DNA of 64,000 nucleotides from assembly GCA_958296105.1 (NCBI GenBank), contig OY282441.1, positions 2,067,800-2,131,799 of the forward strand. Direction: 5' to 3'. A program made the translations under genes and the position numbers. How positions within the stretch are numbered: position 1 is the first letter of the stretch; the number at the start of each line of letters is the position of its first letter. The notes beneath the pieces are model-generated. The model saw nothing but the letters and a program-made list of their open reading frames with translations, did no database searches and was not told where the DNA came from. Of this stretch, positions 1 to 64,000 are shown in pieces. The stretch is from an uncultured Dehalococcoidia bacterium. GTDB taxonomy: Bacteria; Chloroflexota; Dehalococcoidia; Lucifugimonadales; UBA1123.

Positions 1-160
1 CGACCCGCACCAGCGCCGCCCTTACTGCCTGATCCTCTATGTGTTCCACTTCCGTTTTGCCCGTCCCGAACACCTCTCGGTAGAACGCGAGCGTTTCGTC
101 TATGTCGTTGACCGCAATGCACACGTGGTTGATGTGCCGGGCCGTGCATGGCGATGCCAT
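1..160 (-). CDS. Methylmalonyl-CoA epimerase / glyoxalase-fold protein, N-terminal part (cut by window edge)
   Basis: The first 53 codons are visible, starting at an ATG at 158-160, and read MASPCTARHINHVCIAVNDI and onward. The NHVCIAV segment, followed by a FYREVFG motif, is the usual first beta strand and helix of vicinal-oxygen-chelate proteins, with the His as a metal ligand. The epimerase interconverts (S)- and (R)-methylmalonyl-CoA and would supply the mutase encoded nearby at 1982-3655. It starts 7 bases downstream of the acyl-CoA dehydrogenase stop, so both probably share one transcript. Other glyoxalase-family functions cannot be excluded from the fragment; the context with the mutase favours epimerase. 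Confidence 0.75.
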   Translation of the reverse strand, partial: MASPCTARHINHVCIAVNDIDETLAFYREVFGTGKTEVEHIEDQAVRAALVRV

Positions 161-167
161 GAGTAAG

Positions 168-1313
168 TCACTCCCTCAGCAGGTTGCGCGCGATGATTAG
201 GCGCTGGATCTCCGTTGTGCCTTCGTATATCTCCTGAACCTTGGCGTCTCTATAGTAGCGTTCAACGTTGGTCGGCGCAAAGTAGCCCGCGCCGCCGTGC
301 ATCTGCACCGCCTTGTCCGCGCACTCCACCGCCACGCGAGAGCAGTACAGCTTGGCCATGGACGCCTCGGTGACGAACGGCCGCCCCTGATCTTTGAGCG
401 TGGCAGCCTTGAGCGTCAGCAGGCGCGATGTCTCTATGCCCGTCGCCATGTCCACCAGATACCATTGCAGCCCTTGGAACTCCGCCAGCTTCTTGCCGAA
501 CGCCTCGCGCTGCTTGACGTAGGCGAGCGCGGCGTCGTATGCCGCCTGCGCGATTCCGACGCACTGCGCGGCTATCGACATGCGGCTCGCGTTCAGCACC
601 TCCATCGTCATGCGGAAGCCGTCTCCATCTTCGCCCATGCGATTTTCGGCGGGGACGGCACAGCCGTCGAACACCACCTCCGCCGCAGACGATGCGCGAA
701 TGCCCATCTTGCCGTGCAGCGGGTCGATCGTGATGCCGGGCGAGTCGGCCTCGACGATGAAAGCGTTCACGCCGCGCGCCCCCATGCTCCTGTCCCGAGT
801 CGCCATGACGACCATCGTTCCCGCTTCGGGCGCGTTGGTGATGAACGTCTTGGACCCGTTCAGTACGTAGCCGCCGTTGGATAGCTTCCCTGTCGCGCGC
901 ATAGCGGCGGCGTCCGAGCCGGAGCCTGGCTCGGTCAGCGCGAACGCGCCGATCTTCTCGCCCGATACGAGGGGCGGGATGAACTCGCGCTTCTGCCCTT
1001 CCGTGCCGAACATATTGATGTACTGCGCGCACAGAGAGAGATGAGCGCCCAGCACGGTGGCGGTGGCGGCGCAGGCGCGCGCGACCTCCTCCACTGCGAC
1101 CACCAGCTGGCGGGTAGTGCCGCCGCTGCCGCCGTACTCCTCGCCTATGCCCAGCCCCAGCAATCCCATCTCCGCCATCCCCTTGACGTTCTCCCAAGGG
1201 AACTCGCAGGTCTGATCGTAATGCGCAGCGCGAGGCGCAAGCTCGGATTCGGCGAGCTCGCGGACTGCGCTGCGAAGCATCGTCTCTTCTTCTGTCAGCA
1301 GAAGCTCAGTCAT
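168..1313 (-). CDS. Acyl-CoA dehydrogenase
   Basis: A 381-residue protein, the normal length for a soluble FAD-dependent acyl-CoA dehydrogenase. It should oxidise an acyl-CoA to the enoyl-CoA and pass electrons to ETF. Visible signatures are the FAD-binding segment [15 protein letters not shown] (about residues 122-136), the ITNAPEAG segment, the [14 protein letters not shown] segment, and the C-terminal QMHGGAGY followed by [17 protein letters not shown]. The catalytic Glu of the short- and medium-chain type is most likely in YEGTTEIQ. It lies directly upstream of the epimerase and in the same direction as the methylmalonyl-CoA mutase, which suggests branched-chain or odd-chain acyl-CoA breakdown. 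The chain-length specificity cannot be read from sequence. Confidence 0.93.
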
Positions 1314-1358
1314 GGTGCGCTCCGGAATGGGTTTTGTGAAAGTCGAGACAGCTTATGA

Positions 1359-1570
1359 CAGGGTCAGTTGAATCCCCTCCCCCTCGCTGGGTGGGACATG
1401 ACCTCGCCACACCCACCGCAGACGCCGCTGGCAGGGTCAGGTTAGATCCCCTCTCCCTCGACGGGAGAGGGCTGGGGAGAGGGCGCGCCCCCAGCCAAAA
1501 CCATCTTGCTCTGGCACTAACAGGATCAGATAAATCCCCTCTCCCTCGACGGGAGAGGGTTAGGGTGTCC
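1359..1570. repeat. Three copies of a palindromic intergenic repeat
   Basis: The 274-base gap between the dehydrogenase and the DUF805 gene contains a unit beginning CAGGRTCAG (starts 1359, 1432, 1521). Each is followed by CCCCTCTCCCTCGACGGGAG or a variant. CCCTCTCCC and GGGAGAGGG form a 9-bp hairpin stem in the second and third copies. The first copy is degenerate. Related elements recur at 3660-3705 and 57365-57468. No gene is seen in this stretch. Confidence 0.85.
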
Positions 1571-1587
1571 CCGCAGTCAGAACCGCG

Positions 1588-1938
1588 CTAACTGGGACGC
1601 GGGCCATACTGGTTGTCCTCATCGCTTCCCATCACCCAGAAGATGATCAGCACGATCAAGCCGATGACTGGTACGAGGCCGATCAGCTGCCACCAGCCGC
1701 TTCTTCTCGTATCGTGCAGCCGCCTGGCTCCGATCGCCAGGGACGGTACGAGAAGCGCGAGCCCGTACAGAGCCGGCACTATTCCGAAATAATCGCCGAT
1801 CACCACTGTAAGCACCCCTGTTATCACGCCGATCGCGACCGAGATGAGGAAGTTGATGAGTGTGAACAGCCAGAACTGGGTTCTGGTCGCCCTGCCGCTG
1901 AATACGGCGTAATTTTGCAATGCTTCGATGTATGGCAA
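1588..1938 (-). CDS. DUF805 family small membrane protein
   Basis: A 116-residue protein with the DUF805 pattern: an N-terminal FSGRATRTQFW segment, a hydrophobic hairpin (about residues 25-65), a conserved ARRLHDTRRSGWW segment, then a third hydrophobic stretch and a short polar tail. It is predicted to sit in the cytoplasmic membrane. Family members such as YhaH/YhaI have no established biochemical role. It stands alone between the repeat cluster and the mutase gene, on the same strand as both neighbours. Family assignment is firm; function is unknown. Confidence 0.85.
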   Translation of the reverse strand: MPYIEALQNYAVFSGRATRTQFWLFTLINFLISVAIGVITGVLTVVIGDYFGIVPALYGLALLVPSLAIGARRLHDTRRSGWWQLIGLVPVIGLIVLIIFWVMGSDEDNQYGPRPS

Positions 1939-1981
1939 TTATCCCTCCCTATTGGGCTTGGGTTGGAATGGAGGCTGCGCG

Positions 1982-3655
<1,674 letters not shown>

Positions 3656-3659
3656 GACG

Positions 3660-3705
3660 AATCACCCTCACCTTAGCCCCGTCCCATCGAGGGAGCGGGG
3701 ATTTC
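3660..3705. repeat. Degenerate copy of the dispersed palindromic repeat
   Basis: Just upstream of the mutase start, the minus strand reads CCCCGCTCCCTCGATGGGAC and then GGGGCTAAGGTGAGGGTG. This is the same repeat family as at 1359-1570 and 57365-57468, in reversed orientation and with a damaged stem. The rest of the 3656-3769 gap shows nothing else that I can support. Confidence 0.6.
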
Positions 3706-3769
3706 TGCGTTACCGTAATGGGACAGTCGCAAGCGGACAGTCACGGCCATAGTATAGATGCAGCGCCGC

Positions 3770-4705
3770 CTAGTAGCGCCCCATCGCGCCCCTCAGACGC
3801 GGGTCGAGCAGGTCTCTGAGCGCGTCTCCGAACATGTTGGTGCTGTACACGACTATGCTGAGGGCGAGGCCGGGCCATATCGCCAGCAGGGGCTGAGTGT
3901 ACATGTACGTCATAGCGGAGCTGCTGAGCATACCGCCCCAGCTGGGCGCGGGCGGCGGAACGCCGAGACCGAGGAAGCTGAGACCGGCTTCGGCAAGCAT
4001 CATGCCCGGCATTCGCGTAGTGACGAGTACCAGAAGGAAGGCGGCGACGTTGGGCAGCATGTGGCGAAGCAGAATCCTAAGCGTGGTCGCGCCCGTGGCT
4101 TGGGCGGCCTCGATGTATACGTTCTGCCTGATGCCTATGACCGCGCCCCTCACCGATCTGGAGCCGCCCAGCCCGTACTGCAAGCCCAGAATGAACACGA
4201 TGTTCCACAGCCCCGCGCCCGTTACCGAGACCAGCAGAATGAGCAGGATGAGGTCTGGAAATACCAGCCAAGCGTCTATGAATCTCTGGACGAGAAGGTC
4301 GAACTTGCCGCCGAAGTACCCGGAAGGCAGCCCTATCAGACAGGAGACGAACAGCGAAAACACGCTGCCGATGACGCCTACGAGCATGGAGATGCGCGCG
4401 CCGTGGATCAGACGGCTGAGCAGGTCTCTGCCTATGCTGTCGGTGCCGAGCCAGTGATCCAGCGAGGGCGGCGCGAGGAACTGGAAACGTTGGTTCGTTC
4501 CATCCTCCAGCTGGACCTTCTGCTGGTTGAAGTCATAGGGAGCCAGCACGTCGGCGAAGACCCCCACACAGAAGAACACCAGCACGATGACGGCGGAAGC
4601 AGTGCCGAGCGGCTTCGTCCTAACCATGCGGGTGAGGAAATCAGTCAGTGGATTGCGTCGCCTCACCTCGATCGCTCTTGGGAGGCCTATCCCTGTGTTG
4701 GCCAT
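3770..4705 (-). CDS. Dipeptide/oligopeptide ABC transporter permease, DppC/OppC type
   Basis: A 311-residue inner-membrane permease. It has an N-terminal transmembrane segment after about 30 residues, then the LGTDSIGRDLLSRLIHGARI motif typical of DppC proteins, and the EAA loop EAAQATGATTLRILLRHMLP that docks on the ATPase. A conserved AGLSFLGLGVPPPAPSWG segment follows. It pairs with the DppB-type permease immediately upstream (start at 5687). No ATPase or binding protein lies next to this pair, so it must share components encoded elsewhere, possibly those at 50.3-54.7 kb. The substrate is not predictable beyond peptide-like solutes. Confidence 0.93.
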   Translation of the reverse strand: MANTGIGLPRAIEVRRRNPLTDFLTRMVRTKPLGTASAVIVLVFFCVGVFADVLAPYDFNQQKVQLEDGTNQRFQFLAPPSLDHWLGTDSIGRDLLSRLIHGARISMLVGVIGSVFSLFVSCLIGLPSGYFGGKFDLLVQRFIDAWLVFPDLILLILLVSVTGAGLWNIVFILGLQYGLGGSRSVRGAVIGIRQNVYIEAAQATGATTLRILLRHMLPNVAAFLLVLVTTRMPGMMLAEAGLSFLGLGVPPPAPSWGGMLSSSAMTYMYTQPLLAIWPGLALSIVVYSTNMFGDALRDLLDPRLRGAMGRY

Positions 4706-4721
4706 TATCGACTTCCCTCTT

Positions 4722-5687
4722 CTACCCGTATCGGATTCTTGGGTCTAACCAAGCGTAGCTCAGGTCGGTTATCAGGATTATGAGCAGCACGAAGAGGCTG
4801 AAGACGAACGTCACTCCGATGATGACCGGGAAGTCTCGCAGGAAAGCGGCTTCGACCGCCAGCCGCCCCATTCCGGGCAGTCCGAAGAGCTGCTCGATTA
4901 TGACGGAGCCGCCAATCACGACGGGGACGTTCAGCCCTATGACGGTTATCACCGGGATAAGAGCGTTCTTGACGGCGTGCCTGAAGACAACGACCCTCTC
5001 CGTCAGCCCCTTGGAATACGCCGTCCTTATGTAGTCCTCGCGCACCACCTCGAGCATCATGGTTCGCATCAGCCGCATGTTGACCCCATTGATTGCCATG
5101 CCGAGTATGGCGGCGGGGATGATGTACGCTTTGAGATTCCCCCAAGGGTCTTCCCAGAGTTTGGGAGGAATGAGCTCGGGCGACCAGCCCCACCAGATCG
5201 AGGGGAATACGATGACCATGATGCCCACCCAGAACGAAGGCAGGCTGATGAACAGTATGGCAACGCTTCGGAACACGTAGTCGGCGATGGAATCCTGCCG
5301 TATCGCCGAGTAGATGGCTACGGGGAACGAGATCAGCAGCGCGATTAGCAGGGCTAAGATGCCGATTTCCAGCGTCACCGGAAGCCTTGCGAGTATCTGG
5401 TCCCTCACGTTGGTTCCCATGATGACAGCTTCGCCGAGGTCGCCGCGCAGAAGCACGTTCGCCCACCAGCGCACGTACTGCACGTAGATCGGGCCGTCTA
5501 TGCCCAGCTGCTCCTCGAGCTGCGCGCGCAGCACCCCGCGGTCTTCCTTCCCAGACAGGTCCATCTGGCCTATCAGCACGTCTATGGCGTCGCCCGGGAT
5601 TATGCGCAGCGAAGCCGTGGTCAGCAGGGTGACGATCAGCAGGGTCGGTATGGCTAGAAGCAGCCTTCTGATTATGTACGTAGACAT
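4722..5687 (-). CDS. Dipeptide/oligopeptide ABC transporter permease, DppB/OppB type
   Basis: A 321-residue permease starting MSTYIIRRLLLAIPTLL, the hallmark first membrane helix of DppB proteins. The GDLGEAV segment, several hydrophobic helices, the EAA loop region around EDYIRTAYSKGL, and the C-terminal DLSYAWLDPRIRYG match the family. It stops 16 bases before the DppC gene starts, so the two are co-transcribed and form the heterodimeric channel. A leucine-rich-repeat lipoprotein gene lies 15 bases upstream on the same strand, in the place where a binding lipoprotein is more usual. Confidence 0.93.
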   Translation of the reverse strand: MSTYIIRRLLLAIPTLLIVTLLTTASLRIIPGDAIDVLIGQMDLSGKEDRGVLRAQLEEQLGIDGPIYVQYVRWWANVLLRGDLGEAVIMGTNVRDQILARLPVTLEIGILALLIALLISFPVAIYSAIRQDSIADYVFRSVAILFISLPSFWVGIMVIVFPSIWWGWSPELIPPKLWEDPWGNLKAYIIPAAILGMAINGVNMRLMRTMMLEVVREDYIRTAYSKGLTERVVVFRHAVKNALIPVITVIGLNVPVVIGGSVIIEQLFGLPGMGRLAVEAAFLRDFPVIIGVTFVFSLFVLLIILITDLSYAWLDPRIRYG

Positions 5688-5702
5688 CTCGGAAAGATCC
5701 CC

Positions 5703-6575
5703 TTAGAACTGAACTTTTACGCCTGCCGCTTCGAGCTGCGGGATGACCACTTCTATTGAGTTGGCATCCAGCGGCTCGTTCCAGAGCCTGATCGTAGCCC
5801 CTTCCCCAAGCCCGGCCTCCAGAAGCGGCGAAAGGTCGGTTATCCCGTTCTTGGTGAGTTCGAGCAGCCTGAGATTGGACAGCGAAGACAGCGGCGAGAT
5901 GTCCGTGATGTCGTTGCTGGTGAGGTTGAGCTCCTCGATCTTGGTGAGTCCGGCCAGAGGGGAGATGTCGCTTATCTGGTTCTCCCAGAGGTCAAGCTCC
6001 GTCAGCTCGGTCATGCCAGACAGCGGCGAGATGTCGCTGACCTGATTGTCTTTGAGCCGCAGGTAGGTCAGGTTGGTAAGCCCCGCGAGCGCGGATATGT
6101 CGCTTATGTCGTTTTGGGCGAGGTCGAGCCTAGTCAGGTTGGTAAGCCCCGCGAGCGCGGATATGTCGCTCGTGGTGTTCTGCGTGAGGTCGAAATCCGT
6201 CAGGTTGACCATACGCTCCACGCCGGATATGTTCGAGACGTAGAGTTGGAGCGCCACGCTGAACTCCGTGAACTCCTCGACGTCCGCGATGAGAATGGGG
6301 CCATCGTCCTGCTTCAGCCGTTTCCGAACCGTCTCCTCGACTATCTCATCCGGAAAGACGACCTCCCCTTCCCCCGCGACCTGCTGCGGCGCTTGCTCGG
6401 TTTCCGTCTTTTGGCCTGCCCTGCGCGCGCGCCTGGCGTCCTCCTCCACCTCTTTGGCGAGAGCCTGCTCCGCGTCCCCCGCGTCCGGCTGCTCCGCAGA
6501 GCCGCCGCCGCACGCAAGAGAAGCGAACAGCATCGCGGAGACGATAGCTGCAAGAAACCACAGCCGATTCATCAT
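5703..6575 (-). CDS. Leucine-rich-repeat lipoprotein (internalin-like repeats)
   Basis: The start is one of two adjacent ATGs (6575 or 6572) after a GAGGAAC ribosome site. The product opens with a signal peptide ending in FASLAC, a lipobox, so it should be an exported lipid-anchored protein. A charged, alanine-rich linker follows. About seven 22-residue leucine-rich repeats of the LTNLTRLDLAQNDISDISAL type then run to near the C terminus and should form a curved binding solenoid. It precedes the dppB/dppC pair with tiny gaps, so it is probably in the same operon. A direct role in peptide capture is speculation; the repeats only indicate protein or ligand binding. An in-frame upstream extension is unlikely because the signal peptide would be buried. 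Confidence 0.85.
   Translation of the reverse strand: MMNRLWFLAAIVSAMLFASLACGGGSAEQPDAGDAEQALAKEVEEDARRARRAGQKTETEQAPQQVAGEGEVVFPDEIVEETVRKRLKQDDGPILIADVEEFTEFSVALQLYVSNISGVERMVNLTDFDLTQNTTSDISALAGLTNLTRLDLAQNDISDISALAGLTNLTYLRLKDNQVSDISPLSGMTELTELDLWENQISDISPLAGLTKIEELNLTSNDITDISPLSSLSNLRLLELTKNGITDLSPLLEAGLGEGATIRLWNEPLDANSIEVVIPQLEAAGVKVQF
6067..6170 (-). repeat. Two identical 38-base repeats inside the LRR gene
   Basis: Positions 6067-6104 and 6133-6170 are identical over 38 bases and offset by exactly 66 bases, which is one 22-residue leucine-rich repeat. This indicates a recent in-frame duplication and means the repeat number may vary between strains. Confidence 0.9.
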
Positions 6576-6677
6576 GTTCCTCACGCCTCCTGTACTCATG
6601 GCGACGGCGCGCGTCCCGAGTCCACAATCCCACAAGTGGAACGCTGCGCCGTTGGTAATGATTGGTGCAACGGCAAA

Positions 6678-6706
6678 AATATAAGGATGCGCGCCGATGT
6701 TGTCAA
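6678..6706 (-). promoter_or_regulatory. Sigma-70-type promoter for the LRR lipoprotein / dppBC operon
   Basis: On the minus strand a perfect -35 box TTGACA (6701-6706) is followed after 17 bases by TATATT (6678-6683). This lies about 100 bases upstream of the lipoprotein ATG and marks where the core-genome operon starts, just outside the defence island. Confidence 0.75.
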
Positions 6707-6780
6707 CCACAAGAGCCTGTACCGCAGCCTTTGGAAGTCAAAATGCGTACAGAGGGCAGACGCAGGCAGGAGAGTTAGCG

Positions 6781-6794
6781 GAAAAACGAACGGC
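6781..6794. repeat. Left copy of 14-bp direct repeat flanking the defence island
   Basis: GAAAAACGAACGGC occurs here and again at 33540-33553 in the same orientation. The right copy overlaps the terminator of tmRNA. This left copy sits about 90 bases beyond the last defence gene and 75 bases beyond the promoter of the LRR operon, exactly where an island edge would be expected. I read it as a possible attachment-site duplication. No integrase gene is visible to support it. Confidence 0.5.
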
Positions 6795-6886
6795 TGTCTC
6801 AGTGGATCGGGGCTGATGTGGATGTGTCGGACAGGTAATGTAGCCAACCCTGCGCTGGTCGGTCACGTACAGTTTTGATTTCGACG

Positions 6887-8815
6887 TCACGCCTTGCCTT
6901 CGATCTGTCCGGTGACGCAGTGAGTGCGTACCGGACACTCGCCGCACGCAGGCGAACGTGCCTTGCAGACCAGCGCTCCAAGGTCGAGGAGCGCCTGATT
7001 CCATTGCGCATTCGCACCCTCCTCGCCAGCAAGCTCCCACAGATGAAGCCTCAGTCTCCACAGCGGCTGATCTGAGTCTGTTCCCAATACCCTGTGCGCA
7101 ATCCTGCGAGTGTTGGTATCCATCAGCACACTGTGGCGACCGAAGGCGAAACACTGCACCGCCGAGGCAATGTAGTTCCCCACACCGGGAATAGCCATCA
7201 ACTCTGGCCAGCTGTCCGGGACATTTCCGTCCAGGTTGCTTCGGATGTATTCAGCAGCGGAGGTCAGATTCGCTGAGCGCCAACGGAGTCCAAGCGTCGA
7301 TAAGTATGGTTCCAGTATCCTCGCATTGGCAAGGAACGAGTCCGGAGTAACGCCAGTATCTGTCAGCTTTCGAATCACGCGCGCCACCTGATCGGCCCTC
7401 GTCCTATGGAGACACATCTCCACAATCAGGAACTGCCAGGGGCTCAGGTTCGTTTCTCTCCACGGGAACTGTCGCCCGTGCGCATGGAACCATCCAATCA
7501 GGTCACTCCGGAAAGAAGATCCGTAAGCGGGGCGGCGCTCGCGTATCACCGTGGGAGTGGAACCACCTTTCAGCGCTCTGCGAACCTCAGTGGCTATGGC
7601 TGAAGCCAGCAGAGGCGGAACCGCGTTGCCGATCTGCTTGAACCGATTTGTCGGATGCCCCGCGAATCGGAACCCATCTGGAAATGTCTGGATTCGAGCG
7701 GCTTCACGGATCGACAGGGTACGATCCTCCCGTGGGTGTATGTACCAGTATCCGTCTTTCGCAATGTGAGCCGTGATAGTTCGTGAAACATCTTCGAATG
7801 ACAGGCGGACGTACTTGTCGTTGAATATGTCGGATCGGTATCTCCTCAGATGTTCAGGCACGTCTAAGTAGGTGTCCCCCGGCTTCATATGACCGTAGAT
7901 CACAGCGTCGTCCGTGCGCACCCCTCTGGTGATATGGTCTCGAATCAACCCGCGTTCCTCGCCCTGTAATCCCTTTCGCAGGGCCTTCGCAAGTGACGAA
8001 GTGGGCTGGCCTTCATAGCGCTGTGCCTCGTCCCTCGTGTCGGCGGGGATTGTGGGAAGATCGCCGATGGCCTGCCAGACCGTTGGACGCTCATCGGAAG
8101 ACTTGGGCCAGCTGAAATCTATTCCGTCGGCGACACCCACCACGAAAAGGCGTGATCGATGCTGCGGAACGCCGTAGCGCCATGCTTTCAGCTCTTCGAC
8201 GTGGACCCTATAGTCTCGCCTCTTCAACTCGTCCACAAGCGACACGAGCATCGCGCCTCCCTGAGCTCGGGCGAAGTCTGGAACATTCTCGAAGAGCATG
8301 GCGCGAGGAGTCAGACGGTCGAGGATGGCGAAGAAGCTCTGCCACAGGTCAGCTCTCTCGTCATACGCGGGTCTGCTCCCCGACTTTACCAAATGGCCGA
8401 TCTTGGCTGTGCCAGCCCTGGAAAACGGTTGGCACGGGGGGCCGCCGGCTAGGAGATCTATATTCTCGATTCCCCATCGGTCCAGTTGCTCGATGAATAC
8501 ATTCGGATCAGTCAGGTCCCCGACCCAGGTGAGACCGGGGATGTTAGCCGCATGGGTCTCCATTGCCACCGGGTCGGAGTCCGCCGCGGCAACTACAGAG
8601 AATCCGCCCTGTGCGAGTCCGAGGCTCAATCCCCCTGCCCCCGCAAACAGGTCAACAGCCCAGGGTCTGGGGAGACCATCCAGCCATCTCCGGATTGCAT
8701 CGGGGTCACCTTGGTCAGGAGATAGGGGATGGGCGTCAGGGGCCACCCGCGTACCTCGGCGAGTCGGAAGCCTGTATCCCTTTTTCAGATTACCTGGGGA
8801 GCCCAACGATCCCAA
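6887..8815 (-). CDS. Cytosine-5 DNA methyltransferase fused to HhH-GPD [4Fe-4S] DNA glycosylase (DrmMII-like)
   Basis: A 642-residue two-part protein. The N-terminal part (about 50-430) is a C5 methyltransferase: motif I DLFAGAGGLSLGL, catalytic GGPPCQPFS (Cys near residue 128), ENV, QHRSRLFVVG, and GNAVPPLLAS as motif X. The C-terminal part (about 445-642) is an EndoIII/MutY-family glycosylase: FPWR, helix-hairpin-helix IPGVGNYIASAV, the catalytic Asp in LMDTNTRR, and a C-X6-C-X2-C-X5-C iron-sulfur loop at the end. The EndoIII lyase lysine is replaced by Tyr, as in the T:G mismatch glycosylase Mig.MthI. I infer that it methylates self DNA and repairs its own deaminated 5-methylcytosines. It starts (TTG at 8815, or the TTG three codons later) 3 bases after drmB, fitting the methyltransferase slot of class 2 DISARM. 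Confidence 0.9.
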   Translation of the reverse strand: MGSLGSPGNLKKGYRLPTRRGTRVAPDAHPLSPDQGDPDAIRRWLDGLPRPWAVDLFAGAGGLSLGLAQGGFSVVAAADSDPVAMETHAANIPGLTWVGDLTDPNVFIEQLDRWGIENIDLLAGGPPCQPFSRAGTAKIGHLVKSGSRPAYDERADLWQSFFAILDRLTPRAMLFENVPDFARAQGGAMLVSLVDELKRRDYRVHVEELKAWRYGVPQHRSRLFVVGVADGIDFSWPKSSDERPTVWQAIGDLPTIPADTRDEAQRYEGQPTSSLAKALRKGLQGEERGLIRDHITRGVRTDDAVIYGHMKPGDTYLDVPEHLRRYRSDIFNDKYVRLSFEDVSRTITAHIAKDGYWYIHPREDRTLSIREAARIQTFPDGFRFAGHPTNRFKQIGNAVPPLLASAIATEVRRALKGGSTPTVIRERRPAYGSSFRSDLIGWFHAHGRQFPWRETNLSPWQFLIVEMCLHRTRADQVARVIRKLTDTGVTPDSFLANARILEPYLSTLGLRWRSANLTSAAEYIRSNLDGNVPDSWPELMAIPGVGNYIASAVQCFAFGRHSVLMDTNTRRIAHRVLGTDSDQPLWRLRLHLWELAGEEGANAQWNQALLDLGALVCKARSPACGECPVRTHCVTGQIEGKA

Positions 8816-8818
8816 CCT

Positions 8819-10684
8819 TCAAGCAGTGGTGACATTGATCGAAGCGTCGTCGAAGAATCCCACTTCAGGCATATCGGGGACACCTACCAGTAGCCCCCGG
8901 TCAAGAAGGCGATTTCCCGTCTCGCAGGAAGTCTCAGGTAACAGGACGCATCCGTGGCAAGCTGCGATGTTGGCGTTGTCAGTGCCCTGTCCAGAACTCT
9001 CGATGCAGACGGGGTCACTGGAGCACCACCGCGCCCGATGTATCGCCCGCTCGAAAACAGCTTTCAGGTGGTCAGGCTCACCCTGACGTACAAGTCCCCC
9101 GAGAGTTCCCTCGGAATCACCGGAAGCTGTGTATATCAGAACACCCTGCATCGGCCGGTCAGGATCTTCCATGTTGCAGTAGATGCGCTCCCTCAGCGCT
9201 GCGCTGCCGTAGCCACAGTCGAAGCTCAGCTGGCCAATCAGGGCGTGGGCGATTGTATGCAGCAGCACATATTTCTCAGTGACCATGGCCATTCCCATCC
9301 CACGTTCACTACGACGCTCGTTGTAGCGCTCGCTCAGCGACGAAATACGCTCTTTGACTTTGACGTGCGAATGCCACTTCTTGGTCCACGCTTCTAAGCT
9401 GCTGTAGTCGAACTCGATGAAGATACCCTCCCCATAAACGACCGTTGCGGGAAGCCAACCCAGATCCGCATTCTGAGACATGGGAAGCAAGTTCGGTGAA
9501 GACGGGTCTTCAATTGGAAGAAGCCTCGAGAAACCGACCAACACCCTCGTTTCGCGTAGTTTCCTCACCAAACCGATACTGCTCAGAACTCTCGCCAGCT
9601 TTGCCCCATATCCCGATGGATCTTGGAGTTCCACCATCAGGTCGGTAGTCTCACCACCTCGCCCACTCCTGAGAGCCTCGTACTCCTGCCTGCGGAACTC
9701 CTCCTCAGAACGAGGGTGGGTATCTGCGATTTCCCGGGTCCCGTCGAGCTTTCTCTGCGCAGCTTGGCGCAACTCTTCAGGATCGACGCGATGAATGGTG
9801 GCGAGTATCTCACACCTCACTGTTTGGATGTATTTCCCGTCATCCAGTTCTGCCGTGAGAGCGTTCCACGAACTCGTCTCATCGAGGATTTTGTTGATAG
9901 CACGTTCAGAGTCTTCTCCCCATAGGGGAAGGTAGATGGATGAAGCCGTCAGCGGAAAGTAAACGTTCGATGCTCCTCGCTGCACGACCCTCAGGTACTC
10001 TCCGCAATGTCCCGGCTTGCCCTCAATATCGCCAACCCATGGCATGTTCCCAGAGCAGTCGTGACCGATTCCATGGAGCGCTTCGGGGTTGAATGTACCA
10101 GTCATTGTTTCCGACTTCCCGCAGCAGCAATCTATCCGGATTCCCGATAGGCTCGCAGAAGATCGACCCGGCAATAGGCGCAGCCTGTGCTGACTGTCCC
10201 AATCAGACTCTCTGTGAACCCATCTCATGAACGGAAAGTCTTCGATGTGTCCTTTAGGACAAGCCGCGACGAATCGGCTGGGAATCATCCATGGACGTCT
10301 GTTCTCAGGCATTGAGTGGCAGTCCAGGTCCGAACGACACGGGCATCTGCGGCGAGGGCTGAAGAGGTGCAGCTCGTCCATTACTCCCCTCCTCGGGCAG
10401 TAGAGCCATCTGGGAAACCTCACAAAGGGAATGTGCTGATTCGCATGTTGGACTCCCTGCCCCTGTTCCCTGAAGTCTGGAGGAAGCCTGAAGTGGTTCA
10501 CCTTCAATCGTGCTTGGAGACGCTCCTCTTGGACGAGCCAATCATTCGGACACGGCTCATGGGCAAAAGGCCACTCATCGAGCCCGGCTGTCATCAGGGA
10601 CTCATCACCAGGGAAGTCGACGAGCGCGCCGACCCCGAATGGGCTGATCAGTTGGCCTCTCCTCATCGGTTTTTGGGCTGGCAT
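8819..10684 (-). CDS. drmB: DISARM DrmB-like protein (DUF1998)
   Basis: The ATG at 10684 begins MPAQKPMRRGQLISPFGVGA, which matches the start of DrmB proteins (SQLI-x-FGxG). This start avoids a long overlap with drmA. About 621 residues. The C-terminal DUF1998 region is clear: LLHTIAHALIGQLSFDCGYG, GVLIYTASGDSEGTLGGLV, and a Cys cluster ending AACHGCVLLPETSCE that probably binds zinc. In DISARM, DrmA and DrmB form the complex that senses and acts on incoming phage DNA. It lies 52 bases after drmA and 3 bases before the methyltransferase, so it is part of one operon. Family identification is strong; the precise biochemical step done by this protein is not settled by sequence. Confidence 0.85.
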   Translation of the reverse strand: MPAQKPMRRGQLISPFGVGALVDFPGDESLMTAGLDEWPFAHEPCPNDWLVQEERLQARLKVNHFRLPPDFREQGQGVQHANQHIPFVRFPRWLYCPRRGVMDELHLFSPRRRCPCRSDLDCHSMPENRRPWMIPSRFVAACPKGHIEDFPFMRWVHRESDWDSQHRLRLLPGRSSASLSGIRIDCCCGKSETMTGTFNPEALHGIGHDCSGNMPWVGDIEGKPGHCGEYLRVVQRGASNVYFPLTASSIYLPLWGEDSERAINKILDETSSWNALTAELDDGKYIQTVRCEILATIHRVDPEELRQAAQRKLDGTREIADTHPRSEEEFRRQEYEALRSGRGGETTDLMVELQDPSGYGAKLARVLSSIGLVRKLRETRVLVGFSRLLPIEDPSSPNLLPMSQNADLGWLPATVVYGEGIFIEFDYSSLEAWTKKWHSHVKVKERISSLSERYNERRSERGMGMAMVTEKYVLLHTIAHALIGQLSFDCGYGSAALRERIYCNMEDPDRPMQGVLIYTASGDSEGTLGGLVRQGEPDHLKAVFERAIHRARWCSSDPVCIESSGQGTDNANIAACHGCVLLPETSCETGNRLLDRGLLVGVPDMPEVGFFDDASINVTTA

Positions 10685-10736
10685 CGTACTTGCACATCTC
10701 CCATTGGTTGGGCTTGATAACAGGTTTTCAATCGAC

Positions 10737-13700
10737 CTACGTGTTGGCGTATCCGCTGACCAGAGGCCGTGCTGAACAGCTCGCGTCCACATTCCGCATC
10801 GAACTCGGCGTTGGGTATGGCGTTTCGGGCCAGTGGGGATGTTCCTGTCCACCGGCTGGATACATCATTGGCAATTCCTCAGTTGGCGGTCTGAAGTCGC
10901 CGTATTTTGATCTTGGCGCGTTCGACCACTTCCGCATGATCTCGTCCACGTGGGCCTCCGTCTTTGGCCACTCGTCGGGATCGACTGACATGACTCGTTC
11001 CCGGATTGTACGTTTGACCCGCTGTATGAGCTGAGCATCCGGAGGCTGATTGGGTCTGTCACGAAGGCTGGAACCGCCCCAGAACCGACATAGGATGACT
11101 ATGAGCGCGTGCAGCGCTCGTTCTCGAACCGGAACCGCAAATGGCGTTACACTGGTGGGCTCGACGTGCTGGTACAGGGTCTGGTGGTATGATCGGAAGT
11201 GTTCATAGTGTGACCGGTCCCTGGATCTGGAGGGATTGTAGTTCGTCACTACGATTCCGGGGCTCTCCACACGACGGCCAACCCTGCTGGACGCCTGTAT
11301 GTACTCTGAAGTTGTCTTTGGCTGCCCGATGATGGTCATTAGGCTCAGTCGAGGAATGTCGAGGCCGACCTGAATCATGTTGGTCGCAAAGCAGACATCA
11401 ATCGCCTCAGTTTTGGAAGGGCCACTGTATCGGGTGAACAGCTGCTGGAGGATTGGCGGGATGTTGTTACTCTGAACTCGACTGGTCAACTCTACATCCC
11501 TGTTGATGAACCTCCGCTGATCTGTCGCAGCTTTCCGCGTAGCCTCGAGGCGCAGGCCGAGCCTGTCCCACATGGCATTCAGATATTCTCGGATGTCTGC
11601 CCGAATAAGCGTCGCCGCGTGACCGAGTTCACGCAGGCTGTTGAAGTAACCCATCATGGTCCAGTAGGGATCGATCGAATCGGGCTTGGCGGCATTGAAT
11701 AGCTTGGGCGCCTGGAGCAGCGCTCCCATAGTCCGAATCTGCGAGGTCACATGTGAAGGCAGCGCGCTTGCGAACACGCCAACGTATCTCCGCCCTTCTT
11801 CGTCTTCGCGTTCCTTGGCAAAGAAAGAGTCCCCAGCCCTCAGAACTTGGGGAGGGAATAGAAAGGCAGATCTGCCGTAGAGCGCCTTCACTTGGCTGTC
11901 GGCCCTGGAAATGGTTGCGGTCGATGCGATCACCTTTGCGCGAACTCTTGATTCAGCCTGCTCGTTCGTACACAGTGCGTCAATCGCTGTTTCGTAGTGA
12001 CCAACCATAGAACCGAGGGGGCCAGAGATAAGGTGCAGCTCGTCTTGGACGATCAATTCCGGAGGAGGATACGCTGTGTCTATCCCAAAGATCCTTCTGG
12101 CTTCCGGTCGAAAGGCGAGCATGGCGAATTTGTCCACAGTGCCTATCAACAGGGTGGGAGGTGATGCGTAGATGTGATCATCTATGACAGCTACCGGCAA
12201 CCCCGCACCGGAGCTGAAATCGCAGTCTCGATCCTCGCAGATGTGTCTGACCCTTTGGGGACTGGCCAGAATGCGGTATCCCTTGACTCCCGTTCTCCGC
12301 CCCACCTTCTGCGGCCCCATTGCCGCGCCGCACCATGGGCAGCTGAGCAGGATGAATTTGTTGGTTCCCTCATTCCGTTGGAGCTGCCGTAGTGTGATGA
12401 TTGCATTCTGTTCGTTATTGGGCGTGACCTCCCCGCCCACCCACAATCCAATTGAGAATGGCTCTGAACCCAGTCTGGCATTCTCGCGGCGTCGGATAAC
12501 CTCACACGCGCAGATCAGAGACGCCGCGCGCTGAAACTGCTGTGTGGTCAGCAGCCTGAGTGTGTAGCGCATGAGAATGCTTGTTCCCGCATGGTCGGGA
12601 TTGCGCAGCCGTCGGAGAAACATGGTGAAGGCCGACAGCCCTAGATACGCCTCAGTCTTGCCTCCGCCGGTGGGAAACCATATCACATCCACGATCTCGC
12701 GTTCTTCGCAGTGAGGATCGGATAGCGCCCTGAGATTCATCAGGATGAATGCAAGTTGGAAGGGATACCATTTGCTTGTGGAATCATCATACGAGGGTCT
12801 CTGAAAGCTGGTATTCAACTCCAGCCGCCCCGATCTGTTCACCCAAGCGCGGGAGTTCTGCGATGCAATCTCATAGTGGATCTGCTGCATCAGCATGGCT
12901 TCGTTCATCAATCTGAAGGCCAGAGCCACTTCGGAGTTCTGCCCGATGAGTCCAATACCATCTCGCACGCGCCTGAGACACTTGCGGCAGTTGCCCAGAT
13001 GCCGATGCGCAGTCTTCGCTAGTTTCGGGGTCAGGTCCGACCGACCCGCAACCTCGCGCTCCTGTTCGTCGATCCATGCCTCATACGCATCTGCCAGCCT
13101 GCTGCATAGGCTCAGCACATCCTCGATACCGCCATGGGCAAGCATATTCATGCTCAGGTCGAGTCCCTCAAGCTCGGTGGGCAGTACAGGCTTGACTTCG
13201 TATGTTGGAAGCACTTCGGTCCGAACCAAGGCTGTACGTCCATCGGTTGGCTCATCCCACTCAGCAGCGCAGCCATGCCCGACTGCAAATGTCTGCCTGT
13301 GGAGGTGAAGAAGCTGAAGAGACAACTCCTCCTCGTCACCCGTGTTAGTGGGACGCTCTGGATAGCTGAGAAAGCATTCCCGTTCATCAGCATCAGAGAC
13401 GCCAAACCCGCACTGGAAGAAGCAGTCCGTATTGCGGGGCGCTCGGTTCTCAGACTGCAAACGGTTGACGAGAGTGAATGTTATGAGCCTGGCTCTGTCC
13501 GACCGATCAGATGGGCGACTGATTACATGAAGGGCGAGAGCGGTTTTGCCATCCACTTCTTCTACGACGGGCTTCTCCAATGACCTGTTCCTGTTCCCGA
13601 GCAGTTCCGATGCCTGGAACTCAATGGTTCGGTTGACCGGCTGTCGGAGCCAGGGTTTACGACCTGATCGGATATCGTCTGACTGCTGGGCATCTTCCTG

Positions 13701-14204
13701 CCTGTACATCGCGGCAGACACATCGACCCGCAGCTGGTCGGGGACTTCCACCAATATAGAGAGTCCCATCGCACTTGGCAGGTACTGGTTTGCAAGGTTG
13801 ACTTCCAGGTCCGTTTCAGGTGTGCTGTCGCTCCCTCCATATGAATCCGTGTCATTCGAGTTTTCCAGTATCCCTGCGGATTCAGGAGATTCGGCCTCGG
13901 CGTTGCCTCCCTCATCGGCGGCGGTCTCATCTTGGCTGGGAACCTGAGACCTCACCGGGAACAGAACGCCAGCGCCATACCGCTGCCTGGGCGGGTCCTG
14001 TGGTCGGAGTATCTCCTCTTCGTCGGGCTGCACATTGAGAGGAAGAGGCGATGGTCCCACGAGTTCCTTGCGCAGAAAATCCAAGATGAAATCACGTGCT
14101 GCAAGAGTTTCGTTCAATTCCGAAGCTCCTTTTAGGGCTAAGGCACGTCTCTCCGCTGAGCTCGACACAGCGTCGTCAATGCGCGTAGGTATCATCTTCG
14201 CCAT
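10737..14204 (-). CDS. drmA: DISARM DrmA-like helicase
   Basis: An 1155-residue SF2 helicase of the type that accompanies DUF1998 proteins. Walker A is FPTGGGKTEAYLGL (near residue 510), Walker B is VQDELHLI, motif III is ASTATI, and motif VI is QASSRVGRR. The N-terminal half (about 1-480) lacks recognisable catalytic motifs and contains an acidic, Ser/Asp-rich stretch near residues 95-130. A CPWC and a later cysteine pair around residue 650 may form a zinc site inserted between the helicase motifs. It starts 13 bases after the drmE-like stop and is followed by drmB, giving the DISARM core order drmA-drmB. The predicted role is DNA translocation or loading on invading DNA. Confidence 0.87.
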   Translation of the reverse strand: MAKMIPTRIDDAVSSSAERRALALKGASELNETLAARDFILDFLRKELVGPSPLPLNVQPDEEEILRPQDPPRQRYGAGVLFPVRSQVPSQDETAADEGGNAEAESPESAGILENSNDTDSYGGSDSTPETDLEVNLANQYLPSAMGLSILVEVPDQLRVDVSAAMYRQEDAQQSDDIRSGRKPWLRQPVNRTIEFQASELLGNRNRSLEKPVVEEVDGKTALALHVISRPSDRSDRARLITFTLVNRLQSENRAPRNTDCFFQCGFGVSDADERECFLSYPERPTNTGDEEELSLQLLHLHRQTFAVGHGCAAEWDEPTDGRTALVRTEVLPTYEVKPVLPTELEGLDLSMNMLAHGGIEDVLSLCSRLADAYEAWIDEQEREVAGRSDLTPKLAKTAHRHLGNCRKCLRRVRDGIGLIGQNSEVALAFRLMNEAMLMQQIHYEIASQNSRAWVNRSGRLELNTSFQRPSYDDSTSKWYPFQLAFILMNLRALSDPHCEEREIVDVIWFPTGGGKTEAYLGLSAFTMFLRRLRNPDHAGTSILMRYTLRLLTTQQFQRAASLICACEVIRRRENARLGSEPFSIGLWVGGEVTPNNEQNAIITLRQLQRNEGTNKFILLSCPWCGAAMGPQKVGRRTGVKGYRILASPQRVRHICEDRDCDFSSGAGLPVAVIDDHIYASPPTLLIGTVDKFAMLAFRPEARRIFGIDTAYPPPELIVQDELHLISGPLGSMVGHYETAIDALCTNEQAESRVRAKVIASTATISRADSQVKALYGRSAFLFPPQVLRAGDSFFAKEREDEEGRRYVGVFASALPSHVTSQIRTMGALLQAPKLFNAAKPDSIDPYWTMMGYFNSLRELGHAATLIRADIREYLNAMWDRLGLRLEATRKAATDQRRFINRDVELTSRVQSNNIPPILQQLFTRYSGPSKTEAIDVCFATNMIQVGLDIPRLSLMTIIGQPKTTSEYIQASSRVGRRVESPGIVVTNYNPSRSRDRSHYEHFRSYHQTLYQHVEPTSVTPFAVPVRERALHALIVILCRFWGGSSLRDRPNQPPDAQLIQRVKRTIRERVMSVDPDEWPKTEAHVDEIMRKWSNAPRSKYGDFRPPTEELPMMYPAGGQEHPHWPETPYPTPSSMRNVDASCSARPLVSGYANT

Positions 14205-14217
14205 AATTCATCACCCA

Positions 14218-16788
14218 TCAGAATACGGAGTCATCGCTCCCCAGCAGCCGATTGGTCTGGTCTGCTGGGTACTCTTGCTGATGTGTGTCCACGGACTCGA
14301 CTTGGACGATCCACGCCTGCCCGTATCCGAGGTCGAGCAGTATGGGCTGATCATCCAGTTGACCCAAGCGGCCACGTACCTCACCAAGGATAAGCTGGGT
14401 CAGACGACTCCCCGCCACTATGTGAGCCCCACGAATCCTGGAGATGGCTTCCCTGACAGTGTCCAATCCTGCAAGGAGTTCTGCGTCATTTGCAGCTCTG
14501 GCAATGGCTTCGATGTCACTGTCGTAGCCAGGTCCGATGCGGTCGGGGTTCCCCATCCAGCCTGCAATCGTTGGGAGTGTTCGGCACAGCCCATGCTTTT
14601 CCAAACGTCTTTGGACCGTAGCAGGAGCGCCGCCAAGACGACGGAGCGACGATTTCCACAGTTCAGCAATCGACCGTATTCTTCCGTATTCCTCAGTTCC
14701 GAGCTCGTCTTCCGCCAGCAAGCGAATGAATTCCTTGTCTCCGCCTGCTCTGAACAGTACGAAGTCGTCGTGCGATAGGTCGGAGGCTGCCACAGTTCGC
14801 AGTCGCCCGCTGGCTCCGGGTCTGCTGTCTATGAGTTCGTTCAGCACGTGCAGCTGAGACCACTCTGTGAGAAGAGCGTAGCGCCCTCCATAGAATTCAA
14901 CCAGCCGCGCCCGCCGGGTATCGTCTCCTATGCCTGCTGGAGATGGGCGCTTCGAGCGTCGCCGAGAGACCCTGTCCTCGAATTTGAGCATGGGCGGATC
15001 AGACGATGCTCCATCTGATGGCATATGTGGCTGCTGCATCTTCATCGCAGGGAGCAGACTGGATTCAACTCCAAGAATCGCGGCTCGTTCCTCCACCTCC
15101 ATTCGGTTGGACTCCGCATTAGAGCGTTCCCGGGTTTGGTGACTCAACAACCATCTGCGCTCGAAGGGATAAGCCAGAACCCGGATATCCTGCGTAACTG
15201 CTAAGTTCTTCAGGCGGGTGAATCGGCTGCCGTTGGGCCAAGCAGGTACGATAATGCCATCATACTCATCCTCTGGTGGGATCGACCGCACAGGAATGAC
15301 AGGCATGTCGGCTCCAAGATTACTCAGCCCATCCCGAAGCCACTCAGAAGTTCGAGGCGACCTTGCAGCCACAGCCCACCGTCCATCGGATTCAGTGAGC
15401 AGGGTCAGTAGGGCTTCGGACTTTTCCCCGTAGCTGCCCCCACTGGCCAGAGCGCTCTCTAACTGGTCGATTGTGTTCTGAAGTTGAGTGACGATATCGG
15501 GATCCAACCACCTTTGGTTCCGATCCAAGCTATCTTGAGCCTCTCGCAGGTTGAGTCTGGTCTCTTCTCCAACTCCAAGGCAACATTCGCTGATCTCCAA
15601 CAGGATGCCGTAGAGTCGTGCCAATATGTCATCGACCTCGGATCGTTCCTCGGTTCCGTTGATCGCGTTTGCCACTCCTTCCAAGGTTGACGCCACTGCC
15701 TCGAGTTCATGACTGTTGCAGTCAACGGCAGTTACTCTGCACTGTCCTCTCACGACTGACGCCCTAATCGTTCGTCCAACGAGGCTAGACCGAGAACGCT
15801 CGCTGGGTAGATCCTCTCCCATCAGAATCTCGCCTGCCGACATGTACCAGATCGGGCAATCTCGATCTCGCAGGAAACCGATCTCCTCGGTTTCGTCAGG
15901 TGACGCCAGTATCACGACTCTCTGACGCTCCGCAATATCGTCGAACGCCTGAAGGTCTCTGGCTATGCCGCGAGCCCCGTCAACGAGGACAATCTTGGAC
16001 TCCTCACGTGCAGATGCAGCTGTATTCGCCAGATCTTGAGGCACCCTCGTGACAGCTATCAGCGGCTCTCCAATCACCTGGTACGCATCACCCGCCATCA
16101 TCTCGCCCCCATGTCCGAGGGTTCCCCAGGACAGAAAGGCTGAGAGTGGGTCGAAGTGACTTGAATGAGCTGGCGCTAGGGAGACAGCGCCCGCGATCTT
16201 TGCGAAGCGCGCTTGTGCCATATACAGCAGTACGACATTCCGAATCATACTGATGTTCCCATATGTCGTGATGTCGAGTAGATCATCGAGACTGCTGCGG
16301 TCGAAGACACCCAGCTTGGAAGCGAGCGTTCCCTTTGGTCGTTTGCGGGTCGTGGGTTCGAGCCTCAGCACCTCGGACGTTAGAAAACTACGCCGATCCG
16401 TTTTGTCCAGTACCTTCAGCCTGAACTGACCGGGATGTTCGTCCCAGATGCCTTCATATTCGTAAACGAAGTCGCTCGGCTTTACCCTGACACGCTGTCC
16501 TTTGTCCAGCGCTGTCCGTGCGTAGCTCTCTGCAAGCTGAGGGAAATCTTCTTGGAGTCGTGCGAGCGCCAGAAGTACGGCTGCGACTGCGGTCGTACCC
16601 TGGGTCTTGTCCAGAACGAAGCAACACGCCCCCGGTTCACCATTCATGGCAGCGGCGAGCAGGAGGGCGAAGAACCATGGAATTCGCTCTTCTGGCGAAT
16701 CTTCACCGAACCGTCCGGCGACACGATCGAATATCGGAAACCGGCTGCGCAGCTCGTGGATCAGGTCCTGGCTGCTATTCCTGCTCAT
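14218..16788 (-). CDS. DrmE-like large protein of class 2 DISARM
   Basis: An 856-residue protein immediately upstream of drmA and nearly touching it. Length, position and the N-terminal layout (a CCFVLDKTQGTTAVAAVLLA segment, then a KPSDFVYEYEGIW segment) resemble DrmE, the class 2 DISARM component of unknown biochemical function. I see no Walker A, no HKD phospholipase motif and no PD-(D/E)XK motif, so it is not DrmC. The central region has acidic, leucine-rich stretches (about 370-460) that may be helical. The identification rests mainly on context and overall pattern, hence moderate confidence. The alternative is an unrelated accessory protein replacing DrmE. Confidence 0.6.
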   Translation of the reverse strand: MSRNSSQDLIHELRSRFPIFDRVAGRFGEDSPEERIPWFFALLLAAAMNGEPGACCFVLDKTQGTTAVAAVLLALARLQEDFPQLAESYARTALDKGQRVRVKPSDFVYEYEGIWDEHPGQFRLKVLDKTDRRSFLTSEVLRLEPTTRKRPKGTLASKLGVFDRSSLDDLLDITTYGNISMIRNVVLLYMAQARFAKIAGAVSLAPAHSSHFDPLSAFLSWGTLGHGGEMMAGDAYQVIGEPLIAVTRVPQDLANTAASAREESKIVLVDGARGIARDLQAFDDIAERQRVVILASPDETEEIGFLRDRDCPIWYMSAGEILMGEDLPSERSRSSLVGRTIRASVVRGQCRVTAVDCNSHELEAVASTLEGVANAINGTEERSEVDDILARLYGILLEISECCLGVGEETRLNLREAQDSLDRNQRWLDPDIVTQLQNTIDQLESALASGGSYGEKSEALLTLLTESDGRWAVAARSPRTSEWLRDGLSNLGADMPVIPVRSIPPEDEYDGIIVPAWPNGSRFTRLKNLAVTQDIRVLAYPFERRWLLSHQTRERSNAESNRMEVEERAAILGVESSLLPAMKMQQPHMPSDGASSDPPMLKFEDRVSRRRSKRPSPAGIGDDTRRARLVEFYGGRYALLTEWSQLHVLNELIDSRPGASGRLRTVAASDLSHDDFVLFRAGGDKEFIRLLAEDELGTEEYGRIRSIAELWKSSLRRLGGAPATVQRRLEKHGLCRTLPTIAGWMGNPDRIGPGYDSDIEAIARAANDAELLAGLDTVREAISRIRGAHIVAGSRLTQLILGEVRGRLGQLDDQPILLDLGYGQAWIVQVESVDTHQQEYPADQTNRLLGSDDSVF

Positions 16789-16819
16789 GTCTCATCTTGC
16801 CCAGGTCCGTACTGACCGC

Positions 16820-16972
16820 TCACCGTGGGCATTGGCGAACTCCTCTGCCGCCAGACAGCTCAGAGAGCATGGCTGGCCGGATGCACAGAATCTCGGCAGT
16901 CTTCGCCACACTCAAGCCCGGCTCCTCGGCGATCTACACTCGGATGAAGTCGCTAGGATGAGAGAATATCAT
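16820..16972 (-). pseudogene. HigA-type XRE antitoxin remnant
   Basis: In the 373-base gap between the TPR gene and the drmE-like gene, the minus strand reads MIFSHPSDFIRV, stop, then IAEEPGLSVAKTAEIL and an RPAMLSELSGG segment before a second stop. HPxxFIR, GLSVAKTAE and LSxLxxG match the first half of HigA antitoxins. The in-frame TAG is at 16934-16936, and the second half is missing. It is therefore a short dead fragment. No intact HigB toxin is recognisable upstream of it. Confidence 0.65.
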
Positions 16973-17161
16973 GGTCACCTCAATTACACCAGTAGTAGCC
17001 ATCAGTTGCGCACGCTTCGAGGTATAGGCGCACCCTCTTCGATACTCGATTGGTACGTGAGAGTCTCCACCAGAGGATTGGCCGGATAACATGTGAACGA
17101 CCCGATGCCGCGGATGATTCCGTTCGCAATAGCCAGTTGTGTGGCAGGCCATCAGGTCTGT

Positions 17162-18871
17162 TCAGCGCCTCTGACGCGCCCGCCGCTTTCTCTTGGGGGA
17201 AGGGTATTTGCCTTCCCGCCAAGCGATGAATGCGCCTGGTTCTCCAAGCCGCCGGGCAGTTTTGGCATAACGGACTCCCTTCTGTTTATCAGTCAGCATA
17301 AAGGCGCAGTGCGCGGCGTGGAGATGAGCTGTTGCATAGTCCGGCCTGGCTTTAATCACCATCTCGAACTGTTCTAGGGCTTCGTCCAAAGCGGACAGCT
17401 CCATCAGGGCGTATCCGGTGGCAAATTGCAGATGTGGGGTTGGGCTGGGCAGGCGCTCGGCAGCCTGGGCGAGGTCTCGAATGGCTTCGTCAAATGCTCC
17501 AATGTTGGCCAGCATAATTCCTGGCTCGACAGCGGGAGTGTCCCAAGTGGGAAGGAGAGCGGAGGCTATGTGACATTCGATGATACCTTCGTCCACGAGG
17601 TCCCTGCGCCCCATGTGCTTGCCCACCATGCCAAGGAACGAACCCAATTCGTTGTGCGCCCTCGCGCTGTTCGGGAAGTCACGAACGATGGCGCGGCGTT
17701 GTGCAATACCATCATCGAGAATTCTAAAGAAGGCCGCCGGCCCCCCGCTCAGTACGGACAGGTAATTGATGTTGTCGATAGTTGACATAAGCCGGGAGAA
17801 GACCTCAGCGTCATCTGAATCAGATGAATCGACCGGAATGTCCTGTGCCAAGCCTGCGGATGATTTGGGCGATAGCGTCTGGCCACCCGCCCACTGGAAC
17901 GGAACACTCCAATCAACCGTCGCTGCGAGAATGTCCCTCTTCCATCCTGGGTCCTTTTCCAAGATGGCAAGGTTTCGCAGGAGATTATGACTCAGGAGAT
18001 AGGCTGTTCCCAGTCGCAGGGCGTCTATCTCCGCCCCGGCCGCCTCTTCGAGTGGCGGGCGGTCCATGCTGTTGACGTCTTCTGTCATCAGCCAGATGAA
18101 TCGAACGAGCGCCGCGCTCAGATCCATGACCTGCTCTCTGCCGATAAGATGAGCCACGAGGTCGGCGACGTGCGCGAAGGCAAACTGTCGACGAATGTTC
18201 TGCTCCAGCTGTTCCGGTCTCGATCCCGCAGTCCGTCCCGCAAGAACTTTGGCTATGACGGAGATGTTCTCGGGTGTGGGGCGATTGTTCCCATCTAGCC
18301 AATTGTCCACCGAGGTGGCGGAAACTCCCAAACGAGCGGCCAGTTGGTCGCGGGTAAGATTGGCCCCCCGCGTCAAAGCGCGGAGAAGTTTGCCCCCGCC
18401 GTTTTCCTGCGACCACAATGGCGTTTCAGGCTCACTTGGCTTTAGCCCAGCGAGCCGCATGAGAGCGAATGCCCTAACTGCCAGATCGACGACCACGATG
18501 CGAAGAAATCCCTCCACGGCCTTGCCTGAGTCGGTCGTTCTGCCGGAGCGACTCTGCATCGTGGAGACCAGTTGGTCCCATCGCTGGGCTGCGCGAGCGA
18601 CTGTCGCTGCGACTATGATGGGCATGGACACGTCCCGCTGTCGGAACAGGGGCGGCACAGGCACGATTCCCCTATCGACCAGAACCTCGCCAATCGCCAG
18701 GAGTATTTTAGTATGGCTGTGTTGGTTGACGGGCTGGCCTGCGAAGAAACGTCTGGCCGTTCTGTCATCCAGCACGTCATGATGGATGGCGAGCGCATCC
18801 ACGACGGCTCCGATGATCTGTCCACTGTAAACGGACAGCATGGGGACGGGCTTTACTTTGGAATCACTCAT
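17162..18871 (-). CDS. XRE-family HTH protein with C-terminal TPR repeats, coupled to viperin
   Basis: A 569-residue protein. A helix-turn-helix of the XRE/Cro type is visible near residues 172-205 (LTRDQLAARLGVSATSVDNW), so DNA binding is likely. The C-terminal third (about 395-545) contains tetratricopeptide-like repeats, including ALMELSALDEALEQFEMVIK, and the protein ends in a very basic tail (KRKRRARQRR). The first 160 residues are not recognised. Its start overlaps the last 8 bases of the viperin gene, so the two are translationally coupled. I infer either a regulator or sensor of the viperin/DISARM operon, or an effector. No enzymatic motif is visible. Confidence 0.8.
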   Translation of the reverse strand: MSDSKVKPVPMLSVYSGQIIGAVVDALAIHHDVLDDRTARRFFAGQPVNQHSHTKILLAIGEVLVDRGIVPVPPLFRQRDVSMPIIVAATVARAAQRWDQLVSTMQSRSGRTTDSGKAVEGFLRIVVVDLAVRAFALMRLAGLKPSEPETPLWSQENGGGKLLRALTRGANLTRDQLAARLGVSATSVDNWLDGNNRPTPENISVIAKVLAGRTAGSRPEQLEQNIRRQFAFAHVADLVAHLIGREQVMDLSAALVRFIWLMTEDVNSMDRPPLEEAAGAEIDALRLGTAYLLSHNLLRNLAILEKDPGWKRDILAATVDWSVPFQWAGGQTLSPKSSAGLAQDIPVDSSDSDDAEVFSRLMSTIDNINYLSVLSGGPAAFFRILDDGIAQRRAIVRDFPNSARAHNELGSFLGMVGKHMGRRDLVDEGIIECHIASALLPTWDTPAVEPGIMLANIGAFDEAIRDLAQAAERLPSPTPHLQFATGYALMELSALDEALEQFEMVIKARPDYATAHLHAAHCAFMLTDKQKGVRYAKTARRLGEPGAFIAWREGKYPSPKRKRRARQRR

Positions 18872-19787
18872 CGCTGGTCACCTCCATGAGCATGGTCTCC
18901 GCCGGGCTTGGCTGGTTGCTCCAATCATACAGACCGCCTCGCTGACGGAATAGATCGGGATCGACTGCAATGTCTTTCAGCGCTTCGGCTACTCCCACCT
19001 CGATGATTGGCCTGCTGTAATTGTGGCGTCCCTGCACATTATCGAAGAAGCGGCCGGCAGGGTCGACCATCACGTAGCTTCCACGCATCAGGTCGTTTTT
19101 CTCTGGAACCACCACTATTCCACGATCCTCCACCACCTTGTTTCGGCTCACATATGCTTCGAATTGGCGTTGGTCGATGGTGTGGCGACCAATGTCCGCG
19201 TCGTTCTGACCTGCCACGGAGAGCACCTGGAATATCTTCCACCGTTCGGGCTGGGCCACTGTGATGAATCCGCTAAGGTCATCCTCCCACGTGTCAGCCG
19301 TGACGACCGTGTTTATCTTCAGGCGGATGTCGCGCTGTCTGATCAACGCGATTATTCCCAGATAATCCTGTTCAGTCAGAGGACCTGAGGGAGTAGCCCG
19401 CCCCGTTCGAGCCAGTATCGCTTGGTCAACCGTGTCGATGCTGATGGCAGCCCAATCGAGATGCCCCTCGACTTCGTCCAGCCATTTATTGGTGATTCTC
19501 GTCCCGTTGGTGACGATGGCAGTGGTCATGCCCCGGCTCTTCGCTATGTGGATAAGCTCCGGCAGCCAGGGGCACAATGTGGGTTCGCCACCGGCAAATG
19601 TGATCTTGTCAAAGGACGCTTCCGACAAAAGCTCTACGACCTTCGCGCAATCCCCCTGCTTCATGTGGCCCTTGGGAAGGATCTGCTCCTTCACATCCAG
19701 AAAGCGAGCGAAACAGAACTTGCACCCCATGTTGCAGGGTTCCCAGAGATGGAAGTTCACTGACGGGATTTCCCTGGCGATACTCAT
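18864..19787 (-). CDS. Prokaryotic viperin (radical SAM ddhNTP synthase)
   Basis: The ATG at 19787 is preceded by a good GGGAGG site and gives 307 residues. The radical SAM cluster motif CNMGCKFC uses Cys18, Cys22 and Cys25; FAGGEP follows at 64-69. The rest tracks animal viperin closely: SVNFHLW just before the cluster, AISIDT, LKINTVV, RWKIFQVLSVAGQND, YVMVDPAGRF, then the C-terminal IEVGVAEAL and RQRGGLYDWS. Known viperins convert CTP, GTP or UTP to 3'-deoxy-3',4'-didehydro nucleotides, which stop viral RNA polymerases. It is first in the minus-strand defence set and overlaps the XRE/TPR gene. An upstream in-frame start at 19874 is possible but has no better ribosome site. Which nucleotide it uses cannot be read here. 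Confidence 0.9.
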   Translation of the reverse strand: MSIAREIPSVNFHLWEPCNMGCKFCFARFLDVKEQILPKGHMKQGDCAKVVELLSEASFDKITFAGGEPTLCPWLPELIHIAKSRGMTTAIVTNGTRITNKWLDEVEGHLDWAAISIDTVDQAILARTGRATPSGPLTEQDYLGIIALIRQRDIRLKINTVVTADTWEDDLSGFITVAQPERWKIFQVLSVAGQNDADIGRHTIDQRQFEAYVSRNKVVEDRGIVVVPEKNDLMRGSYVMVDPAGRFFDNVQGRHNYSRPIIEVGVAEALKDIAVDPDLFRQRGGLYDWSNQPSPAETMLMEVTSDE

Positions 19788-20134
19788 TTTTGCCTCCCAG
19801 CGACGCTTGATGTTCAGGAGCATCTCTCCCATACACAGTAAGTATAGGTCGGTGTGGGGGATTCTATGACCCAAGTATATTGGACAGTCCCCTTTGCACC
19901 TGCATCTTTGCGCGAGCCGTCATCCTGGACCGAGACAAGGAGACGATTCCGAGATAGCCCTTGATTGAATGCAAAGCCAAGCAGTCGAGTTGTTGGCTCG
20001 AAGCCGTGATGCCCGAGAACCCATCCCGGTGAGGTAAACTATGATCTCTTAGAGTTGCCAATCTACGCGAACCCTTGAACAATATCGACTGTTCACTGGG
20101 AGGCGCTAATGATGAACAATCTGTGAGGTCGACC
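19788..20134. promoter_or_regulatory. Divergent intergenic region between the two defence gene sets
   Basis: About 350 bases separate the viperin gene (minus) from the restriction subunit gene (plus), so promoters for both sets should lie here. I see TATACT-like -10 candidates for the minus strand (19841-19846 and 19874-19879) and a TATGAT candidate for the plus strand (20040-20045), but none has a convincing -35 at the right distance. No gene is supported in this stretch. Confidence 0.5.
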
Positions 20135-23100
20135 ATGGTGAACCGATTCTTCGAACAGCCGATCCTGAATTCACCCTACGAGTACCCAACGCGGTACTGG
20201 GAGCTCGACGCCGATGGTCAGCCAACGCAGCAGATAATCGCTGGACGGCGCGGCGCGGAGTTCGTAACGCCAATCCCGAAGCCCAGGAGGCGTCGGATAC
20301 CAAAGGGCCAGCAGCGGTTGGCGCTCGGCAGTGATACGCCCTCCTCCGAGGCCCAGCAGTACGATGTAACGGCATACGTGAACGAAGTCCGCAGGCACGT
20401 CGACCGCTGGAGGGAGATTCCCAACCCGAACGACTGGGGCGTGACCTCGGAGACTGCCCGGCTGCTCCAGCATTGGCGGAGCCACCGGTTCAGTGAAATT
20501 CGACCCTTCTTCTGCCAGGTGGAGGCGGTCGAGACTCTGATCTGGCTGACTGAAGTGGCGCCGAAATTCGGGCAGACCGGAAGACGGCTGCTCGACCACC
20601 TTGCCAGCGCCAGCAGAGAGGCTAACCCCGAACTGCTGCGCCGCGCGCTGAAACTGGCCACAGGCGCAGGCAAGACCACCGTCATGGCTATGATCATTGC
20701 GTGGCAGACCATCAACGCGGTGCGACACCCGGGCAGCAGCCATTTCACACGTGGCTTCCTCGTGGTCACGCCTGGCATCACGATCAAGGACCGCCTGCGC
20801 GTTCTCCTGCCCAACGACCCCGATAGCTACTACGCGAGTCGGGAGCTGGTCCCCGGCGACATGTTGGCAGATCTGGAACGGGCGAAGATCGTCATAACCA
20901 ACTACCACGCATTCATGCTGCGTGACCGGATGGCAGTGTCTCCAGGGGGACGTCGGCTGTTGCAGGGTCGCCGGGGCAACCCCGTAAATACACTGGAGAC
21001 CGAGGGGCAGATGATGCAGCGGGTCATACCCGACCTGATGGGTATGCGAAACATCCTCGTTCTGAATGACGAGGGTCACCACTGCTACCGGGAGAAGCAG
21101 GGCGATGATGACGACGAAGGCCGCGTCCCTGTCGAGGACAGGACCGAAGCAAAGAAGAATAGCGAGGCTGCGCGGGTATGGATATCCGGACTCGAGATGG
21201 TCAAGCGAAAGATAGGCATTAGACAGGTGATTGATCTGTCGGCGACGCCCTTCTTCCTCCGCGGCTCAGGCTATGCCGAGGGCACACTGTTCCCGTGGAC
21301 AGTGTGCGACTTCTCACTCATGGACGCCATCGAGTGCGGCATCGTCAAGCTGCCGCGCGTGCCTGTCGCCGACAACATCCCGGGCGGTGACATGCCGAAG
21401 TTCCGCGCATTGTGGGAGCATATCCGCACCCGTATGCCGAAGTCTGGTCGAGGCAAGTCGCGGAGCCTGGACCCTCTCGACATCCCTGTCGAGCTTCAGA
21501 CCGCGCTGGAAGCCCTTTACGGACACTACGAAAGGACTTTCCGGCAGTGGCAGCAGGCAGAGGTTCCGGCGCCGCCATGTTTTGTCGTGGTCTGTAACAA
21601 CACGTCCACCTCCAAGCTGGTGTATGACTACATCTCCGGCTTTGAACGGGAGCATGAGGACGGCTCGTCCACGCTCGAGAATGGAAGACTGGCGCTGTTT
21701 CGCAACTTCGACGAGTATGGCAACCGGTATCCTGTACCCCGGACACTGCTGATAGACAGTGAGCAGCTCGAATCCGGTGAGGCTCTGAACACGAATTTCC
21801 GCAAGATGGCTGCTGCCGAAATCGAGCGATTCCGAAGGGAGATAATCGAGCGCACCGGCGACCGCGCTCAGGCCGACAACATCAGTGACCCGGACCTGCT
21901 GAGGGAGGTTATGAACACCGTTGGCAAGCAGGGCAGGCTTGGAGGGAGCATCCGGTGCGTTGTATCAGTTTCCATGCTGACCGAGGGCTGGGATGCCAAC
22001 ACTGTGACCCACATTCTCGGTGTTCGGGCATTTGGAACTCAGCTGCTATGCGAACAGGTTATAGGACGCGCACTGCGACGCCAGTCCTATGATCTCAACG
22101 AGGACGGTCTGTTCGACACAGAGTATGCCGACGTGCTGGGAGTACCCTTCGACTTTACGGCCAGGCCGGTCGTCGTTCAGCCACTGCCGCCTCGCCGGAC
22201 AGTGCAGGTCAAGGCGGTGCGGCCAGAGCGCGACCGCCTCGAAATCCGCTTCCCACGGGTCTCGGGCTACCGTGTAGAGCTGCCGAAAGAGAAGCTTTCG
22301 GCGGAATTCACCGCCGATTCGGCGCTCGAGCTGACACCAGACCTGATTGGCCCAACGGTAACCAGAAACGAGGGCATCATTGGCGAAGGTATTGACCTCA
22401 GTCTGATACACACAAACGACCTCCGACGCTCGACTCTGTTGATGCACCTCACCAAGCGCCTCTTGGAAAAGAAATGGCGCGATCCCAACGAGGATACTCG
22501 ACTGCCCCTGTTCGGAAAAATGAAGAGAGTCGTCAGGCAGTGGCTCGATCAATGCCTCGTATGCGAGGGCGGAACCTATCCGGCGCAGCTCATGTATCAG
22601 GAGCTGGCTGACATGGCCTGTGAGCGGATTACGTCTGCCATCACCCGCGCGCACGTCGACGAGCGTCCAGTCAGGGCGATGCTCGATCCATTCAACCCCA
22701 CGAGATCGACGGCATACGTGAATTTCGCAACTTCCAGAGAGTCCCGCTGGGAGACCGACGCCCGCAGATGTCACATCAACTGGGTCATTCTGGACAGTGA
22801 CTGGGAAGCCGAATTCTGTCGTGTGGTCGAGGCGCACCCCAGAGTCTGCGCATACGTCAAGAACCATAATCTTGGGCTTGAGGTCCCATACAGGTATGGC
22901 TCGAACGCTCGAACCTACATCCCGGACTTCATCGTCCAAGTGGATGATGGCTGTGAAGCCCCGCTGAACATCATTGTAGAAATCAAGGGCTATCGTGGCG
23001 AGGACGCCAAAGAGAAGAAGGCGACGATGGAGACCTACTGGGTACCGGGCGTGAACAACCTTCGCGAGTACGGCAGGTGGGCATTCGTGGAATTCACGAA

Positions 23101-23152
23101 CGTGTATGCAATCGAGTCCGAGTTCGACAGTCTGATCGCGTCCTGTCAGTAG
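20135..23152 (+). CDS. Type III-like restriction enzyme Res subunit (helicase-nuclease)
   Basis: The ATG at 20135 starts MVNRFFEQPILNSPYEYPTR, a start typical of the Res family sometimes named BPTD_3080. About 1005 residues. SF2 helicase motifs are ATGAGKTTVMAMI (near residue 175), NDEGHHCY (near 311), DLSATPFF and QVIGRALRR. A PD-(D/E)XK nuclease lies at the C terminus: IPDFIVQV followed by IIVEIKGYRG (about residues 928-955). The predicted role is ATP-driven DNA translocation and cleavage of DNA lacking methylation by the partner Mod (24128-26950). Two small genes separate Res and Mod, an order seen in this subgroup rather than in classical EcoP1-type mod-res. Confidence 0.92.
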   Translation: MVNRFFEQPILNSPYEYPTRYWELDADGQPTQQIIAGRRGAEFVTPIPKPRRRRIPKGQQRLALGSDTPSSEAQQYDVTAYVNEVRRHVDRWREIPNPNDWGVTSETARLLQHWRSHRFSEIRPFFCQVEAVETLIWLTEVAPKFGQTGRRLLDHLASASREANPELLRRALKLATGAGKTTVMAMIIAWQTINAVRHPGSSHFTRGFLVVTPGITIKDRLRVLLPNDPDSYYASRELVPGDMLADLERAKIVITNYHAFMLRDRMAVSPGGRRLLQGRRGNPVNTLETEGQMMQRVIPDLMGMRNILVLNDEGHHCYREKQGDDDDEGRVPVEDRTEAKKNSEAARVWISGLEMVKRKIGIRQVIDLSATPFFLRGSGYAEGTLFPWTVCDFSLMDAIECGIVKLPRVPVADNIPGGDMPKFRALWEHIRTRMPKSGRGKSRSLDPLDIPVELQTALEALYGHYERTFRQWQQAEVPAPPCFVVVCNNTSTSKLVYDYISGFEREHEDGSSTLENGRLALFRNFDEYGNRYPVPRTLLIDSEQLESGEALNTNFRKMAAAEIERFRREIIERTGDRAQADNISDPDLLREVMNTVGKQGRLGGSIRCVVSVSMLTEGWDANTVTHILGVRAFGTQLLCEQVIGRALRRQSYDLNEDGLFDTEYADVLGVPFDFTARPVVVQPLPPRRTVQVKAVRPERDRLEIRFPRVSGYRVELPKEKLSAEFTADSALELTPDLIGPTVTRNEGIIGEGIDLSLIHTNDLRRSTLLMHLTKRLLEKKWRDPNEDTRLPLFGKMKRVVRQWLDQCLVCEGGTYPAQLMYQELADMACERITSAITRAHVDERPVRAMLDPFNPTRSTAYVNFATSRESRWETDARRCHINWVILDSDWEAEFCRVVEAHPRVCAYVKNHNLGLEVPYRYGSNARTYIPDFIVQVDDGCEAPLNIIVEIKGYRGEDAKEKKATMETYWVPGVNNLREYGRWAFVEFTNVYAIESEFDSLIASCQ

Positions 23153-23437
23153 AAGGCGAGCCGGGAAATGCCGACCGATTCGCTTAGCTGCTACATTGGG
23201 GTATTGGCTAGTAGCGAATGTGTGCCTGGCGCTCCACATGTCAGAAGACATCGACAGGAAGTTCGCAACAGGCTTGCTGGGGCAGTATAGACTACATGGC
23301 TGCTCTTGACATCCGCGCCCATTTGTTACAATGTACCTTTCGGGTCACTCGCCGTGTTGCACAGGTTGCCTGCCTGAGCGACTGGTGGGTGGTCAGGAGA
23401 TGGGAGAAGTCCATGGCGGACTCAGCGATTGAGATGG
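23153..23437. other. Gap between Res and the small gene pair
   Basis: About 285 bases without a supported gene. A short open frame from the ATG at 23414 (20 codons) overlaps the following gene and is probably meaningless. The stretch is somewhat less GC-rich than its neighbours. I see no clear promoter or hairpin. Confidence 0.5.
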
Positions 23438-23923
23438 ATGCGAAAGTCGAGTACCGAAGTGACCATCACATTTGAGAACCCACCGATCAGTGAAGTAGCG
23501 GTAGCCACCCACTTCAGAACTCCCATAGCCGAGTTCCGCAAGGAACCTGAGGAGCGCGCACGTGAAACACGCCATGAGTATATCCGCCGCATAAAGTTGC
23601 TTCGCGGATATGCTGAAGAAGACGGCATCCAGGTCAACCGAGCTTCGGAGATGGATTTCTGGTCGTTCGTCCGCAACTCAGCGCTGCACTCGAATAGGGC
23701 TAGGCTGGCGCTGCTGGATAACGGAAATCTACGCGCCGTATGGAAGGGCGAAGACTCGAGTCACGTCGGGATTCAGTTCCTAGGCAATCAGAAGGCGGAG
23801 TACGTGATCTTCAAGCGTCGGCCAGCTTCCGAGGACATTTCCAGAGTGGCTGGTATAGACACCCTGGGAGGGGTCCGAAAGCAGATTCACGCTTTCGCCC
23901 TCACATCGCTGGTGAATGTGTGA
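23438..23923 (+). CDS. Conserved small hypothetical protein of the RM locus
   Basis: About 161 residues from the ATG at 23438; a TTG at 23429 is also possible, and neither has a strong ribosome site. The start ITFENPPISEVAVATHF resembles the opening of TIGR04255-type proteins, but the rest does not follow that family. The C-terminal half (RLALLDNGNLRAVWKGE, then HVGIQFLG and AEYVIFKRR) looks like a compact beta-rich domain that I have an impression of seeing in conserved hypothetical proteins paired with a second small gene. The next gene overlaps it by 4 bases (GTGA). An antitoxin-like or accessory role in the RM module is possible; no catalytic motif is visible. Confidence 0.7.
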   Translation: MRKSSTEVTITFENPPISEVAVATHFRTPIAEFRKEPEERARETRHEYIRRIKLLRGYAEEDGIQVNRASEMDFWSFVRNSALHSNRARLALLDNGNLRAVWKGEDSSHVGIQFLGNQKAEYVIFKRRPASEDISRVAGIDTLGGVRKQIHAFALTSLVNV

Positions 23924-24123
23924 CGGCTGGCACTCTCCCAGACGACTCTAACGTAGTTCGCTATGCGAGTCCGAGGCATTATGAAGCCGACCCGTCACAC
24001 AGCGAAATCCAAGGGCTGCCATCTCCAGACTCTCCGCAGGCAGCGCTGATCGGAGATATGATCGCCGAGTGCGTCACTGAAGTTCACCCAGCGCTCACCG
24101 ATGTTCCGGCCAGAGAGGACTGA
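23920..24123 (+). CDS. Short coupled hypothetical protein
   Basis: A 67-residue frame starting at a GTG that overlaps the previous stop codon (GTGA), which is strong evidence of translational coupling. The product begins VTAGTLPDDSNVVRYASPRH and has no signal peptide or membrane segment. It stops four bases before the Mod ATG. It looks shorter than the partner proteins usually coupled to the preceding gene type, so it may be truncated. Function unknown. Confidence 0.6.
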   Translation: MTAGTLPDDSNVVRYASPRHYEADPSHSEIQGLPSPDSPQAALIGDMIAECVTEVHPALTDVPARED

Positions 24124-24127
24124 ACCA

Positions 24128-26950
24128 ATGGCCCGACGCGCGAGAACACGAACGCCCAAGTACGTTGGATCCATCAGCCACGCGGAAGCCACGCGCGCCA
24201 ACCTCCCCAGCGCCGAGCACCAGCCGCTGATGAGAGACGAGGAGCGGACGCCCGTTCGCGTCGCATATGAGCGGCGGAACCGCGACCTAGACCCACAGCT
24301 CGTTTGGCGCGGCAAGGATGAGCAGGACTTGTCCGATCTGGTGGTAAACGCTCCGCCGCTGTACATCCAAGAGCGTGTCCATCCCAAGGCGCTGGTGGAT
24401 GACCTGATGCGCCAGTCCAAGAACGGCCGCGAGTCGGATACAGAGGGCCGCCAACAGGACTTCGCGGACCTGTTCGCCGACTTCAACGGCCTGCCGTCCG
24501 AGGACGCCAAGACCGAGTTCTACCAGCACGACGCCAACTGGTCGAACCGCATGATACTCGGCGACAGCCTGCACGTGATGGCGTCGCTTGCCGAGCGCGA
24601 GGGGCTGCGCGGCAAGGTGCAGTGCATCTACATAGACCCGCCCTACGGCATCAAGTTCAACTCCAACTTCCAGTGGTCAACCACCAGCCGAGACGTGAGG
24701 GACGGCAACCGCGCCCACATCACACGCGAGCCGGAACAGGTGAAGGCATTCCGCGACACCTGGCGCGACGGGATTCACTCCTACCTGACCTACCTGCGCG
24801 ACAGGCTGACAGTTGCGCGAGATATTCTTTCTGAATCCGGCTCGGTCTTCGTGCAAATTGGGGATGAGAATGTTCATCGGGTGCGAGCGGTGATGGATGA
24901 GGTTTTTGGGGATGAGAACTTTTGCTCACTAATTGCGTTCGAAACAACAACCGGACAGACTTCAGTGCGATTGGCTCAGAACAACGACTTCATACTATGG
25001 TATGCGAAGGATGCTGAGTGCACCAAGTTCCATCAACTGTTTCGCTTAAAGACTCCTGGGCAGGAAGGAGGGATTGGATATCGCTATGTATTGGACTCAT
25101 ATGGTCTGGAAAGGCCATATGACGGGAGGCTTAATAAATCGGACCGAGTGTTTATGAAGGGTGACGCTACTTCTCAGCGTCAGGGCCGTCCTGCCGGGGT
25201 AGGTTCGGCAATGCACTTTCTCGTAGAATGTCAAGGTCAATCGTTTGAGCCGCGTGGTGGCAGGGGCTGGACAACGACACGGCAGGGTATGCAGAGGCTA
25301 AATCACGCGGGACGTTTGATGCCGAATGGAATCAACCTCGCCTACCAACGTTTCTTGGACGACTCTCCAGCGATTCCTCGTGGTGCTGCTTGGAGAGATA
25401 CAGGTAGCGGGTTTATGGCAGACAAAATGTACGTTGTCCAAACGAATCACAGAGTTATCCAACGCTGCATCCTAATGACCACAGACCCCGGCGACCTCGT
25501 TCTCGACCCCACCTGCGGATCCGGCACCACCGCCTACGTCGCCGAGCAGTGGGGACGCCGCTGGATAACCGTCGACACATCCCGCGTTGCGCTCGCGCTT
25601 GCCCGCGCTCGCATCATGGGCGCGCGCTATCCGTACTATCTGCTTTCCGACAGCCGAGAGGGGCAGATCAGAGAGTCCAAGGTGGAGCGGCGGGAGCCGT
25701 CGGAGAAGCCGGCCTATGGCGATATTCGGCAGGGCTTCGTCTATCAGCGCGTGCCGCACATCACGCTCCGCGCCATCGCCAACAACGCAGAGATAGACGT
25801 TATCTGGGAGGAGTTCGAGGAGCGGCTGGCGCCGATTCGTGACCAGTTGTCAGTCGCCAGTGGTCAGCCGCAGACACTCGAAGAGTGGGAAGTTCCCAGA
25901 GACTTTCCAGAAGACTGGCCGCAGGATGCTGGGCCGCTGCACACCGCCTTCTGGAAAAATCGCATCGCGCGGCAGAAGGAGATTGACGCATCCATAGCGG
26001 CGAAGGCCGACTACGAGTATCTGTACGACAAGCCCTACGAGGACAGGCGCAAGGTGCGAGTCGCAGGCCCATTCACCGTCGAGAGCATCTCCCCCCACCG
26101 CGCGCTGACAGTGGACGAGAACGACGAGTTCGTCGAGAACATCTCCGACATCAGGAACGGCTACGGTGAGACGATCGACTTTGCCCAGATCATTCTGGAG
26201 AACCTGAAGACCTCCGGCATCCAGCAGGCGCACAGGGAGGACAGGATCACCTTCACCTCGCTCACCCCTTGGCCGGGCCGCCTGGTCTGCGCCGAGGGGC
26301 GCTACACTGAGAGCGATGGCGGGAACGGCGCGGAGAAACGCGCGGCCATATTCATGGGGCCGGAGTTTGGCACGGTATCTCGCCCCGACTTGGTCGAGGC
26401 CGCGCGCGAGGCTGCCGACAGCGGGTTCGATGTTCTGATAACCTGCGCCTTCAACTACGAAGCCCACACGACGGAGTTCGAGCGTCTGGGGCGCATCCCG
26501 GTACTCAAGGCGCGCATGAATGCCGACCTCCACATGGCCGCTGACCTGAAGAACACAGGCAAGGGCAACCTGTTCGTCATATTCGGAGAGCCGGACATAG
26601 ACATCCTCGACGCCGACGACAAGCAGATCAGGGTACGAGTGAACGGCGTGGACGTGTTCCACCCCAACACCGGTGAGGTGCGCAGCGACGGGCCGGAAGG
26701 CATCGCCTGCTGGTTCATCGACACCGATTACAACGAGGAGGCGTTCTTCGTCCGCCACGCCTACTTCCTCGGCGCGAGCGATCCGTACAAGTCTCTGAAG
26801 ACCACGCTCAAGGCCGAGATCGACGCCGAAGCCTGGGCCACGCTGCACAGTGACATCTCCCGCCCGTTCGACAAACCCGATTCAGGCCGCATCGCAGTCA
26901 AGGTCATCAACCACCTCGGCGACGAGGTGATGAAGGTGTTTCGAGTGTGA
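24128..26950 (+). CDS. Type III-like DNA methyltransferase Mod subunit (N6-adenine/N4-cytosine)
   Basis: The ATG at 24128 follows GAGAGGACTGAACC and gives 940 residues. Motif IV DPPYGIKF is near residue 170 and motif I DPTCGSGTTAYVAE is near residue 460. This is the beta-class order of type III Mod proteins, in which the target recognition domain lies between the two. That middle segment is conspicuously AT-richer than the flanks (separate entry). The C-terminal 400 residues are a large extension seen in this Mod subgroup, and they contain ITCAFNYEAH and LKARMNADLHMA segments. It should methylate the site recognised by the Res-Mod complex and protect host DNA. It is followed by the PHP-ATPase gene after 63 bases. 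Confidence 0.92.
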   Translation: MARRARTRTPKYVGSISHAEATRANLPSAEHQPLMRDEERTPVRVAYERRNRDLDPQLVWRGKDEQDLSDLVVNAPPLYIQERVHPKALVDDLMRQSKNGRESDTEGRQQDFADLFADFNGLPSEDAKTEFYQHDANWSNRMILGDSLHVMASLAEREGLRGKVQCIYIDPPYGIKFNSNFQWSTTSRDVRDGNRAHITREPEQVKAFRDTWRDGIHSYLTYLRDRLTVARDILSESGSVFVQIGDENVHRVRAVMDEVFGDENFCSLIAFETTTGQTSVRLAQNNDFILWYAKDAECTKFHQLFRLKTPGQEGGIGYRYVLDSYGLERPYDGRLNKSDRVFMKGDATSQRQGRPAGVGSAMHFLVECQGQSFEPRGGRGWTTTRQGMQRLNHAGRLMPNGINLAYQRFLDDSPAIPRGAAWRDTGSGFMADKMYVVQTNHRVIQRCILMTTDPGDLVLDPTCGSGTTAYVAEQWGRRWITVDTSRVALALARARIMGARYPYYLLSDSREGQIRESKVERREPSEKPAYGDIRQGFVYQRVPHITLRAIANNAEIDVIWEEFEERLAPIRDQLSVASGQPQTLEEWEVPRDFPEDWPQDAGPLHTAFWKNRIARQKEIDASIAAKADYEYLYDKPYEDRRKVRVAGPFTVESISPHRALTVDENDEFVENISDIRNGYGETIDFAQIILENLKTSGIQQAHREDRITFTSLTPWPGRLVCAEGRYTESDGGNGAEKRAAIFMGPEFGTVSRPDLVEAAREAADSGFDVLITCAFNYEAHTTEFERLGRIPVLKARMNADLHMAADLKNTGKGNLFVIFGEPDIDILDADDKQIRVRVNGVDVFHPNTGEVRSDGPEGIACWFIDTDYNEEAFFVRHAYFLGASDPYKSLKTTLKAEIDAEAWATLHSDISRPFDKPDSGRIAVKVINHLGDEVMKVFRV
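24825..25485 (+). other. Low-GC segment of mod: probable exchanged target-recognition domain
   Basis: Hand counts of 60-base rows give 27 GC (24901-24960) and 26 GC (25081-25140), against 39 (24541-24600) and 40 (25561-25620) in the flanking parts of the same gene. Codon use changes accordingly and the frame stays open. The segment encodes roughly residues 233-452, between motif IV and motif I. Confidence 0.7.
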
Positions 26951-27013
26951 TAGCTTAAGTCGAACTCGGTCGTGTAACATCATGGTGGGCGGCGTTGCCG
27001 GCTTGGAGGTTGC

Positions 27014-29791
27014 ATGGTGACGTTTACACGACAAAAAGCTGACAACTGGCATCGTGAGGTGCCGGGCGCGCGGTGGTTCAAGGCCGACCTGCACATCCAC
27101 ACGATAGACGATCATCCTGGACGCAGGGCGAAGTTGCCAGCAGGTATCAACGGGCCTCCACAGTCGCCGAAGACTATTTCAGACTACGCCCGGCGATTCC
27201 TGCAGAGTGCTGTAGAACACGGCGTGCGAGTGCTTGGCATCACGCCCCACTCGCCCCGTATCGCAGCTGACGCAGATACCAGCGCTGTCTGGCGGATCGT
27301 GGAGGAATGGAACAGCGGTTGCGATGACGACGGCATCCCATTCAGGGAAAAGATATACGCCGTGTTCCCAGGCTTCGAGCCATCGTTGAAGGAAGGCCAG
27401 AGCGGGTTGCACCTGCTGTTCCTGTTCGATCCCGAGATCGGCCGCGACGACTACCTGAAAGCGTTCGATCTGGTTATGGGTGGTAGGTCGCCCTGGCCTG
27501 CTGACGGCAACGAGCTTCGAATATCCAGCAGGGATGCGGAAGAAGCGTTCGAGGAGCTTCGCAATCTTCACTTGGAGTGTCCCAAGGACTCGGATGGCGG
27601 CTTCCAGTGGAGCTACATCACGCTCGCCCCGCATATCGACGGAAAAAAAGGCCTGTTCGGAGCGCAGAAGGCTCAGGTGTTGGGGCTCTTTCAGTTCGGG
27701 GAAGTCGCGGGCTTGGAACTCGGTGATCAAAAATTGGTCGAGGATACTGTCAAGAACCGGCCTTGGCTGCGGGACACAATGGAAGAACACCGTCAGGCGT
27801 TTTACCATAGCACCGATGCCTACTCGGTGGACGAAATCGGAAACCGCCACACTTGGCTCAAGCTCGCCAATCCGCGGATCGAGGCGCTGCGTCAAGCCTT
27901 CATCGCCAGCGACTCGCGGATACGTATTGGGTACGAACGAGATGCGAACGGTGGATTGACTGAAATTCCGAATCCTCCGGACGTGACAATGAACCAGCGC
28001 CCTTGGCTGAGGTCCGTCACGGTCAGCGGCGAAGCCTCGTTCTTTGGCGGCAGCGGCGGCAAGCCCGGCAGCCGGTTCGATCTTAGCCCTGACCTTACCT
28101 GCATCATAGGCGGCAGCATGACTGGCAAGAGCACGTTACTCGACGGCCTGCGTATGTATGTAGGAGCGCCTTTGCCGGAGAACTCCGACCTCAAAGGGGT
28201 CGAGGAACGTGGACGGCACCGTTTCCTCGCGGGATCGCCTGAAGTCAAGCTCGACTGCCCCGGCCAGGATACGACTGCGACGCCTCACGAGCAGTGGCCT
28301 GCCGAGTTCTATGCACAGAACGAATTGCAGCAGCTGGCGAAAACCCCCGAGTCCGTGGAGGATATTCTCGCCCGGCTGGTGGCGTCAGAGAAGCAGGGCA
28401 TAGAGGATCGAGAAAAGCGCTTGAGGGGGCTGGATGAGGAGCTGAAGGGAGCCGCCAAGCGCCTTGCGGAACTTGGCGATAAGCTCGCCGACTCCGAGCA
28501 GGCGTTCGAGCGAAGTCAGAAGGCAGTCGAGGAGATCGCGGCTTTTTCGGATGCAGGCGTCGAGAAACTGAACCGAATATCCAGCGATCTGCGACGGTGG
28601 CAGCAGTCCGCAAAAGCTGCCATAGAACTGGCGGGCGACTTGGACAGTGTGCTGGATTCCCTGGGGGCGGTCGATCTGCCGGAGATCGATGACTCCCTGG
28701 CAGACGTACTCCGGGATAAGAGCGTAGCTGACCGTGAAACGGACTTTCGCGCGCGCTGGGATCGTATCCGCCACTTCATACGTTTTGCGAAAGACGAGTT
28801 GGGCGCGGCGAATACCGTCACAGGATCAATTGTCGATGCCCTGGAATCGCACGAGCGCGGCGTTCGGGTGGAGGTCGACCGAGAGTTGGCGACTCATGGG
28901 CTAGATGGAGCCAGAATCAGTCAACTTCAGGCGCTGAACGTTCAGGCATCACTGCTGAAAAGCTACGAGGCGAACTTCAATGATGTGCGAGACAGGCTCG
29001 CCTCTGCGGAGGGTTCTTTCGAGAAATTGCTCTCGGACAGAAAGCGCTTGGTGAAGGAACAGAGACGCGCCTTTGACCGGGTGATTGAGATGGTTCACTC
29101 ACAGTTCGATGGACGGATCGCGGCTCGTCGGATTGATAATGGCGGTTACGAGCCTCTCGATCAATTTCTCAGGAGATTGAACCAAAGAGGTATCACACGA
29201 TGGTGGAATGACCTGAAGGATAAAGACGAGGATCGTCCCACACCCCAAGTGTTGCTCGAAAAATTGAAAGCAGATCAGTTGGATCATGTCGGGATGAGTC
29301 TAGCTGTACAGAACACATTTCGCGAGTCGATTGGCCGCTTGAAGCAGTATGAGATTGCTGCCATTCGATGCAGAGACCTCTACTCGCTGGAACACAAGGT
29401 GGACGACGGCAGTTATCGTTCGTTGGACGACCTCTCCGGCGGCCAGCGTGTGAATCTCCTGCTCTCACTGCTGTTGGAGACAAAAGACGAACGCCCACTG
29501 GTGATAGATCAACCCGAGGACGAGCTGGACAATAGATTCCTGTTTGAGACGATGCTTCCGGCGCTGAAACGGCTCAAGGGACACAGGCAGATCATCGTGG
29601 CGACTCACAACGCGAATATCGTTGTCAACGGAGACGCCGATCTGGTGATTCAGCTAGAGGCCAACGCGAATCGGGGCCGCGTCGAGCTTGCAGGGGCAAT
29701 TGAAGACCCGGACGTGCGCGACGCCATTGTTCGGACCGTTGACGGCGGCGGCGAAGCGTTTCGTCTGCGCCAGATGAAGTACGGATTCTGA
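27014..29791 (+). CDS. TrlF-like PHP-domain / SMC-like ATPase
   Basis: A 925-residue protein. The N-terminal PHP metal-dependent phosphoesterase domain begins ADLHIHTIDDHPG (about 24-36) and continues with LGITPHSPR. An ABC/SMC-type ATPase follows: Walker A IIGGSMTGKSTLL (near 366), a long helical region (about 455-720), signature LSGGQRVNLLLSL (near 808), Walker B LVIDQPEDELDN, and ATHNANIVV. The architecture matches TrlF-family proteins often found beside restriction systems. Predicted activity is ATP-gated nucleic-acid processing by the PHP site; the nucleic-acid substrate is not known. It sits between mod and the AlbA_2 gene, with a 12-base gap to the latter. Confidence 0.85.
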   Translation: MVTFTRQKADNWHREVPGARWFKADLHIHTIDDHPGRRAKLPAGINGPPQSPKTISDYARRFLQSAVEHGVRVLGITPHSPRIAADADTSAVWRIVEEWNSGCDDDGIPFREKIYAVFPGFEPSLKEGQSGLHLLFLFDPEIGRDDYLKAFDLVMGGRSPWPADGNELRISSRDAEEAFEELRNLHLECPKDSDGGFQWSYITLAPHIDGKKGLFGAQKAQVLGLFQFGEVAGLELGDQKLVEDTVKNRPWLRDTMEEHRQAFYHSTDAYSVDEIGNRHTWLKLANPRIEALRQAFIASDSRIRIGYERDANGGLTEIPNPPDVTMNQRPWLRSVTVSGEASFFGGSGGKPGSRFDLSPDLTCIIGGSMTGKSTLLDGLRMYVGAPLPENSDLKGVEERGRHRFLAGSPEVKLDCPGQDTTATPHEQWPAEFYAQNELQQLAKTPESVEDILARLVASEKQGIEDREKRLRGLDEELKGAAKRLAELGDKLADSEQAFERSQKAVEEIAAFSDAGVEKLNRISSDLRRWQQSAKAAIELAGDLDSVLDSLGAVDLPEIDDSLADVLRDKSVADRETDFRARWDRIRHFIRFAKDELGAANTVTGSIVDALESHERGVRVEVDRELATHGLDGARISQLQALNVQASLLKSYEANFNDVRDRLASAEGSFEKLLSDRKRLVKEQRRAFDRVIEMVHSQFDGRIAARRIDNGGYEPLDQFLRRLNQRGITRWWNDLKDKDEDRPTPQVLLEKLKADQLDHVGMSLAVQNTFRESIGRLKQYEIAAIRCRDLYSLEHKVDDGSYRSLDDLSGGQRVNLLLSLLLETKDERPLVIDQPEDELDNRFLFETMLPALKRLKGHRQIIVATHNANIVVNGDADLVIQLEANANRGRVELAGAIEDPDVRDAIVRTVDGGGEAFRLRQMKYGF

Positions 29792-29803
29792 GGTTCTCTT
29801 GAG

Positions 29804-30988
29804 ATGGAGTGGCTGGATATTCTCGAGCGTGTTGAAGCAGGCGAAAGCAGGGAAACTGAATTCAAACGCGGCCTTGACTTATCGGCGATCGGCAGGGCAA
29901 TTTGTGCCTTCGCAAACTCCCAGGGCGGCATCATAATCTTGGGCGTCGATGACTCTCAGCAAATCATAGGCGTCAGGGAGGGTGCCGAGAGTGTTCAGGA
30001 GCGCTTGACGTCGTTTCTACAAACGGGATGCAGTTCTCCAATATCCGCTCGTCTGGGGCGACACGAGGACCTGAACGGCTGGGTACACTGGATCGAAGTC
30101 CCTCGTCAGCGTGGATTCGAACCGTTGCGTTGCGGCGGTCGCGTGTGGGTTCGCCGCGAACGCAGCAGCGTAGAGCCATCGCCAACCGAGCTTCAGGAAC
30201 TCTACAACGCATTCGGATACATTCTGACTGAGGAACGCTTGATTCAGGCTGCGACGCCGGGGCATATTGATCTTGAGATTTTCCATTCGTATCTTCACAC
30301 GCTCGGCTTCGAGACTGAGGAAGGCCCCCAACCTGACAGTGAGGATGATCTCCGCAACCGCCGTGTACTGGCAGAGCTTGGAGGCACACTGCACCCGACG
30401 CTGTACGGTGTACTCGCATTTGGCAGGTACCCGCAACGCTACCCGCAAACACACAACTTCTGGGTAGAGTGTGTCGCCTACGAGGGCGACGACCGATCTT
30501 CGCGGGTCCTGCAGGTCGCCGACGGGAAGGGAACCCTCGATGAACAAGTACGACGATCGGCCGGGTGGGTCTCAGGCTTGGGACGGGCTGAGTCATATCG
30601 AGGTCTGGTACGGGAGGATCGTCCTCTGCTGCCTGAAGCGGCGCTTCGGGAAGCGTTGGTCAACGCCGTTGTGCATCGGGACTATGCGCTCACCGGCTCG
30701 AAGGTGCTTCTGGAGGTCTTCTCCCAACGTGTCGACGTGAGCAGCCCGGGCACGCTGCCCAACCACATGAGTGTGGAGAGCGTTCGCGCCGGCGCCAACC
30801 CTCGATCACGGAACGAGCTGATGGCGAACTACATGCTCGTCAAGGGGTTCATGGAGCAGCGGGGCAGAGGCTGGCCTATAATGCGCAGAGCGATGCGCGA
30901 GTTCAATGGGACCGAGCCCGATATAGTGCAGGATGAGGGAGCCAAGTATGTCAAGGTGACGTTCCAACTCGACTCGTCTGAGGAATGA
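29804..30988 (+). CDS. AlbA_2 (Schlafen-type) DNA-binding / HATPase-like protein
   Basis: A 394-residue protein. The N-terminal AlbA_2 domain is visible as ESRETEFKRGLDLSAIGRAI, then AFANSQGGIIILGVDD and the IEVP segment (about 10-110). A C-terminal GHKL-like ATP-binding part contains EALVNAVVHRDY (near 285) and a Gly-rich stretch near MEQRGRGWPIM. Proteins of this type are annotated as putative transcriptional regulators or ATP-dependent helicase-like proteins and recur in defence loci. It is 12 bases downstream of the PHP-ATPase and one base upstream of the RelE-UvrD gene. It could be a regulator or an effector component; sequence does not decide. Confidence 0.82.
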   Translation: MEWLDILERVEAGESRETEFKRGLDLSAIGRAICAFANSQGGIIILGVDDSQQIIGVREGAESVQERLTSFLQTGCSSPISARLGRHEDLNGWVHWIEVPRQRGFEPLRCGGRVWVRRERSSVEPSPTELQELYNAFGYILTEERLIQAATPGHIDLEIFHSYLHTLGFETEEGPQPDSEDDLRNRRVLAELGGTLHPTLYGVLAFGRYPQRYPQTHNFWVECVAYEGDDRSSRVLQVADGKGTLDEQVRRSAGWVSGLGRAESYRGLVREDRPLLPEAALREALVNAVVHRDYALTGSKVLLEVFSQRVDVSSPGTLPNHMSVESVRAGANPRSRNELMANYMLVKGFMEQRGRGWPIMRRAMREFNGTEPDIVQDEGAKYVKVTFQLDSSEE

Positions 30989-30989
30989 A

Positions 30990-33062
30990 GTGCAGTTCCG
31001 CATTGCAGACACGTTCACTGACAGCCTTGCGAGGCTGACCAATGACGAGCAGAAGGCCGTCAAGACGACCGCATTCGACATCCAGCTGAATCCCGCCCAA
31101 CCCGGCCTTAACTTCGAGAGACTCCAGCGTCCTAAAGATCCCAACTTCCGCTCCGTCCGGGTCAGCCGCGATATTCGGATAATCATTCACCAGTCCGGTA
31201 GTAACCTGCTGCTCTGCTACGTTGACCATCACAACAACGCCTATCAATGGGCGGAGCGGCGCAGGCTGGAGACTCACCCAAAGACCGGCGCCGCGCAGTT
31301 GGTGGAGGTGAGGGAGACAATTCGCGAAGTCACTGTTCCCGTGTATGTCGAAGCTGTACAGGAGACGCCGCCAAAGCCGATACTGTTCGCTAGCGTCTCC
31401 GATGACGTTCTGCTTGGCTATGGCGTTCCGACTGAATGGCTGGGAGATGTGCGCGACGCCAACGAAGATTCCCTGCTGAACCTGGCCGAACATCTGCCGG
31501 GCGAGGCGGTGGAGGCTCTGCTGGAGTTGGCCGTGGGCGGAACGCCGCAGGCAGCACGTCGGGTTACTATTGGCGCGGACGCATTCGAACATCCTGATGC
31601 CCAACGTCGCTTCCGTGTCATGAACGATGTCGCAGAGCTACAGCGTGCCCTCGACTACCCTTGGGAGAAGTGGGCTGTCTTCCTTCATCCCGCCCAGCGG
31701 GAGATTGTCGAGCGGGACTATACCGGCCCTGCAAGGGTCTCGGGATCGGCCGGCACCGGGAAGACCATCGTCGCACTCCACCGAGCGGTACATCTCGCCC
31801 GTGAGAACCCCGACGCTAGGGTGTTGCTAACGACGTTCTCGGAGACGCTGGCTAACGCCCTGCGCGACCGGCTGCGCATTCTGCTCGGCTCAGAGCCTCG
31901 ACTCAGCGAACAGGTGGAAGTCTACGCTGTCGCTGACATTGGTCGGAGACTGTACGAGCTGAATCTCGGCGTTCCCACCTTCGCCGCTAGGGATGATATC
32001 GGCAGGTTGATTGCTGAGGCTGCTGGAGAGGTGGAAGATAATCTGCTCTCTCGGCAATTCATGCTGGCGGAGTGGGAGCAGGTCGTCGATGCCTGGCAGC
32101 TGGATAGCTGGGAAATGTATCGTGATGTCCTGCGCCTCGGTCGCAGGCGCAGGCTGCCCGAAAACCAACGCCGTGCGCTCTGGTCGATATTCGAGCAGGT
32201 GCGCTCAGGACTCAGAAAGCAGAACCTGATCACACACTCCGAAATGCTCGCCCAGATCGCGGCCAGGCTCAGCGAGACGCAGAAGTCTCCTTTCGACTTC
32301 GTCATCGTAGACGAGGCGCAGGACATCGGCGTTTCCCAACTGCGATTCTTGGCAGCGCTGGGTGCAGGACGCCCGGATGGACTGTTCTTCGCTGGTGACC
32401 TGGGTCAGCGCATCTTTCAGCAGCCGTTCTCCTGGCAGGCGCTCGGTGTCGAGATTCGTGGGCGCTCACGCACCCTCAAGATCAACTATCGCACCTCGCA
32501 CCAGATCAGGATGCGCTCCGACCTGCTGCTAGGACCGGACATCTACGATGTCGACGGAAACAGGGAGGGTCGTACAGGCACGATATCCGTATTCAACGGG
32601 GCTGAACCGCGAATAGTGGTCGCCAACTCCGACGAAGCCGAGGCGCAGACCGTCGCCGCTTGGCTGAACGAGCTGCTGGGCAGAAATTTGGAGCCTCATG
32701 AGATCAGCGTATTCGTCAGGTCCAACGACCAGATTGGTAGGGCAGCGAACGCCGTCGAGCGTGCGAGACTATCGCTCACTATCCTCGACGATAACGTCCA
32801 ACCGACCGAGGGTCATGTCTCGGTCAGTACGATGCACCTCGCGAAAGGGTTGGAATTCCGAGCCGTCGCTGTTATGGCGTGCGACGACGAAGCCATCCCG
32901 CTTCAGGAACGGATCGAGTCGGTCACCGACGACTCGGACCTCGAAGATGTTTACAACACAGAGCGACATCTCCTGTACGTAGCCTGCACCCGAGCACGAG
33001 ATCATCTGCTGGTTACTGGCGTCAGCCCAGCATCGGAGTTCTTGGATGACATCCGAGCGTGA
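30990..33062 (+). CDS. RelE/ParE-like domain fused to UvrD/Rep-type helicase
   Basis: The GTG start at 30990 lies one base after the previous stop, after GAGGAA. 690 residues. The first about 95 residues resemble RelE/ParE folds (FRSVRVSRDIRIIIHQSG, then LLLCYVDHHNNAYQWAERR). An SF1 helicase follows: Walker A GSAGTGKTIVALHRA (near 252), DEAQDIG, QRIFQQPFSW, INYRTS, and STMHLAKGLEFRAVAVMACD near the end. It should unwind DNA with 3'-5' polarity. The RelE-like part probably serves recognition or regulation; toxin activity would need testing. It ends the plus-strand defence set, 520 bases from the tmRNA 3' end. Confidence 0.88.
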   Translation: MQFRIADTFTDSLARLTNDEQKAVKTTAFDIQLNPAQPGLNFERLQRPKDPNFRSVRVSRDIRIIIHQSGSNLLLCYVDHHNNAYQWAERRRLETHPKTGAAQLVEVRETIREVTVPVYVEAVQETPPKPILFASVSDDVLLGYGVPTEWLGDVRDANEDSLLNLAEHLPGEAVEALLELAVGGTPQAARRVTIGADAFEHPDAQRRFRVMNDVAELQRALDYPWEKWAVFLHPAQREIVERDYTGPARVSGSAGTGKTIVALHRAVHLARENPDARVLLTTFSETLANALRDRLRILLGSEPRLSEQVEVYAVADIGRRLYELNLGVPTFAARDDIGRLIAEAAGEVEDNLLSRQFMLAEWEQVVDAWQLDSWEMYRDVLRLGRRRRLPENQRRALWSIFEQVRSGLRKQNLITHSEMLAQIAARLSETQKSPFDFVIVDEAQDIGVSQLRFLAALGAGRPDGLFFAGDLGQRIFQQPFSWQALGVEIRGRSRTLKINYRTSHQIRMRSDLLLGPDIYDVDGNREGRTGTISVFNGAEPRIVVANSDEAEAQTVAAWLNELLGRNLEPHEISVFVRSNDQIGRAANAVERARLSLTILDDNVQPTEGHVSVSTMHLAKGLEFRAVAVMACDDEAIPLQERIESVTDDSDLEDVYNTERHLLYVACTRARDHLLVTGVSPASEFLDDIRA

Positions 33063-33539
33063 GCAGGTGCCTTTTCCTATGGTCACAGTTGTGAAGTCTG
33101 TCGAGACAGCCACGACCACAGGCCCAGTGTGAGCACGCTCAGCGCCAGCGCCGTATCCTGCGTCCTGCGCCGCTTCGACTGCTCCCTTCGAGCGTGTACA
33201 GTGCCACGCCACCCGATCGGTGCGCCGAAAGCCCCGTATCGGCTGGGTCTCCGGAGCAGCGTTGGGCCAGCTCTCCAAGCATCAGTATCTCCAGCTCCAG
33301 CAACCGCACATCGACCGTGATCCATTCCGTCGTATATATACGCCCGGAGTTCGAGGATGCGGTGGAAGCTGGCAGGATACTCAGCGACTTCGGGATCCTC
33401 TGGAACAGCGCGTCGATGGGAAGTCGGAACCACCTTCTCCGATCCATGTTGCAGGCGATCTACGTGCATCTGGACAAACGGGAAGTAATCGGCCTTCTGT
33501 CGGAGAGTCCTTTTTGGCGCCAATCCCAGCGGTGGTCGA
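33063..33539. other. Gene-free stretch at the right edge of the island
   Basis: About 480 bases between the helicase stop and the tmRNA terminator. Open frames exist on both strands (for example 33083-33559 minus and 33194-33652 plus), but their products are low-complexity or match nothing I know, and they run into the tmRNA. It may contain remains of an integrase or of an older insertion; I cannot show that. Confidence 0.5.
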
Positions 33540-33553
33540 GAAAAACGAACGGC
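33540..33553. repeat. Right copy of 14-bp direct repeat, inside the tmRNA terminator
   Basis: GAAAAACGAACGGC, identical to 6781-6794 and in the same orientation. It covers the U-run side of the tmRNA terminator and the first bases of its stem. Islands commonly integrate at or near the 3' end of ssrA, so this is the natural candidate for one attachment site. Confidence 0.5.
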
Positions 33554-33568
33554 GCCCACTCGGGCGCC
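33541..33568 (-). terminator. Rho-independent terminator of tmRNA
   Basis: Read on the minus strand, GGCGCCC, loop GAGT and GGGCGCC form a 7-bp all-GC stem, followed after five bases by TTTTT. It starts 16 bases past the tmRNA CCA end. Confidence 0.85.
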
Positions 33569-33583
33569 GCCGCTTCGATTTCG

Positions 33584-33935
33584 TGGTGGAGACGGGGGAG
33601 GGTCGAACTCCCCGTCCAGAAGACTCTCCGACTGAGATTTCTACAAGCTTAGCCGACGCTTGGAGTCACTTCGGCGCGTCCGCGCCGGCGGAGCGCGCGC
33701 TCGAAGCTAGCCGATGGTCTTGAGTCCCGGGCATCGGCGTCACCGAGACAGCGCCCCGAATTACGTCGCCTCGTCCGTCCCCCTCGGGGTAAGGGGCCGG
33801 GAGACGCAAGCCGCGCTAAGCGGCTAGAGCGAACTGCTTGTCGTCAGTTACTTTTGTGCCACCTGATTAACGAGGTCGATGGCGCCTCGGCTTGCGATCC
33901 CGCGAATACATCCCCTGTCGAACCCGCGCGTCCCC
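33584..33935 (-). ncRNA. ssrA: Transfer-messenger RNA (tmRNA)
   Basis: A 352-base RNA on the minus strand. The 5' end GGGGACG pairs with CGTCTCC before ACCA at the 3' end, giving the 7-bp tRNA-like acceptor stem with one G-U pair. The T-arm GTTCGAC is present near the 3' end. The tag frame ends GAC GAC AAG CAG TTC GCT CTA GCC GCT TAG, giving ...DDKQFALAA, the expected ALAA degradation signal. By alignment with E. coli, the resume codon is probably ACT, so the tag would be about TDDKQFALAA. With SmpB it rescues stalled ribosomes. It borders the defence island and is a plausible integration site. Confidence 0.93.
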
Positions 33936-33948
33936 ATGTGTACACCTT

Positions 33949-33977
33949 ATCATACCATGATACGCCCCGAGTGTCAG
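33949..33977 (-). promoter_or_regulatory. Promoter of tmRNA
   Basis: On the minus strand CTGACA (33972-33977) and TATGAT (33949-33954) are separated by 17 bases. Each matches consensus at five of six positions. The mature 5' end lies 13 bases after the -10 box, leaving a short leader for RNase P removal. Confidence 0.7.
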
Positions 33978-34082
33978 CCTCAAAATCGCGCATGGCGACT
34001 TCGCAGGCGCGCCAGCCTGGATGCAGTTCGAGAATCGCCATGCTCCGAGCGCCGCCCGACGAGAGCGCGCCCGAATGCCCAC

Positions 34083-34091
34083 TGCTATAAT
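34083..34091 (+). promoter_or_regulatory. Extended -10 promoter
   Basis: TGCTATAAT contains a perfect TATAAT preceded by TGn, an extended -10 element. No -35 box is visible. It lies 45 bases upstream of the GTG start of the small protein at 34136. Confidence 0.55.
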
Positions 34092-34135
34092 TGGCGCGGC
34101 GGAGTTCTCCACACAAGACCGAGCGAGGTGAGCCG

Positions 34136-34420
34136 GTGGGCGAATTTGGACTGAAGATCAAGACAGACCAGGGCGGCAAGCGCGTAGAGCTGGAGTGCGA
34201 GCATCAGAACGGCTTGCTGTACGTGGTGCCGGCGGAGTCGAGCTGGGTCTGCTCTGAGGAGCTGCTGCACGCCCACGCGATGGCAGGCTTCTTCAGACAG
34301 CTGATGGAGCTGGAGGACGAGCGCGTCCACGACCTCATGCAGCGCTGGGGGCTGTACTACCGTCCACGCCCCCTTGTGGATGCCCTTGTGGATGAGCAGC
34401 AGCCGCCCCCTCGTCAGTAG
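34136..34420 (+). CDS. Small hypothetical protein
   Basis: A 94-residue protein from a GTG at 34136 with a GAGGTGAG ribosome site. It begins VGEFGLKIKTDQGGKRVELE and contains EHQNGLLYVVP and an Ala/His/Leu-rich helix around residues 39-60. No signal peptide or membrane segment is present. The own extended -10 promoter and ribosome site make it a credible gene. Its end overlaps the end of the convergent TPR gene by 7 bases. Function unknown. Confidence 0.65.
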   Translation: MGEFGLKIKTDQGGKRVELECEHQNGLLYVVPAESSWVCSEELLHAHAMAGFFRQLMELEDERVHDLMQRWGLYYRPRPLVDALVDEQQPPPRQ

Positions 34421-35274
34421 TCCTCCCCCAGTCCCTCCGCGTCGTCGCCGGGCGAGTTGATTATGCGGTGGATGACGGGGCTGAACGCTTCGTCGTCTCC
34501 CGGCTCGGTGTCGTCGTTCGACCAGTCCTTGACGGTCACGGCCTCCATGACGAGCAGATCGCCTTCGTCCTCCCCCACGTCTTGCCCCATGACTGCGCTC
34601 GGCACATAGACCCTGTGGCTTGCTCCGCCCCGCGATGGGAACGAGACGACCCGCGACTGCGATGGACTCTTGTACGTCTCTCGAATGATGATTACCAGCT
34701 CCCTGTCCTCCGCGCTGGTCACGGTTGCCTCGTAGTGGTTGCCGCCCTTCATGAGCCGTGCGATACGAGTCCCGATTCGCGGCTCGACCTGCCCGATGTA
34801 CGTCCCGAATTCGTCGGTCACCATCAGACCCGCGCCGCTCGTCTCCAGCCGAACGATGTCGCCGGGAGTGAGCTTCCGCAAGACGTTCGGATGCGAGAGC
34901 TTGGTCAGCGTGGTCACCCCCGCCTTTCCGCTCTCTTCCAGGAATTGGACTCTGCGGCTGGCGCGCCTAGCCACCCTCGGCGTCTCGTCATCACCGAGCT
35001 TCGTGAGCCTTTGGAGATTCTTCTTGGCTATGGCGTTGTTGGGCGAGCGGCTCAGCACGGACTGAAAGGCCGCCCTGGCATCCCTGTTGCGCCCAAGCTC
35101 GCTCAGCGCCTTGCCCAAGCGGTTGTACGCCTCTACGTCGTTCGTGAACTCGCTCACGATCGCCCGATTGATGGTCGCCGCCTCCTCCCACCTGCCCTTC
35201 ATTGCCAGCGCTACGGCTCTCTTCGCCCTGTCCTTCCTGATCTTTTCCCTGTCTTCCAACATACGCGCATTCAT
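34414..35274 (-). CDS. TPR-repeat protein
   Basis: The ATG at 35274 follows an AAAGGAGG site 9 bases upstream and gives 286 residues starting MNARMLEDREKIRKDR. Two TPR-like units (about 15-85) include WEEAATINRAIVSEF and YNRLGKALSELGRNRDARAA. The C-terminal two thirds (about 115-240) is a separate, mostly beta region with the segments KLTPGDIVRLETS and EFGTYIGQVEPRIGTRIARL, reminiscent of an RNA- or ligand-binding barrel. An acidic tail ends the protein. The identity of the C-terminal domain is not known to me. It is probably cytoplasmic. Confidence 0.8.
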   Translation of the reverse strand: MNARMLEDREKIRKDRAKRAVALAMKGRWEEAATINRAIVSEFTNDVEAYNRLGKALSELGRNRDARAAFQSVLSRSPNNAIAKKNLQRLTKLGDDETPRVARRASRRVQFLEESGKAGVTTLTKLSHPNVLRKLTPGDIVRLETSGAGLMVTDEFGTYIGQVEPRIGTRIARLMKGGNHYEATVTSAEDRELVIIIRETYKSPSQSRVVSFPSRGGASHRVYVPSAVMGQDVGEDEGDLLVMEAVTVKDWSNDDTEPGDDEAFSPVIHRIINSPGDDAEGLGEDY

Positions 35275-35348
35275 TTGCGGCCGCCTCCTTTGGAGGATAC
35301 GGAATGGTAGTCGATACTCGAAATCGCGGCAAGTCCGATTACATCGTC

Positions 35349-36071
35349 TCAAAAACTCCTGAACCTTAGCAGAGTCAGCTTCCAGATCGCCTCCGCCACA
35401 ATGCGAATGGACATCTTCGATTCCCCCCTAGTCCTGTCCATGAACGTGATCGGATGCTCGATCACATCGTACCCACCAGCTTGGCACAGGTACGCGATCT
35501 CGGACTGAAAGCCGAAGCCCTTGCAGCGGCACGCTGACATGTCTAGGGAGCGGAGCGCGTCCGCCCTGTACGCCTTGAACCCGGACGTGGCATCTCGCAC
35601 CCTCAGCCCGGTGACGAACCTGATCGAGGAGTTGCCAAACGAGCTAAGGAACTTGCGCTTCAGGCTCCAGCCCGGGTCCACATCGCCCTTCGCTGTGTAG
35701 CGTGAGCCGACCACCACGTGGGCGGCGTCCAGCTTTCTCAGCATCTCGGGCGTCTGCTCGGGGGCGTGGGAGAGATCGGCGTCCATCTGGACGACGAAGT
35801 CCGGCCTCCTCTCCAGCGCGCGCGCAAAGCCCGCAACGTATGCCGTTCCAAGCCCCAGCTTTCCGTCTCTGGATATGACCTCTATCCTCCCGCCGTACTG
35901 TTCCGACAGACGAGCCGCCACCTGCGCGCTGCCGTCCGGCGAGCTGTCGTCCACTACGTACAGCCGCAGATCGCCCACGTCCAGCGCGAACAGGCGGCTT
36001 GCAAGCTCCGGCAGGTTGCCCGCCTCGTTGTAGGTTGGCACGACCACAGCCACTCTGCCCGAGACCGTCAC
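35349..36071 (-). CDS. Polyprenol-phosphate mannosyltransferase-type GT2 glycosyltransferase
   Basis: A 240-residue GT-A fold enzyme. It starts with VVVPTYNEAGNLPEL, then VDDSSPDGSAQVA, QMDADLSHAPEQ (DxD metal site), VVGSRYTAKGDV and SGFKAYRADAL. This is the single-domain DPM1 pattern without C-terminal membrane helices. It should transfer mannose (or a similar sugar) from a nucleotide sugar to polyprenyl phosphate at the membrane face, supplying lipid-linked sugar for glycan or protein glycosylation. The GTG start overlaps the upstream glycosyltransferase stop (GTGA), so the two are translationally coupled. Confidence 0.9.
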   Translation of the reverse strand: MTVSGRVAVVVPTYNEAGNLPELASRLFALDVGDLRLYVVDDSSPDGSAQVAARLSEQYGGRIEVISRDGKLGLGTAYVAGFARALERRPDFVVQMDADLSHAPEQTPEMLRKLDAAHVVVGSRYTAKGDVDPGWSLKRKFLSSFGNSSIRFVTGLRVRDATSGFKAYRADALRSLDMSACRCKGFGFQSEIAYLCQAGGYDVIEHPITFMDRTRGESKMSIRIVAEAIWKLTLLRFRSF

Positions 36072-36907
36072 CGATACATCCCCAGAACGTCTCTGGCCCT
36101 CACCAGAACCGTGTCTTTTACCATATCCAGCGTATCCGCTCCGAGCCTCACCTTGCTGATGGCTTGGTGTCGCCAGTCCACCGGCAGCTCCGATACCCTA
36201 AAGCCCCTCTTTACTGCCAGATACAGGATTTCGACGTCGAACCCCATCCCTCTGGCGCGCTGAAGGCCGAACAGCTCAGAGGCTGCCTCGCCCCTGAAGC
36301 ACTTGAAGCCGCACTGCGTATCCTGAAAGCCGCTGACCGCAATCAGGCGCACTACTCGATTGAAGACCCTCCCCATTACGCGCCGGTGGATCGGCTCGTC
36401 GAATCTCCTAGACCCCTCCGCGTCGCGCGAGCCGATTACGATGTCGTTCCCCGCCTCCATCCTCTCCAGAAAGAGGTCGAGCCATCCGATCGGCGTTGCC
36501 AAGTCGGCATCGCACATGAACCTGTACGCGCCCTTCGCCTCCAGCATTCCTGCCCTGACTGCCCAGCCCTTGCCGAAGTGGTCTCTGCGAATCACGCGGA
36601 CGCCCTCTCTGCCTGCGCTCCAGCCGCTGACGAGATCGGCTGTGCCGTCCTCGCTCCCGTCATCTACGACCAAGACCTCCCATCCGTACTCCTGAGCATT
36701 CAGGTATGCGACCACCTCTTCCAGAGTCGGGACGATGCGCGAGGACTCGTTGAACGCGGGGATGATTACGGAGAGATGGGGGTTCCCGGTCGTGTCCACT
36801 CGATCCTGCCGCCTCGCCTGCCTGCCTGCCGCATCGCCTGATTTGCCATCGCGCGCCCTGAGCGCAATGACAAACCGAACATGCAATGAACTCGACGATG
36901 CGCGCAA
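36068..36907 (-). CDS. Dolichyl-phosphate glucosyltransferase-like GT2 enzyme
   Basis: A GT2 glycosyltransferase of up to 279 residues. The conserved part begins LSVIIPAFNESSRIVPT, so the true start may be the GTG at 36799 rather than 36907. Further motifs are VVDDGSEDGT, CDADLATPIGWLD, VIGSRDAEGSRR and DTQCGFKCFRGEAA, the pattern of ALG5-type polyprenyl-phosphate glucosyltransferases. It makes a lipid-linked hexose donor. It is coupled to the DPM1-like gene at 35349, suggesting two lipid-linked sugars made together. Confidence 0.88.
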   Translation of the reverse strand: MRASSSSLHVRFVIALRARDGKSGDAAGRQARRQDRVDTTGNPHLSVIIPAFNESSRIVPTLEEVVAYLNAQEYGWEVLVVDDGSEDGTADLVSGWSAGREGVRVIRRDHFGKGWAVRAGMLEAKGAYRFMCDADLATPIGWLDLFLERMEAGNDIVIGSRDAEGSRRFDEPIHRRVMGRVFNRVVRLIAVSGFQDTQCGFKCFRGEAASELFGLQRARGMGFDVEILYLAVKRGFRVSELPVDWRHQAISKVRLGADTLDMVKDTVLVRARDVLGMYR

Positions 36908-36948
36908 GCGGTTTTGGGGTCGTTCCTCCGGTAATCTTGCGCGGTCGC

Positions 36949-38181
36949 CTACGATGGCGCGTCCAGATCGAACGCGGTGTGCAGCGCGCGGGACGCCTCG
37001 CCGACCTGTCGCGCGGAGACGATGCAGGTTATTCGTATCTCGGACGTGGTTATCATCTCGATGTTGATTCCCTCGTCCGCGAGCGCGCGGAACATCGTAC
37101 TTGCGTACCCGGGAGCGTCCTGAATTCCCGTGCCTACTATGCTCACTTTGGCGAGGTCGAGCGCGCTGACTATCCCCCGCCCGCCGAGGTCCTCGGAGAC
37201 GCGGCGCACCACGGACTCCGCCCTTCGCAGGTCGTCCCGCTTGACGGTAAACGTCAGGTCGGTCGTCCCCCCGTCGCTGGCGTTCTGCACGATCACGTCC
37301 ACACTTATCCCCACGTCCGCGAGCGGCTCGAACAGGCTCGCCGCGATTCCCGGCCTGTCTCTAACGCCCTGCACGGTGATCTTTGCCACGTTCGTATCGC
37401 TGGCTATGCCCGACACTCGATTTCTTATCTCGCCTACGTTTCGGTTCATATCGGCCTCGCCGTGAATGAGTGTGCCGGGAACGTCCGAAAAGCTGGACGC
37501 GACCACTATCGGCGTGTCGTACACCATGCCTAGCTCGATGGAGCGCGGGTTCATCTTCGCGCCGTAGCTGGCGAGCTCCAGCATCTCCTCGAATCCGATC
37601 TCGTCCATCTTGGCAGCTCTGGGAACGAGGCGGGGATCGGCGGTGTAGATGCCGTCCACGTCTGTATAGACCTCGCAGCGCCTCGCGCCGAGTCCGGCGG
37701 CCAAGGCTATCGCGGTGAGGTCGGATGCGCCCCTGCCCAGAGTGGTTATGTCCATCCCCGGAGTGATCCCCTGGAATCCGGCGACGACTACTATCTTGCC
37801 GCCGTCCAGCTCCGCCATGATTCTCTCGGTGTCCAGTCCGGCGATCTTCGCCATTCCGAACTGGTCGTCCGTCTTGATACCGGCCTGCGCCCCGCTGAGA
37901 CTGACGGCATGATAGCCGGCCGACTTCAGGCACATGGCAACCAGCGCGCACGAGCGCAGCTCGCCGGTCGAAAGCAGCACGTCCAGCTCGCGCAGATCCG
38001 GGCTGTCGGAGACCTCCTCCGCCAGCTCGATGAGCTCGTCAGTCGTATCGCCCATCGCGCTGACGACTGCCACTACGCCGCTGCCGCAGTCCTTCGCTCT
38101 GGCGATGCGCGCTGCAACGTTCCGTATCTTGCTGGAATCTGCCAGCGAGCTTCCACCGTACTTCTGAACAACCAGAGCCAT
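36949..38181 (-). CDS. lysC: Aspartate kinase
   Basis: 410 residues, normal for monofunctional aspartokinase. It begins MALVVQKYGGSSLADSSKIR with the KYGGSS nucleotide motif, has FQGITPGMDITTLGRGASDL for ATP/aspartate binding, and ends with two ACT domains (about 265-400) including VIVQNASDGGTTDLTFT and IVGTGIQDAPGYAS. It phosphorylates aspartate to start lysine, threonine and methionine synthesis, and the ACT domains should give feedback control. It is followed upstream on the same strand by homoserine kinase, which uses a later intermediate of the pathway. Confidence 0.95.
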   Translation of the reverse strand: MALVVQKYGGSSLADSSKIRNVAARIARAKDCGSGVVAVVSAMGDTTDELIELAEEVSDSPDLRELDVLLSTGELRSCALVAMCLKSAGYHAVSLSGAQAGIKTDDQFGMAKIAGLDTERIMAELDGGKIVVVAGFQGITPGMDITTLGRGASDLTAIALAAGLGARRCEVYTDVDGIYTADPRLVPRAAKMDEIGFEEMLELASYGAKMNPRSIELGMVYDTPIVVASSFSDVPGTLIHGEADMNRNVGEIRNRVSGIASDTNVAKITVQGVRDRPGIAASLFEPLADVGISVDVIVQNASDGGTTDLTFTVKRDDLRRAESVVRRVSEDLGGRGIVSALDLAKVSIVGTGIQDAPGYASTMFRALADEGINIEMITTSEIRITCIVSARQVGEASRALHTAFDLDAPS

Positions 38182-38277
38182 ATCCTGAAAAACCTGCCTG
38201 CGGAACTCTGCCCAGCGACGAACACAGTAATGGTTTAGCGCGGTGGAGTGGCAGTTGTCAAATTCGAGCTGCCGATC

Positions 38278-39180
38278 TCACCCCGCCACGCGCGCCCCCC
38301 GCGCCGTGGGCCGTGTGATGCGGACGTCGCCATCGAGTCCGGACTTGGCGGCGGCGTCCGCCATCTCGTAGCCGATGGTGAACTCCTTTTCGCTGGCGAG
38401 GGCAAGCACCGTCGACCCCGCGCCGGACAGGAACGCGCCAAGCGCGCCCGCGTCCAGTGCTGCCCTGATTATGTTCTTCATGGGGAAGAAGATCGTCTGG
38501 CGCGCTGGCTGGTGCAGACGGTCTTCGGTCGCCAGACGCAGGCGCGTCAGGTCGCCGGTTGCCATTGCGCTTACGAGCAGCGCCGATCTGCCGATGTTGA
38601 ACACCGCGTCCGCCCTCGATACCTCACTCCCAAGCAGACCGCGCGCCTGCTCGGTGGGCATGGGGACGCTGGGGACGTACAGCACGGCGCTAAGGCTGTC
38701 TGGAACGGGAACCCGAGCGCTCACGACGCGCCCTTCCGAGTACACCGCAATCCGCATTCCGCCAAAGAGCGCGGGTGTCACGTTGTCGGGATGACCTTCG
38801 ATCTCGGCTGCCATCTGAAGAAGGTCATCCGGGGACAGATGCCGCCCGCTCAGCTCGTTGCCCGCCATGAGACCGCCGACGAGAGCGGCGGAGCTGGAGC
38901 CGAGACCTCTGGCGGTGGGAATCTCGTTGCGGCAGCGCACGAACAGGGGAGGCATCGGGCATCCGACTTTCTCGAATACCCTTTCCACGCTCGCCAGCGC
39001 CATGTTGGTGGAATCGCGCGGCAGATCGTCTGCGCCGTATCCGCAGATCTCGAAACCCGCCTCGCCCGCCTCTATGGTGATGGTGTTCCAAATATCCAGC
39101 GCAATCCCCAGACAGTCGAACCCCGGCCCCATGTTGGCGGACGTTGCGGGGACTTCGACTGTGACAGCTTGGGGGGTCAC
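38278..39180 (-). CDS. thrB: Homoserine kinase
   Basis: 300 residues of the GHMP kinase family. VPATSANMGPGFDCLGIALD opens the protein and the phosphate-binding loop is PTARGLGSSSAALVGGL (about 88-104). The C-terminal GAFLSGAGSTVLAL is the third GHMP motif. It phosphorylates homoserine in threonine synthesis. The start overlaps the aminotransferase stop by four bases (ATGA), and it lies 96 bases before lysC, so a lysC-thrB-aminotransferase operon is likely. Confidence 0.93.
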   Translation of the reverse strand: MTPQAVTVEVPATSANMGPGFDCLGIALDIWNTITIEAGEAGFEICGYGADDLPRDSTNMALASVERVFEKVGCPMPPLFVRCRNEIPTARGLGSSSAALVGGLMAGNELSGRHLSPDDLLQMAAEIEGHPDNVTPALFGGMRIAVYSEGRVVSARVPVPDSLSAVLYVPSVPMPTEQARGLLGSEVSRADAVFNIGRSALLVSAMATGDLTRLRLATEDRLHQPARQTIFFPMKNIIRAALDAGALGAFLSGAGSTVLALASEKEFTIGYEMADAAAKSGLDGDVRITRPTARGARVAG

Positions 39181-40082
39181 TCCTCCAGCCGCGCCAGATA
39201 CTGGGCGGCTACGTCTATGCCGACCATGCCGCTGTACGCCTTCGTGAGACGGTCGGTCACAGGGCCGGGTACGGATCCGTCCGATATGGGGGAGCCGTTG
39301 ACGGACGACACCGGGCAGATGCAGAAGCTGGTAGAGGTGACGAACACCTCGTCAGCCGTGTAAGCGTCGAACAGGTCTATGTCCGCCTCGCGCACGTCTA
39401 TGCCAAGCTCATGGGCAAGCTCGATAGTAACCCTGCGGCTGATGCCGGATAGGACGAACTGCTCCCTGGGCGTGACTGCCATGCCGTCCTTGACGATGAA
39501 GATGTTGCTTCCGGGTCCTTCGGCAAGGTTGCCGTTGGTGTCCAGAAGAATCGGCCAAGCGTCCGGGTTCTGCGAGCGCGCCTCCAGCTCCGCCTGAACC
39601 AAGTTGACGTAGTTGTGAACCTTCGCTCGCGGACTCTGAGAATCGGGCGGTGTGCGCCGCACCGACGGAACTATTACGGGTATGCCGTCCCTGTAATACT
39701 TCGCTCTGGCATCGAACGGCAGCGGCAGACACTCGACAACCACCGTTGGCAGCTCCTCGCCTCCAACGCGAACACCGCGCGTCACGCGCTGCGACACCCA
39801 ATAGTCGTCATCGTCCCCTATCAGCGGCAGATTCGCTTCCAGCACCTCCATCGTGACGCGGGCGAACTCGCTCTTGGACATGCCCGGGTCTATCCGCATG
39901 TACTTGAGCGAGTCGAAGAAGCGGTCGAGATGCTCGTTCAGCATGAATATCTTGTGTCCGAACGTGCGCGTGGTGTCGAACACCGCGTCTCCCTGCAAGA
40001 ACCCCCTGTCCCTGATGGAGACCACCGCTCGACTCTCTGGAACGATCTTGCCATTGACGTATGCGACTCTCTCTTTGGACAT
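39177..40082 (-). CDS. Class IV PLP aminotransferase (branched-chain aminotransferase-like)
   Basis: The ATG at 40082 has a GGGGAGGAAACCC site just upstream and is preferred over the one at 40106, giving 301 residues. The fold-type IV pattern is visible: VNGKIVPESRAVVSIRDRGF, the QGDAVFDTTRTF segment, the PLP lysine in SPRAKVHNYVN, and LLDTNGNLAEGPGSNIFIV. Likely substrates are branched-chain amino acids or D-amino acids; the family does not resolve further by eye. It is coupled to thrB and lies 39 bases after the regulator gene. Confidence 0.88.
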   Translation of the reverse strand: MSKERVAYVNGKIVPESRAVVSIRDRGFLQGDAVFDTTRTFGHKIFMLNEHLDRFFDSLKYMRIDPGMSKSEFARVTMEVLEANLPLIGDDDDYWVSQRVTRGVRVGGEELPTVVVECLPLPFDARAKYYRDGIPVIVPSVRRTPPDSQSPRAKVHNYVNLVQAELEARSQNPDAWPILLDTNGNLAEGPGSNIFIVKDGMAVTPREQFVLSGISRRVTIELAHELGIDVREADIDLFDAYTADEVFVTSTSFCICPVSSVNGSPISDGSVPGPVTDRLTKAYSGMVGIDVAAQYLARLEE

Positions 40083-40121
40083 GGGTTTCCTCCCCGTCTC
40101 CGTCATCGGGCGTTTGCCGAG

Positions 40122-40793
40122 CTATCTCGCCTTGTTGAACCTGTATCCGACGTTCCAGACAGTCTCGATGAAATTGTATTCGGAGTCCTCTATCTTGCTT
40201 CTCAGCCGACGTATGTGGACGTCCACGGTGCGAGTGCCTCCGAAGTATTCGTATCCCCATATCTGGTTGAGCAGAGCGTCCCGCGAGAATACGCGCCCCG
40301 GATTCTCAGCCAGCAGCTTCAGAAGCTCGTACTCCTTGAACCTCAGCCCTATGCGCTCTCCCCTGAGCGTGACCTCGTAGCTCGAAGTGTCGATCCGAAG
40401 GTCGCGCGCCTTGATGATATGACTGTCCGCGCCATCCTGCCCCGCGCCGTCCAGCGCAAGCTGAGCGCGGATGACCAGCTCGTCCGGATCCGGGGGGCTG
40501 GTGATGAAATCGGTCATCGGAAGCGTCGGATCGAGACGTGACACCCGACTTCGGGGCGCCAGCGCAATACTCGGCACCTCCGCCTCCACACATGCTTGGA
40601 GACAGCGCCTGATCTCGACCGCAGTCAGGTAGCTGGTCTCGACCAGCGCCAGATCCGGCGTGGGTTCTGACGTCAGGACATCCAGATCCTGCTCCGAGGA
40701 GATCAGGACCGACTCGATCCCCTGTCTTCGCAGCAGGGCTACCAGCTCGTTCTGCTCGCCGCGCCTCGACATCGCTGCGCGATTCATGGACAT
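40122..40793 (-). CDS. OmpR/PhoB-type winged-helix regulator with altered receiver domain
   Basis: 223 residues. The C-terminal winged helix (about 125-220) is textbook: GLRFKEYELLKLLAENPGRV, then RDALLNQIWGYEYFGGTRTVDVHIRRLRSK split across two helices, then TVWNVGYRF. The N-terminal receiver-like part (about 15-110) has the third strand PDLALVETSY where PDLVLLD is usual, so the phospho-acceptor Asp is replaced by Glu. The protein may act without phosphorylation. No histidine kinase is adjacent. It is upstream of and co-directional with the aminotransferase gene. Confidence 0.88.
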   Translation of the reverse strand: MSMNRAAMSRRGEQNELVALLRRQGIESVLISSEQDLDVLTSEPTPDLALVETSYLTAVEIRRCLQACVEAEVPSIALAPRSRVSRLDPTLPMTDFITSPPDPDELVIRAQLALDGAGQDGADSHIIKARDLRIDTSSYEVTLRGERIGLRFKEYELLKLLAENPGRVFSRDALLNQIWGYEYFGGTRTVDVHIRRLRSKIEDSEYNFIETVWNVGYRFNKAR

Positions 40794-41000
40794 CAGACAC
40801 GCCCTTCAGCAAATCTTGGGCAGACCATACCAGCTCACCACCGACCAAACCGCCAATGCGGGATGGCGCAAACCGCGACCGCCGTTTCATGGTGGACAAG
40901 TATATCAGAGTTGCCCAGATCATTTGCGGAAAGCTGCAAAGGCGCAGCTTTCCATGCTTTCCGTAAGTGAGATCGCCTCGAGTCGATCCCTGTATTGGCG

Positions 41001-41030
41001 TTGACCGCCGCCGCGCCGCCGATGTAAACT
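41001..41030 (+). promoter_or_regulatory. Possible promoter of tRNA-Asp
   Basis: TTGACC (41001-41006) and TAAACT (41025-41030) are 18 bases apart, ending 13 bases before the tRNA. The -35 is good and the -10 is weak. The rest of the 250-base gap from 40794 shows nothing else I can support. Confidence 0.4.
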
Positions 41031-41043
41031 ACCATATCTGAGC

Positions 41044-41120
41044 GGCCCCGTGGTGTAGTGGCTTAACATACTGCCCTGTCAAGGCAGAGATCGCCGGTTC
41101 GAATCCGGTCGGGGTCGCCA
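41044..41120 (+). tRNA. tRNA-Asp (anticodon GTC)
   Basis: A 77-base tRNA with encoded CCA. Acceptor stem GGCCCCG pairs with CGGGGTC (one G-U). The anticodon arm is CTGCC-CTGTCAA-GGCAG with GTC in the loop. The T arm GCCGG-TTCGAAT-CCGGT is intact. Confidence 0.96.
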
Positions 41121-41214
41121 GCCCGCCCATGCTTTTCCCAGCCCTCTTCTGACGTCAGCGCGCGGCTCGTCAGCGTCTTTTGGGCGGGAACGGCGGCGCG
41201 GCTTTCCTCACGCC

Positions 41215-42072
41215 TCACGCGCCTGCGGCGAACCTGCTTACGGCCTCCGCTACTGCCGACGGCTGATCCATGTACATGTTGTGTCCGCTGTCTGCGACGG
41301 TCAGCATCTCGAAGCTCTCGGTCTCGCGCGCTATTGGGATCAGGCTGCGGAACTGATCGGCGCGCGAGTCGCTCGTCACGAACAGAATCGGCTTCCCCAG
41401 ATTCCGCAGTGTGGGGCGCAGATCGAGATAGTCGCCCTCGCGCTCCTTCCAGTCCATGCTGGCAGTCGCCCATTTCATGTCGAAGCGGCCATTGGGCAGC
41501 TCGAACGACTCGTGCGCCGCTACGTCTTCGATCACGTCGTCTCGCCACTTCCCCGCCATGCGATGCCACTTCAGATAGTCGTACATCTCCTCGCGGCTTG
41601 CCCACGTGCGGCGCGGCGTCTCCGCGCGTTTGGACACCATGCGCTGGAACGCCTCCGTGACTGCGACCATAGGCTCCAGAAGCATGAGACGACTGAACAC
41701 ATCGGGGCGTCGCTCCGCCAGAAGCGCGGCGACCAGCCCGCCCGTCGAGTGCGCCACCGCTGCGGCGTTCCTCATCCCGATGGCGTCGGCGAACGCCTCC
41801 AGATCGTCCACTCGCTGCGCGAACGTGTAGCCTGAGTCTGGCCAGTCGCTGTCTCCATGCCCGCGCGAATCGAGCGCGACCACGTGAAACCTCTTGTAGA
41901 GATGCCGAGCCACGGCGTCCCAAGACCTGCTCGTTCGCATGTCGCCGTGCAGAAGGAACAGCATTGGCTCGCCGTCCGTGGACGGCGGCGCGCCCCAGTC
42001 CACGTAGTGAAGGCGTATGCCGTTGGCTGAGACGGAGCGACTGCGCGGCTGGGGCTGAGCTCTCGATTTCAT
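41215..42072 (-). CDS. Alpha/beta hydrolase
   Basis: 285 residues of the alpha/beta-hydrolase fold. Landmarks are LLHGDMRTSRSWD (oxyanion-hole HG), VVALDSRGHGDSDWP, the nucleophile elbow AHSTGG (Ser near residue 105, with Ala in place of the first Gly), and a C-terminal VADSGHNMYMDQP providing the catalytic His. Substrate unknown; esterase, epoxide hydrolase and C-C hydrolase activities are all possible. It lies 27 bases upstream (minus-strand sense) of the 42100 gene's end and may share its transcript. Confidence 0.85.
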   Translation of the reverse strand: MKSRAQPQPRSRSVSANGIRLHYVDWGAPPSTDGEPMLFLLHGDMRTSRSWDAVARHLYKRFHVVALDSRGHGDSDWPDSGYTFAQRVDDLEAFADAIGMRNAAAVAHSTGGLVAALLAERRPDVFSRLMLLEPMVAVTEAFQRMVSKRAETPRRTWASREEMYDYLKWHRMAGKWRDDVIEDVAAHESFELPNGRFDMKWATASMDWKEREGDYLDLRPTLRNLGKPILFVTSDSRADQFRSLIPIARETESFEMLTVADSGHNMYMDQPSAVAEAVSRFAAGA

Positions 42073-42099
42073 ACGAACGGGCGCGCGTGAGTGACGTTC

Positions 42100-43014
42100 C
42101 TACCCCAGCTCCTCGAGAATCGGCGGGATGCGCGCCTTCTCCTCGTCAGTCAGCTGTCGGAATGGGCGGGATGTCGTGTCGTGGTCTATTATGCCCATGT
42201 GCTTGAGCGCGGCTTTCATGCCGCCGAAGCTGGCGGCGTTGGCTCCGCCGCCTCTGGCGACCGCGCCCACCTTCTGCGCGGTGATCAGCTTGGCGTTGCA
42301 CTCGCGGACTGTCTCGGCATCGCCCGACTCGCCGGCCTCCCAGCCGCGCGCGCAGACGCCGGGCACCAGATTGGCTATGCCGGGTATGACGCCATGCACG
42401 CCCACCGAACCCGCGCTCGTCACGCGGAACACGGTTCCCAGAAAGCGGAGCAGCGAAATTTCGCCCTGATCACAGAGGACGTTGAGCTGCGCCAGCAGCT
42501 CGCCCGCGCCCGAACTGTCTTTGACTCCCACCACCGCGCCCTCTGCCGCCAGCATAGCTATCGTGCCGGGTTCGACCGCCGTCTTGACCGTCTGCGGGAT
42601 GTTGTACACCCACAGCGGCAGCCCGATCTGATCCTGCGCGTAGCGGTAGTGGTCTGCCAGCTCGTCCTGCGAGTCTGGATAGTAGTATGGAGGCGTCAGC
42701 GCGATTCCATCCATGCCAAGCTCGCGCACCTCGCTTGCCAGCGCAACCGACATCTTCGTGGACACGCTGGATATGTTGCAGATCACCGGAACGCGCCCCG
42801 CCGCCTCGTCCACCGTGGCCTCCATCGCGCGGATGCGCTCGGAGTCCGGCAGATTGGCGAACTCCCCCGTCGTCCCGGACGCCCACAGCCCATGTACGCC
42901 GCTGTCGATCAGGTGGTTCACCAGTCGGCGCAGCGAGCCGACGTCGACCGTCTCGTCCGGGTTCAGCGGCGTGAGCATCGGAACGATCACGCCTCTTATA
43001 TTTCTGTTCGTCAT
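42100..43014 (-). CDS. Dihydrodipicolinate synthase family aldolase/lyase
   Basis: 304 residues of a (beta/alpha)8 barrel. It begins IRGVIVPMLTPLNPDETVD, has GVHGLWASGTTGEFANL (pyruvate-binding GTTGE), a YYYPDSQDELADHY segment, VYNIPQ, and the Schiff-base lysine in VGVKDSSGAG (near residue 160). The family includes DapA, N-acetylneuraminate lyase and keto-sugar aldolases. No lysine-pathway neighbour is adjacent, and a hydrolase and PIG-L gene are, so catabolic aldolase is more likely than DapA. The exact substrate is not determinable here. Confidence 0.85.
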   Translation of the reverse strand: MTNRNIRGVIVPMLTPLNPDETVDVGSLRRLVNHLIDSGVHGLWASGTTGEFANLPDSERIRAMEATVDEAAGRVPVICNISSVSTKMSVALASEVRELGMDGIALTPPYYYPDSQDELADHYRYAQDQIGLPLWVYNIPQTVKTAVEPGTIAMLAAEGAVVGVKDSSGAGELLAQLNVLCDQGEISLLRFLGTVFRVTSAGSVGVHGVIPGIANLVPGVCARGWEAGESGDAETVRECNAKLITAQKVGAVARGGGANAASFGGMKAALKHMGIIDHDTTSRPFRQLTDEEKARIPPILEELG

Positions 43015-43190
43015 GGGTTTGCTCTCCTCCCCCTATGGCTTTGGACCAGCATTCACAGCGTGAATGTCGGCATGGCCGCCTTCTCCGGCTCCGATATCGA
43101 ATGCCCGCGCCGACGTTCGTCGCACGATTCGGCTTGCCGTCGATCTCTCCACACTCCGCCGGAGTCTCGTCGCTGCGCTGCCGTCAGCCG

Positions 43191-43916
43191 CTAAATCCCT
43201 ATCACCTCGAAGCTGACGGCGTAGTCGCAGCCGAACTGCGCTCCGACGGCGTTGGCTATCATGGTCAGGAACATTTCCGGGTCCACGTCCGTGCCGAGTC
43301 CGTCGATGTACGCTCGGTGTTTTTCGAGAGATTCGACGCCCTTGTAGATGTGGTCGCCAACATCCACCGCGTGGGTGGCGTTTGGAGATGCGTTGACGAG
43401 CAGCGCCTTGACGCCGCCCCAAGGTTCATGTCCTTCTTCCAGCAGCTCTGGGAATATCCAGCGGTTGCCCGCGTCGCGCGATGCGTCCAGCGCGGCGAGT
43501 CCGACGGCGCGGTGGTCGGCCTGATTGGCTGGGCCTTGCGGGAAGCGCATTCCGAAATTGATGGTTATGACCACATCGGGCTTGTGAACCCGTATGGCGC
43601 GCGCTATGTCGCGGCGCAGCGGCAGACCGTATTCGACCACGCCGTCAGGGTGGTCCAAGAACTCGACCGTATCCACGCCCACGACCTTCGCGCTGTCTAT
43701 CTCCTCCTGCGAGCGCACGCGGACCGTCTCATCCGGAGCCATTCCGTCTATGCCTGCCTCGCCTCTGGTGGCGAGAAGATAGACTACCCTCTTGCCCTCG
43801 GACGTCCATTTCGACACCGCGCTCGCCGTGCCGTATTCCAGATCGTCCGGATGGGCGACGACCGCCAGCGCGGTCTGCCAGCTTTCGTCCAGAGGCTGAA
43901 GCGTCTGCTCTGTCAT
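43191..43916 (-). CDS. PIG-L/LmbE family deacetylase
   Basis: 241 residues with the zinc motif AHPDDLEYG near the N terminus (about 20-28), then YLLATRGEAGIDG, and a second metal/catalytic segment ANQADHRAVGLAALDA. It should remove an N-acetyl (or other N-acyl) group from a sugar or similar small molecule in the cytoplasm, as in mycothiol, bacillithiol or sugar metabolism. Its ATG overlaps the MoaD-like stop by four bases (ATGA). The 176-base gap to the DapA-like gene holds nothing clear. Confidence 0.87.
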   Translation of the reverse strand: MTEQTLQPLDESWQTALAVVAHPDDLEYGTASAVSKWTSEGKRVVYLLATRGEAGIDGMAPDETVRVRSQEEIDSAKVVGVDTVEFLDHPDGVVEYGLPLRRDIARAIRVHKPDVVITINFGMRFPQGPANQADHRAVGLAALDASRDAGNRWIFPELLEEGHEPWGGVKALLVNASPNATHAVDVGDHIYKGVESLEKHRAYIDGLGTDVDPEMFLTMIANAVGAQFGCDYAVSFEVIGI

Positions 43917-44179
43917 GCTCCCCCTCCGAGCGCGGGCAGGAAGTGAACCTCGCTGTCAGCGCCGACCTTCTCCAGCATCCCGAGCGGCGTTATCTCGCCG
44001 TCGATCGCCACGGAGATGTTGCCCTTGATTCTGCCCCCTTCCGAAAGGCGGTCCTTGAACCCCGGGTATTGGGCGTCTAGGTTGTTGACTATCTGCCTGA
44101 CCGTGCCGCCCTCTATCTCGATTTTGCTGTTGCCCTCGCTCAGCTTCTGCATCAGTGAGGGGATGAACACCATTGCCAT
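43913..44179 (-). CDS. MoaD/ThiS-type ubiquitin-fold small protein
   Basis: 88 residues of the beta-grasp sulfur-carrier type: FIPSLMQKLSEGN, an IEGGTVRQIVNNLDAQYPGF segment, SVAIDGEITPLG, and EVHFLPALGGGA at the end. Sulfur carriers need a terminal Gly-Gly; here the frame clearly ends Gly-Gly-Gly-Ala before TGA, so one residue would need removal or the protein is not an active carrier. Its position next to a molybdenum hydroxylase operon suggests molybdopterin synthesis, but coupling to PIG-L suggests a different sulfur-transfer pathway. Confidence 0.8.
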   Translation of the reverse strand: MAMVFIPSLMQKLSEGNSKIEIEGGTVRQIVNNLDAQYPGFKDRLSEGGRIKGNISVAIDGEITPLGMLEKVGADSEVHFLPALGGGA

Positions 44180-44277
44180 TGATTGCCTCCGAACGAAGCG
44201 CTAGTTTAATCGGCTGCCGCGCAAGACTCGGATGCGGCGGCGGACTTGCCCGCCTCGCCGCCGATTCCAGAAATCGC

Positions 44278-44308
44278 GGGGCAGGTCTTTTGGACCTGCC
44301 CCGTTTTT
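44278..44308 (+). terminator. Strong GC hairpin with T-run between MoaD-like and XDH genes
   Basis: GGGGCAGGTC (44278-44287) and GACCTGCCCC (44293-44302) form a perfect 10-bp stem, followed by GTTTTT on the plus strand. Both flanking genes are on the minus strand, so the U-run is on the opposite side. It may still stop or process the XDH transcript as a hairpin. Confidence 0.6.
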
Positions 44309-44340
44309 CAGCTAACCTGTGTATCCGCCGCTCGGCGCGC

Positions 44341-46623
44341 CTAGTCGCCGTTGGCGGCGGTGATAGCCACAGGGTTCATCGGAGTCTCGAACAGCCGCGT
44401 CCCGGTGGCGCGCTGAAGCGCGTTGGCGATTGCGGGCGTCGGCGGAATGATGTTCGCCTCGCCCACGCCCCTGACACCGAACGGGTGGCCCGGGTTGGCG
44501 ACCTCGACGATCACCGTGTCTATCATCGGCAGGTCTAGGCTGGTGGGCATTCGGTAGTCCAGCAGCGTGGAGTTGTCCATGCCGCCCGCCTCGTTCATGT
44601 AGTACTCCTCGTTCAGCGCCCAGCCGATGCCCTGAACGGATCCGCCCTGCATCTGCCCCTCCACGTATGACGGGTGGATCGCCTTCCCAACGTCCTGGAA
44701 CGCGGTGAATCGCACCACGTCCGTCTTGCCGGTCTCGGGGTCCACCTCCACGTCCACGATGTTGCCGGCGAACGAGCCGCCGACCCCAGTGGGGCTGACC
44801 GACGCCGTGCCTGAGATTCCACCTCCGGAGCTTCCGAGCTGCGCCGCAAGCTCTTTGAAGGTCATGCTCAGCTCGGGGTCGGACTTCGAGCTGATGACGC
44901 CCCTGTTCATGTCGACCGCGTCGGCGTCGACGTCCCAGATGGCTGCAGCTCGCTCGATCATCTGCTTCTTGACGGACTGCGCCGCCTCGTATGCTGCCCA
45001 GCCGGTGGCGAAGGTCGTGCGGCTTCCGCCCGTCACTGCGGTGAAGCCGATGGAGTCGGTGTCCACCACCGAGGGGTGGACGTCCTCTGCGGGAATGCCC
45101 AAGACTTCCGCCGCCTGCATGGCGATGGAGGCGCGGGTGCCGCCGATGTCCGTCGAGCCTTCGGTGAGGATGACGGTGCCGTCCGCGTTGACCGCAAGGT
45201 TGACGGAGGAGTCGAATCCGATGTTGAACCAGAACCCGACTGCCACGCCGCGCCCCTGGTTCTCGCCGATGGGCGCGCTGTAGTGCGGGTGGTCGCGCAT
45301 CGCCTCCAGAGTCTCCACGAGGCCGACCCTGTTGAACGTGGGTCCGTCCACCCGGCGCGTGCCTTCTTTGGCGGCGTTCTTCAGCCGAAGCTCGATGGGG
45401 TCCATGTCTAGCTTCTGAGCAAGCTCGTCGACCGCCTGCTCCACGGCGAACGCCGCGTTGGGCGCGCCCGGAGCGCGGTAGGCGGCGGTCTTGGGCTTGT
45501 TGACCACTACGTCGTAGCCGTCCACCGTGCCGTTCTCTATGTCGTATGCGGCGAGCGCGCACATAGCGCCCGCGCCCACGGGCGAGCCTGGATATGCCCC
45601 CGCCTCGCACGCAAGCTCCACCTCGCACGCCGTGATCGTGCCGTCGCTCGTGCCTCCGATCTTGACGCGGCTCCACGAGCCGCAGGTCGGCCCGCTTGCC
45701 TCGAACACGTCCGCCCTGCTCATTACCATCTTGACCGCGCTGCCCGTCTTGCGAGACAGCAGAGCTGCCACAGGCTCCAGGTACACCGGAATCTTGCCGC
45801 CGAAGCCGCCGCCGATCTCCATGGGCGTGACCCTGATTTTGGACACGGGCATATCGAGCAGCTGCGCCATCGCGTCGCGCACGGTGAACGCGCCCTGCGT
45901 GCTGCACCAGACGTGAAGCCTGCCGTCGTTGTTCCACAGCGCCGTGGCGTTGTGCGGCTCGATGTAGCCCTGATGGACGGTCTTGGCTCTGTATTCGCGC
46001 TCGACGATGACGTCTGCCTTGGCGAAGCCCTTGCTGACGTCTCCCTTCTTGTGCTGGAAGTGCTGAGCCACGTTGCTGACCGTATCGGTCTGCTCGCCAA
46101 GCTCTTCGGTCTTGAGGTCGTCGTGGAGGATCGGCGCGCCGTCCGCCATCGCGTCCTCGACCGTAACCACAGGCGGGAGAACCTCGTACTCCACCTCTAT
46201 CAGCCCCACTGCCTCTTCCGCCGTGTGTGGATTGGATGCCGCCACACCCGCGATCGCGTGTCCCCTGTAGAGCGCCTTGTCGGATGCCAGCACGTTGTCG
46301 CGCAGCCACTTCAGACTGGTCGCGCCCTCGCCCAGATCGACCACCGCGTCCGAATCGCTTCCGAAATCGGCGCTGGTGACCACGGCGGCAACGCCGGGAA
46401 GCGCCTTCGCCGCAGATGTGTCTATGCTCTTGATTCGCGCGTGGGCATGAGGGCTGCGAAGTATGCTGCCGTGAAGCAGGCCGGCTGTTGCGAAGTCCGC
46501 TCCGTACAGCGCGCGCCCCGTCACCTTGTCCGCCCCGTCGTGCCTGACCGGGCGGGTGCCGACCACGTCGTAGGTCTTGGTGGCAAGCACCATGTTGGGT
46601 TCGTAGTCTAGGGTCTGAGTCAT
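44341..46623 (-). CDS. Molybdenum hydroxylase large subunit (xanthine dehydrogenase / CO dehydrogenase family)
   Basis: 760 residues, the molybdopterin-binding subunit. It starts with VVGTRPVRHDGADKVTGRAL, the family opening, and has YRGHAIAGVAA, EIGGGFGGKIPVY, AYRAPGAPNAAFAVE, and GVGEANIIPPTPAIANAL near the end with the GVGE catalytic Glu. It should hydroxylate a carbon next to nitrogen in a heterocycle, or an aldehyde. The 2Fe-2S subunit stop is three bases upstream, and the FAD subunit precedes that. The substrate (purine, nicotinate, aldehyde or other) cannot be told by eye; the short AYRAPG form argues against CoxL. Confidence 0.92.
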   Translation of the reverse strand: MTQTLDYEPNMVLATKTYDVVGTRPVRHDGADKVTGRALYGADFATAGLLHGSILRSPHAHARIKSIDTSAAKALPGVAAVVTSADFGSDSDAVVDLGEGATSLKWLRDNVLASDKALYRGHAIAGVAASNPHTAEEAVGLIEVEYEVLPPVVTVEDAMADGAPILHDDLKTEELGEQTDTVSNVAQHFQHKKGDVSKGFAKADVIVEREYRAKTVHQGYIEPHNATALWNNDGRLHVWCSTQGAFTVRDAMAQLLDMPVSKIRVTPMEIGGGFGGKIPVYLEPVAALLSRKTGSAVKMVMSRADVFEASGPTCGSWSRVKIGGTSDGTITACEVELACEAGAYPGSPVGAGAMCALAAYDIENGTVDGYDVVVNKPKTAAYRAPGAPNAAFAVEQAVDELAQKLDMDPIELRLKNAAKEGTRRVDGPTFNRVGLVETLEAMRDHPHYSAPIGENQGRGVAVGFWFNIGFDSSVNLAVNADGTVILTEGSTDIGGTRASIAMQAAEVLGIPAEDVHPSVVDTDSIGFTAVTGGSRTTFATGWAAYEAAQSVKKQMIERAAAIWDVDADAVDMNRGVISSKSDPELSMTFKELAAQLGSSGGGISGTASVSPTGVGGSFAGNIVDVEVDPETGKTDVVRFTAFQDVGKAIHPSYVEGQMQGGSVQGIGWALNEEYYMNEAGGMDNSTLLDYRMPTSLDLPMIDTVIVEVANPGHPFGVRGVGEANIIPPTPAIANALQRATGTRLFETPMNPVAITAANGD

Positions 46624-46626
46624 GGG

Positions 46627-47106
46627 CTATGCCTCCTGCATCTTCACCGCCGCATCCTGAACAGCGCGCACGATCTTGTCGTATCCGGTGCAGCGGCACA
46701 GGTTGTTGGCGAGCCAGAAGCGTATCTCATGTTCGGTTGGGTCTGGGTTCTGTTCGAGCAGCGCCTTCGACGCCACGATGAATCCGGGCGTGCAGATGCC
46801 GCACTGGAGCGCGGCGTTCTCTAGGAACGCCTGCTGTATCGGGTGCAGCTCGCTTCCCTGCGCCACGCCCTCTATCGTGGTTATCTCCTTGCCCTCCGCC
46901 TCGACTCCGAGAACGAGGCAAGAGGTGACGATGCGCCCGTCGAACTCCACCGTGCAAGCGCCGCAGTTGCCGTCGTTGCAGCCTTCCTTCGTGCCGGTCA
47001 GCCCGACCACGTCTCGAAGCGCCTCTAGCAGGCTCTGGCGAGGCTCGCAGAGCAGATCCACATGCTCGCCGTTGATGATGGTCTGTACGTAGGTCTTTGC
47101 GGGCAA
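46627..47106 (-). CDS. Molybdenum hydroxylase 2Fe-2S subunit
   Basis: 159 residues carrying both iron-sulfur clusters. The plant-ferredoxin type N-terminal cluster is GCNDGNCGACTVEFDG plus a later Cys in SCLVLG. The second cluster is CGICTPGF and LCRCTGYDKI. It passes electrons from the molybdenum site to FAD. It begins one base after the FAD subunit ends and stops three bases before the large subunit, in the standard FAD-FeS-Mo order. Confidence 0.95.
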   Translation of the reverse strand: MPAKTYVQTIINGEHVDLLCEPRQSLLEALRDVVGLTGTKEGCNDGNCGACTVEFDGRIVTSCLVLGVEAEGKEITTIEGVAQGSELHPIQQAFLENAALQCGICTPGFIVASKALLEQNPDPTEHEIRFWLANNLCRCTGYDKIVRAVQDAAVKMQEA

Positions 47107-47107
47107 T

Positions 47108-47977
47108 CTAGTTCTCCTTGGCTCGTTCGATAGCGGTCATCAGCGCTCTGCGCGTCAGCACTTCGCACAGCCGCTTGCGGTACTCGATGGTGCCGCGCAT
47201 GTCTGTGATCGGTCTTGCGGCGTCTCTGGCGATGGCCGATGCGATCCGCGCGGTCTCCTCCGTGGCCGGCTTGCCGGCGATAGCCTCGCCCGCCTCTGCC
47301 ACGAACAGCGGCGTGGGCGCCACCGATGCCAGCGTCACCCTGGCCGATGCGATGCTGCCGTTGTCCAGCACCACGGACACACCCGCTCCGGCTACCGCAA
47401 TGTCCATCTCGTTTCTGGGTATGAAGCGGATGTAGTTCGCGCCCGAGTTGGCTTCGGGAGTGGGGAAGTGGAGGGAGACGAGAATCTCGCCGCGCTCCAG
47501 CACAGTCTGGCGAACGCCGGTGCAGAAGTCTTCCAGCGCAACCTCGCGGCTGCCGTTGGGACCCGATATCCGCGCCACGCCATTGTAGGCGATCATGGGA
47601 GGGACGGAGTCCGCGCTCGGAGCGGCGTTGCACAGGTTGCCGCCCAGCGAGGCGCGCCCCTGTATCTGCGTTCCGCCGATGAGGCTGGCGGCGTCCACGA
47701 TGCCGGGATAGACGCTCCTGACGGAGGAGTTGCCGTATATCCTGTAGCACGCCACCGCTGCGCCGATCGTCAGCCCGTTGTCCGGGTCGTATGTAAGCTC
47801 GTTGAGCTCGGGTATGTTCTTGGCGTCCACCACCAGATCCAGGTCGTAGGCTTTGGCACGCAGCTGGACGAGGAGGTCGGTGCCTCCCGCCAGGGGCCTT
47901 GCCCTGTCTCCCGCCTCGTTGAGCAGGTCCACAGCTTCCCGGACAGAGTGTGGGGACTCGTAGTCAATCCACTTCAA
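47108..47977 (-). CDS. Molybdenum hydroxylase FAD-binding subunit
   Basis: 289 residues from a TTG start at 47977, chosen because AAGGAGG sits six bases upstream and the product then begins LKWIDYESPHSVREAVDLLN, as is normal for this subunit. The FAD-binding segments are PLAGGTDLLVQLRAK and GGTQIQGRASLGGNLCNAAP. An ATG at 48034 would add 19 non-homologous residues. It accepts electrons from the 2Fe-2S subunit and passes them to NAD or a quinone. Confidence 0.9.
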   Translation of the reverse strand: MKWIDYESPHSVREAVDLLNEAGDRARPLAGGTDLLVQLRAKAYDLDLVVDAKNIPELNELTYDPDNGLTIGAAVACYRIYGNSSVRSVYPGIVDAASLIGGTQIQGRASLGGNLCNAAPSADSVPPMIAYNGVARISGPNGSREVALEDFCTGVRQTVLERGEILVSLHFPTPEANSGANYIRFIPRNEMDIAVAGAGVSVVLDNGSIASARVTLASVAPTPLFVAEAGEAIAGKPATEETARIASAIARDAARPITDMRGTIEYRKRLCEVLTRRALMTAIERAKEN

Positions 47978-48153
47978 TATCTGCCTCCTTCTCGATGGTC
48001 TAATCTTCGGCGGCGTTTCTGGGGCTGAAGCCAACCCGCGCCGACTTTCGATAGATCTTTTGGATTACAGAGACCGCGCCGCGTCCGATGCGTGAAAATA
48101 CGCCTCGCCGAGATCGAAAACCGATTGCGGCAGCTTGCTCTGAGACATTGCAT

Positions 48154-48182
48154 AGTATATCAGAGGAGAGAATCATCAACAA
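48154..48182 (-). promoter_or_regulatory. Possible promoter of the molybdenum hydroxylase operon
   Basis: On the minus strand TATACT (48154-48159) follows TTGTTG (48177-48182) after 17 bases, 177 bases upstream of the TTG start. The -35 is poor. Otherwise the 380-base divergent gap 47978-48357 shows no gene. Confidence 0.35.
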
Positions 48183-48357
48183 CGGTCGAGTTTTGCGCCA
48201 GCCTGCGCCGACTTCCCGACGACTTGGCGGACTTCCGCTTTCCGTTGCAGTCAGCGCGCGCGTCGTGGAATACTTGTAGCGGTGGCGGCCGCCTCTCGTC
48301 CGAACGTGACGACGGCCATACCGTTCGGATGTCGACAGGGTTTGGGAATGTGCGCCA

Positions 48358-49152
48358 ATGGACGAACGGCTCCAAGTCAATCGAAAGAACTGGAACGAGC
48401 GAACGCCTGTCCACGCGGCATCCGAATCCTACGACGTGGAGGGCTTCAAGTCGGGGCGGATCACGCTGAACAGTCTGGAGCGCGAGGAGGTGGGAGACGT
48501 CAGCGGCAAGACGCTGCTTCATCTACAGTGCCACTTCGGGCTGGACAGCATGTCTTGGGCGCGACTCGGCGCGCGGGTGACGGGCGTCGATTTCTCCGAC
48601 GCCGCAATCGAGCTGGCGCGCTCGCTCGACGACGAGCTTGGCTTGGGCGCGCGCTTCATCCACTCCAGCATCTACGACCTCGCAGACGCGCTCGACGAGG
48701 AGTTCGACATCGTGTTCACCTCATACGGGGTCTTATGCTGGCTGCCTGATCTGGACGGGTGGGCAGCCGCGATCTACAGACATCTCAAGACGGGCGGCAC
48801 GTTCTACATCGCAGACGGACACCCGTCCATGGGCGTGTTCGAGCCGTCGGAGTCGGGCGACATGCTGCCGGCTTACAGCTATTTTTACGAAGAGAGGCTG
48901 TTCGAGGGCGGCGAGCCGAGCTATGCCGGCTCCCAGATCATCGAAAGCCCGGTCTACGAGTGGCAGCACAGCCTGGGCGAGATCGTCACCGCGCTGATCG
49001 GGGCAGGTCTCACAATCGAGTTCCTCCACGAATTCCCCTTCTCCGGCTACCGCGCCCACTCGATGATGGAGCGGGGCGAGGATGGCTGGTGGCGCTTCCC
49101 CGAGCGCAACGACTCGTTCCCGCAGCTGTTCTCGATCAGGGCGAAGAAGTGA
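48358..49152 (+). CDS. Class I SAM-dependent methyltransferase
   Basis: 264 residues. The SAM-binding motif I is TLLHLQCHFGLDSMSWARLG (about 52-71), followed by VTGVDFSDAAIELAR, DIVFTSYGVLCWLPD and KTGGTFYIADGHP, in the order of class I methyltransferases. The first 35 residues (LQVNRKNWNERTPVHA) match the usual lead-in of this subgroup of small-molecule methyltransferases. Substrate unknown. It is expressed away from the hydroxylase operon and toward the second methyltransferase gene, 43 bases ahead. Confidence 0.88.
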   Translation: MDERLQVNRKNWNERTPVHAASESYDVEGFKSGRITLNSLEREEVGDVSGKTLLHLQCHFGLDSMSWARLGARVTGVDFSDAAIELARSLDDELGLGARFIHSSIYDLADALDEEFDIVFTSYGVLCWLPDLDGWAAAIYRHLKTGGTFYIADGHPSMGVFEPSESGDMLPAYSYFYEERLFEGGEPSYAGSQIIESPVYEWQHSLGEIVTALIGAGLTIEFLHEFPFSGYRAHSMMERGEDGWWRFPERNDSFPQLFSIRAKK

Positions 49153-49195
49153 CTCGGAGGACGCCCGCGCTCGGGTAAGGCAAGATTCAGCCATA

Positions 49196-50308
49196 ATGCC
49201 AAGACGCACGCCAAGACGCACCCCAAGACGAAGAAGTTCGCCCAAACGCGCCCAGCCCGAGCCGCGCGCCTACGAGGTCGAGTTCATCCCCGGTCTGGAG
49301 CGGTTCGTGGGCGACGAGCTGGTGAGAAAGCTCGGAAGGCGGGAGTTTAGGCCATCGGCGCGCGCCGGAGAGGGTCGTATGCAGATCGACTACTCCGGGC
49401 ATGTCAAGAACCTGCTCGATCTGCGCAGCGTCGTCGCCGTTCACGCGGTGGAGCGGTTCGACGTGCCGCGCCCCAGAGCGCTGCTCGGACACCAGTATCT
49501 GACCCGCCTTCTCGCGGCAGTCGGCTGGGTGATACGTCTCCACCCATCGGGAACATTTCGGACCATGCGCGTCAGCGCAGCCGGACAGGGTTCGCGCACC
49601 ATGCGCCGTTTGAGGAGCGAGATCGCCGCCGCGCTCGATCTGGACGATGGGACGGACGCCGCCCACCTGAGCCTGTCTGTACGCCCCTCGACGTCCGGCG
49701 CCGGCTGGGACGCGCTCATACGCCTTACTCCGATGGCCCTCTCCGCCAGAGCGTGGCGGGTGTGCAATCGCGCCAGCGCGCTCAACGCGACTGTCGCGCA
49801 CTCCATGGTTGCGCTGGCGGGACATCGCGCCGGGGCGCGGCTGGTGAATCTGTGCTGCGGCTCCGGCACGCTGATGATCGAGCGCGCGACTGCGAGGCCG
49901 TCCGCTGAGATAGTCGGAATCGACATCGACCCGGAGGCGCTGTCGTGCGCGGAGCGGAATCTCGACGCTGCCCACGCTCGGAATCGGACACATCTAGTTC
50001 TCGGAGACGCGCGCCGCGCTCCCCTGCCGACCGCGTCTTTCGACGCTGCGGTCGCCGATCTGCCGTTCGGGATGGCGTCCAACCCCAATGGCGATCTGGG
50101 AAGCCTATACGAAGAAACACTGCGTGAGGCGGCGCGCCTCGTCTCGCCCCGCGGCGCGTTCGCGGTCGTCACCACTCGCCGCCGCCTCTTGGAAGACGCG
50201 CTCGCGCGAAACGCCGAGCGCTGGGCGCGCAGAGCGGAGTTCCCCTTGCGCGTGTCCTTTCGGCGCGGCTACATCACGCCCTCCGTCTACCTGCTTCACA
50301 GAGTCTAG
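49196..50308 (+). CDS. RlmL/Trm14-like RNA methyltransferase
   Basis: 370 residues from the ATG at 49196; the basic start MPRRTPRRTPRRRSS suggests RNA binding. The N-terminal half (about 22-170) has a THUMP-like arrangement: YEVEFIPGLERFVGDELVRK and MQIDYSG. The C-terminal half is a Rossmann methyltransferase: LVNLCCGSGTLMIERA (about 220-235), IVGIDIDPEALS, LVLGDARRAPLP and VADLPFGMASNP as the catalytic NPPY-like segment. It should methylate guanine N2 in tRNA or rRNA. The exact target is uncertain. Confidence 0.82.
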   Translation: MPRRTPRRTPRRRSSPKRAQPEPRAYEVEFIPGLERFVGDELVRKLGRREFRPSARAGEGRMQIDYSGHVKNLLDLRSVVAVHAVERFDVPRPRALLGHQYLTRLLAAVGWVIRLHPSGTFRTMRVSAAGQGSRTMRRLRSEIAAALDLDDGTDAAHLSLSVRPSTSGAGWDALIRLTPMALSARAWRVCNRASALNATVAHSMVALAGHRAGARLVNLCCGSGTLMIERATARPSAEIVGIDIDPEALSCAERNLDAAHARNRTHLVLGDARRAPLPTASFDAAVADLPFGMASNPNGDLGSLYEETLREAARLVSPRGAFAVVTTRRRLLEDALARNAERWARRAEFPLRVSFRRGYITPSVYLLHRV

Positions 50309-50328
50309 GGGAAGCCCGACCGTGAGAG

Positions 50329-51354
50329 CTACGCGGGAACTCCGGGCAGGTCGAGATCCTCGGCGAAGTGGCAGCGCGCGAAGTGGCTTGGGGCAATCTC
50401 TCGAAATTCAGGCTCGGTCTCGCGGCACACGTCCTGTACGAACGGACAGCGGGGGTGGAAGTAGCACCCTGCGGGCGGATTGGCGGGGTCGGCGACCTCC
50501 CCTTCGAGTGACTGTCCGAGCGACTTCACACGCGGGTTCGGCGCCGGAACCGAAGACAGCAGCGCCTGCGTGTACGGGTGCATGGGGCGGGTGAACAGCT
50601 CGTGCGTGGGCGCAAGCTCCACTATCTTGCCCACGTACATCACCGCCACCCTGTGCGAGATGTACTGAACCACGCTCAGGTCGTGGCTGATGAACAGGTA
50701 CGTCAGCCCCAGGTCTTGCTGGAGATCCTGCATCAGGTTGAGAATCTGCGCCTGCACCGACACGTCTAGCGCAGACACCGGTTCGTCTGCGATCACCAGT
50801 CTGGGGTTCATCACCAGCGAGCGCGCGATTCCGATGCGCTGGCGCTGTCCGCCGCTGAAGGCGTGGGGGTAGCGGCGCATGAACGCGGGCGACATGCCCA
50901 CCATCTGGAGCATCTCGGAAACGCGGTCTTCCAGCTCGCCGCCGCTTGCCAGACTGTTGACCCGCAGCGGATCGGCGACTATGTCGTAGATGGTCATTCG
51001 CGGGTTCAGCGATGCGAACGGATCCTGGAATATAATCTGTATCTGCTGGCGCAGCGTCTGCATCGTTCTTCCGTCCGCGGCGGTGGCTTCGATGAGCGTG
51101 TCGTCCCTCATACGGTAGAAGACCTCTCCGCCCGTCGGCTCCACCGCCCTGATGATAGCTCTTCCGGTTGTCGTCTTGCCGCAGCCGCTCTCCCCCACGA
51201 GGCCGAGCGTCTCCCCCTCTTTCAGATCGAAGCTGACCCCGTCGACCGCTCTGACCTGGCCTACCACCCGCCGCCACAGGCCGGCAGTGATGGGGAAATA
51301 CGCCTGAAGATCGCGGACTTCCAGTATATTCGAGCCTTCCGCTGCGCTGACCAT
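50329..51354 (-). CDS. Oligopeptide ABC transporter ATPase, OppF/DppF type
   Basis: 341 residues from the ATG at 51354, just 4 bases after oppD ends. Walker A is [16 protein letters not shown], the signature is [16 protein letters not shown], and Walker B is [18 protein letters not shown]. The C-terminal Cys-rich tail ([10 protein letters not shown]) is the typical peptide-transporter ATPase extension. It is the second ATPase of the heterodimer that energises the transporter at 52.6-57.0 kb. A longer frame reaching 51468 overlaps oppD and is not needed. Confidence 0.94.
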
Positions 51355-51358
51355 ACTT

Positions 51359-52414
51359 CTACTCCGTCTCCATCTCTGCCGCTCCGTTGGACGCGCCGTC
51401 CGAGTACAGCAGACAGCTGACGACGTGACGCTCGCCCACTTGAACCAGCTCGGGTTCTCGAACGTCACACAGCCCCGCCACCGCTTGGGGGCATCTGGGA
51501 TGGAAGGGACAGCCCGACGGCCTGACGTAAGGCGAAGGCACGCTGCCCGCGATCGCGGTGAGCCTCTCAGCCTGCCCTTCGCGCCTCAGTCTGGGGATAG
51601 ACTTCAGAAGCTCCGCCGTGTATGGGTGCTTGGGGTCATCAAAGAGAGTGTCGATGTCCGTCCACTCGACTATCTTGCCCAGATACATGACGATGACCTC
51701 CTCCGCCATCTGCGCCACCACGCCCAGGTTGTGCGTAATGAGCATCATCGCCATGCCGAACTCCCGCTGAAGCTCTGCCATCAGCTCCAGTATCTGCGCC
51801 TGCGTTGTCACGTCCAGCGCCGTGGTGGGCTCGTCCGCTATCAGCAGATTCGGGTCGCTCGCCAGCGCCATGGCGATCATGCAGCGCTGGCGCATCCCCC
51901 CGCTCAGGCTGAAGGGGTACTGATCTATTCTGCTCTCCGGGTTCGGGATTCCCACCCTGCGGAGTATCTCCACCGCCCTGTTTCTGGCTTCGTCTTTGGA
52001 TATATCGGTCTCGTGCTGTAGGATTCCCTCGATGATCTGGAATCCGATGGTGTGTACGGGGCTGAACGACACCATCGGCTCTTGGAAGATCATCGTGATT
52101 TCGCTGCCGCGAATGTCCCTTATCTCGGATCCGTCTATGGGCATCTGGGCGAGATCGACGAAGTCGCCTGCCGCGCCCCTTCTCATGCCTCGGTCGTAGG
52201 TTATCCGCCCCTCGATCGTCCTGCCCGGAGGGCGCACGATCCTCATTATCGAGCGCGCCAGAACGCTCTTGCCGCAGCCGCTCTCCCCCACCACTCCCAG
52301 CACCACGCCGGAGCGTATGTCGAAGCTGACGCCGTCCACGGCGCGCACCGTTCCCTCATCCAAGAAGAAGTGCGTCTTCAGATCTCTGACTTCCAGCAAT
52401 GGCATTGTCTGCAC
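51359..52414 (-). CDS. Oligopeptide ABC transporter ATPase, OppD/DppD type
   Basis: 351 residues. The GTG start at 52414 is preferred because GAGGG lies seven bases upstream; an ATG at 52405 is the alternative. Walker A is [16 protein letters not shown], the signature is [17 protein letters not shown], and Walker B is [18 protein letters not shown]. The C-terminal [11 protein letters not shown] is the peptide-transporter tail. It is followed directly by oppF, and faces the binding-protein operon from the opposite strand. Confidence 0.94.
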
Positions 52415-52511
52415 GTCGTTTCCCTCTTGCGGACTGAATCGCGCGGCGATTTCCCCAACTGCATCAGCGCCTACTATACATACATCGCCACTCGGCTGCT
52501 CGAAGCGCTCA

Positions 52512-52540
52512 TTGACACCCTAGACACCTTTGGATATCAT
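52512..52540 (+). promoter_or_regulatory. Sigma-70-type promoter of the peptide-binding protein operon
   Basis: A perfect TTGACA (52512-52517), a 17-base spacer, and TATCAT (52535-52540). It lies 114 bases upstream of the lipoprotein ATG at 52654 in the 240-base divergent gap. Confidence 0.75.
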
Positions 52541-52653
52541 CGGAGCGTTCCGAAATTCGGGTCGATATTCCAACACAATATCACATTTGGAAATTGGCGG
52601 AGCTATATTTGGAACTCTGTAGCGGCACAAATCCCAAACAAGGAGAAAATCGA

Positions 52654-54699
52654 ATGAGGAAACAGCTTTGGGCCATCGCGCTGCTCACAGGGCTGGTTCT
52701 GGCGCTCGCAGGCTGCGCCAGCTCCGAAACGCCCGAGACGATCATCAAAGAGGTCGAGGTTATCAGGGAGGTGCCGGTCGAGACCGAGGTCATCAAGGAG
52801 GTGGAGGTCGAGAAGGTCGTGACCAAGGAGGTGCCGGTCGAGGTCATCAAAGAGATCGAGGTCGTCAAGGAGATTCCGGCTCCCAAGTCGTTCTACGAGT
52901 CGCCCCTGCTGGCGCAGCGCGCGCAGGCTGGCCAGATACCGCCGATCCAAGACCGCATCCCCACCGAACCCATGGTGATACCGGCGGCTTCGCAGGGTAC
53001 GTATGGCGGCACGATCCGCCGCGTGTACTTCGGCCCTGCCGACATCTGGAACTTCGGCAGAATATCCAGCGAGCGGCTGCTCCGCTGGTCGCAGGACGCC
53101 AGCGCGCTGGTGCCGGCGCTCGCCAAGTCGTGGGAAGCCTCGAACGAGGGCAGGACGTGGACGTTCCACCTGCGCGAAGGCACGCGCTGGTCCAACGGAG
53201 ACCCGTTTACGGCGGACGACTTCGTGTTCCACTACGAAGACGTGATCCTAGACGACGAGATCGCGCCGATCAAGCCGAACCGCCTGAAGACGGTCGGAGG
53301 GCTGGGGACGGTAACGAAGATCGACGACTACACCGTCAGGTACGACTTCGAAGACCCCTACTGGGTGTTCCCCGAGAACATCGCGCAGATGGACCAGTTC
53401 AACGGCTGCTGCAACCAGCCGTATGCGCCTTCCAGCTACATGAAGCAGTTCCACATCAAGTACAACCCCAACGTCGAGGCGGAAGCCAGCGCCGAGGGGC
53501 ATGAGTCCTGGCAGGCGTACTACCTCGCCATGTTCGACATCAGGGTCAACCCACTCAGGCCCATGCTGAAGCCCTGGATACCCACCGAAGACAGCAGGTA
53601 CGGCTCCTCGCAGGTGTTCACGGCGGTGAGAAACCCGTACTTCTACGCCGTAGATCAGTACGGCAACCAGCTGCCATACGTGGACAGGCTCCAGTACACC
53701 CTCGTACAGGACAACGACATTCTCCAGCTCAAGGCAATCGCCGGAGAGATCGACTTCCAGGGCCGCCACGTGAACCTGTCCATGTTCCCGCTGCTCAAGG
53801 AGAACGAAGCCACCGGCGGCTACCGCATGACCATCTGGCCCGCCAACACCGGCGCCGAGATAGGCATACACTTCAACCAGCAGTGGACAGGCGCGGAGGG
53901 AGACTACTTCCGCAACAAGGATTTCCGAATCGCCCTCTCCCACGCGATCAACCGCGACGAGATCAACGAGATCAGCTATCTCGGTCAGGGGGTGGCCAGA
54001 CAGCCGGCTCCCGCGCCTTCCGAGCCGCACTATCCGGGCGACCAGTACGCCTTCGAGTGGACGGAGTACGACCCGGCCAAAGCCAACGAGATACTGGACG
54101 GAATACTGCCCAACAAGGACGCCGACGGCTTCCGCCTGATGGACAACGGCGAGCGCCTCCACATCATCATGGACACCACTCCGGGCGAGGGGCGCGATAC
54201 CGACACGATGGAGCTGATCGCGGCGGACTGGGAGGCTGTGGGCGTCAAGACGAAGGTCAACGAGGTCACCAGAACGCTGCTCTCCGAGCGGCGCGAGGCG
54301 GGCGAGCATATGGTATACATCTGGGGTTCGGGCATCGGCGACCCCGCGCTGGTTCCTGCGCCCGACTGGATGGGCGCGCCGTTCCCACAGACGCTTCTCT
54401 GGTACAACAGCGGAGGCGCGCAGGGCATCGAGCCTATCCCGATCGTCAAAGAGCTGACCGATATGCGCGCGCGGACGACTCAGCTGCCGCTCGAGGAGCG
54501 CATCGAGCTGGGCAAGGAGATCGCCAAGAAGCAGCTGGAGCAGCTGTGGATAATCGGCGTGACCGGACTCAGCCCGTCCAACCAGGGTGTGATAATCACC
54601 AGCGACCGCCTGCGAAACGTTCCCGAAATCGCGGCGAACGCATGGATGTTCCGCACGCCTTCGACCGGCTTCCCGGAACAGTTCTGGTTCAGCAACTAG
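52654..54699 (+). CDS. Peptide-binding lipoprotein of ABC transporter
   Basis: The ATG at 52654 with AAGGAGAAAATCGA upstream gives 681 residues. A signal peptide ends in LALAGC (lipobox). A Val/Glu/Lys-rich stretch (about residues 30-75) made of IKEVEV and REVPVE units follows and probably acts as a spacer from the membrane. The rest is a family 5 solute-binding protein: TWTFHLREGTRWSNGDPFTA, DDYTVRYDFEDPY, the ALSHAINRDEINEI segment, and AYGEGR-like regions. It captures peptides or other solutes for the permeases downstream (54841-56969). It is the first gene of the operon after the TTGACA promoter. Confidence 0.92.
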   Translation: MRKQLWAIALLTGLVLALAGCASSETPETIIKEVEVIREVPVETEVIKEVEVEKVVTKEVPVEVIKEIEVVKEIPAPKSFYESPLLAQRAQAGQIPPIQDRIPTEPMVIPAASQGTYGGTIRRVYFGPADIWNFGRISSERLLRWSQDASALVPALAKSWEASNEGRTWTFHLREGTRWSNGDPFTADDFVFHYEDVILDDEIAPIKPNRLKTVGGLGTVTKIDDYTVRYDFEDPYWVFPENIAQMDQFNGCCNQPYAPSSYMKQFHIKYNPNVEAEASAEGHESWQAYYLAMFDIRVNPLRPMLKPWIPTEDSRYGSSQVFTAVRNPYFYAVDQYGNQLPYVDRLQYTLVQDNDILQLKAIAGEIDFQGRHVNLSMFPLLKENEATGGYRMTIWPANTGAEIGIHFNQQWTGAEGDYFRNKDFRIALSHAINRDEINEISYLGQGVARQPAPAPSEPHYPGDQYAFEWTEYDPAKANEILDGILPNKDADGFRLMDNGERLHIIMDTTPGEGRDTDTMELIAADWEAVGVKTKVNEVTRTLLSERREAGEHMVYIWGSGIGDPALVPAPDWMGAPFPQTLLWYNSGGAQGIEPIPIVKELTDMRARTTQLPLEERIELGKEIAKKQLEQLWIIGVTGLSPSNQGVIITSDRLRNVPEIAANAWMFRTPSTGFPEQFWFSN

Positions 54700-54840
54700 G
54701 GCAGCGGCAGGACACATATCTTCCTCCCCCGTAGAGGCAGCCGCCACGCGAGGGAGGAAGAGCGCTTTTCAGCCTGCCGACAGCAGCAGCCCCGCCCAAG
54801 CTCCCGAAGTCCGCCAATGCGCCCGAAGGACAGATAGCCC
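54700..54840. other. Intergenic stretch between binding protein and permease
   Basis: About 140 bases. A long GC-rich plus-strand frame continues through but is a shadow. No convincing terminator or promoter is visible, so the permeases probably continue on the same transcript. Confidence 0.5.
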
Positions 54841-55827
54841 GTGCTAACCTTCGTACTCCGCCGCCTGATCACCTTCGTTCCGATGATGTTCCTGATGTCA
54901 GTGGTGGCGTTCGCCCTGATTCAGGCGCCGCCGGGCGATTTCCTGTCGGATTACGTCGTCCAGCTGCAAAATCAGGGCGAGTACGCCGACCCGGGAGAGC
55001 TGGAGAGCCTGCGAAAGCAGTACGGTCTCGGCCAGCCCATATATGTCCAGTATGCCAAGTGGGTTTGGGGAATCCTGCGCTGGGACTTTGGCCGCTCGCT
55101 CGAAATGAGGGTCTCGGTCAACGACCTGATCAACGAACGGCTGACGCTCACCATAATACTGGGCCTGTTCACCGTGGTGTTCACGTGGACGCTGGCGATT
55201 CCCATAGGCATCTTCTCCGCAGTGAGACAGTACTCTTGGATCGACTACATGTTCACCTTCTTCTCCTACCTCGGCGTTGGCACGCCCAACTTCCTGCTGG
55301 CGCTGGTGATCATGTGGTTCGTGTTCGCCTACTTCGGCCTGAGCATCACGGGCCTGTTCTCCCCCGACTACGTGGAAGCCCCTTGGTCTCTGGGCAAGAT
55401 CATAGACATGCTCAAGCACATCTGGGTTCCGATGCTCATACTCGGCACGGACGGCACCGCCCGCCTGACCAGAATCATGCGCGCCAACCTGCTGGACGAG
55501 CTGAACAAGCCATACGTAGAGACCGCGCGCGCCAAGGGGCTTCCTGAGTGGCAGCTGATAATGCGCTACCCGGTCAGAATCGCCATCAATCCCATCGTAA
55601 GCACCATCGGATGGACGCTGCCGCAGCTGTTCTCGGGCAGCCTGATCGTGGCTACGGTGATGAGCCTGCCCACACTCGGCCCGCTGCTCCTGAGAGCGCT
55701 CTACACTCAGGACATGTTTCTAGCGGGGTCTATCATCCTGATACTGACCGCGCTGACGCTCATCGGCACGCTGGTTTCGGACATCGTTCTCGCCCTGATC
55801 GACCCGCGAATTAGAATTGGAGCGTAA
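54841..55827 (+). CDS. Oligopeptide ABC permease, DppB/OppB type
   Basis: 328 residues from a GTG at 54841 (VLTFVLRRLITFVPMMFLMS). The first hydrophobic helix, the YGLGQPIYVQYAKWVWG segment, the WDFGRS segment, five further membrane helices, the EAA loop PYVETARAKGLPEWQLIMRY, and the C-terminal LALIDPRIRIGA are typical. It pairs with the permease that starts 2 bases after its stop. Confidence 0.93.
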   Translation: MLTFVLRRLITFVPMMFLMSVVAFALIQAPPGDFLSDYVVQLQNQGEYADPGELESLRKQYGLGQPIYVQYAKWVWGILRWDFGRSLEMRVSVNDLINERLTLTIILGLFTVVFTWTLAIPIGIFSAVRQYSWIDYMFTFFSYLGVGTPNFLLALVIMWFVFAYFGLSITGLFSPDYVEAPWSLGKIIDMLKHIWVPMLILGTDGTARLTRIMRANLLDELNKPYVETARAKGLPEWQLIMRYPVRIAINPIVSTIGWTLPQLFSGSLIVATVMSLPTLGPLLLRALYTQDMFLAGSIILILTALTLIGTLVSDIVLALIDPRIRIGA

Positions 55828-55829
55828 TC

Positions 55830-56969
55830 ATGGCCAGTGATCGGGTGGCAGCGCAGACGCCGCCGGCCACGTCCGAAGAGGCCGCGTATCTGGCTTCGCA
55901 GTGGAAGCTGGTGTGGTGGCGCTTCAGACGGCACAAGCTGGCGATGGCGAGCTTGGCAATCGTCCTGTGCTTCTACTTCGTCGCCGCCTTCCCCGGCTTC
56001 CTGTCGATTCACGACCCGCTCGACTCGTCTTCGTCCAGAGTGTTCATGCCGCCGCAGCGCATACACCTGTTCGATGGCTGGCTGCCGCGCCCGTTCGTCT
56101 ACGGCGTGAGCGGCGAGCGCAACCCGGTAACGCTGGCGATGGAACACGTACAGGATCGGGAGACCAAGCACTACGTCCAGTTCTTCGTTCGCGGTCACCA
56201 GTACAAGCTCATCGGCCTCATCAGGACGGACATCCACCTGATAGGCGCCGCCACGCCGGAGGGGATGCACGCGCTGCGACCGCTCGGCACCGACAAGCTG
56301 GGGCGGGACGTCTTCTCTAGGCTCATGTACGGCACGCGCATCTCGATGTCGATTGGACTCGTAGGCGTAGCAATCAGCCTGTTTCTCGGCGTGCTGATGG
56401 GGGGCTTGTCCGGCTACCATGGGGGCTGGACGGACTCCATAATACAGCGGCTGATAGAGTTCCTGCGCGCCATGCCCACCATTCCGGTATGGCTGGCTCT
56501 GGGCGCGGCAGTGCCGCAGGACTGGTCCGTGATCAGAGTCTACTTCGCCATCTCCGTCATCATATCGCTGATAGGCTGGACGACCCTCGCGCGCGAGGTG
56601 CGCGGCAGATTCCTAGCAATGCGCGAGGAGGACTTCGTCACCGCCGCGCAGCTCTACGGCACGAGCCAGCTGCGCGTCATCTTCCGCCACATGCTGCCGT
56701 CTTTTATGAGCCACATCATAGCCACGACCACACTGGCGATCCCCGCCATCATCATCGCCGAGACTGCGCTGAGCTTCTTGGGCTTGGGGCTGCGTCAGCC
56801 GGCGATAAGCTGGGGCGTGCTGCTGTTCGAGGCGCAGAACCTGCAAGCCGTCGCCAACGCGCCGTGGCTGCTGGTGCCGGGCTTGTCCGTGATCTTCGCC
56901 GTTCTCACACTCAACTTCATGGGAGACGGCCTGCGAGACGCGGCAGACCCGTACTCCGTACAGCGATAA
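55830..56969 (+). CDS. Oligopeptide ABC permease, DppC/OppC type
   Basis: 379 residues, longer than most DppC because of an extra periplasmic region (about 70-145) between the first helix and LGTDKLGRDVFSRLMYGTRI. The EAA loop is EEDFVTAAQLYGTSQLRVIFRH, given in part, and AETALSFLGLGLRQPAISWG follows. It is the partner of the permease at 54841, and the ATPases are those at 50329-52414. Confidence 0.93.
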   Translation: MASDRVAAQTPPATSEEAAYLASQWKLVWWRFRRHKLAMASLAIVLCFYFVAAFPGFLSIHDPLDSSSSRVFMPPQRIHLFDGWLPRPFVYGVSGERNPVTLAMEHVQDRETKHYVQFFVRGHQYKLIGLIRTDIHLIGAATPEGMHALRPLGTDKLGRDVFSRLMYGTRISMSIGLVGVAISLFLGVLMGGLSGYHGGWTDSIIQRLIEFLRAMPTIPVWLALGAAVPQDWSVIRVYFAISVIISLIGWTTLAREVRGRFLAMREEDFVTAAQLYGTSQLRVIFRHMLPSFMSHIIATTTLAIPAIIIAETALSFLGLGLRQPAISWGVLLFEAQNLQAVANAPWLLVPGLSVIFAVLTLNFMGDGLRDAADPYSVQR

Positions 56970-57039
56970 TAGAAAACTGCAAAGCCGAACCACAGCGGCA
57001 AGCCGACCTTGCCGCGACTACCACGAGGAGGAAGACAAG

Positions 57040-57360
57040 ATGTTCTTCGAGCTGCGCGAATATAGAACGCTTCCCGGACAGCGAGAAAACTGGGTCCGGT
57101 TCATGGAAGAGGAGATCATCCCCTTTCAGGTATCCAAAGGCATGGTCATTCTCGGCAGCTTCATCGGCGAGGAGGAGGACGACCTGTACATCTGGGTGCG
57201 CCGCTTCGACAGCGAGGAGGCGCGCGAGAAGCTCTACGAGGCGGTGTACCAGAGCGATCACTGGGTCAACGAGATTGGCCCGAAGGTCCCCGATATGCTC
57301 GACCGCTCGAAGATAGTCGTCCGCCGCATCGAGGCTACCCCGCGCTCCGTGATTCAGTAA
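57040..57360 (+). CDS. NIPSNAP-family small protein
   Basis: 106 residues with a GAGGAAGACAAG ribosome site. MFFELREYRTLPGQRENWVR and a second FQVSKGMVILGSFIG segment match the dimeric alpha-beta barrel NIPSNAP family. Members are often adjacent to transport or catabolic genes but have no settled function. It follows the permeases by 70 bases and may be part of the same transcript. Confidence 0.85.
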   Translation: MFFELREYRTLPGQRENWVRFMEEEIIPFQVSKGMVILGSFIGEEEDDLYIWVRRFDSEEAREKLYEAVYQSDHWVNEIGPKVPDMLDRSKIVVRRIEATPRSVIQ

Positions 57361-57364
57361 CCCC

Positions 57365-57468
57365 TCTCGTTTTGCCCCCTCTCCCTAGATGTGAGATGTC
57401 TGGGGAGAGAGTGAGAAACGCCCCCTTTACCCCCTCTCCCTCGATGGGAGAGGGTTGGGGTGAGGGTG
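57365..57468. repeat. Two copies of the dispersed palindromic repeat
   Basis: CCCCCTCTCCCTAGATGTGA opens a degenerate copy, and CCCCCTCTCCCTCGATGGGA then opens an intact copy with the AGAGGGTTGGGGTGAGGG tail. Same family as 1359-1570 and 3660-3705. It fills the gap between NIPSNAP and the amidohydrolase. Confidence 0.8.
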
Positions 57469-57472
57469 AAGA

Positions 57473-59011
57473 ATGCCCCCCGACCTCGTTCTAGCCAACG
57501 CCCGCGTCCTGACGATGGACGAGGCGCGCCCTCGAGTTCAGGCGCTGGCAGTCGTAGGGGAGCGCATAGCATGGGTGGGAAGCGCAGACGAGGCGATTGC
57601 GCTCGCCGGCGCTGGCGCTCGCGTCATAGACTGCGGAGGCGCAGCCGTTCTGCCCGGATTCCACGATGCCCACGTCCACCTGCTGGCATACGCCGCGTCT
57701 CTGGCGTCCGCCGATTGCAGGCCGCCCGGCGTATCGTCAATCCAAGACGTCCAGAGCGTTCTGCGGACTTGGGCGAATCGGACGCCCGAAGGGGAGTGGA
57801 TACGCGGCTGGGGCTACGACGAGACCGCCCTGACCGAGCGCCGCCACCCGACGCGCCACGACCTCGACGAGGCATCCCCCCGTCACCCCGCGCGCCTCGA
57901 CCACAGATCCGGACACGCCGCCGTACTCAACTCCCTCGCGCTCGAACGGGTGGGAATCCGCGCGTCCACGCCCGAGCCGCGCGGCGCGACCATCGCGCGC
58001 GACCTCGAATCCGGCGAACCGAACGGCATACTGTTCGAGATGGACGAGTATCTTGGCGAGAATATCCCGCCACTGGACGGCGAAGACCTTGCCGCCGCGT
58101 TCCATCTGGCAGCGCGCAAACTGCTCGCGTTCGGGATAACGTCCGTACAGGACGCCACCCACCACAACGGCGTGGACAGGTGGCGGCTGCTGGACGGGCT
58201 GCGAAAGTCGTCAGCCCCCACGCCCCGAATAACCGTGATGGCTGGAAGCTCGCGCCTGTCGGAGTTCGTCGAGGCAGGTCTGAGGTTCGGCGACGGAGAC
58301 GATTGGCTGAGGCTGGGACACGCCAAGCTGATGGCGACGGCGTCTTCGGGCAGCCAGTCGCCATCGCCCCCCGAACTCGGCAGAGTCGCGGCAGACTGCG
58401 TTCGGCGCGGCTTTCCGGTCGCCATTCACGCGGTGGAAGCCGAAGTCGTCGCAAGCGCGGCGCAAGCGATAGCGGGCGCGCCCATGCCGCCTATATCTGG
58501 CGCGTCCCATCGTATCGAACACTGTTCGGAGTGTCCGCCGCATGTCTTGGAAGCCCTCGAGCGAAGCGGCGCGACCGTAGCCACCCAGCCCGGATTCGTC
58601 TATCACAGCGGAGACCGTTACCTGAAGACAGTCCCCCCCCACGTGCTGCCTCACCTGTACAGAATGAGGTCGCTGGCGAAGCGCGGCGTCCGCCTCGTCT
58701 TCGGCTCCGACGCGCCGATCTCGCCTCCGGACCCGATGCGCGCGCTGTACTCTGCCGTCACCAGAAATACGGAATCCGGCGAGGCTCTGGGTGTGGCGGA
58801 GGCGCTCGATCTGCCATCCGCCATCTCCGCGTACACCATCGCCCCCGCTGCGTCGACGGGAGTGGCGAACGCTCTTGGCGCGCTGACCCCCGGCCGGCTT
58901 GCGGACGCGGTTCTGTTCGATAGAGACCTGCTCGAACTCGGCGCAGAGCGCATCCGCGAAGCTCAGCCAGCAATGACGATCATGGGCGGCAGGGTCGTGT
59001 GGGAGGCGTGA
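57473..59011 (+). CDS. Amidohydrolase (YtcJ-like)
   Basis: 512 residues. The N-terminal beta domain (PDLVLANARVLTMDEARPRV) leads to the metal-binding motif GFHDAHVHLLAYA (about 61-73). Later motifs are FGITSVQDATHH, AIHAVEAEVV, SHRIEHCSECPP and FGSDAPISPPDPM. This is the amidohydrolase 3 family, exemplified by YtcJ. It probably acts on an amide or cyclic amide in the cytoplasm. The start is an ATG at 57473, only a few bases after the repeat, with GAGGGTGAAGA before it. Confidence 0.88.
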   Translation: MPPDLVLANARVLTMDEARPRVQALAVVGERIAWVGSADEAIALAGAGARVIDCGGAAVLPGFHDAHVHLLAYAASLASADCRPPGVSSIQDVQSVLRTWANRTPEGEWIRGWGYDETALTERRHPTRHDLDEASPRHPARLDHRSGHAAVLNSLALERVGIRASTPEPRGATIARDLESGEPNGILFEMDEYLGENIPPLDGEDLAAAFHLAARKLLAFGITSVQDATHHNGVDRWRLLDGLRKSSAPTPRITVMAGSSRLSEFVEAGLRFGDGDDWLRLGHAKLMATASSGSQSPSPPELGRVAADCVRRGFPVAIHAVEAEVVASAAQAIAGAPMPPISGASHRIEHCSECPPHVLEALERSGATVATQPGFVYHSGDRYLKTVPPHVLPHLYRMRSLAKRGVRLVFGSDAPISPPDPMRALYSAVTRNTESGEALGVAEALDLPSAISAYTIAPAASTGVANALGALTPGRLADAVLFDRDLLELGAERIREAQPAMTIMGGRVVWEA

Positions 59012-59015
59012 CTTC

Positions 59016-60011
59016 TCAGCTTCGCCGACGGACTACGTAGTCCAAGAGCATCTCTAGCGAGTCGCGGGATGGCGTGTTGGGCAGACTGTCGAGCGTCGCG
59101 CGCGCCAGATCGCACCGTCTGGAAGCCTCCGAGTAAGCCTCCGCGATTACCTCCGGACTTCTCACCATCTCCACTGACCTGTTCAGCAGCGCGGCGTCGC
59201 CGTTCGGGTCTTCTAGGTAGGCGATGATAGGGTTCTCGTTCGGATGCGTCTCCACTGCGATGAACGCCGGAAGCGTCATTATCCCGCTCGCTAGGTCGCT
59301 GCCTACGGGCTTGCCTATCTCCTGCTCGTCCCCTTGGAAGTCCAGTATGTCATCCACTATCTGAAATGCCATGCCAAGCTCGCGCGAATACTCGCTGAGC
59401 GCCGCCACCTGCTCGGACGGAGCGCCGCTGAGAGTCGCCCCCGTCTCGCCCGCCGTCCTGAACAGCGAGGCGGTCTTGTTGTAGATGCGCTGGTAGTAGT
59501 CGTCTAGTGTCTGGGATGGATCGTGCGCGCTCACCCTCTCGCGCAGCTCTCCGCTGGACAGCTCCATGATGGTCTCCGAGAAGCGCCTGATGACTCCCAC
59601 GTGTTCCGTGTCGCACACGAACGTGGCAGAAGACGCGAAAACGTAGTCGCCCACCAGCACCGCTATGTCCTTGCCGAACATGCTGGATATGGTCGCCCTG
59701 CCGCGACGGATGGCGGAGTCGTCCACCGTATCGTCGTGAATCAGCGTGGCGATGTGCAGCAGCTCGACCGCCGTCGCCATCACCTCGGACTTATACTGAT
59801 CATGTGGGTGGAAGCTGGCGGCAAGCAGGGTTATCGCCGGCCTTGCCCTCTTTCCAGTCGAGCCATAGACGTGGGTGAGCATCTCCGACAGGAAGGGGAA
59901 CTTGACGTTGGCAAGCTCTATGAGCTTCGCTTCGACTCTGTCCAATCGGCTTTGGATCGGAGCGTATATCTCCCCCACTGCGGCGGGCGCTCCCTTTGGA
60001 CTATGTGCCAA
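59016..60011 (-). CDS. Polyprenyl diphosphate synthase
   Basis: 331 residues of the trans-isoprenyl synthase family, with a TTG start at 60011 preceded by GGAGAGGGCGAGGC. The first aspartate-rich motif is LIHDDTVDDS (about 90-99) and the second is FQIVDDILDFQGDE. GRATI and TASLFRTAGETG fit too. It should build a C30-C50 all-trans polyprenyl diphosphate for quinone side chains or lipid carriers. The start overlaps the metG end by 11 bases, so the two are coupled. Chain length cannot be set by eye. Confidence 0.9.
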   Translation of the reverse strand: MAHSPKGAPAAVGEIYAPIQSRLDRVEAKLIELANVKFPFLSEMLTHVYGSTGKRARPAITLLAASFHPHDQYKSEVMATAVELLHIATLIHDDTVDDSAIRRGRATISSMFGKDIAVLVGDYVFASSATFVCDTEHVGVIRRFSETIMELSSGELRERVSAHDPSQTLDDYYQRIYNKTASLFRTAGETGATLSGAPSEQVAALSEYSRELGMAFQIVDDILDFQGDEQEIGKPVGSDLASGIMTLPAFIAVETHPNENPIIAYLEDPNGDAALLNRSVEMVRSPEVIAEAYSEASRRCDLARATLDSLPNTPSRDSLEMLLDYVVRRRS

Positions 60012-61668
60012 GCCTCGCCCTCTCCTCTTCGATGATCGACTCGTCTAGCTTGGTGAACAGCGGCTTGGGTCTCGGCAGCGCGCCGCCCGGCCGCAGCGCG
60101 TCGCGCTCCCAGGACCACCCCTCGCCCTCCGCGCTCCCATCCAGTCCGAGCAGCCCATGTACCTTCTCGGAAGTGTCGGGCATGTACGGACACAGCGCGA
60201 TCTTCAGGCAGTTGATGACGGTCATGGCAGTCCACAGCGTTCTGGCAGCGTCGCCCATGTCGGTTCTGACCGCCCGCCACGGCGCCTTGGAGTCCAGATA
60301 GCGGTTGGCGGCTCTGGCTATGCCCATCGCCGCCTGAAGACCGTTTCTGAAGCGGCAGCCGTTCAGGTGGCGCGCCGCCTCTTCCAGCCCACGCTCCGCC
60401 GTGTCCAGCAGCGCTAGGGATTCGGCGTCCAGCTCGCCCGGGTCTGGAACCGTCCGCTCGAAGTTGCGTCCGACCATCGTCAGCACGCGGTGGACGAGGT
60501 TGCCGTAGGTTGCGACCAGCTCATCGTTGTTGCGCCGCACGTAATCCGCCCAGTTGAACTCTGAATCGCTGGTCTCTGGCATGTTCGCCGCCAGCGCGTA
60601 GCGCACGGGATCGACGTCGTGCCGGTCGAGCAGATCGGGAATCCATACGGCCCAGTTGCGGCTCGTCGATACCTTCTGCCCCTCGATGTTCACGTACTCG
60701 TTCGCGGGAACGTCGTAGGGCAGGTTGAGATCGCCGTATGCCAGCAGCATCGCAGGCCAAATCACAGTGTGGAACGGTATGTTGTCCTTGCCCATGAAGT
60801 AGTAGGCGCGCGACTCTTTGCGCCAGAAGTCTTCCCAGCGGTCCGGGTCGCCCGATCTCTGCGCCCACTCCTTGCTGGCGGAAAGGTATCCGATCACAGC
60901 CTCGAACCACACGTAGATCCGCTTGTCGTCGTAACCCTCTACAGGAACCGGAACGCCCCACTCCAGATCGCGCGTGATCGCCCTGTCCTTGAGGCCGCCT
61001 TCCAAGAAGCCCACCGTGAAGTTGCGAACGTTCGGCTTGAAATGATCTTGTCCGCGCATCCATTCGAGCAGCCTGCCCTCGAAGGCGCTCAGCCTGATGA
61101 AGAAGTGTTCGGTCTCGCGTATTTCTGGGGAGCTTCCGCACAGTCGGCAGCTCATGCCGATAAGCTCCTCCGGGTCGAGCGTTCTTCCGCAGCCGTCGCA
61201 CTGGTCGCCCCGCGCGCCGTCGTAGCCGCAGTGCGGACACTCGCCCTCCACGTAGCGGTCGGGCAGAAAGCGCTCGTCCGATGAGCAGTACGCCTGCTCC
61301 ATCGTGTCTTTGTACAGGTAGCCCTTCTCCAGCATCCGCAGGAACATGTCCTGCGCCACCTCTACGTGGTTCTGGGTGTGGGTGGTGGTGAACAGATCGA
61401 AGCTGATCCCCAGACGCTCCCACGTCTTCAAGAACTCGTTCTGGTACTTGGATAGAATGTCCTCCGGCGAGACGCCCTGCTGATCCGCAGTGATGGTTAC
61501 GGGCGTGCCGTGCGCGTCGCTGCCGGAAACCATGGCGACTTCGTTCCCAATCATCCGCTGGAAGCGGGCGAATATATCTGCGGGCAGGTAGCAGCCGGCC
61601 GCCTGCCCAACGTGAATCGACCCGTTGGCATACGGCCACGCTACGCAGACCAGTACTCGATCAGGCAA
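60001..61668 (-). CDS. metG: Methionyl-tRNA synthetase
   Basis: 555 residues from a TTG at 61668, which starts the conserved LPDRVLVCVAWPYANGSIHV with the HIGH-type motif as SIHVGQAAG. The zinc site CPHCGYDGARGDQCDGC is intact, and the KMSKS equivalent is the KVSTSRNWAV segment (KVSTS). The anticodon-binding domain contains FRNGLQAAMGIARAANRYLD. It has no C-terminal EMAP/Trbp111 domain, so it is the short form. A frame extending to 61815 has no family support. It charges initiator and elongator tRNA-Met. Confidence 0.93.
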   Translation of the reverse strand: MPDRVLVCVAWPYANGSIHVGQAAGCYLPADIFARFQRMIGNEVAMVSGSDAHGTPVTITADQQGVSPEDILSKYQNEFLKTWERLGISFDLFTTTHTQNHVEVAQDMFLRMLEKGYLYKDTMEQAYCSSDERFLPDRYVEGECPHCGYDGARGDQCDGCGRTLDPEELIGMSCRLCGSSPEIRETEHFFIRLSAFEGRLLEWMRGQDHFKPNVRNFTVGFLEGGLKDRAITRDLEWGVPVPVEGYDDKRIYVWFEAVIGYLSASKEWAQRSGDPDRWEDFWRKESRAYYFMGKDNIPFHTVIWPAMLLAYGDLNLPYDVPANEYVNIEGQKVSTSRNWAVWIPDLLDRHDVDPVRYALAANMPETSDSEFNWADYVRRNNDELVATYGNLVHRVLTMVGRNFERTVPDPGELDAESLALLDTAERGLEEAARHLNGCRFRNGLQAAMGIARAANRYLDSKAPWRAVRTDMGDAARTLWTAMTVINCLKIALCPYMPDTSEKVHGLLGLDGSAEGEGWSWERDALRPGGALPRPKPLFTKLDESIIEEERARLGT

Positions 61669-61793
61669 GGAGCTACCCCAAGTCGCTCTGAGTGGAACTT
61701 GGCTCAATGGTAGCACAATGCCAGATACACAGGCACTATCCCGCTGCGCCCCGCCCATGTTCGGAGCGCGGCCGTCTCGCTCGCATTCCGACC

Positions 61794-62609
61794 CTAGCGA
61801 TCCAGCGACAGCCACTCGGCATATAGCTCGCGCCTCGATCTTCCGCTGGCTTCGCTCGCCATCTTGACGGCATCTCTCGCGCTCGCCCCCCGCTCCTTCA
61901 TCCGCTTCAGCAGCTCCGCCGTGTCCGCCGCCGTCGTCTCCCGCCCGGATCCTGCCCCCTCCATGACGAGGGTGAACTCGCCGCGCGGCGCGGCGAAATA
62001 CTCTATCGCTTCCGATACCAGACCGCGAAAGATCTCCTCGTGCATCTTCGTCATCTCTCGGCAGACGGCGATTCGCCTGTCGCCAAGCGCTTCGCGGATG
62101 TCTTTCAGAGCGCGCTCTACCCTGTGCGGAGACTCGAACGCCACCAGCGCCCTGGACTCGGTCGCCAGTCCCCGAAGCAGGCCGAGCCGCTCGGCTTGTC
62201 GTCTTGGAAGGAAGCCCACGTACACGAACCCATCCGCCCGGATCCCCGACGCCGCCAGCGCAGTCGTCACAGCGGACGCGCCCGGCAGCGCCACGACCTC
62301 GAACCCCATGTCCGCCGCCGCTGCGATCAGCTCTTGGCCAGGGTCGTTGATCGTTGGAGTGCCGGCGTCCGACACCAGCGCAATGTCGCAGTCCCTCAGC
62401 CGCTCCGCCAGCTCTTCGAGCTTGCCCCTGCCGCTGTGCGCGTGGAACGATGTCAGCGGAGCGCCGATTTCGTACCGCGCCAGCAGCTTGCGCGTGACTC
62501 GCGTATCTTCGGCGGCGATCAGGTCGGCCTCCTTCAGCGTCCGCAGCGCGCGCAGCGTGATGTCCTCTAGGTTGCCGATGGGCGTCGGAACTACGTAGAG
62601 CGTACCCAA
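61794..62609 (-). CDS. rsmI: 16S rRNA 2'-O-methyltransferase RsmI
   Basis: 271 residues from a TTG at 62609, starting LGTLYVVPTPIGNLEDITLR, the conserved RsmI opening. Other motifs are AAEDTRVTRKLL, LVSDAGTPTINDPG, and ALPGASAVTTALAASG (SAM site of the tetrapyrrole-methylase fold). It methylates the 2'-O of C1402 in 16S rRNA. An upstream extension to 62780 has no homology. It lies 126 bases ahead of metG and may be transcribed with it. Confidence 0.93.
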   Translation of the reverse strand: MGTLYVVPTPIGNLEDITLRALRTLKEADLIAAEDTRVTRKLLARYEIGAPLTSFHAHSGRGKLEELAERLRDCDIALVSDAGTPTINDPGQELIAAAADMGFEVVALPGASAVTTALAASGIRADGFVYVGFLPRRQAERLGLLRGLATESRALVAFESPHRVERALKDIREALGDRRIAVCREMTKMHEEIFRGLVSEAIEYFAAPRGEFTLVMEGAGSGRETTAADTAELLKRMKERGASARDAVKMASEASGRSRRELYAEWLSLDR

Positions 62610-62800
62610 CCCGCCATCCTGTCGCCGACCGCGCCCCGGATCACAGCAGCGCCCACCAGCGCCTCGACGCTCTCGAAACGCTGGCAGCTCATATTGCCCG
62701 CTTCCGGTGAAACGCTGGAAGCCCCCATCGCCAACCCTCCGCGCCTTGTAACTCTGATAACATAGACCATATCTTACCACTCGCTGCGAGGCAGGCGAAC

Positions 62801-63829
62801 ATGACCCAAGCCGCGCGCGTCGTATCCGGCGCCGTTCAGGACGACGATCACCAGCTGGATACCAGCCTGCGCCCCCGAAGGCTCGCCGACTACGTGGGGC
62901 AGAATCTGCTCAAGTCCAATCTGGACATCGCCATCAGGGCGGCGCGACAGCGCGGCGAGCCGCTCGACCACACCCTGCTGTACGGCCCCCCCGGCTTGGG
63001 AAAGACCACGCTGGCGAACATACTCGCCACCGAGATGGGAGTGCGCCTGAAGACGACGTCCGGCCCCGCAATCGAGAGACCGGGCGACATGGTGGCGATC
63101 CTGACGCAGCTGCGCGAGGACGACATCCTGTTCGTGGACGAGGTACACCGCCTGAGCCGCGTGGTCGAGGAGGTGCTGTACCCGGCTATGGAGGATGGGT
63201 TCGTCTCTTGGGTCATCGACAAGGGACTCAAGGCGCGCACGATGAATCTGACCATCAAGCCGTTCACCCTCGTAGGCGCCACCACCAGATTCGGCATGGT
63301 GAGCGCGCCGCTGAGAGACAGGTTCGGCTCGGTCTACCGCCTGGACTTCTACGACGACGAGGCGATGCGAACCATCGTCACCCGCTCGGCTAGAATCATG
63401 GAGATCGAGGCTGAGGCTCGAGGCGTTGCCGAGATCGCGCGCCGCTCTCGCGGCACGCCCAGAGTGGCAAACCGCCTGCTTCGCCGTGTGCGCGACTTCG
63501 CGCAGGTGATGGCAGACAACGTGATCACCGCCGACGTCGCCAGAGATGCGCTCGCGCGGCTGGAAGTCGACGCTCGCGGGCTGGACGACATAGACCGCCG
63601 TGTACTCGCCTCCATCATCGAGAAGTTCGATGGCGGCCCCGTCGGGCTGGACACGCTGGCAGCGTCCATCAGCGAAGACTCGGATACGATAGGGGATGTT
63701 TACGAGCCGTACCTGCTCCAGCTCGGATTTCTCGACCGCACCCCCAGAGGCAGGGTAGCCACCCGCCGCGCCTACGACCATCTGGGCGTGGAGTACGGCC
63801 CAGCCTCGCCGCAGGGAGCGCTGTTCTAG
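62801..63829 (+). CDS. ruvB: Holliday junction branch migration ATPase RuvB
   Basis: 342 residues. It begins with [20 protein letters not shown] after a 23-residue leader, has Walker [13 protein letters not shown] (about 67-78), Walker [12 protein letters not shown], sensor [11 protein letters not shown], and sensor [19 protein letters not shown]. The C-terminal winged helix ([20 protein letters not shown]) binds DNA. With RuvA it drives branch migration in recombination and repair. ruvA and ruvC are not in the window. It is divergent from rsmI. Confidence 0.96.
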
Positions 63830-63921
63830 CGCCGCTTCAGGGCTGAGCGCGCTCCGCCCAGCGCTTCGCATGTTTCGCAAACATTCGCAATTCCAAGAAT
63901 ACGCTCCTGCTTCTATTCGTC

Positions 63922-63950
63922 TTGACATCAGCTTGTCGCGGCTATACCAT
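63922..63950 (+). promoter_or_regulatory. Promoter near the right edge
   Basis: TTGACA (63922-63927), 17 bases, then TACCAT (63945-63950); TATACC two bases earlier is an alternative -10. It is about ten bases from an ATG at 63960, consistent with a leaderless transcript. Confidence 0.45.
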
Positions 63951-63959
63951 TCCATTCCT

Positions 63960-64000
63960 ATGAGTTGCGAAGATCAGATGGTCGAGGCTCTCAAAGAGTC
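63960..64000 (+). CDS. Possible start of a further gene (cut by window edge)
   Basis: ATG at 63960 opens MSCEDQMVEALKES and runs off the window. No ribosome site is visible between the promoter and the ATG. Only 13 complete codons can be read, so no product can be named. Confidence 0.3.
   Translation, partial: MSCEDQMVEALKE

Follow-up and report, generated by a model that had tools for sequence, protein, structure and literature searches.

The analyzed window, a 64,000-nucleotide stretch of DNA from an uncultured Dehalococcoidia bacterium (phylum Chloroflexota), contains a gene in which a C5-cytosine methyltransferase (C5 MTase) is joined to a DNA glycosylase. Within a DISARM class-2-like operon for phage defence, the product is probably the methyltransferase used for self-marking, combined with a T:G (U:G) mismatch glycosylase that would repair deaminated 5-methylcytosine (5mC) at the sites methylated by the same protein. 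The pairing of a C5 methyltransferase with its deamination-repair enzyme is known; here it has a new architecture and is placed within a DISARM-like operon. No description of a C5 MTase-glycosylase fusion was found in the open literature searched, which likewise did not mention a glycosylase as a part of DISARM. The features distinguished in this region are as follows.

6887..8815, minus strand: drmMII-like fusion gene encoding a C5-cytosine methyltransferase and a Mig/MutY-type HhH-FeS DNA glycosylase (642 aa; the fusion is conserved)
7562..8668, minus strand: C5 methyltransferase domain, residues 50-418 (FAGAGG, PPCQ, FENV, QHRSRLF and GNAVPP, all found by direct reading)
7523..7561, minus strand: linker of 13 residues, 419-431 (low pLDDT at 419-429)
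6896..7522, minus strand: glycosylase domain, residues 432-640 (E466, R471, A474, L510, Y548, D566, N568 and Q607)
7112..7189, minus strand: HhH-GPD hairpin and catalytic-Asp loop, residues 543-568 (PGVGNYIASAV...LMDTN)
6917..6967, minus strand: 4Fe-4S cluster motif CKARSPACGECPVRTHC, residues 617-633 (C-X6-C-X2-C-X5-C)
8819..10852, minus strand: drmB, DrmB family NF038324 (471 bits, cut-off 240), located upstream of the fusion gene at a distance of 3 bp
10737..14204, minus strand: drmA helicase, NF038325 equivalog (981 bits, cut-off 950)
14218..16788, minus strand: drmE, DrmE family NF038316 (161 bits, cut-off 80)

The fusion gene is read from a TTG start at 8815 to 6887 as a single frame of 642 codons with no internal stop. 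The first-pass annotation had described a complete C5 MTase and a glycosylase in one frame at exactly these coordinates; the gene lies on the minus strand. GC3 equals 0.65 in both domains alike. The N-terminal half was assigned to the C5 MTases on the basis of motifs I, IV (PCQ), VI (ENV), VIII (QxRxR) and X (GNAVPP), which occur in this order; Pfam DNA_methylase (PF00145) spans residues 54-411 (188 bits) and the PADLOC DrmMII model matches the same half with 270 bits. The hairpin, the catalytic Asp and the four-cysteine cluster place the C-terminal half in the HhH-GPD/EndoIII superfamily, and the Pfam EndIII_4Fe-2S match coincides with residues 617-633. Among the NCBIfam models, dcm matches one half of the protein, and mutY and nth the other. 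The protein stops just past the FeS cluster, and the C-terminal domain with which MutY reads 8-oxoG is absent. A phmmer search of the PDB with the glycosylase half retrieved MutY and Mig.MthI (1kea), with E about 1e-23. The AlphaFold model of the full-length fusion (25 aligned sequences) has a pLDDT of 82.5 and a pTM of 0.82, with a weak linker at 419-429, while the glycosylase domain alone reaches a pLDDT of 96.1. The structural comparison to Mig.MthI and MutY proposed earlier gave both proteins as the top PDB matches of the glycosylase model (TM about 0.84-0.87).

Seven further Chloroflexota loci (L057, L062, L056, L058, L059, L060 and L061) carry the same fusion, which therefore was not made by sequencing; a frameshift or assembly artefact is ruled out. 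In six of them the fusion frame is unbroken over 639-644 codons, which answers the first-pass concern that the two halves might be separated by a frameshift. The copy in G165 (L044, identical with L057) matches the window fusion at 74% across its full length, and that in G319 (L045, identical with L062) at 64%. The nearest relative, L056:6600-10705, is a decayed copy in a decaying DISARM locus: drmB carries a frameshift and residues 1-272 of the MTase are gone, while the glycosylase domain retains about 80% identity. Both domains of the fusion are under purifying selection: in the two closest pairs, NG86 dN/dS lies at about 0.08-0.13 over the MTase domain and at 0.17-0.18 over the glycosylase domain. 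Conservation and selection together rule out a chance fusion. In a thinned, carefully computed tree the fused glycosylases form a single clade with 100/100 support.

The fusion gene belongs to a gene cluster with the order drmE-drmA-drmB-MTase on one strand, in which drmA, drmB and drmE all exceed the NCBI curated cut-offs. Together with the C5 methyltransferase they make up the gene set of DISARM class 2, and the fusion protein is the predicted DrmMII of this operon. The locus differs from DISARM class 2 in that its DrmMII bears a glycosylase and in that drmC was not detected. As a scan of the neighbouring ORFs detected no drmC (PLD nuclease), we use the label “class-2-like”; DrmC is seemingly dispensable for DISARM activity (PMC9142583). 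Neither this operon context nor the split form of the pairing in many phyla (see below) was part of the first-pass annotation.

The surroundings of the operon form a defence island. Directly upstream lies a prokaryotic viperin gene (18864-19874, minus strand; PADLOC pVip-kinase model, E 8e-107), adjoined by a gene for an HTH+TPR protein at 17162-18871. The remainder of the island (20075-33062, plus strand) encodes type III restriction Res and Mod subunits, a Ppl-like ATPase and a UvrD-type helicase, and the protein encoded at 29804-30988 shows a weak match to pAgo models.

The substrate of the glycosylase was considered on the basis of an alignment in which the catalytic Glu E466, the lyase-position Tyr Y548, Asp D566 and the four Cys are all present; none of the catalytic or cluster residues read by the first-pass annotation is lost. 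In E. coli MutY numbering, E466 corresponds to E37, R471 to 42, A474 to 45, L510 to 82, Y548 to 120, D566 to D138, N568 to N140 and Q607 to Q182. The annotation had taken the lyase-position Tyr as a sign of likeness to Mig.MthI. The residue is there, but as an argument for Mig-likeness it was dropped, since most MutY proteins carry Tyr at this position (all 32 rows without an MTase, mostly MutY, and Geobacillus MutY). The residues that do separate the two groups are R471, A474 and L510, which are the same as in Mig.MthI, whereas MutY has Q42, V45 and Y82; in MTase-linked glycosylases these positions are occupied by R in 54/57, A in 50/57 and L in 51/57 sequences.

Mig and MutY have six of seven adenine-pocket residues in common (PMC2714593). 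The double substitution A50V+L187Q switched the activity of Mig from T/G to A/G, while V45A and Q182L made MutY weaker on A/G (PMC2714593). At the first of these two positions (Mig 50, MutY V45) the window protein has the Mig-type residue, A474, and Ala is shared by 7/8 fused proteins as well as by the 50 MTase-linked sequences mentioned above. At the second (Mig 187, MutY Q182) it has the MutY-type Q607, and Gln is found in 8/8 fused proteins; the position is occupied by Leu in Mig and mostly by Tyr, Leu or Phe in other MTase-linked glycosylases. This mixed pair is the main molecular reservation about the predicted specificity. The likeness to Mig.MthI claimed at first holds for R471, A474 and L510 and fails at one of the two specificity positions, and the enzyme would work like Mig but is not filed as Mig, because Q607 replaces Leu187.

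Relatives of the glycosylase were sought with its alignment in 84,980 species genomes, which yielded 80 loci; all ORFs were screened with our own profiles of C5 MTase, glycosylase, DrmA, DrmB and DrmE. Short glycosylases (about 205-260 aa, lacking the MutY C-terminal domain) almost always have a C5 MTase alongside. Their genes often overlap the C5 MTase gene by a few bases, and in one subgroup at least one gene intervenes. Long glycosylases (mostly 290-420 aa) group with the MutY proteins of E. coli and Geobacillus and are never found beside a C5 MTase. In a quick tree of 104 rows, a C5 MTase was fused, adjacent or within 8 kb in 59/63 rows of the nearest glycosylases versus 0/28 MutY rows; three of the four exceptions begin at a contig end. 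The split pairing of glycosylase and C5 MTase occurs across many phyla. In Chloroflexota, Chthonomonas, Ferroplasma, another Thermoplasmatota archaeon and Halomarina, drmA and drmB are encoded along with the pair. Mig.MthI and the window protein also have in common their association with a C5 methyltransferase, fused in the window and adjacent in relatives.

The descent of the fused glycosylases is less clear. The quick tree seemed to separate Mig from MutY, yet approximately unbiased (AU) tests on its trimmed version favoured every constrained tree, so the search behind it was unfinished and we discarded it as proof. In the thinned careful tree the MTase-linked group including the fused proteins has support of just 82/62. 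AU tests failed to reject either a tree joining Mig with the MTase-linked group (p 0.54) or one joining MutY with the fused proteins (p 0.42). The functional argument for the fusion leans on genomic context and residues; the trees are compatible with descent from either Mig or MutY.

An unlikely alternative, and the best surviving one, is that the C-terminal half is a MutY, i.e. an adenine glycosylase acting on A:G or A:8-oxoG, which was fused by chance and substitutes for the missing mutY of this genome. Such an origin would agree with Q607, with the AU result for the fused+MutY grouping and with the window's genome (96.9% complete), which contains no mutY above the cut-off. The best NCBIfam match of the glycosylase half is indeed mutY, though with 126 bits versus a cut-off of 286.5. 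The MutY hallmarks Q42, V45 and Y82 are replaced by R, A and L, the 8-oxoG domain is missing, and the MutY rows form a clade that excludes the fused proteins with 98/98 support. Moreover, the whole glycosylase group is associated with C5 MTases, and the fusion-bearing G165 has an additional frame of 310 codons, MutY-sized, that matches the glycosylase half.

Whether the glycosylase follows DISARM or the type of methylation was examined by searching for DrmB in 400 genomes of the phylum and by fetching and scoring the surroundings, with too-short contigs excluded. Eleven DISARM loci contained a C5 MTase. A Mig-like glycosylase accompanies the C5 MTase in six of these, being fused to it in two and encoded next to it in four. 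In L177 the partner is an Nth-type glycosylase joined to the N-terminal end of the MTase, and L174 and L167 have a vsr gene; no deamination-repair partner was detected in the remaining two, L175 and L176. Thirty-one DISARM loci had no C5 MTase, many of them encoding an N6-adenine-type NPPF enzyme. Mig-like glycosylases were therefore present in 6/11 versus 0/31 loci (Fisher p = 9e-5), and any repair partner (Mig-like, Nth-type or Vsr) in 9/11 versus 2/31 (Fisher p = 6e-6); both p-values ignore relatedness and are optimistic, because the sampled loci are related by descent. The two exceptions are a vsr gene in L142 and an Nth-type gene 3.4 kb off in L148. The former (L142:7597-8064) lies inside a DISARM locus without a detectable C5 MTase, adjoining an HATPase gene, and is perhaps a remnant of a lost C5 system. 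The latter is on the opposite strand and looks like a housekeeping gene, but was still counted against the hypothesis.

The association also extends beyond DISARM. At L060 the fusion adjoins MzaB-MzaC-MzaD-MzaE, and at L045 it lies next to an HATPase/REase_II-like gene that is accompanied by a response-regulator gene. A split glycosylase/MTase pair on a plasmid (L042) is accompanied by genes for an MvaI/BcnI endonuclease and a DruE-type protein; our drmA profile had suggested DISARM for this locus, an assignment that was dropped as PADLOC gives DruE. At L177:6874-8931, L188:1792-3636 and L189:9386-11341 a C5 MTase carries at its N-terminal end an Nth-type glycosylase with Lys at the lyase position. 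This fusion of opposite order occurs in three Chloroflexota genera, beside drmA in two cases, and is an independent, convergent joining of a glycosylase to a C5 MTase. Both other C5 MTases of the window's genome have vsr as a neighbour, one at 3 bp and the other at about 600 bp. The glycosylase is thus a dedicated partner of C5 (not N6-adenine) methylation across unrelated defence systems, rather than of DISARM. Since the occurrence of this partner goes with the type of methylation rather than with the effector, and since vsr replaces it elsewhere, it is best read as a deamination-repair enzyme.

The same distribution makes it very improbable that the fusion is an effector, a base-excision restriction enzyme in the manner of R.PabI, which the MTase recognition domain would aim at invading unmethylated or base-modified DNA. 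The gene does lie within a defence operon and restriction glycosylases are known (PMC10273834), and if this were true DISARM would gain a nuclease-free means of damaging invaders. However, the fold of R.PabI is unrelated, the glycosylase keeps company with the C5 MTase at DISARM, Mza, type II-like and Druantia-like loci but does not occur in DISARM loci without a C5 MTase, and its substitution by vsr at other loci fits repair of the mark and not attack. Least probable is a catalytically idle domain serving the methyltransferase as an extra DNA-binding module, for which some diverged fused copies described below could be cited, but against which stand the selection acting on the glycosylase domain and, in the clade of the window protein, the invariant E, D and N and a lyase-position Tyr in 7/8 members.

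Degenerate or diverged glycosylase domains fused to a C5 MTase were observed at L074:7973-10699, L040:3895-5820 and L038:4833-6851. Those of L038 and L040 have kept the cluster cysteines and lost catalytic residues, hence the glycosylase fold can persist without catalysis. In L074 (Stenomitos) the diverged fused domain is followed at once by a separate, intact glycosylase gene.

According to the favoured reading, i.e. mismatch repair by the methyltransferase's own glycosylase, the N-terminal domain would methylate cytosine within a sequence motif and so protect host DNA from DrmAB. Where 5mC at a marked site has turned into thymine by deamination, the C-terminal domain would flip out and excise T (and U) opposite G. 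As Tyr replaces Lys, no lyase step is predicted, and the AP site would be left to AP endonuclease, polymerase and ligase of the host. Owing to the tether between both domains, the target-recognition domain of the MTase probably holds the glycosylase close to its own motif, as Vsr for Dcm and Mig.MthI for M.MthI. The first-pass annotation had proposed such a one-polypeptide version of Dcm with Vsr, or M.MthI with Mig.MthI; the idea remains the best-supported explanation, now with stronger evidence from context, minus the diagnostic Tyr and with Gln at Q607 as a reservation.

The known systems nearest to the fusion can be compared directly. Mig.MthI (PDB 1kea), a T:G/U:G glycosylase and the partner of M.MthI, shares with it the HhH and 4Fe-4S fold (TM 0.85), the lyase-position Tyr, the catalytic Asp and R/A/L at MutY Q42/V45/Y82. 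The Mig.MthI gene is separate and plasmid-borne, whereas the window glycosylase is in one chain with the MTase, belongs to a DISARM-like operon and has Gln for Leu187. Dcm and Vsr likewise combine a C5 MTase with a dedicated enzyme for the T:G deamination product, but Vsr is a separate nicking endonuclease of another fold. With MutY the fusion has in common the fold, the cluster, Asp, Tyr (in most MutY) and Gln at 182; it differs in lacking the 8-oxoG domain, in R/A/L for Q42/V45/Y82 and in the pairing with a C5 MTase.

Self-marking with 5mC carries a mutation cost at each marked site. The analyzed locus points to a dedicated answer to this cost in defence systems, C5-type DISARM among them, a role filled by three solutions – a Mig-like glycosylase, an Nth-type fusion and Vsr – and twice by fusion to the MTase itself. 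If confirmed, the finding would add to DISARM a repair component not listed in the descriptions covered, and a single enzyme would both write the mark and mend its decay product. Whether repair tethered to the writer suppresses methylation-induced mutation would then become directly testable.

What the first reader, a model, noticed from the sequence alone, without database searches (positions are those of the whole stretch)
17162..19787. Viperin translationally coupled to an XRE/TPR protein
The radical SAM protein at 18864-19787 matches viperin along its whole length, not only in the CxxxCxxC motif. Its stop overlaps the start of an XRE-HTH protein with TPR repeats by 8 bases, so the ratio of the two proteins is likely controlled. 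Bacterial viperins are usually described as single genes or next to nucleotide kinases. A paired DNA-binding/TPR partner could be a phage sensor, a repressor that opens on infection, or a second effector. I do not know of a described viperin with this partner.
Basis: partly seen in the sequence, partly recalled or inferred. Interest (0 to 1): 0.8.

Follow-up and report, generated by a model that had tools for sequence, protein, structure and literature searches.

The report
Viperin gene with its own sensor-regulator
A bacterial version of the antiviral enzyme viperin sits in one operon with a DNA-binding repeat protein, and a matching 17-base DNA signal in front of that operon recurs where the partner occurs, which suggests the partner is the switch that controls the antiviral enzyme.

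Summary
Observation confirmed. 18864-19787(-) is a full-length viperin; its stop overlaps by 8 bases the start of 17162-18871(-), an XRE-HTH/TPR protein ("XTPR"). The pair recurs: directly adjacent in 8 genomes, in a ninth split by contig ends; all Chloroflexota. New here: a 17-bp element, TGTCC[A/G]N4ACT[T/G]GGG, begins 82-113 nt before the first start codon in 11 of 11 viperin-XTPR modules and, somewhat weaker, in 6 of 6 modules where XTPR follows a ~50-aa peptide gene instead of viperin. It was not found at 13 of 13 viperins and 20 of 20 peptide genes examined that lack XTPR. It directly precedes a sigma70-like promoter, the position of a class II activator. Best reading: XTPR senses something through its TPRs, binds this element and controls its own operon, making viperin inducible. 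Binding, ligand and direction are inferred. The window's own site is weak when its kin are left out (p 0.012). The pair precedes a DISARM-type operon, but two related DISARM loci lack it and seven other pairs show no DISARM nearby, so it is a separate module. A TPR-associated viperin system is already reported, in Archaea only; its relation to XTPR could not be tested. Verdict: real, a new variant of a known kind.

The parts
19870..19886 (-). conserved 17-bp element TGTCCAATATACTTGGG, proposed XTPR binding site
   Evidence: same motif starting at -82 to -113 in 11 of 11 viperin-XTPR and 6 of 6 peptide-XTPR modules, not found in the controls; the exact pattern TGTCCRNNNNACTKGGG occurs once in the 3.18-Mb genome
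19864..19869 (-). putative -35 hexamer (TCATAG, weak: 1 of 6 matches to TTGACA)
   Evidence: hexamer 17 nt before the -10; (C/T)TGAC in 7 of 17 modules at this place; coordinates; not listed by the generic promoter scan
19841..19846 (-). putative -10 hexamer (TATACT)
   Evidence: mean 3.56 of 6 matches to TATAAT over 16 modules at this spacing from the element, at most 2.5 at 27 other offsets
18864..19787 (-). viperin (radical SAM ddhNTP synthase family), 307 aa, CxxxCxxC at C18, C22, C25
   Evidence: NF038283 292 bits over cut-off 180; cysteines invariant in the 5 sequences of A1; tree
17162..18871 (-). XTPR: XRE-HTH/TPR protein, 569 aa, its start overlaps the viperin stop by 8 bases
   Evidence: Pfam HTH_3 and TPR; homologues directly downstream of viperin
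18233..18400 (-). XTPR residues 158-213, XRE helix-turn-helix
   Evidence: HTH_3; model m52056e6f048c, residues about 151-240 match P22 c2 repressor, HigA and R-M C-protein structures at Z about 8-11
17237..17716 (-). XTPR residues 386-545, TPR domain
   Evidence: block pLDDT about 59-93 and Foldseek matches to TPR superhelices
6887..16788 (-). neighbour, not part of the module: DISARM-type operon drmE (14218-16788), drmA (10737-14204), DrmB-like (8819-10852), C5-methyltransferase with EndIII-type iron-sulphur region (6887-8815)
   Evidence: NF038316 and NF038325 over cut-off; MZB, and DNA_methylase plus EndIII_4Fe-2S

Best explanation
The window holds a two-gene, self-regulated antiviral module. 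Viperin makes a chain-terminating ddh-nucleotide (family knowledge). XTPR is its dedicated regulator: a central XRE helix-turn-helix binds a 17-bp element just upstream of the -35 of the operon's promoter, and the C-terminal TPR domain receives a signal (phage protein, peptide or metabolite, unknown). With the site centred near -44, XTPR most likely activates its own promoter when it binds its ligand (positive feedback that switches viperin on); repression from the same site is the second choice. Shown by computation: the conserved pair, the HTH and TPR folds, the element, its link to XTPR rather than to viperin, and the promoter layout. Inferred: that XTPR binds the element, the sign of regulation, the ligand, induction by infection.
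For: Viperin and XTPR are directly adjacent in 8 genomes: window, G046, G215, G309, G592, G640, G482, G580; G574 has two copies of each gene cut at contig ends. The element is found in 11 of 11 such modules (9 genomes; G574 and G482 have two each, the G574 pairing inferred) by a matrix that leaves the module's own group out: p at most 0.0003 per 300 nt in 10, 0.012 in the window. It is also in 6 of 6 modules where XTPR follows a small peptide gene (p at most 0.0003 in 4, 0.0026 in G526, 0.025 in G577), and not found at 13 of 13 viperins without XTPR (best p 0.074) or 20 of 20 examined peptide genes without XTPR (best p 0.040); 58 other viperin loci score at most 7.9. Layout element / -35 / 17 nt / -10. 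Over 147 genomes a stricter 22-nt form has 5 exact matches, all before viperin-XTPR modules (G046, G640, G580, G574 twice). The HTH region folds like P22 c2, HigA and R-M C-proteins.
Against: No binding or expression data. The window's own element is only modestly significant when its sole close kin is left out too (p 0.012), its -35 matches 1 of 6, and the generic promoter scan lists no promoter there. The stricter 22-nt form does not match the window or G592. One XTPR without viperin or peptide (G578) has no element (p 0.075). Of five 1-mismatch sites four lie away from known XTPR genes, against 3 for the reversed control. The conserved promoter could partly reflect common descent of the cassette. 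The fold tool warns that Z under about 13 for helical parts can be a common arrangement. The XTPR model outside HTH and TPR is of low to medium confidence.
Confidence: 0.62

Rival explanations
1. XTPR represses its own operon from the element, and infection or a ligand on the TPRs lifts the repression.
For: Several XRE proteins matched in fold are repressors (P22 c2, HigA, DdrO, CapH, roles from titles or recalled); autorepression is usual for defence regulators (recalled).
Against: The element ends directly before the -35 rather than between -35 and -10 or over the start site; the weak window -35 (TCATAG) fits a promoter that needs an activator.
Confidence: 0.25
2. The element is a promoter feature or site of another host factor, inherited with XTPR as one block; XTPR acts only as a protein partner (phage sensor, scaffold or second effector) and its HTH is vestigial or binds elsewhere.
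For: No binding data; the element is tied to XTPR loci, so common descent alone could keep them together.
Against: The two XTPR groups (28-31% identity to the window protein for L026, L058, L059) keep the 17-bp core at one position while the flanks have diverged; the HTH keeps V188, W191, R197, P198 invariant in 6 of 6 aligned proteins.
Confidence: 0.12
3. Viperin and XTPR are accessory genes of the downstream DISARM operon.
For: Same strand, 373-nt gap, no terminator-like site found there on that strand.
Against: DISARM loci of G028 and G496 (DrmE 72% and 66%) have no viperin or XTPR upstream. A tblastn of DrmE, DrmA and DrmB against the 3.7-19.9 kb held around seven other pairs gave nothing, except a short DrmA-like match in the Druantia gene of G046. 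DrmE was found in only 3 of 247 order genomes.
Confidence: 0.04

Closest known systems
Prokaryotic viperins (pVip; NF038283, PADLOC PDLC02903-02905)
   Same: Full-length viperin well over cut-off, CxxxCxxC, nested among bacterial viperins
   Different: No nucleotide kinase seen beside it; an XRE-TPR gene and a conserved regulatory element instead
Viperin system associated with a TPR protein, reported only in Archaea (PMC12988326, passages read, citing Bernheim 2021, not read)
   Same: Viperin beside a TPR protein
   Different: Ours is bacterial (Chloroflexota), with XRE HTH and a conserved element; against PADLOC XTPR matches only HTH parts of RmrA and CapH models, weakly; homology to the archaeal protein could not be tested
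RRNPP regulators (Rgg, PlcR, PrgX and others; criteria read in PMC10075063, passages)
   Same: HTH plus TPR; relatives of XTPR lie next to a 50-60-aa peptide gene; PrgX is among the HTH fold matches
   Different: 569 aa here, 482-877 aa in relatives; HTH in the middle, not N-terminal; not from Bacillota; the peptide family also occurs without XTPR
Viperins beside hicA/relE toxin genes (PMC10865869, passages read)
   Same: viperin with a second gene beside it
   Different: the partner there is an RNase toxin, here a DNA-binding TPR protein
BrxR-type WYL-domain regulators of defence islands (PMC9122601, abstract in a listing and passages)
   Same: regulator that goes with defence genes
   Different: unrelated domains (WYL; winged helix recalled)

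Membership tests
Prokaryotic viperin | whole-length match over the curated cut-off of NF038283 | tested here: met
   292.2 bits, cut-off 180, profile 2-280 of 281
Prokaryotic viperin | radical SAM CxxxCxxC | tested here: met
   C18, C22, C25 invariant in the 5 sequences of A1
Prokaryotic viperin | placement with viperins rather than MoaA-like proteins | tested here: met
   nested among bacterial viperins in an 87-row tree; the outgroup root is weak (SH-aLRT 45) because the two non-viperin rows are very long
Prokaryotic viperin | formation of ddh-nucleotides, anti-phage activity | not testable with these tools
   needs assay
RRNPP quorum-sensing pair | TPR-bearing receptor | tested here: met
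   Pfam TPR hits (below single-repeat cut-offs) and modelled TPR domain
RRNPP quorum-sensing pair | receptor of 250-500 aa | tested here: not met
   569 aa; relatives 535-877 aa except one of 482
RRNPP quorum-sensing pair | small propeptide gene directly adjacent | tested here: inconclusive
   no NPNN-type peptide beside the window pair; a mechanical 72-aa ORF lies downstream of XTPR at 16934-17152(-), with no evidence that it is a gene; 6 of 7 XTPR genes without viperin have a peptide gene upstream
RRNPP quorum-sensing pair | propeptide with secretion signal | not tested
   no signal-peptide predictor run
Archaeal viperin-TPR system | homology of the TPR partner | not tested
   the passages read give no sequence; the archaeal search was not accepted
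DISARM (neighbouring operon) | DrmA helicase, DrmB, DNA methyltransferase in one operon | tested here: met
   NF038325 981 bits over 950; DrmE family 160.6 over 80; DrmB by position and its MZB domain only, and a C5 methylase

The most novel reading that the evidence does not exclude
XTPR plus its element-bearing promoter is a portable control cassette: an intracellular infection sensor of a new HTH-TPR class that drives interchangeable head genes, viperin in some genomes and a small NPNN-type peptide in others, so that bacterial viperin is induced by a dedicated, self-amplifying switch, loosely analogous to interferon control of animal viperin.
Probability: 0.3. Interest if true: 0.82.

Novelty: new variant of a known kind. 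Interest (0 to 1): 0.6.

Why it matters
In the rows and passages that I saw of the open-access literature (listings, all capped) nothing says what switches bacterial viperins on. A viperin whose partner, binding site and promoter can all be named from sequence makes that question directly testable: one protein, one 40-bp DNA fragment, one reporter. If XTPR senses phage, its TPR domain would be a new class of infection sensor, and its swap between viperin and peptide operons would point to further inducible defence genes.

Tried and rejected
Chance or mis-annotation: rejected. DISARM accessory genes: see rivals. Internal duplication of the HTH in XTPR residues 1-75: hhalign probability 1%; Pfam matched 1 of 7 members, LacI at E 0.17; the medium-confidence model hints at two similar helical units, left open. 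Genome-wide XTPR regulon: 15 sites with at most 1 mismatch in G000 against 11 for the reversed pattern, no clear excess. Structured RNA leader: Rfam gave one sub-threshold hit, E 0.39, near the start of drmE. Phage origin: no XTPR match in 50,697 phage records; with the patterns used, no XTPR or viperin relative confirmed in IMG/VR; 9 of 72,556 plasmid records matched, over the TPR part only. XTPR in the class: 13 of 393 genomes at E 1e-5, of which only G000, G459 and G306 match beyond the HTH. The small peptide as a private partner of XTPR: rejected, it occurs in 25 of 247 order genomes in varied contexts. Full-length XTPR model: pLDDT 58.5, used only for HTH and TPR. Apart from PrgX no RRNPP receptor stands in the rows shown (50 each); such an absence says little. 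Literature on the peptide motif: 0 papers for four strings.

Rows dropped: the matrix was trained on 9 of 11 paired elements, near-copies L067 and G574b left out, and the null was scored with that full matrix; L207 and L175 removed as duplicates and L008 (the second viperin, first taken as outgroup) removed before the viperin tree; XTPR fragments of L168 and L210 dropped and rows cut to 570 residues for the XTPR tree; the genome scan kept 80 of 179 relatives; of 21 peptide places without XTPR or viperin beside them 20 were fetched, G599 was not. Upstream regions of viperins without XTPR were taken from the start of the tblastn match (of L057: the ORF start), those of the 20 peptide genes from 15 nt before the motif; peptide starts in the XTPR modules are my assignment.

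Full report
What is there. On the minus strand, 18864-19787 encodes a 307-aa viperin and 17162-18871 a 569-aa XRE-HTH/TPR protein (XTPR below); they overlap by ATGAGTGA, 8 bases. The viperin passes the NCBI equivalog cut-off with 292 bits, is called pVip by PADLOC and aligns over its length to solved viperins. XTPR has an XRE HTH at about 158-213 and TPRs at about 386-545. Against PADLOC it matches only weakly and only through its HTH (RmrA, CapH).

Surroundings. Downstream on the same strand, after 373 nt, follow drmE, drmA, a DrmB-like gene and a C5 methyltransferase with an endonuclease III-type iron-sulphur region, i.e. a DISARM-type operon. Divergently lie a BPTD_3080-type restriction gene and a type III methyltransferase, then AAA/SMC-like, Schlafen AlbA_2 and UvrD-like genes, probably a defence island. 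The window is 2067800-2131799 of a 3.18-Mb contig. Record titles of several relatives name Dehalococcoidia (Chloroflexota).

Recurrence. In the phylum sample 3 of 400 genomes carry a viperin over the cut-off, and all three have XTPR directly downstream of one. In the order sample of 250 genomes, XTPR (over 100 bits) occurs in 14 and viperin in 13, both in 7 (Fisher p 4.5e-7, not corrected for relatedness). In all, the genes are adjacent in window, G046, G215, G309, G592, G640, G482 and G580; in G574 two copies of each are cut off at contig ends. Viperin reading frames are broken in G482 and G580, and XTPR is in pieces in G580. So the partner is real but, as far as seen, phylum-bound, and most viperins lack it. 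The second viperin of this genome also lacks it.

Trees. The paired viperins form two groups (window with L060; L064, L065, L067, L068; SH-aLRT 99 each) inside a 13-row group (92) that also holds kinase-linked viperins of Poribacteria and Latescibacteria; one close relative (L061) has no XTPR. XTPR also falls into two groups, and its nearest kin include copies without viperin. One old pairing with later losses, or two pairings, both fit.

The cis-element. Aligning the sequence upstream of viperin showed a shared core, TGTCC[A/G]N4ACT[T/G]GGG. A 23-nt matrix, leaving out the module's own group, finds it starting at -88 to -99 in 11 of 11 viperin-XTPR modules (9 genomes; G574 and G482 two each). 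Against 30,000 random 300-nt windows from 91 loci without XTPR, p is at most 0.0003 in 10 of them; for the window, whose only close kin was left out as well, p is 0.012. In the window it lies at 19886-19870, the only exact match in the genome. It ends directly before a -35-like hexamer, 17 nt from a -10-like hexamer: over 16 modules the -10 position averages 3.56 of 6 matches to TATAAT and no other of 27 offsets exceeds 2.5; the -35 is (C/T)TGAC in 7 of 17 and poor in the window. If that promoter is right, the element spans about -52 to -36, where class II activators sit (general knowledge). A stricter 22-nt form, which does not fit the window or G592, has 5 exact matches in 147 genomes, all before viperin-XTPR modules; of 5 one-mismatch matches, 1 is such a module and 4 are elsewhere; the reversed control has 3.

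The element follows XTPR, not viperin. Seven XTPR genes have no viperin in view (G002, G459, G526, G577, G578, G586, G306); the first six genomes lack viperin, G306 has none over the cut-off; G005 is cut at a contig end. Six of the seven (not G578) are directly preceded by a small ORF of about 50-60 aa with the motif NH.NQMNPNNDAYW.SRGYDERPDDWE. All six carry the element at -82 to -113 (p at most 0.0003 in four, 0.0026 in G526, 0.025 in G577); G578 does not (p 0.075). Thirteen of 13 viperins without XTPR (best p 0.074) and 20 of 20 examined peptide genes without XTPR (best p 0.040) lack it. So promoter, element and XTPR travel together while the first gene differs.

The peptide. It is found in 25 of 247 genomes of the order in varied contexts, so it is not private to XTPR. 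But it follows, in the same frame, just after the stop of this genome's second viperin, and related small ORFs lie within 1.2 kb of viperin in 9 of 80 loci: L066, L070, L075, L077, L080, L084, L089, L092, L100, seven of them Bacteroidota, mostly with a shorter form (the 3-substitution hits in L064, L102 and L130 look like chance). I have no explanation for this.

Mechanism. I commit to XTPR as the operon's own regulator, more likely activator than repressor, with the TPR domain as receiver of an unknown signal; viperin as effector. The steps shown are sequence conservation and fold; binding, sign and signal are inferred. RRNPP regulators work in this general way, but XTPR fails their length criterion and has its HTH in the middle, and a neighbouring propeptide is not established in the window, so I do not file it there (criteria from passages of PMC10075063).

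DISARM. DrmE relatives occur in 3 of 247 order genomes: window, G028 (72%) and G496 (66%). In G028 and G496 nothing like viperin or XTPR precedes drmE, and no DrmE, DrmA or DrmB relative was found in the DNA held around seven other pairs, apart from a short DrmA-like match in a Druantia gene beside G046's pair. So the neighbourhood in the window is best read as co-location in a defence island.

Known and new. A viperin system with a TPR protein, 'found exclusively in Archaea', is named in PMC12988326 (passages). I could not read the source it cites (Bernheim 2021) nor Shomar 2024 and could not search Archaea. In the rows and passages seen I found no viperin with an XRE-TPR regulator and no regulator of bacterial viperins (capped search listings; passages); most subscription papers are not held. 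Hence a new variant of a known kind.

Noticed in passing
window 14133-14204 (start of drmA); L205 13531-15300, L206 6117-7877: Related DISARM loci (G028, G496) carry a 586-589-aa gene between drmE and drmA (NERD nuclease plus UvrD-like helicase by Pfam in L205). In the window this gene is missing, and the first 24 residues of drmA match that gene's N-terminus (75%, L205) while drmA proper matches from residue 30: an apparent internal deletion that fused the two.
   Followed up: partly
window 6887-8815: The C5-cytosine methyltransferase of the DISARM-type operon carries a C-terminal endonuclease III-like iron-sulphur region, perhaps a built-in glycosylase for repair of deaminated 5-methylcytosine (function inferred).
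   Followed up: no
G000:C1:93729-94553 and 93606-93692 (L057): The same genome has a second viperin (51% identical) without XTPR and without the element; a small NPNN-type peptide ORF follows in the same frame just after its stop.
   Followed up: partly
L066 9609, L070 11589, L075 9358 and 12007, L077 9353, L080 11175, L084 9451, L089 9353, L092 1722, L100 9353 and 11975: Small ORFs with N..NQLNPN-type motifs lie within 1.2 kb of viperin in 9 of 80 loci. Four XTPR-linked relatives have no Pfam match (these ones were not scanned); no paper mentions four motif strings.
   Followed up: partly
L063 7820-9640, also L062, L066, L070: Viperins of Poribacteria and Latescibacteria are preceded by a similar ~600-650-aa protein (no Pfam match in the three scanned) and followed by a kinase gene (thymidylate-kinase-like by Pfam in L063; by eye in L066 and L070).
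   Followed up: no
L072 7447, L076 7779, L078 8321, L107 3647, L121 7803, L122 7631, L132 8590: Of 10 genes upstream of other viperins that were scanned: one TPR with weak Mrr-like, two NERD, one response regulator with LytTR, two sigma70-region-4-like (one weak), one divergent MarR-like, one squalene-cyclase-like, two without a family; dedicated regulators of viperin may be common.
   Followed up: no
L210 1117-2249 (G482:C183): One viperin copy in G482 is split by about 1.1 kb holding a 360-aa ORF that looks like a transposase (my reading, not scanned); viperin frames are also broken in G482:C30 and G580.
   Followed up: no
L252 (Vibrio cortegadensis plasmid) 4959-5102: An NPNN-type peptide gene on a plasmid lies beside a TIR-domain protein gene.
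   Followed up: no
window 16934-17152 (-): A mechanical 72-aa ORF lies between XTPR and drmE on the same strand; no evidence that it is a gene.
   Followed up: no
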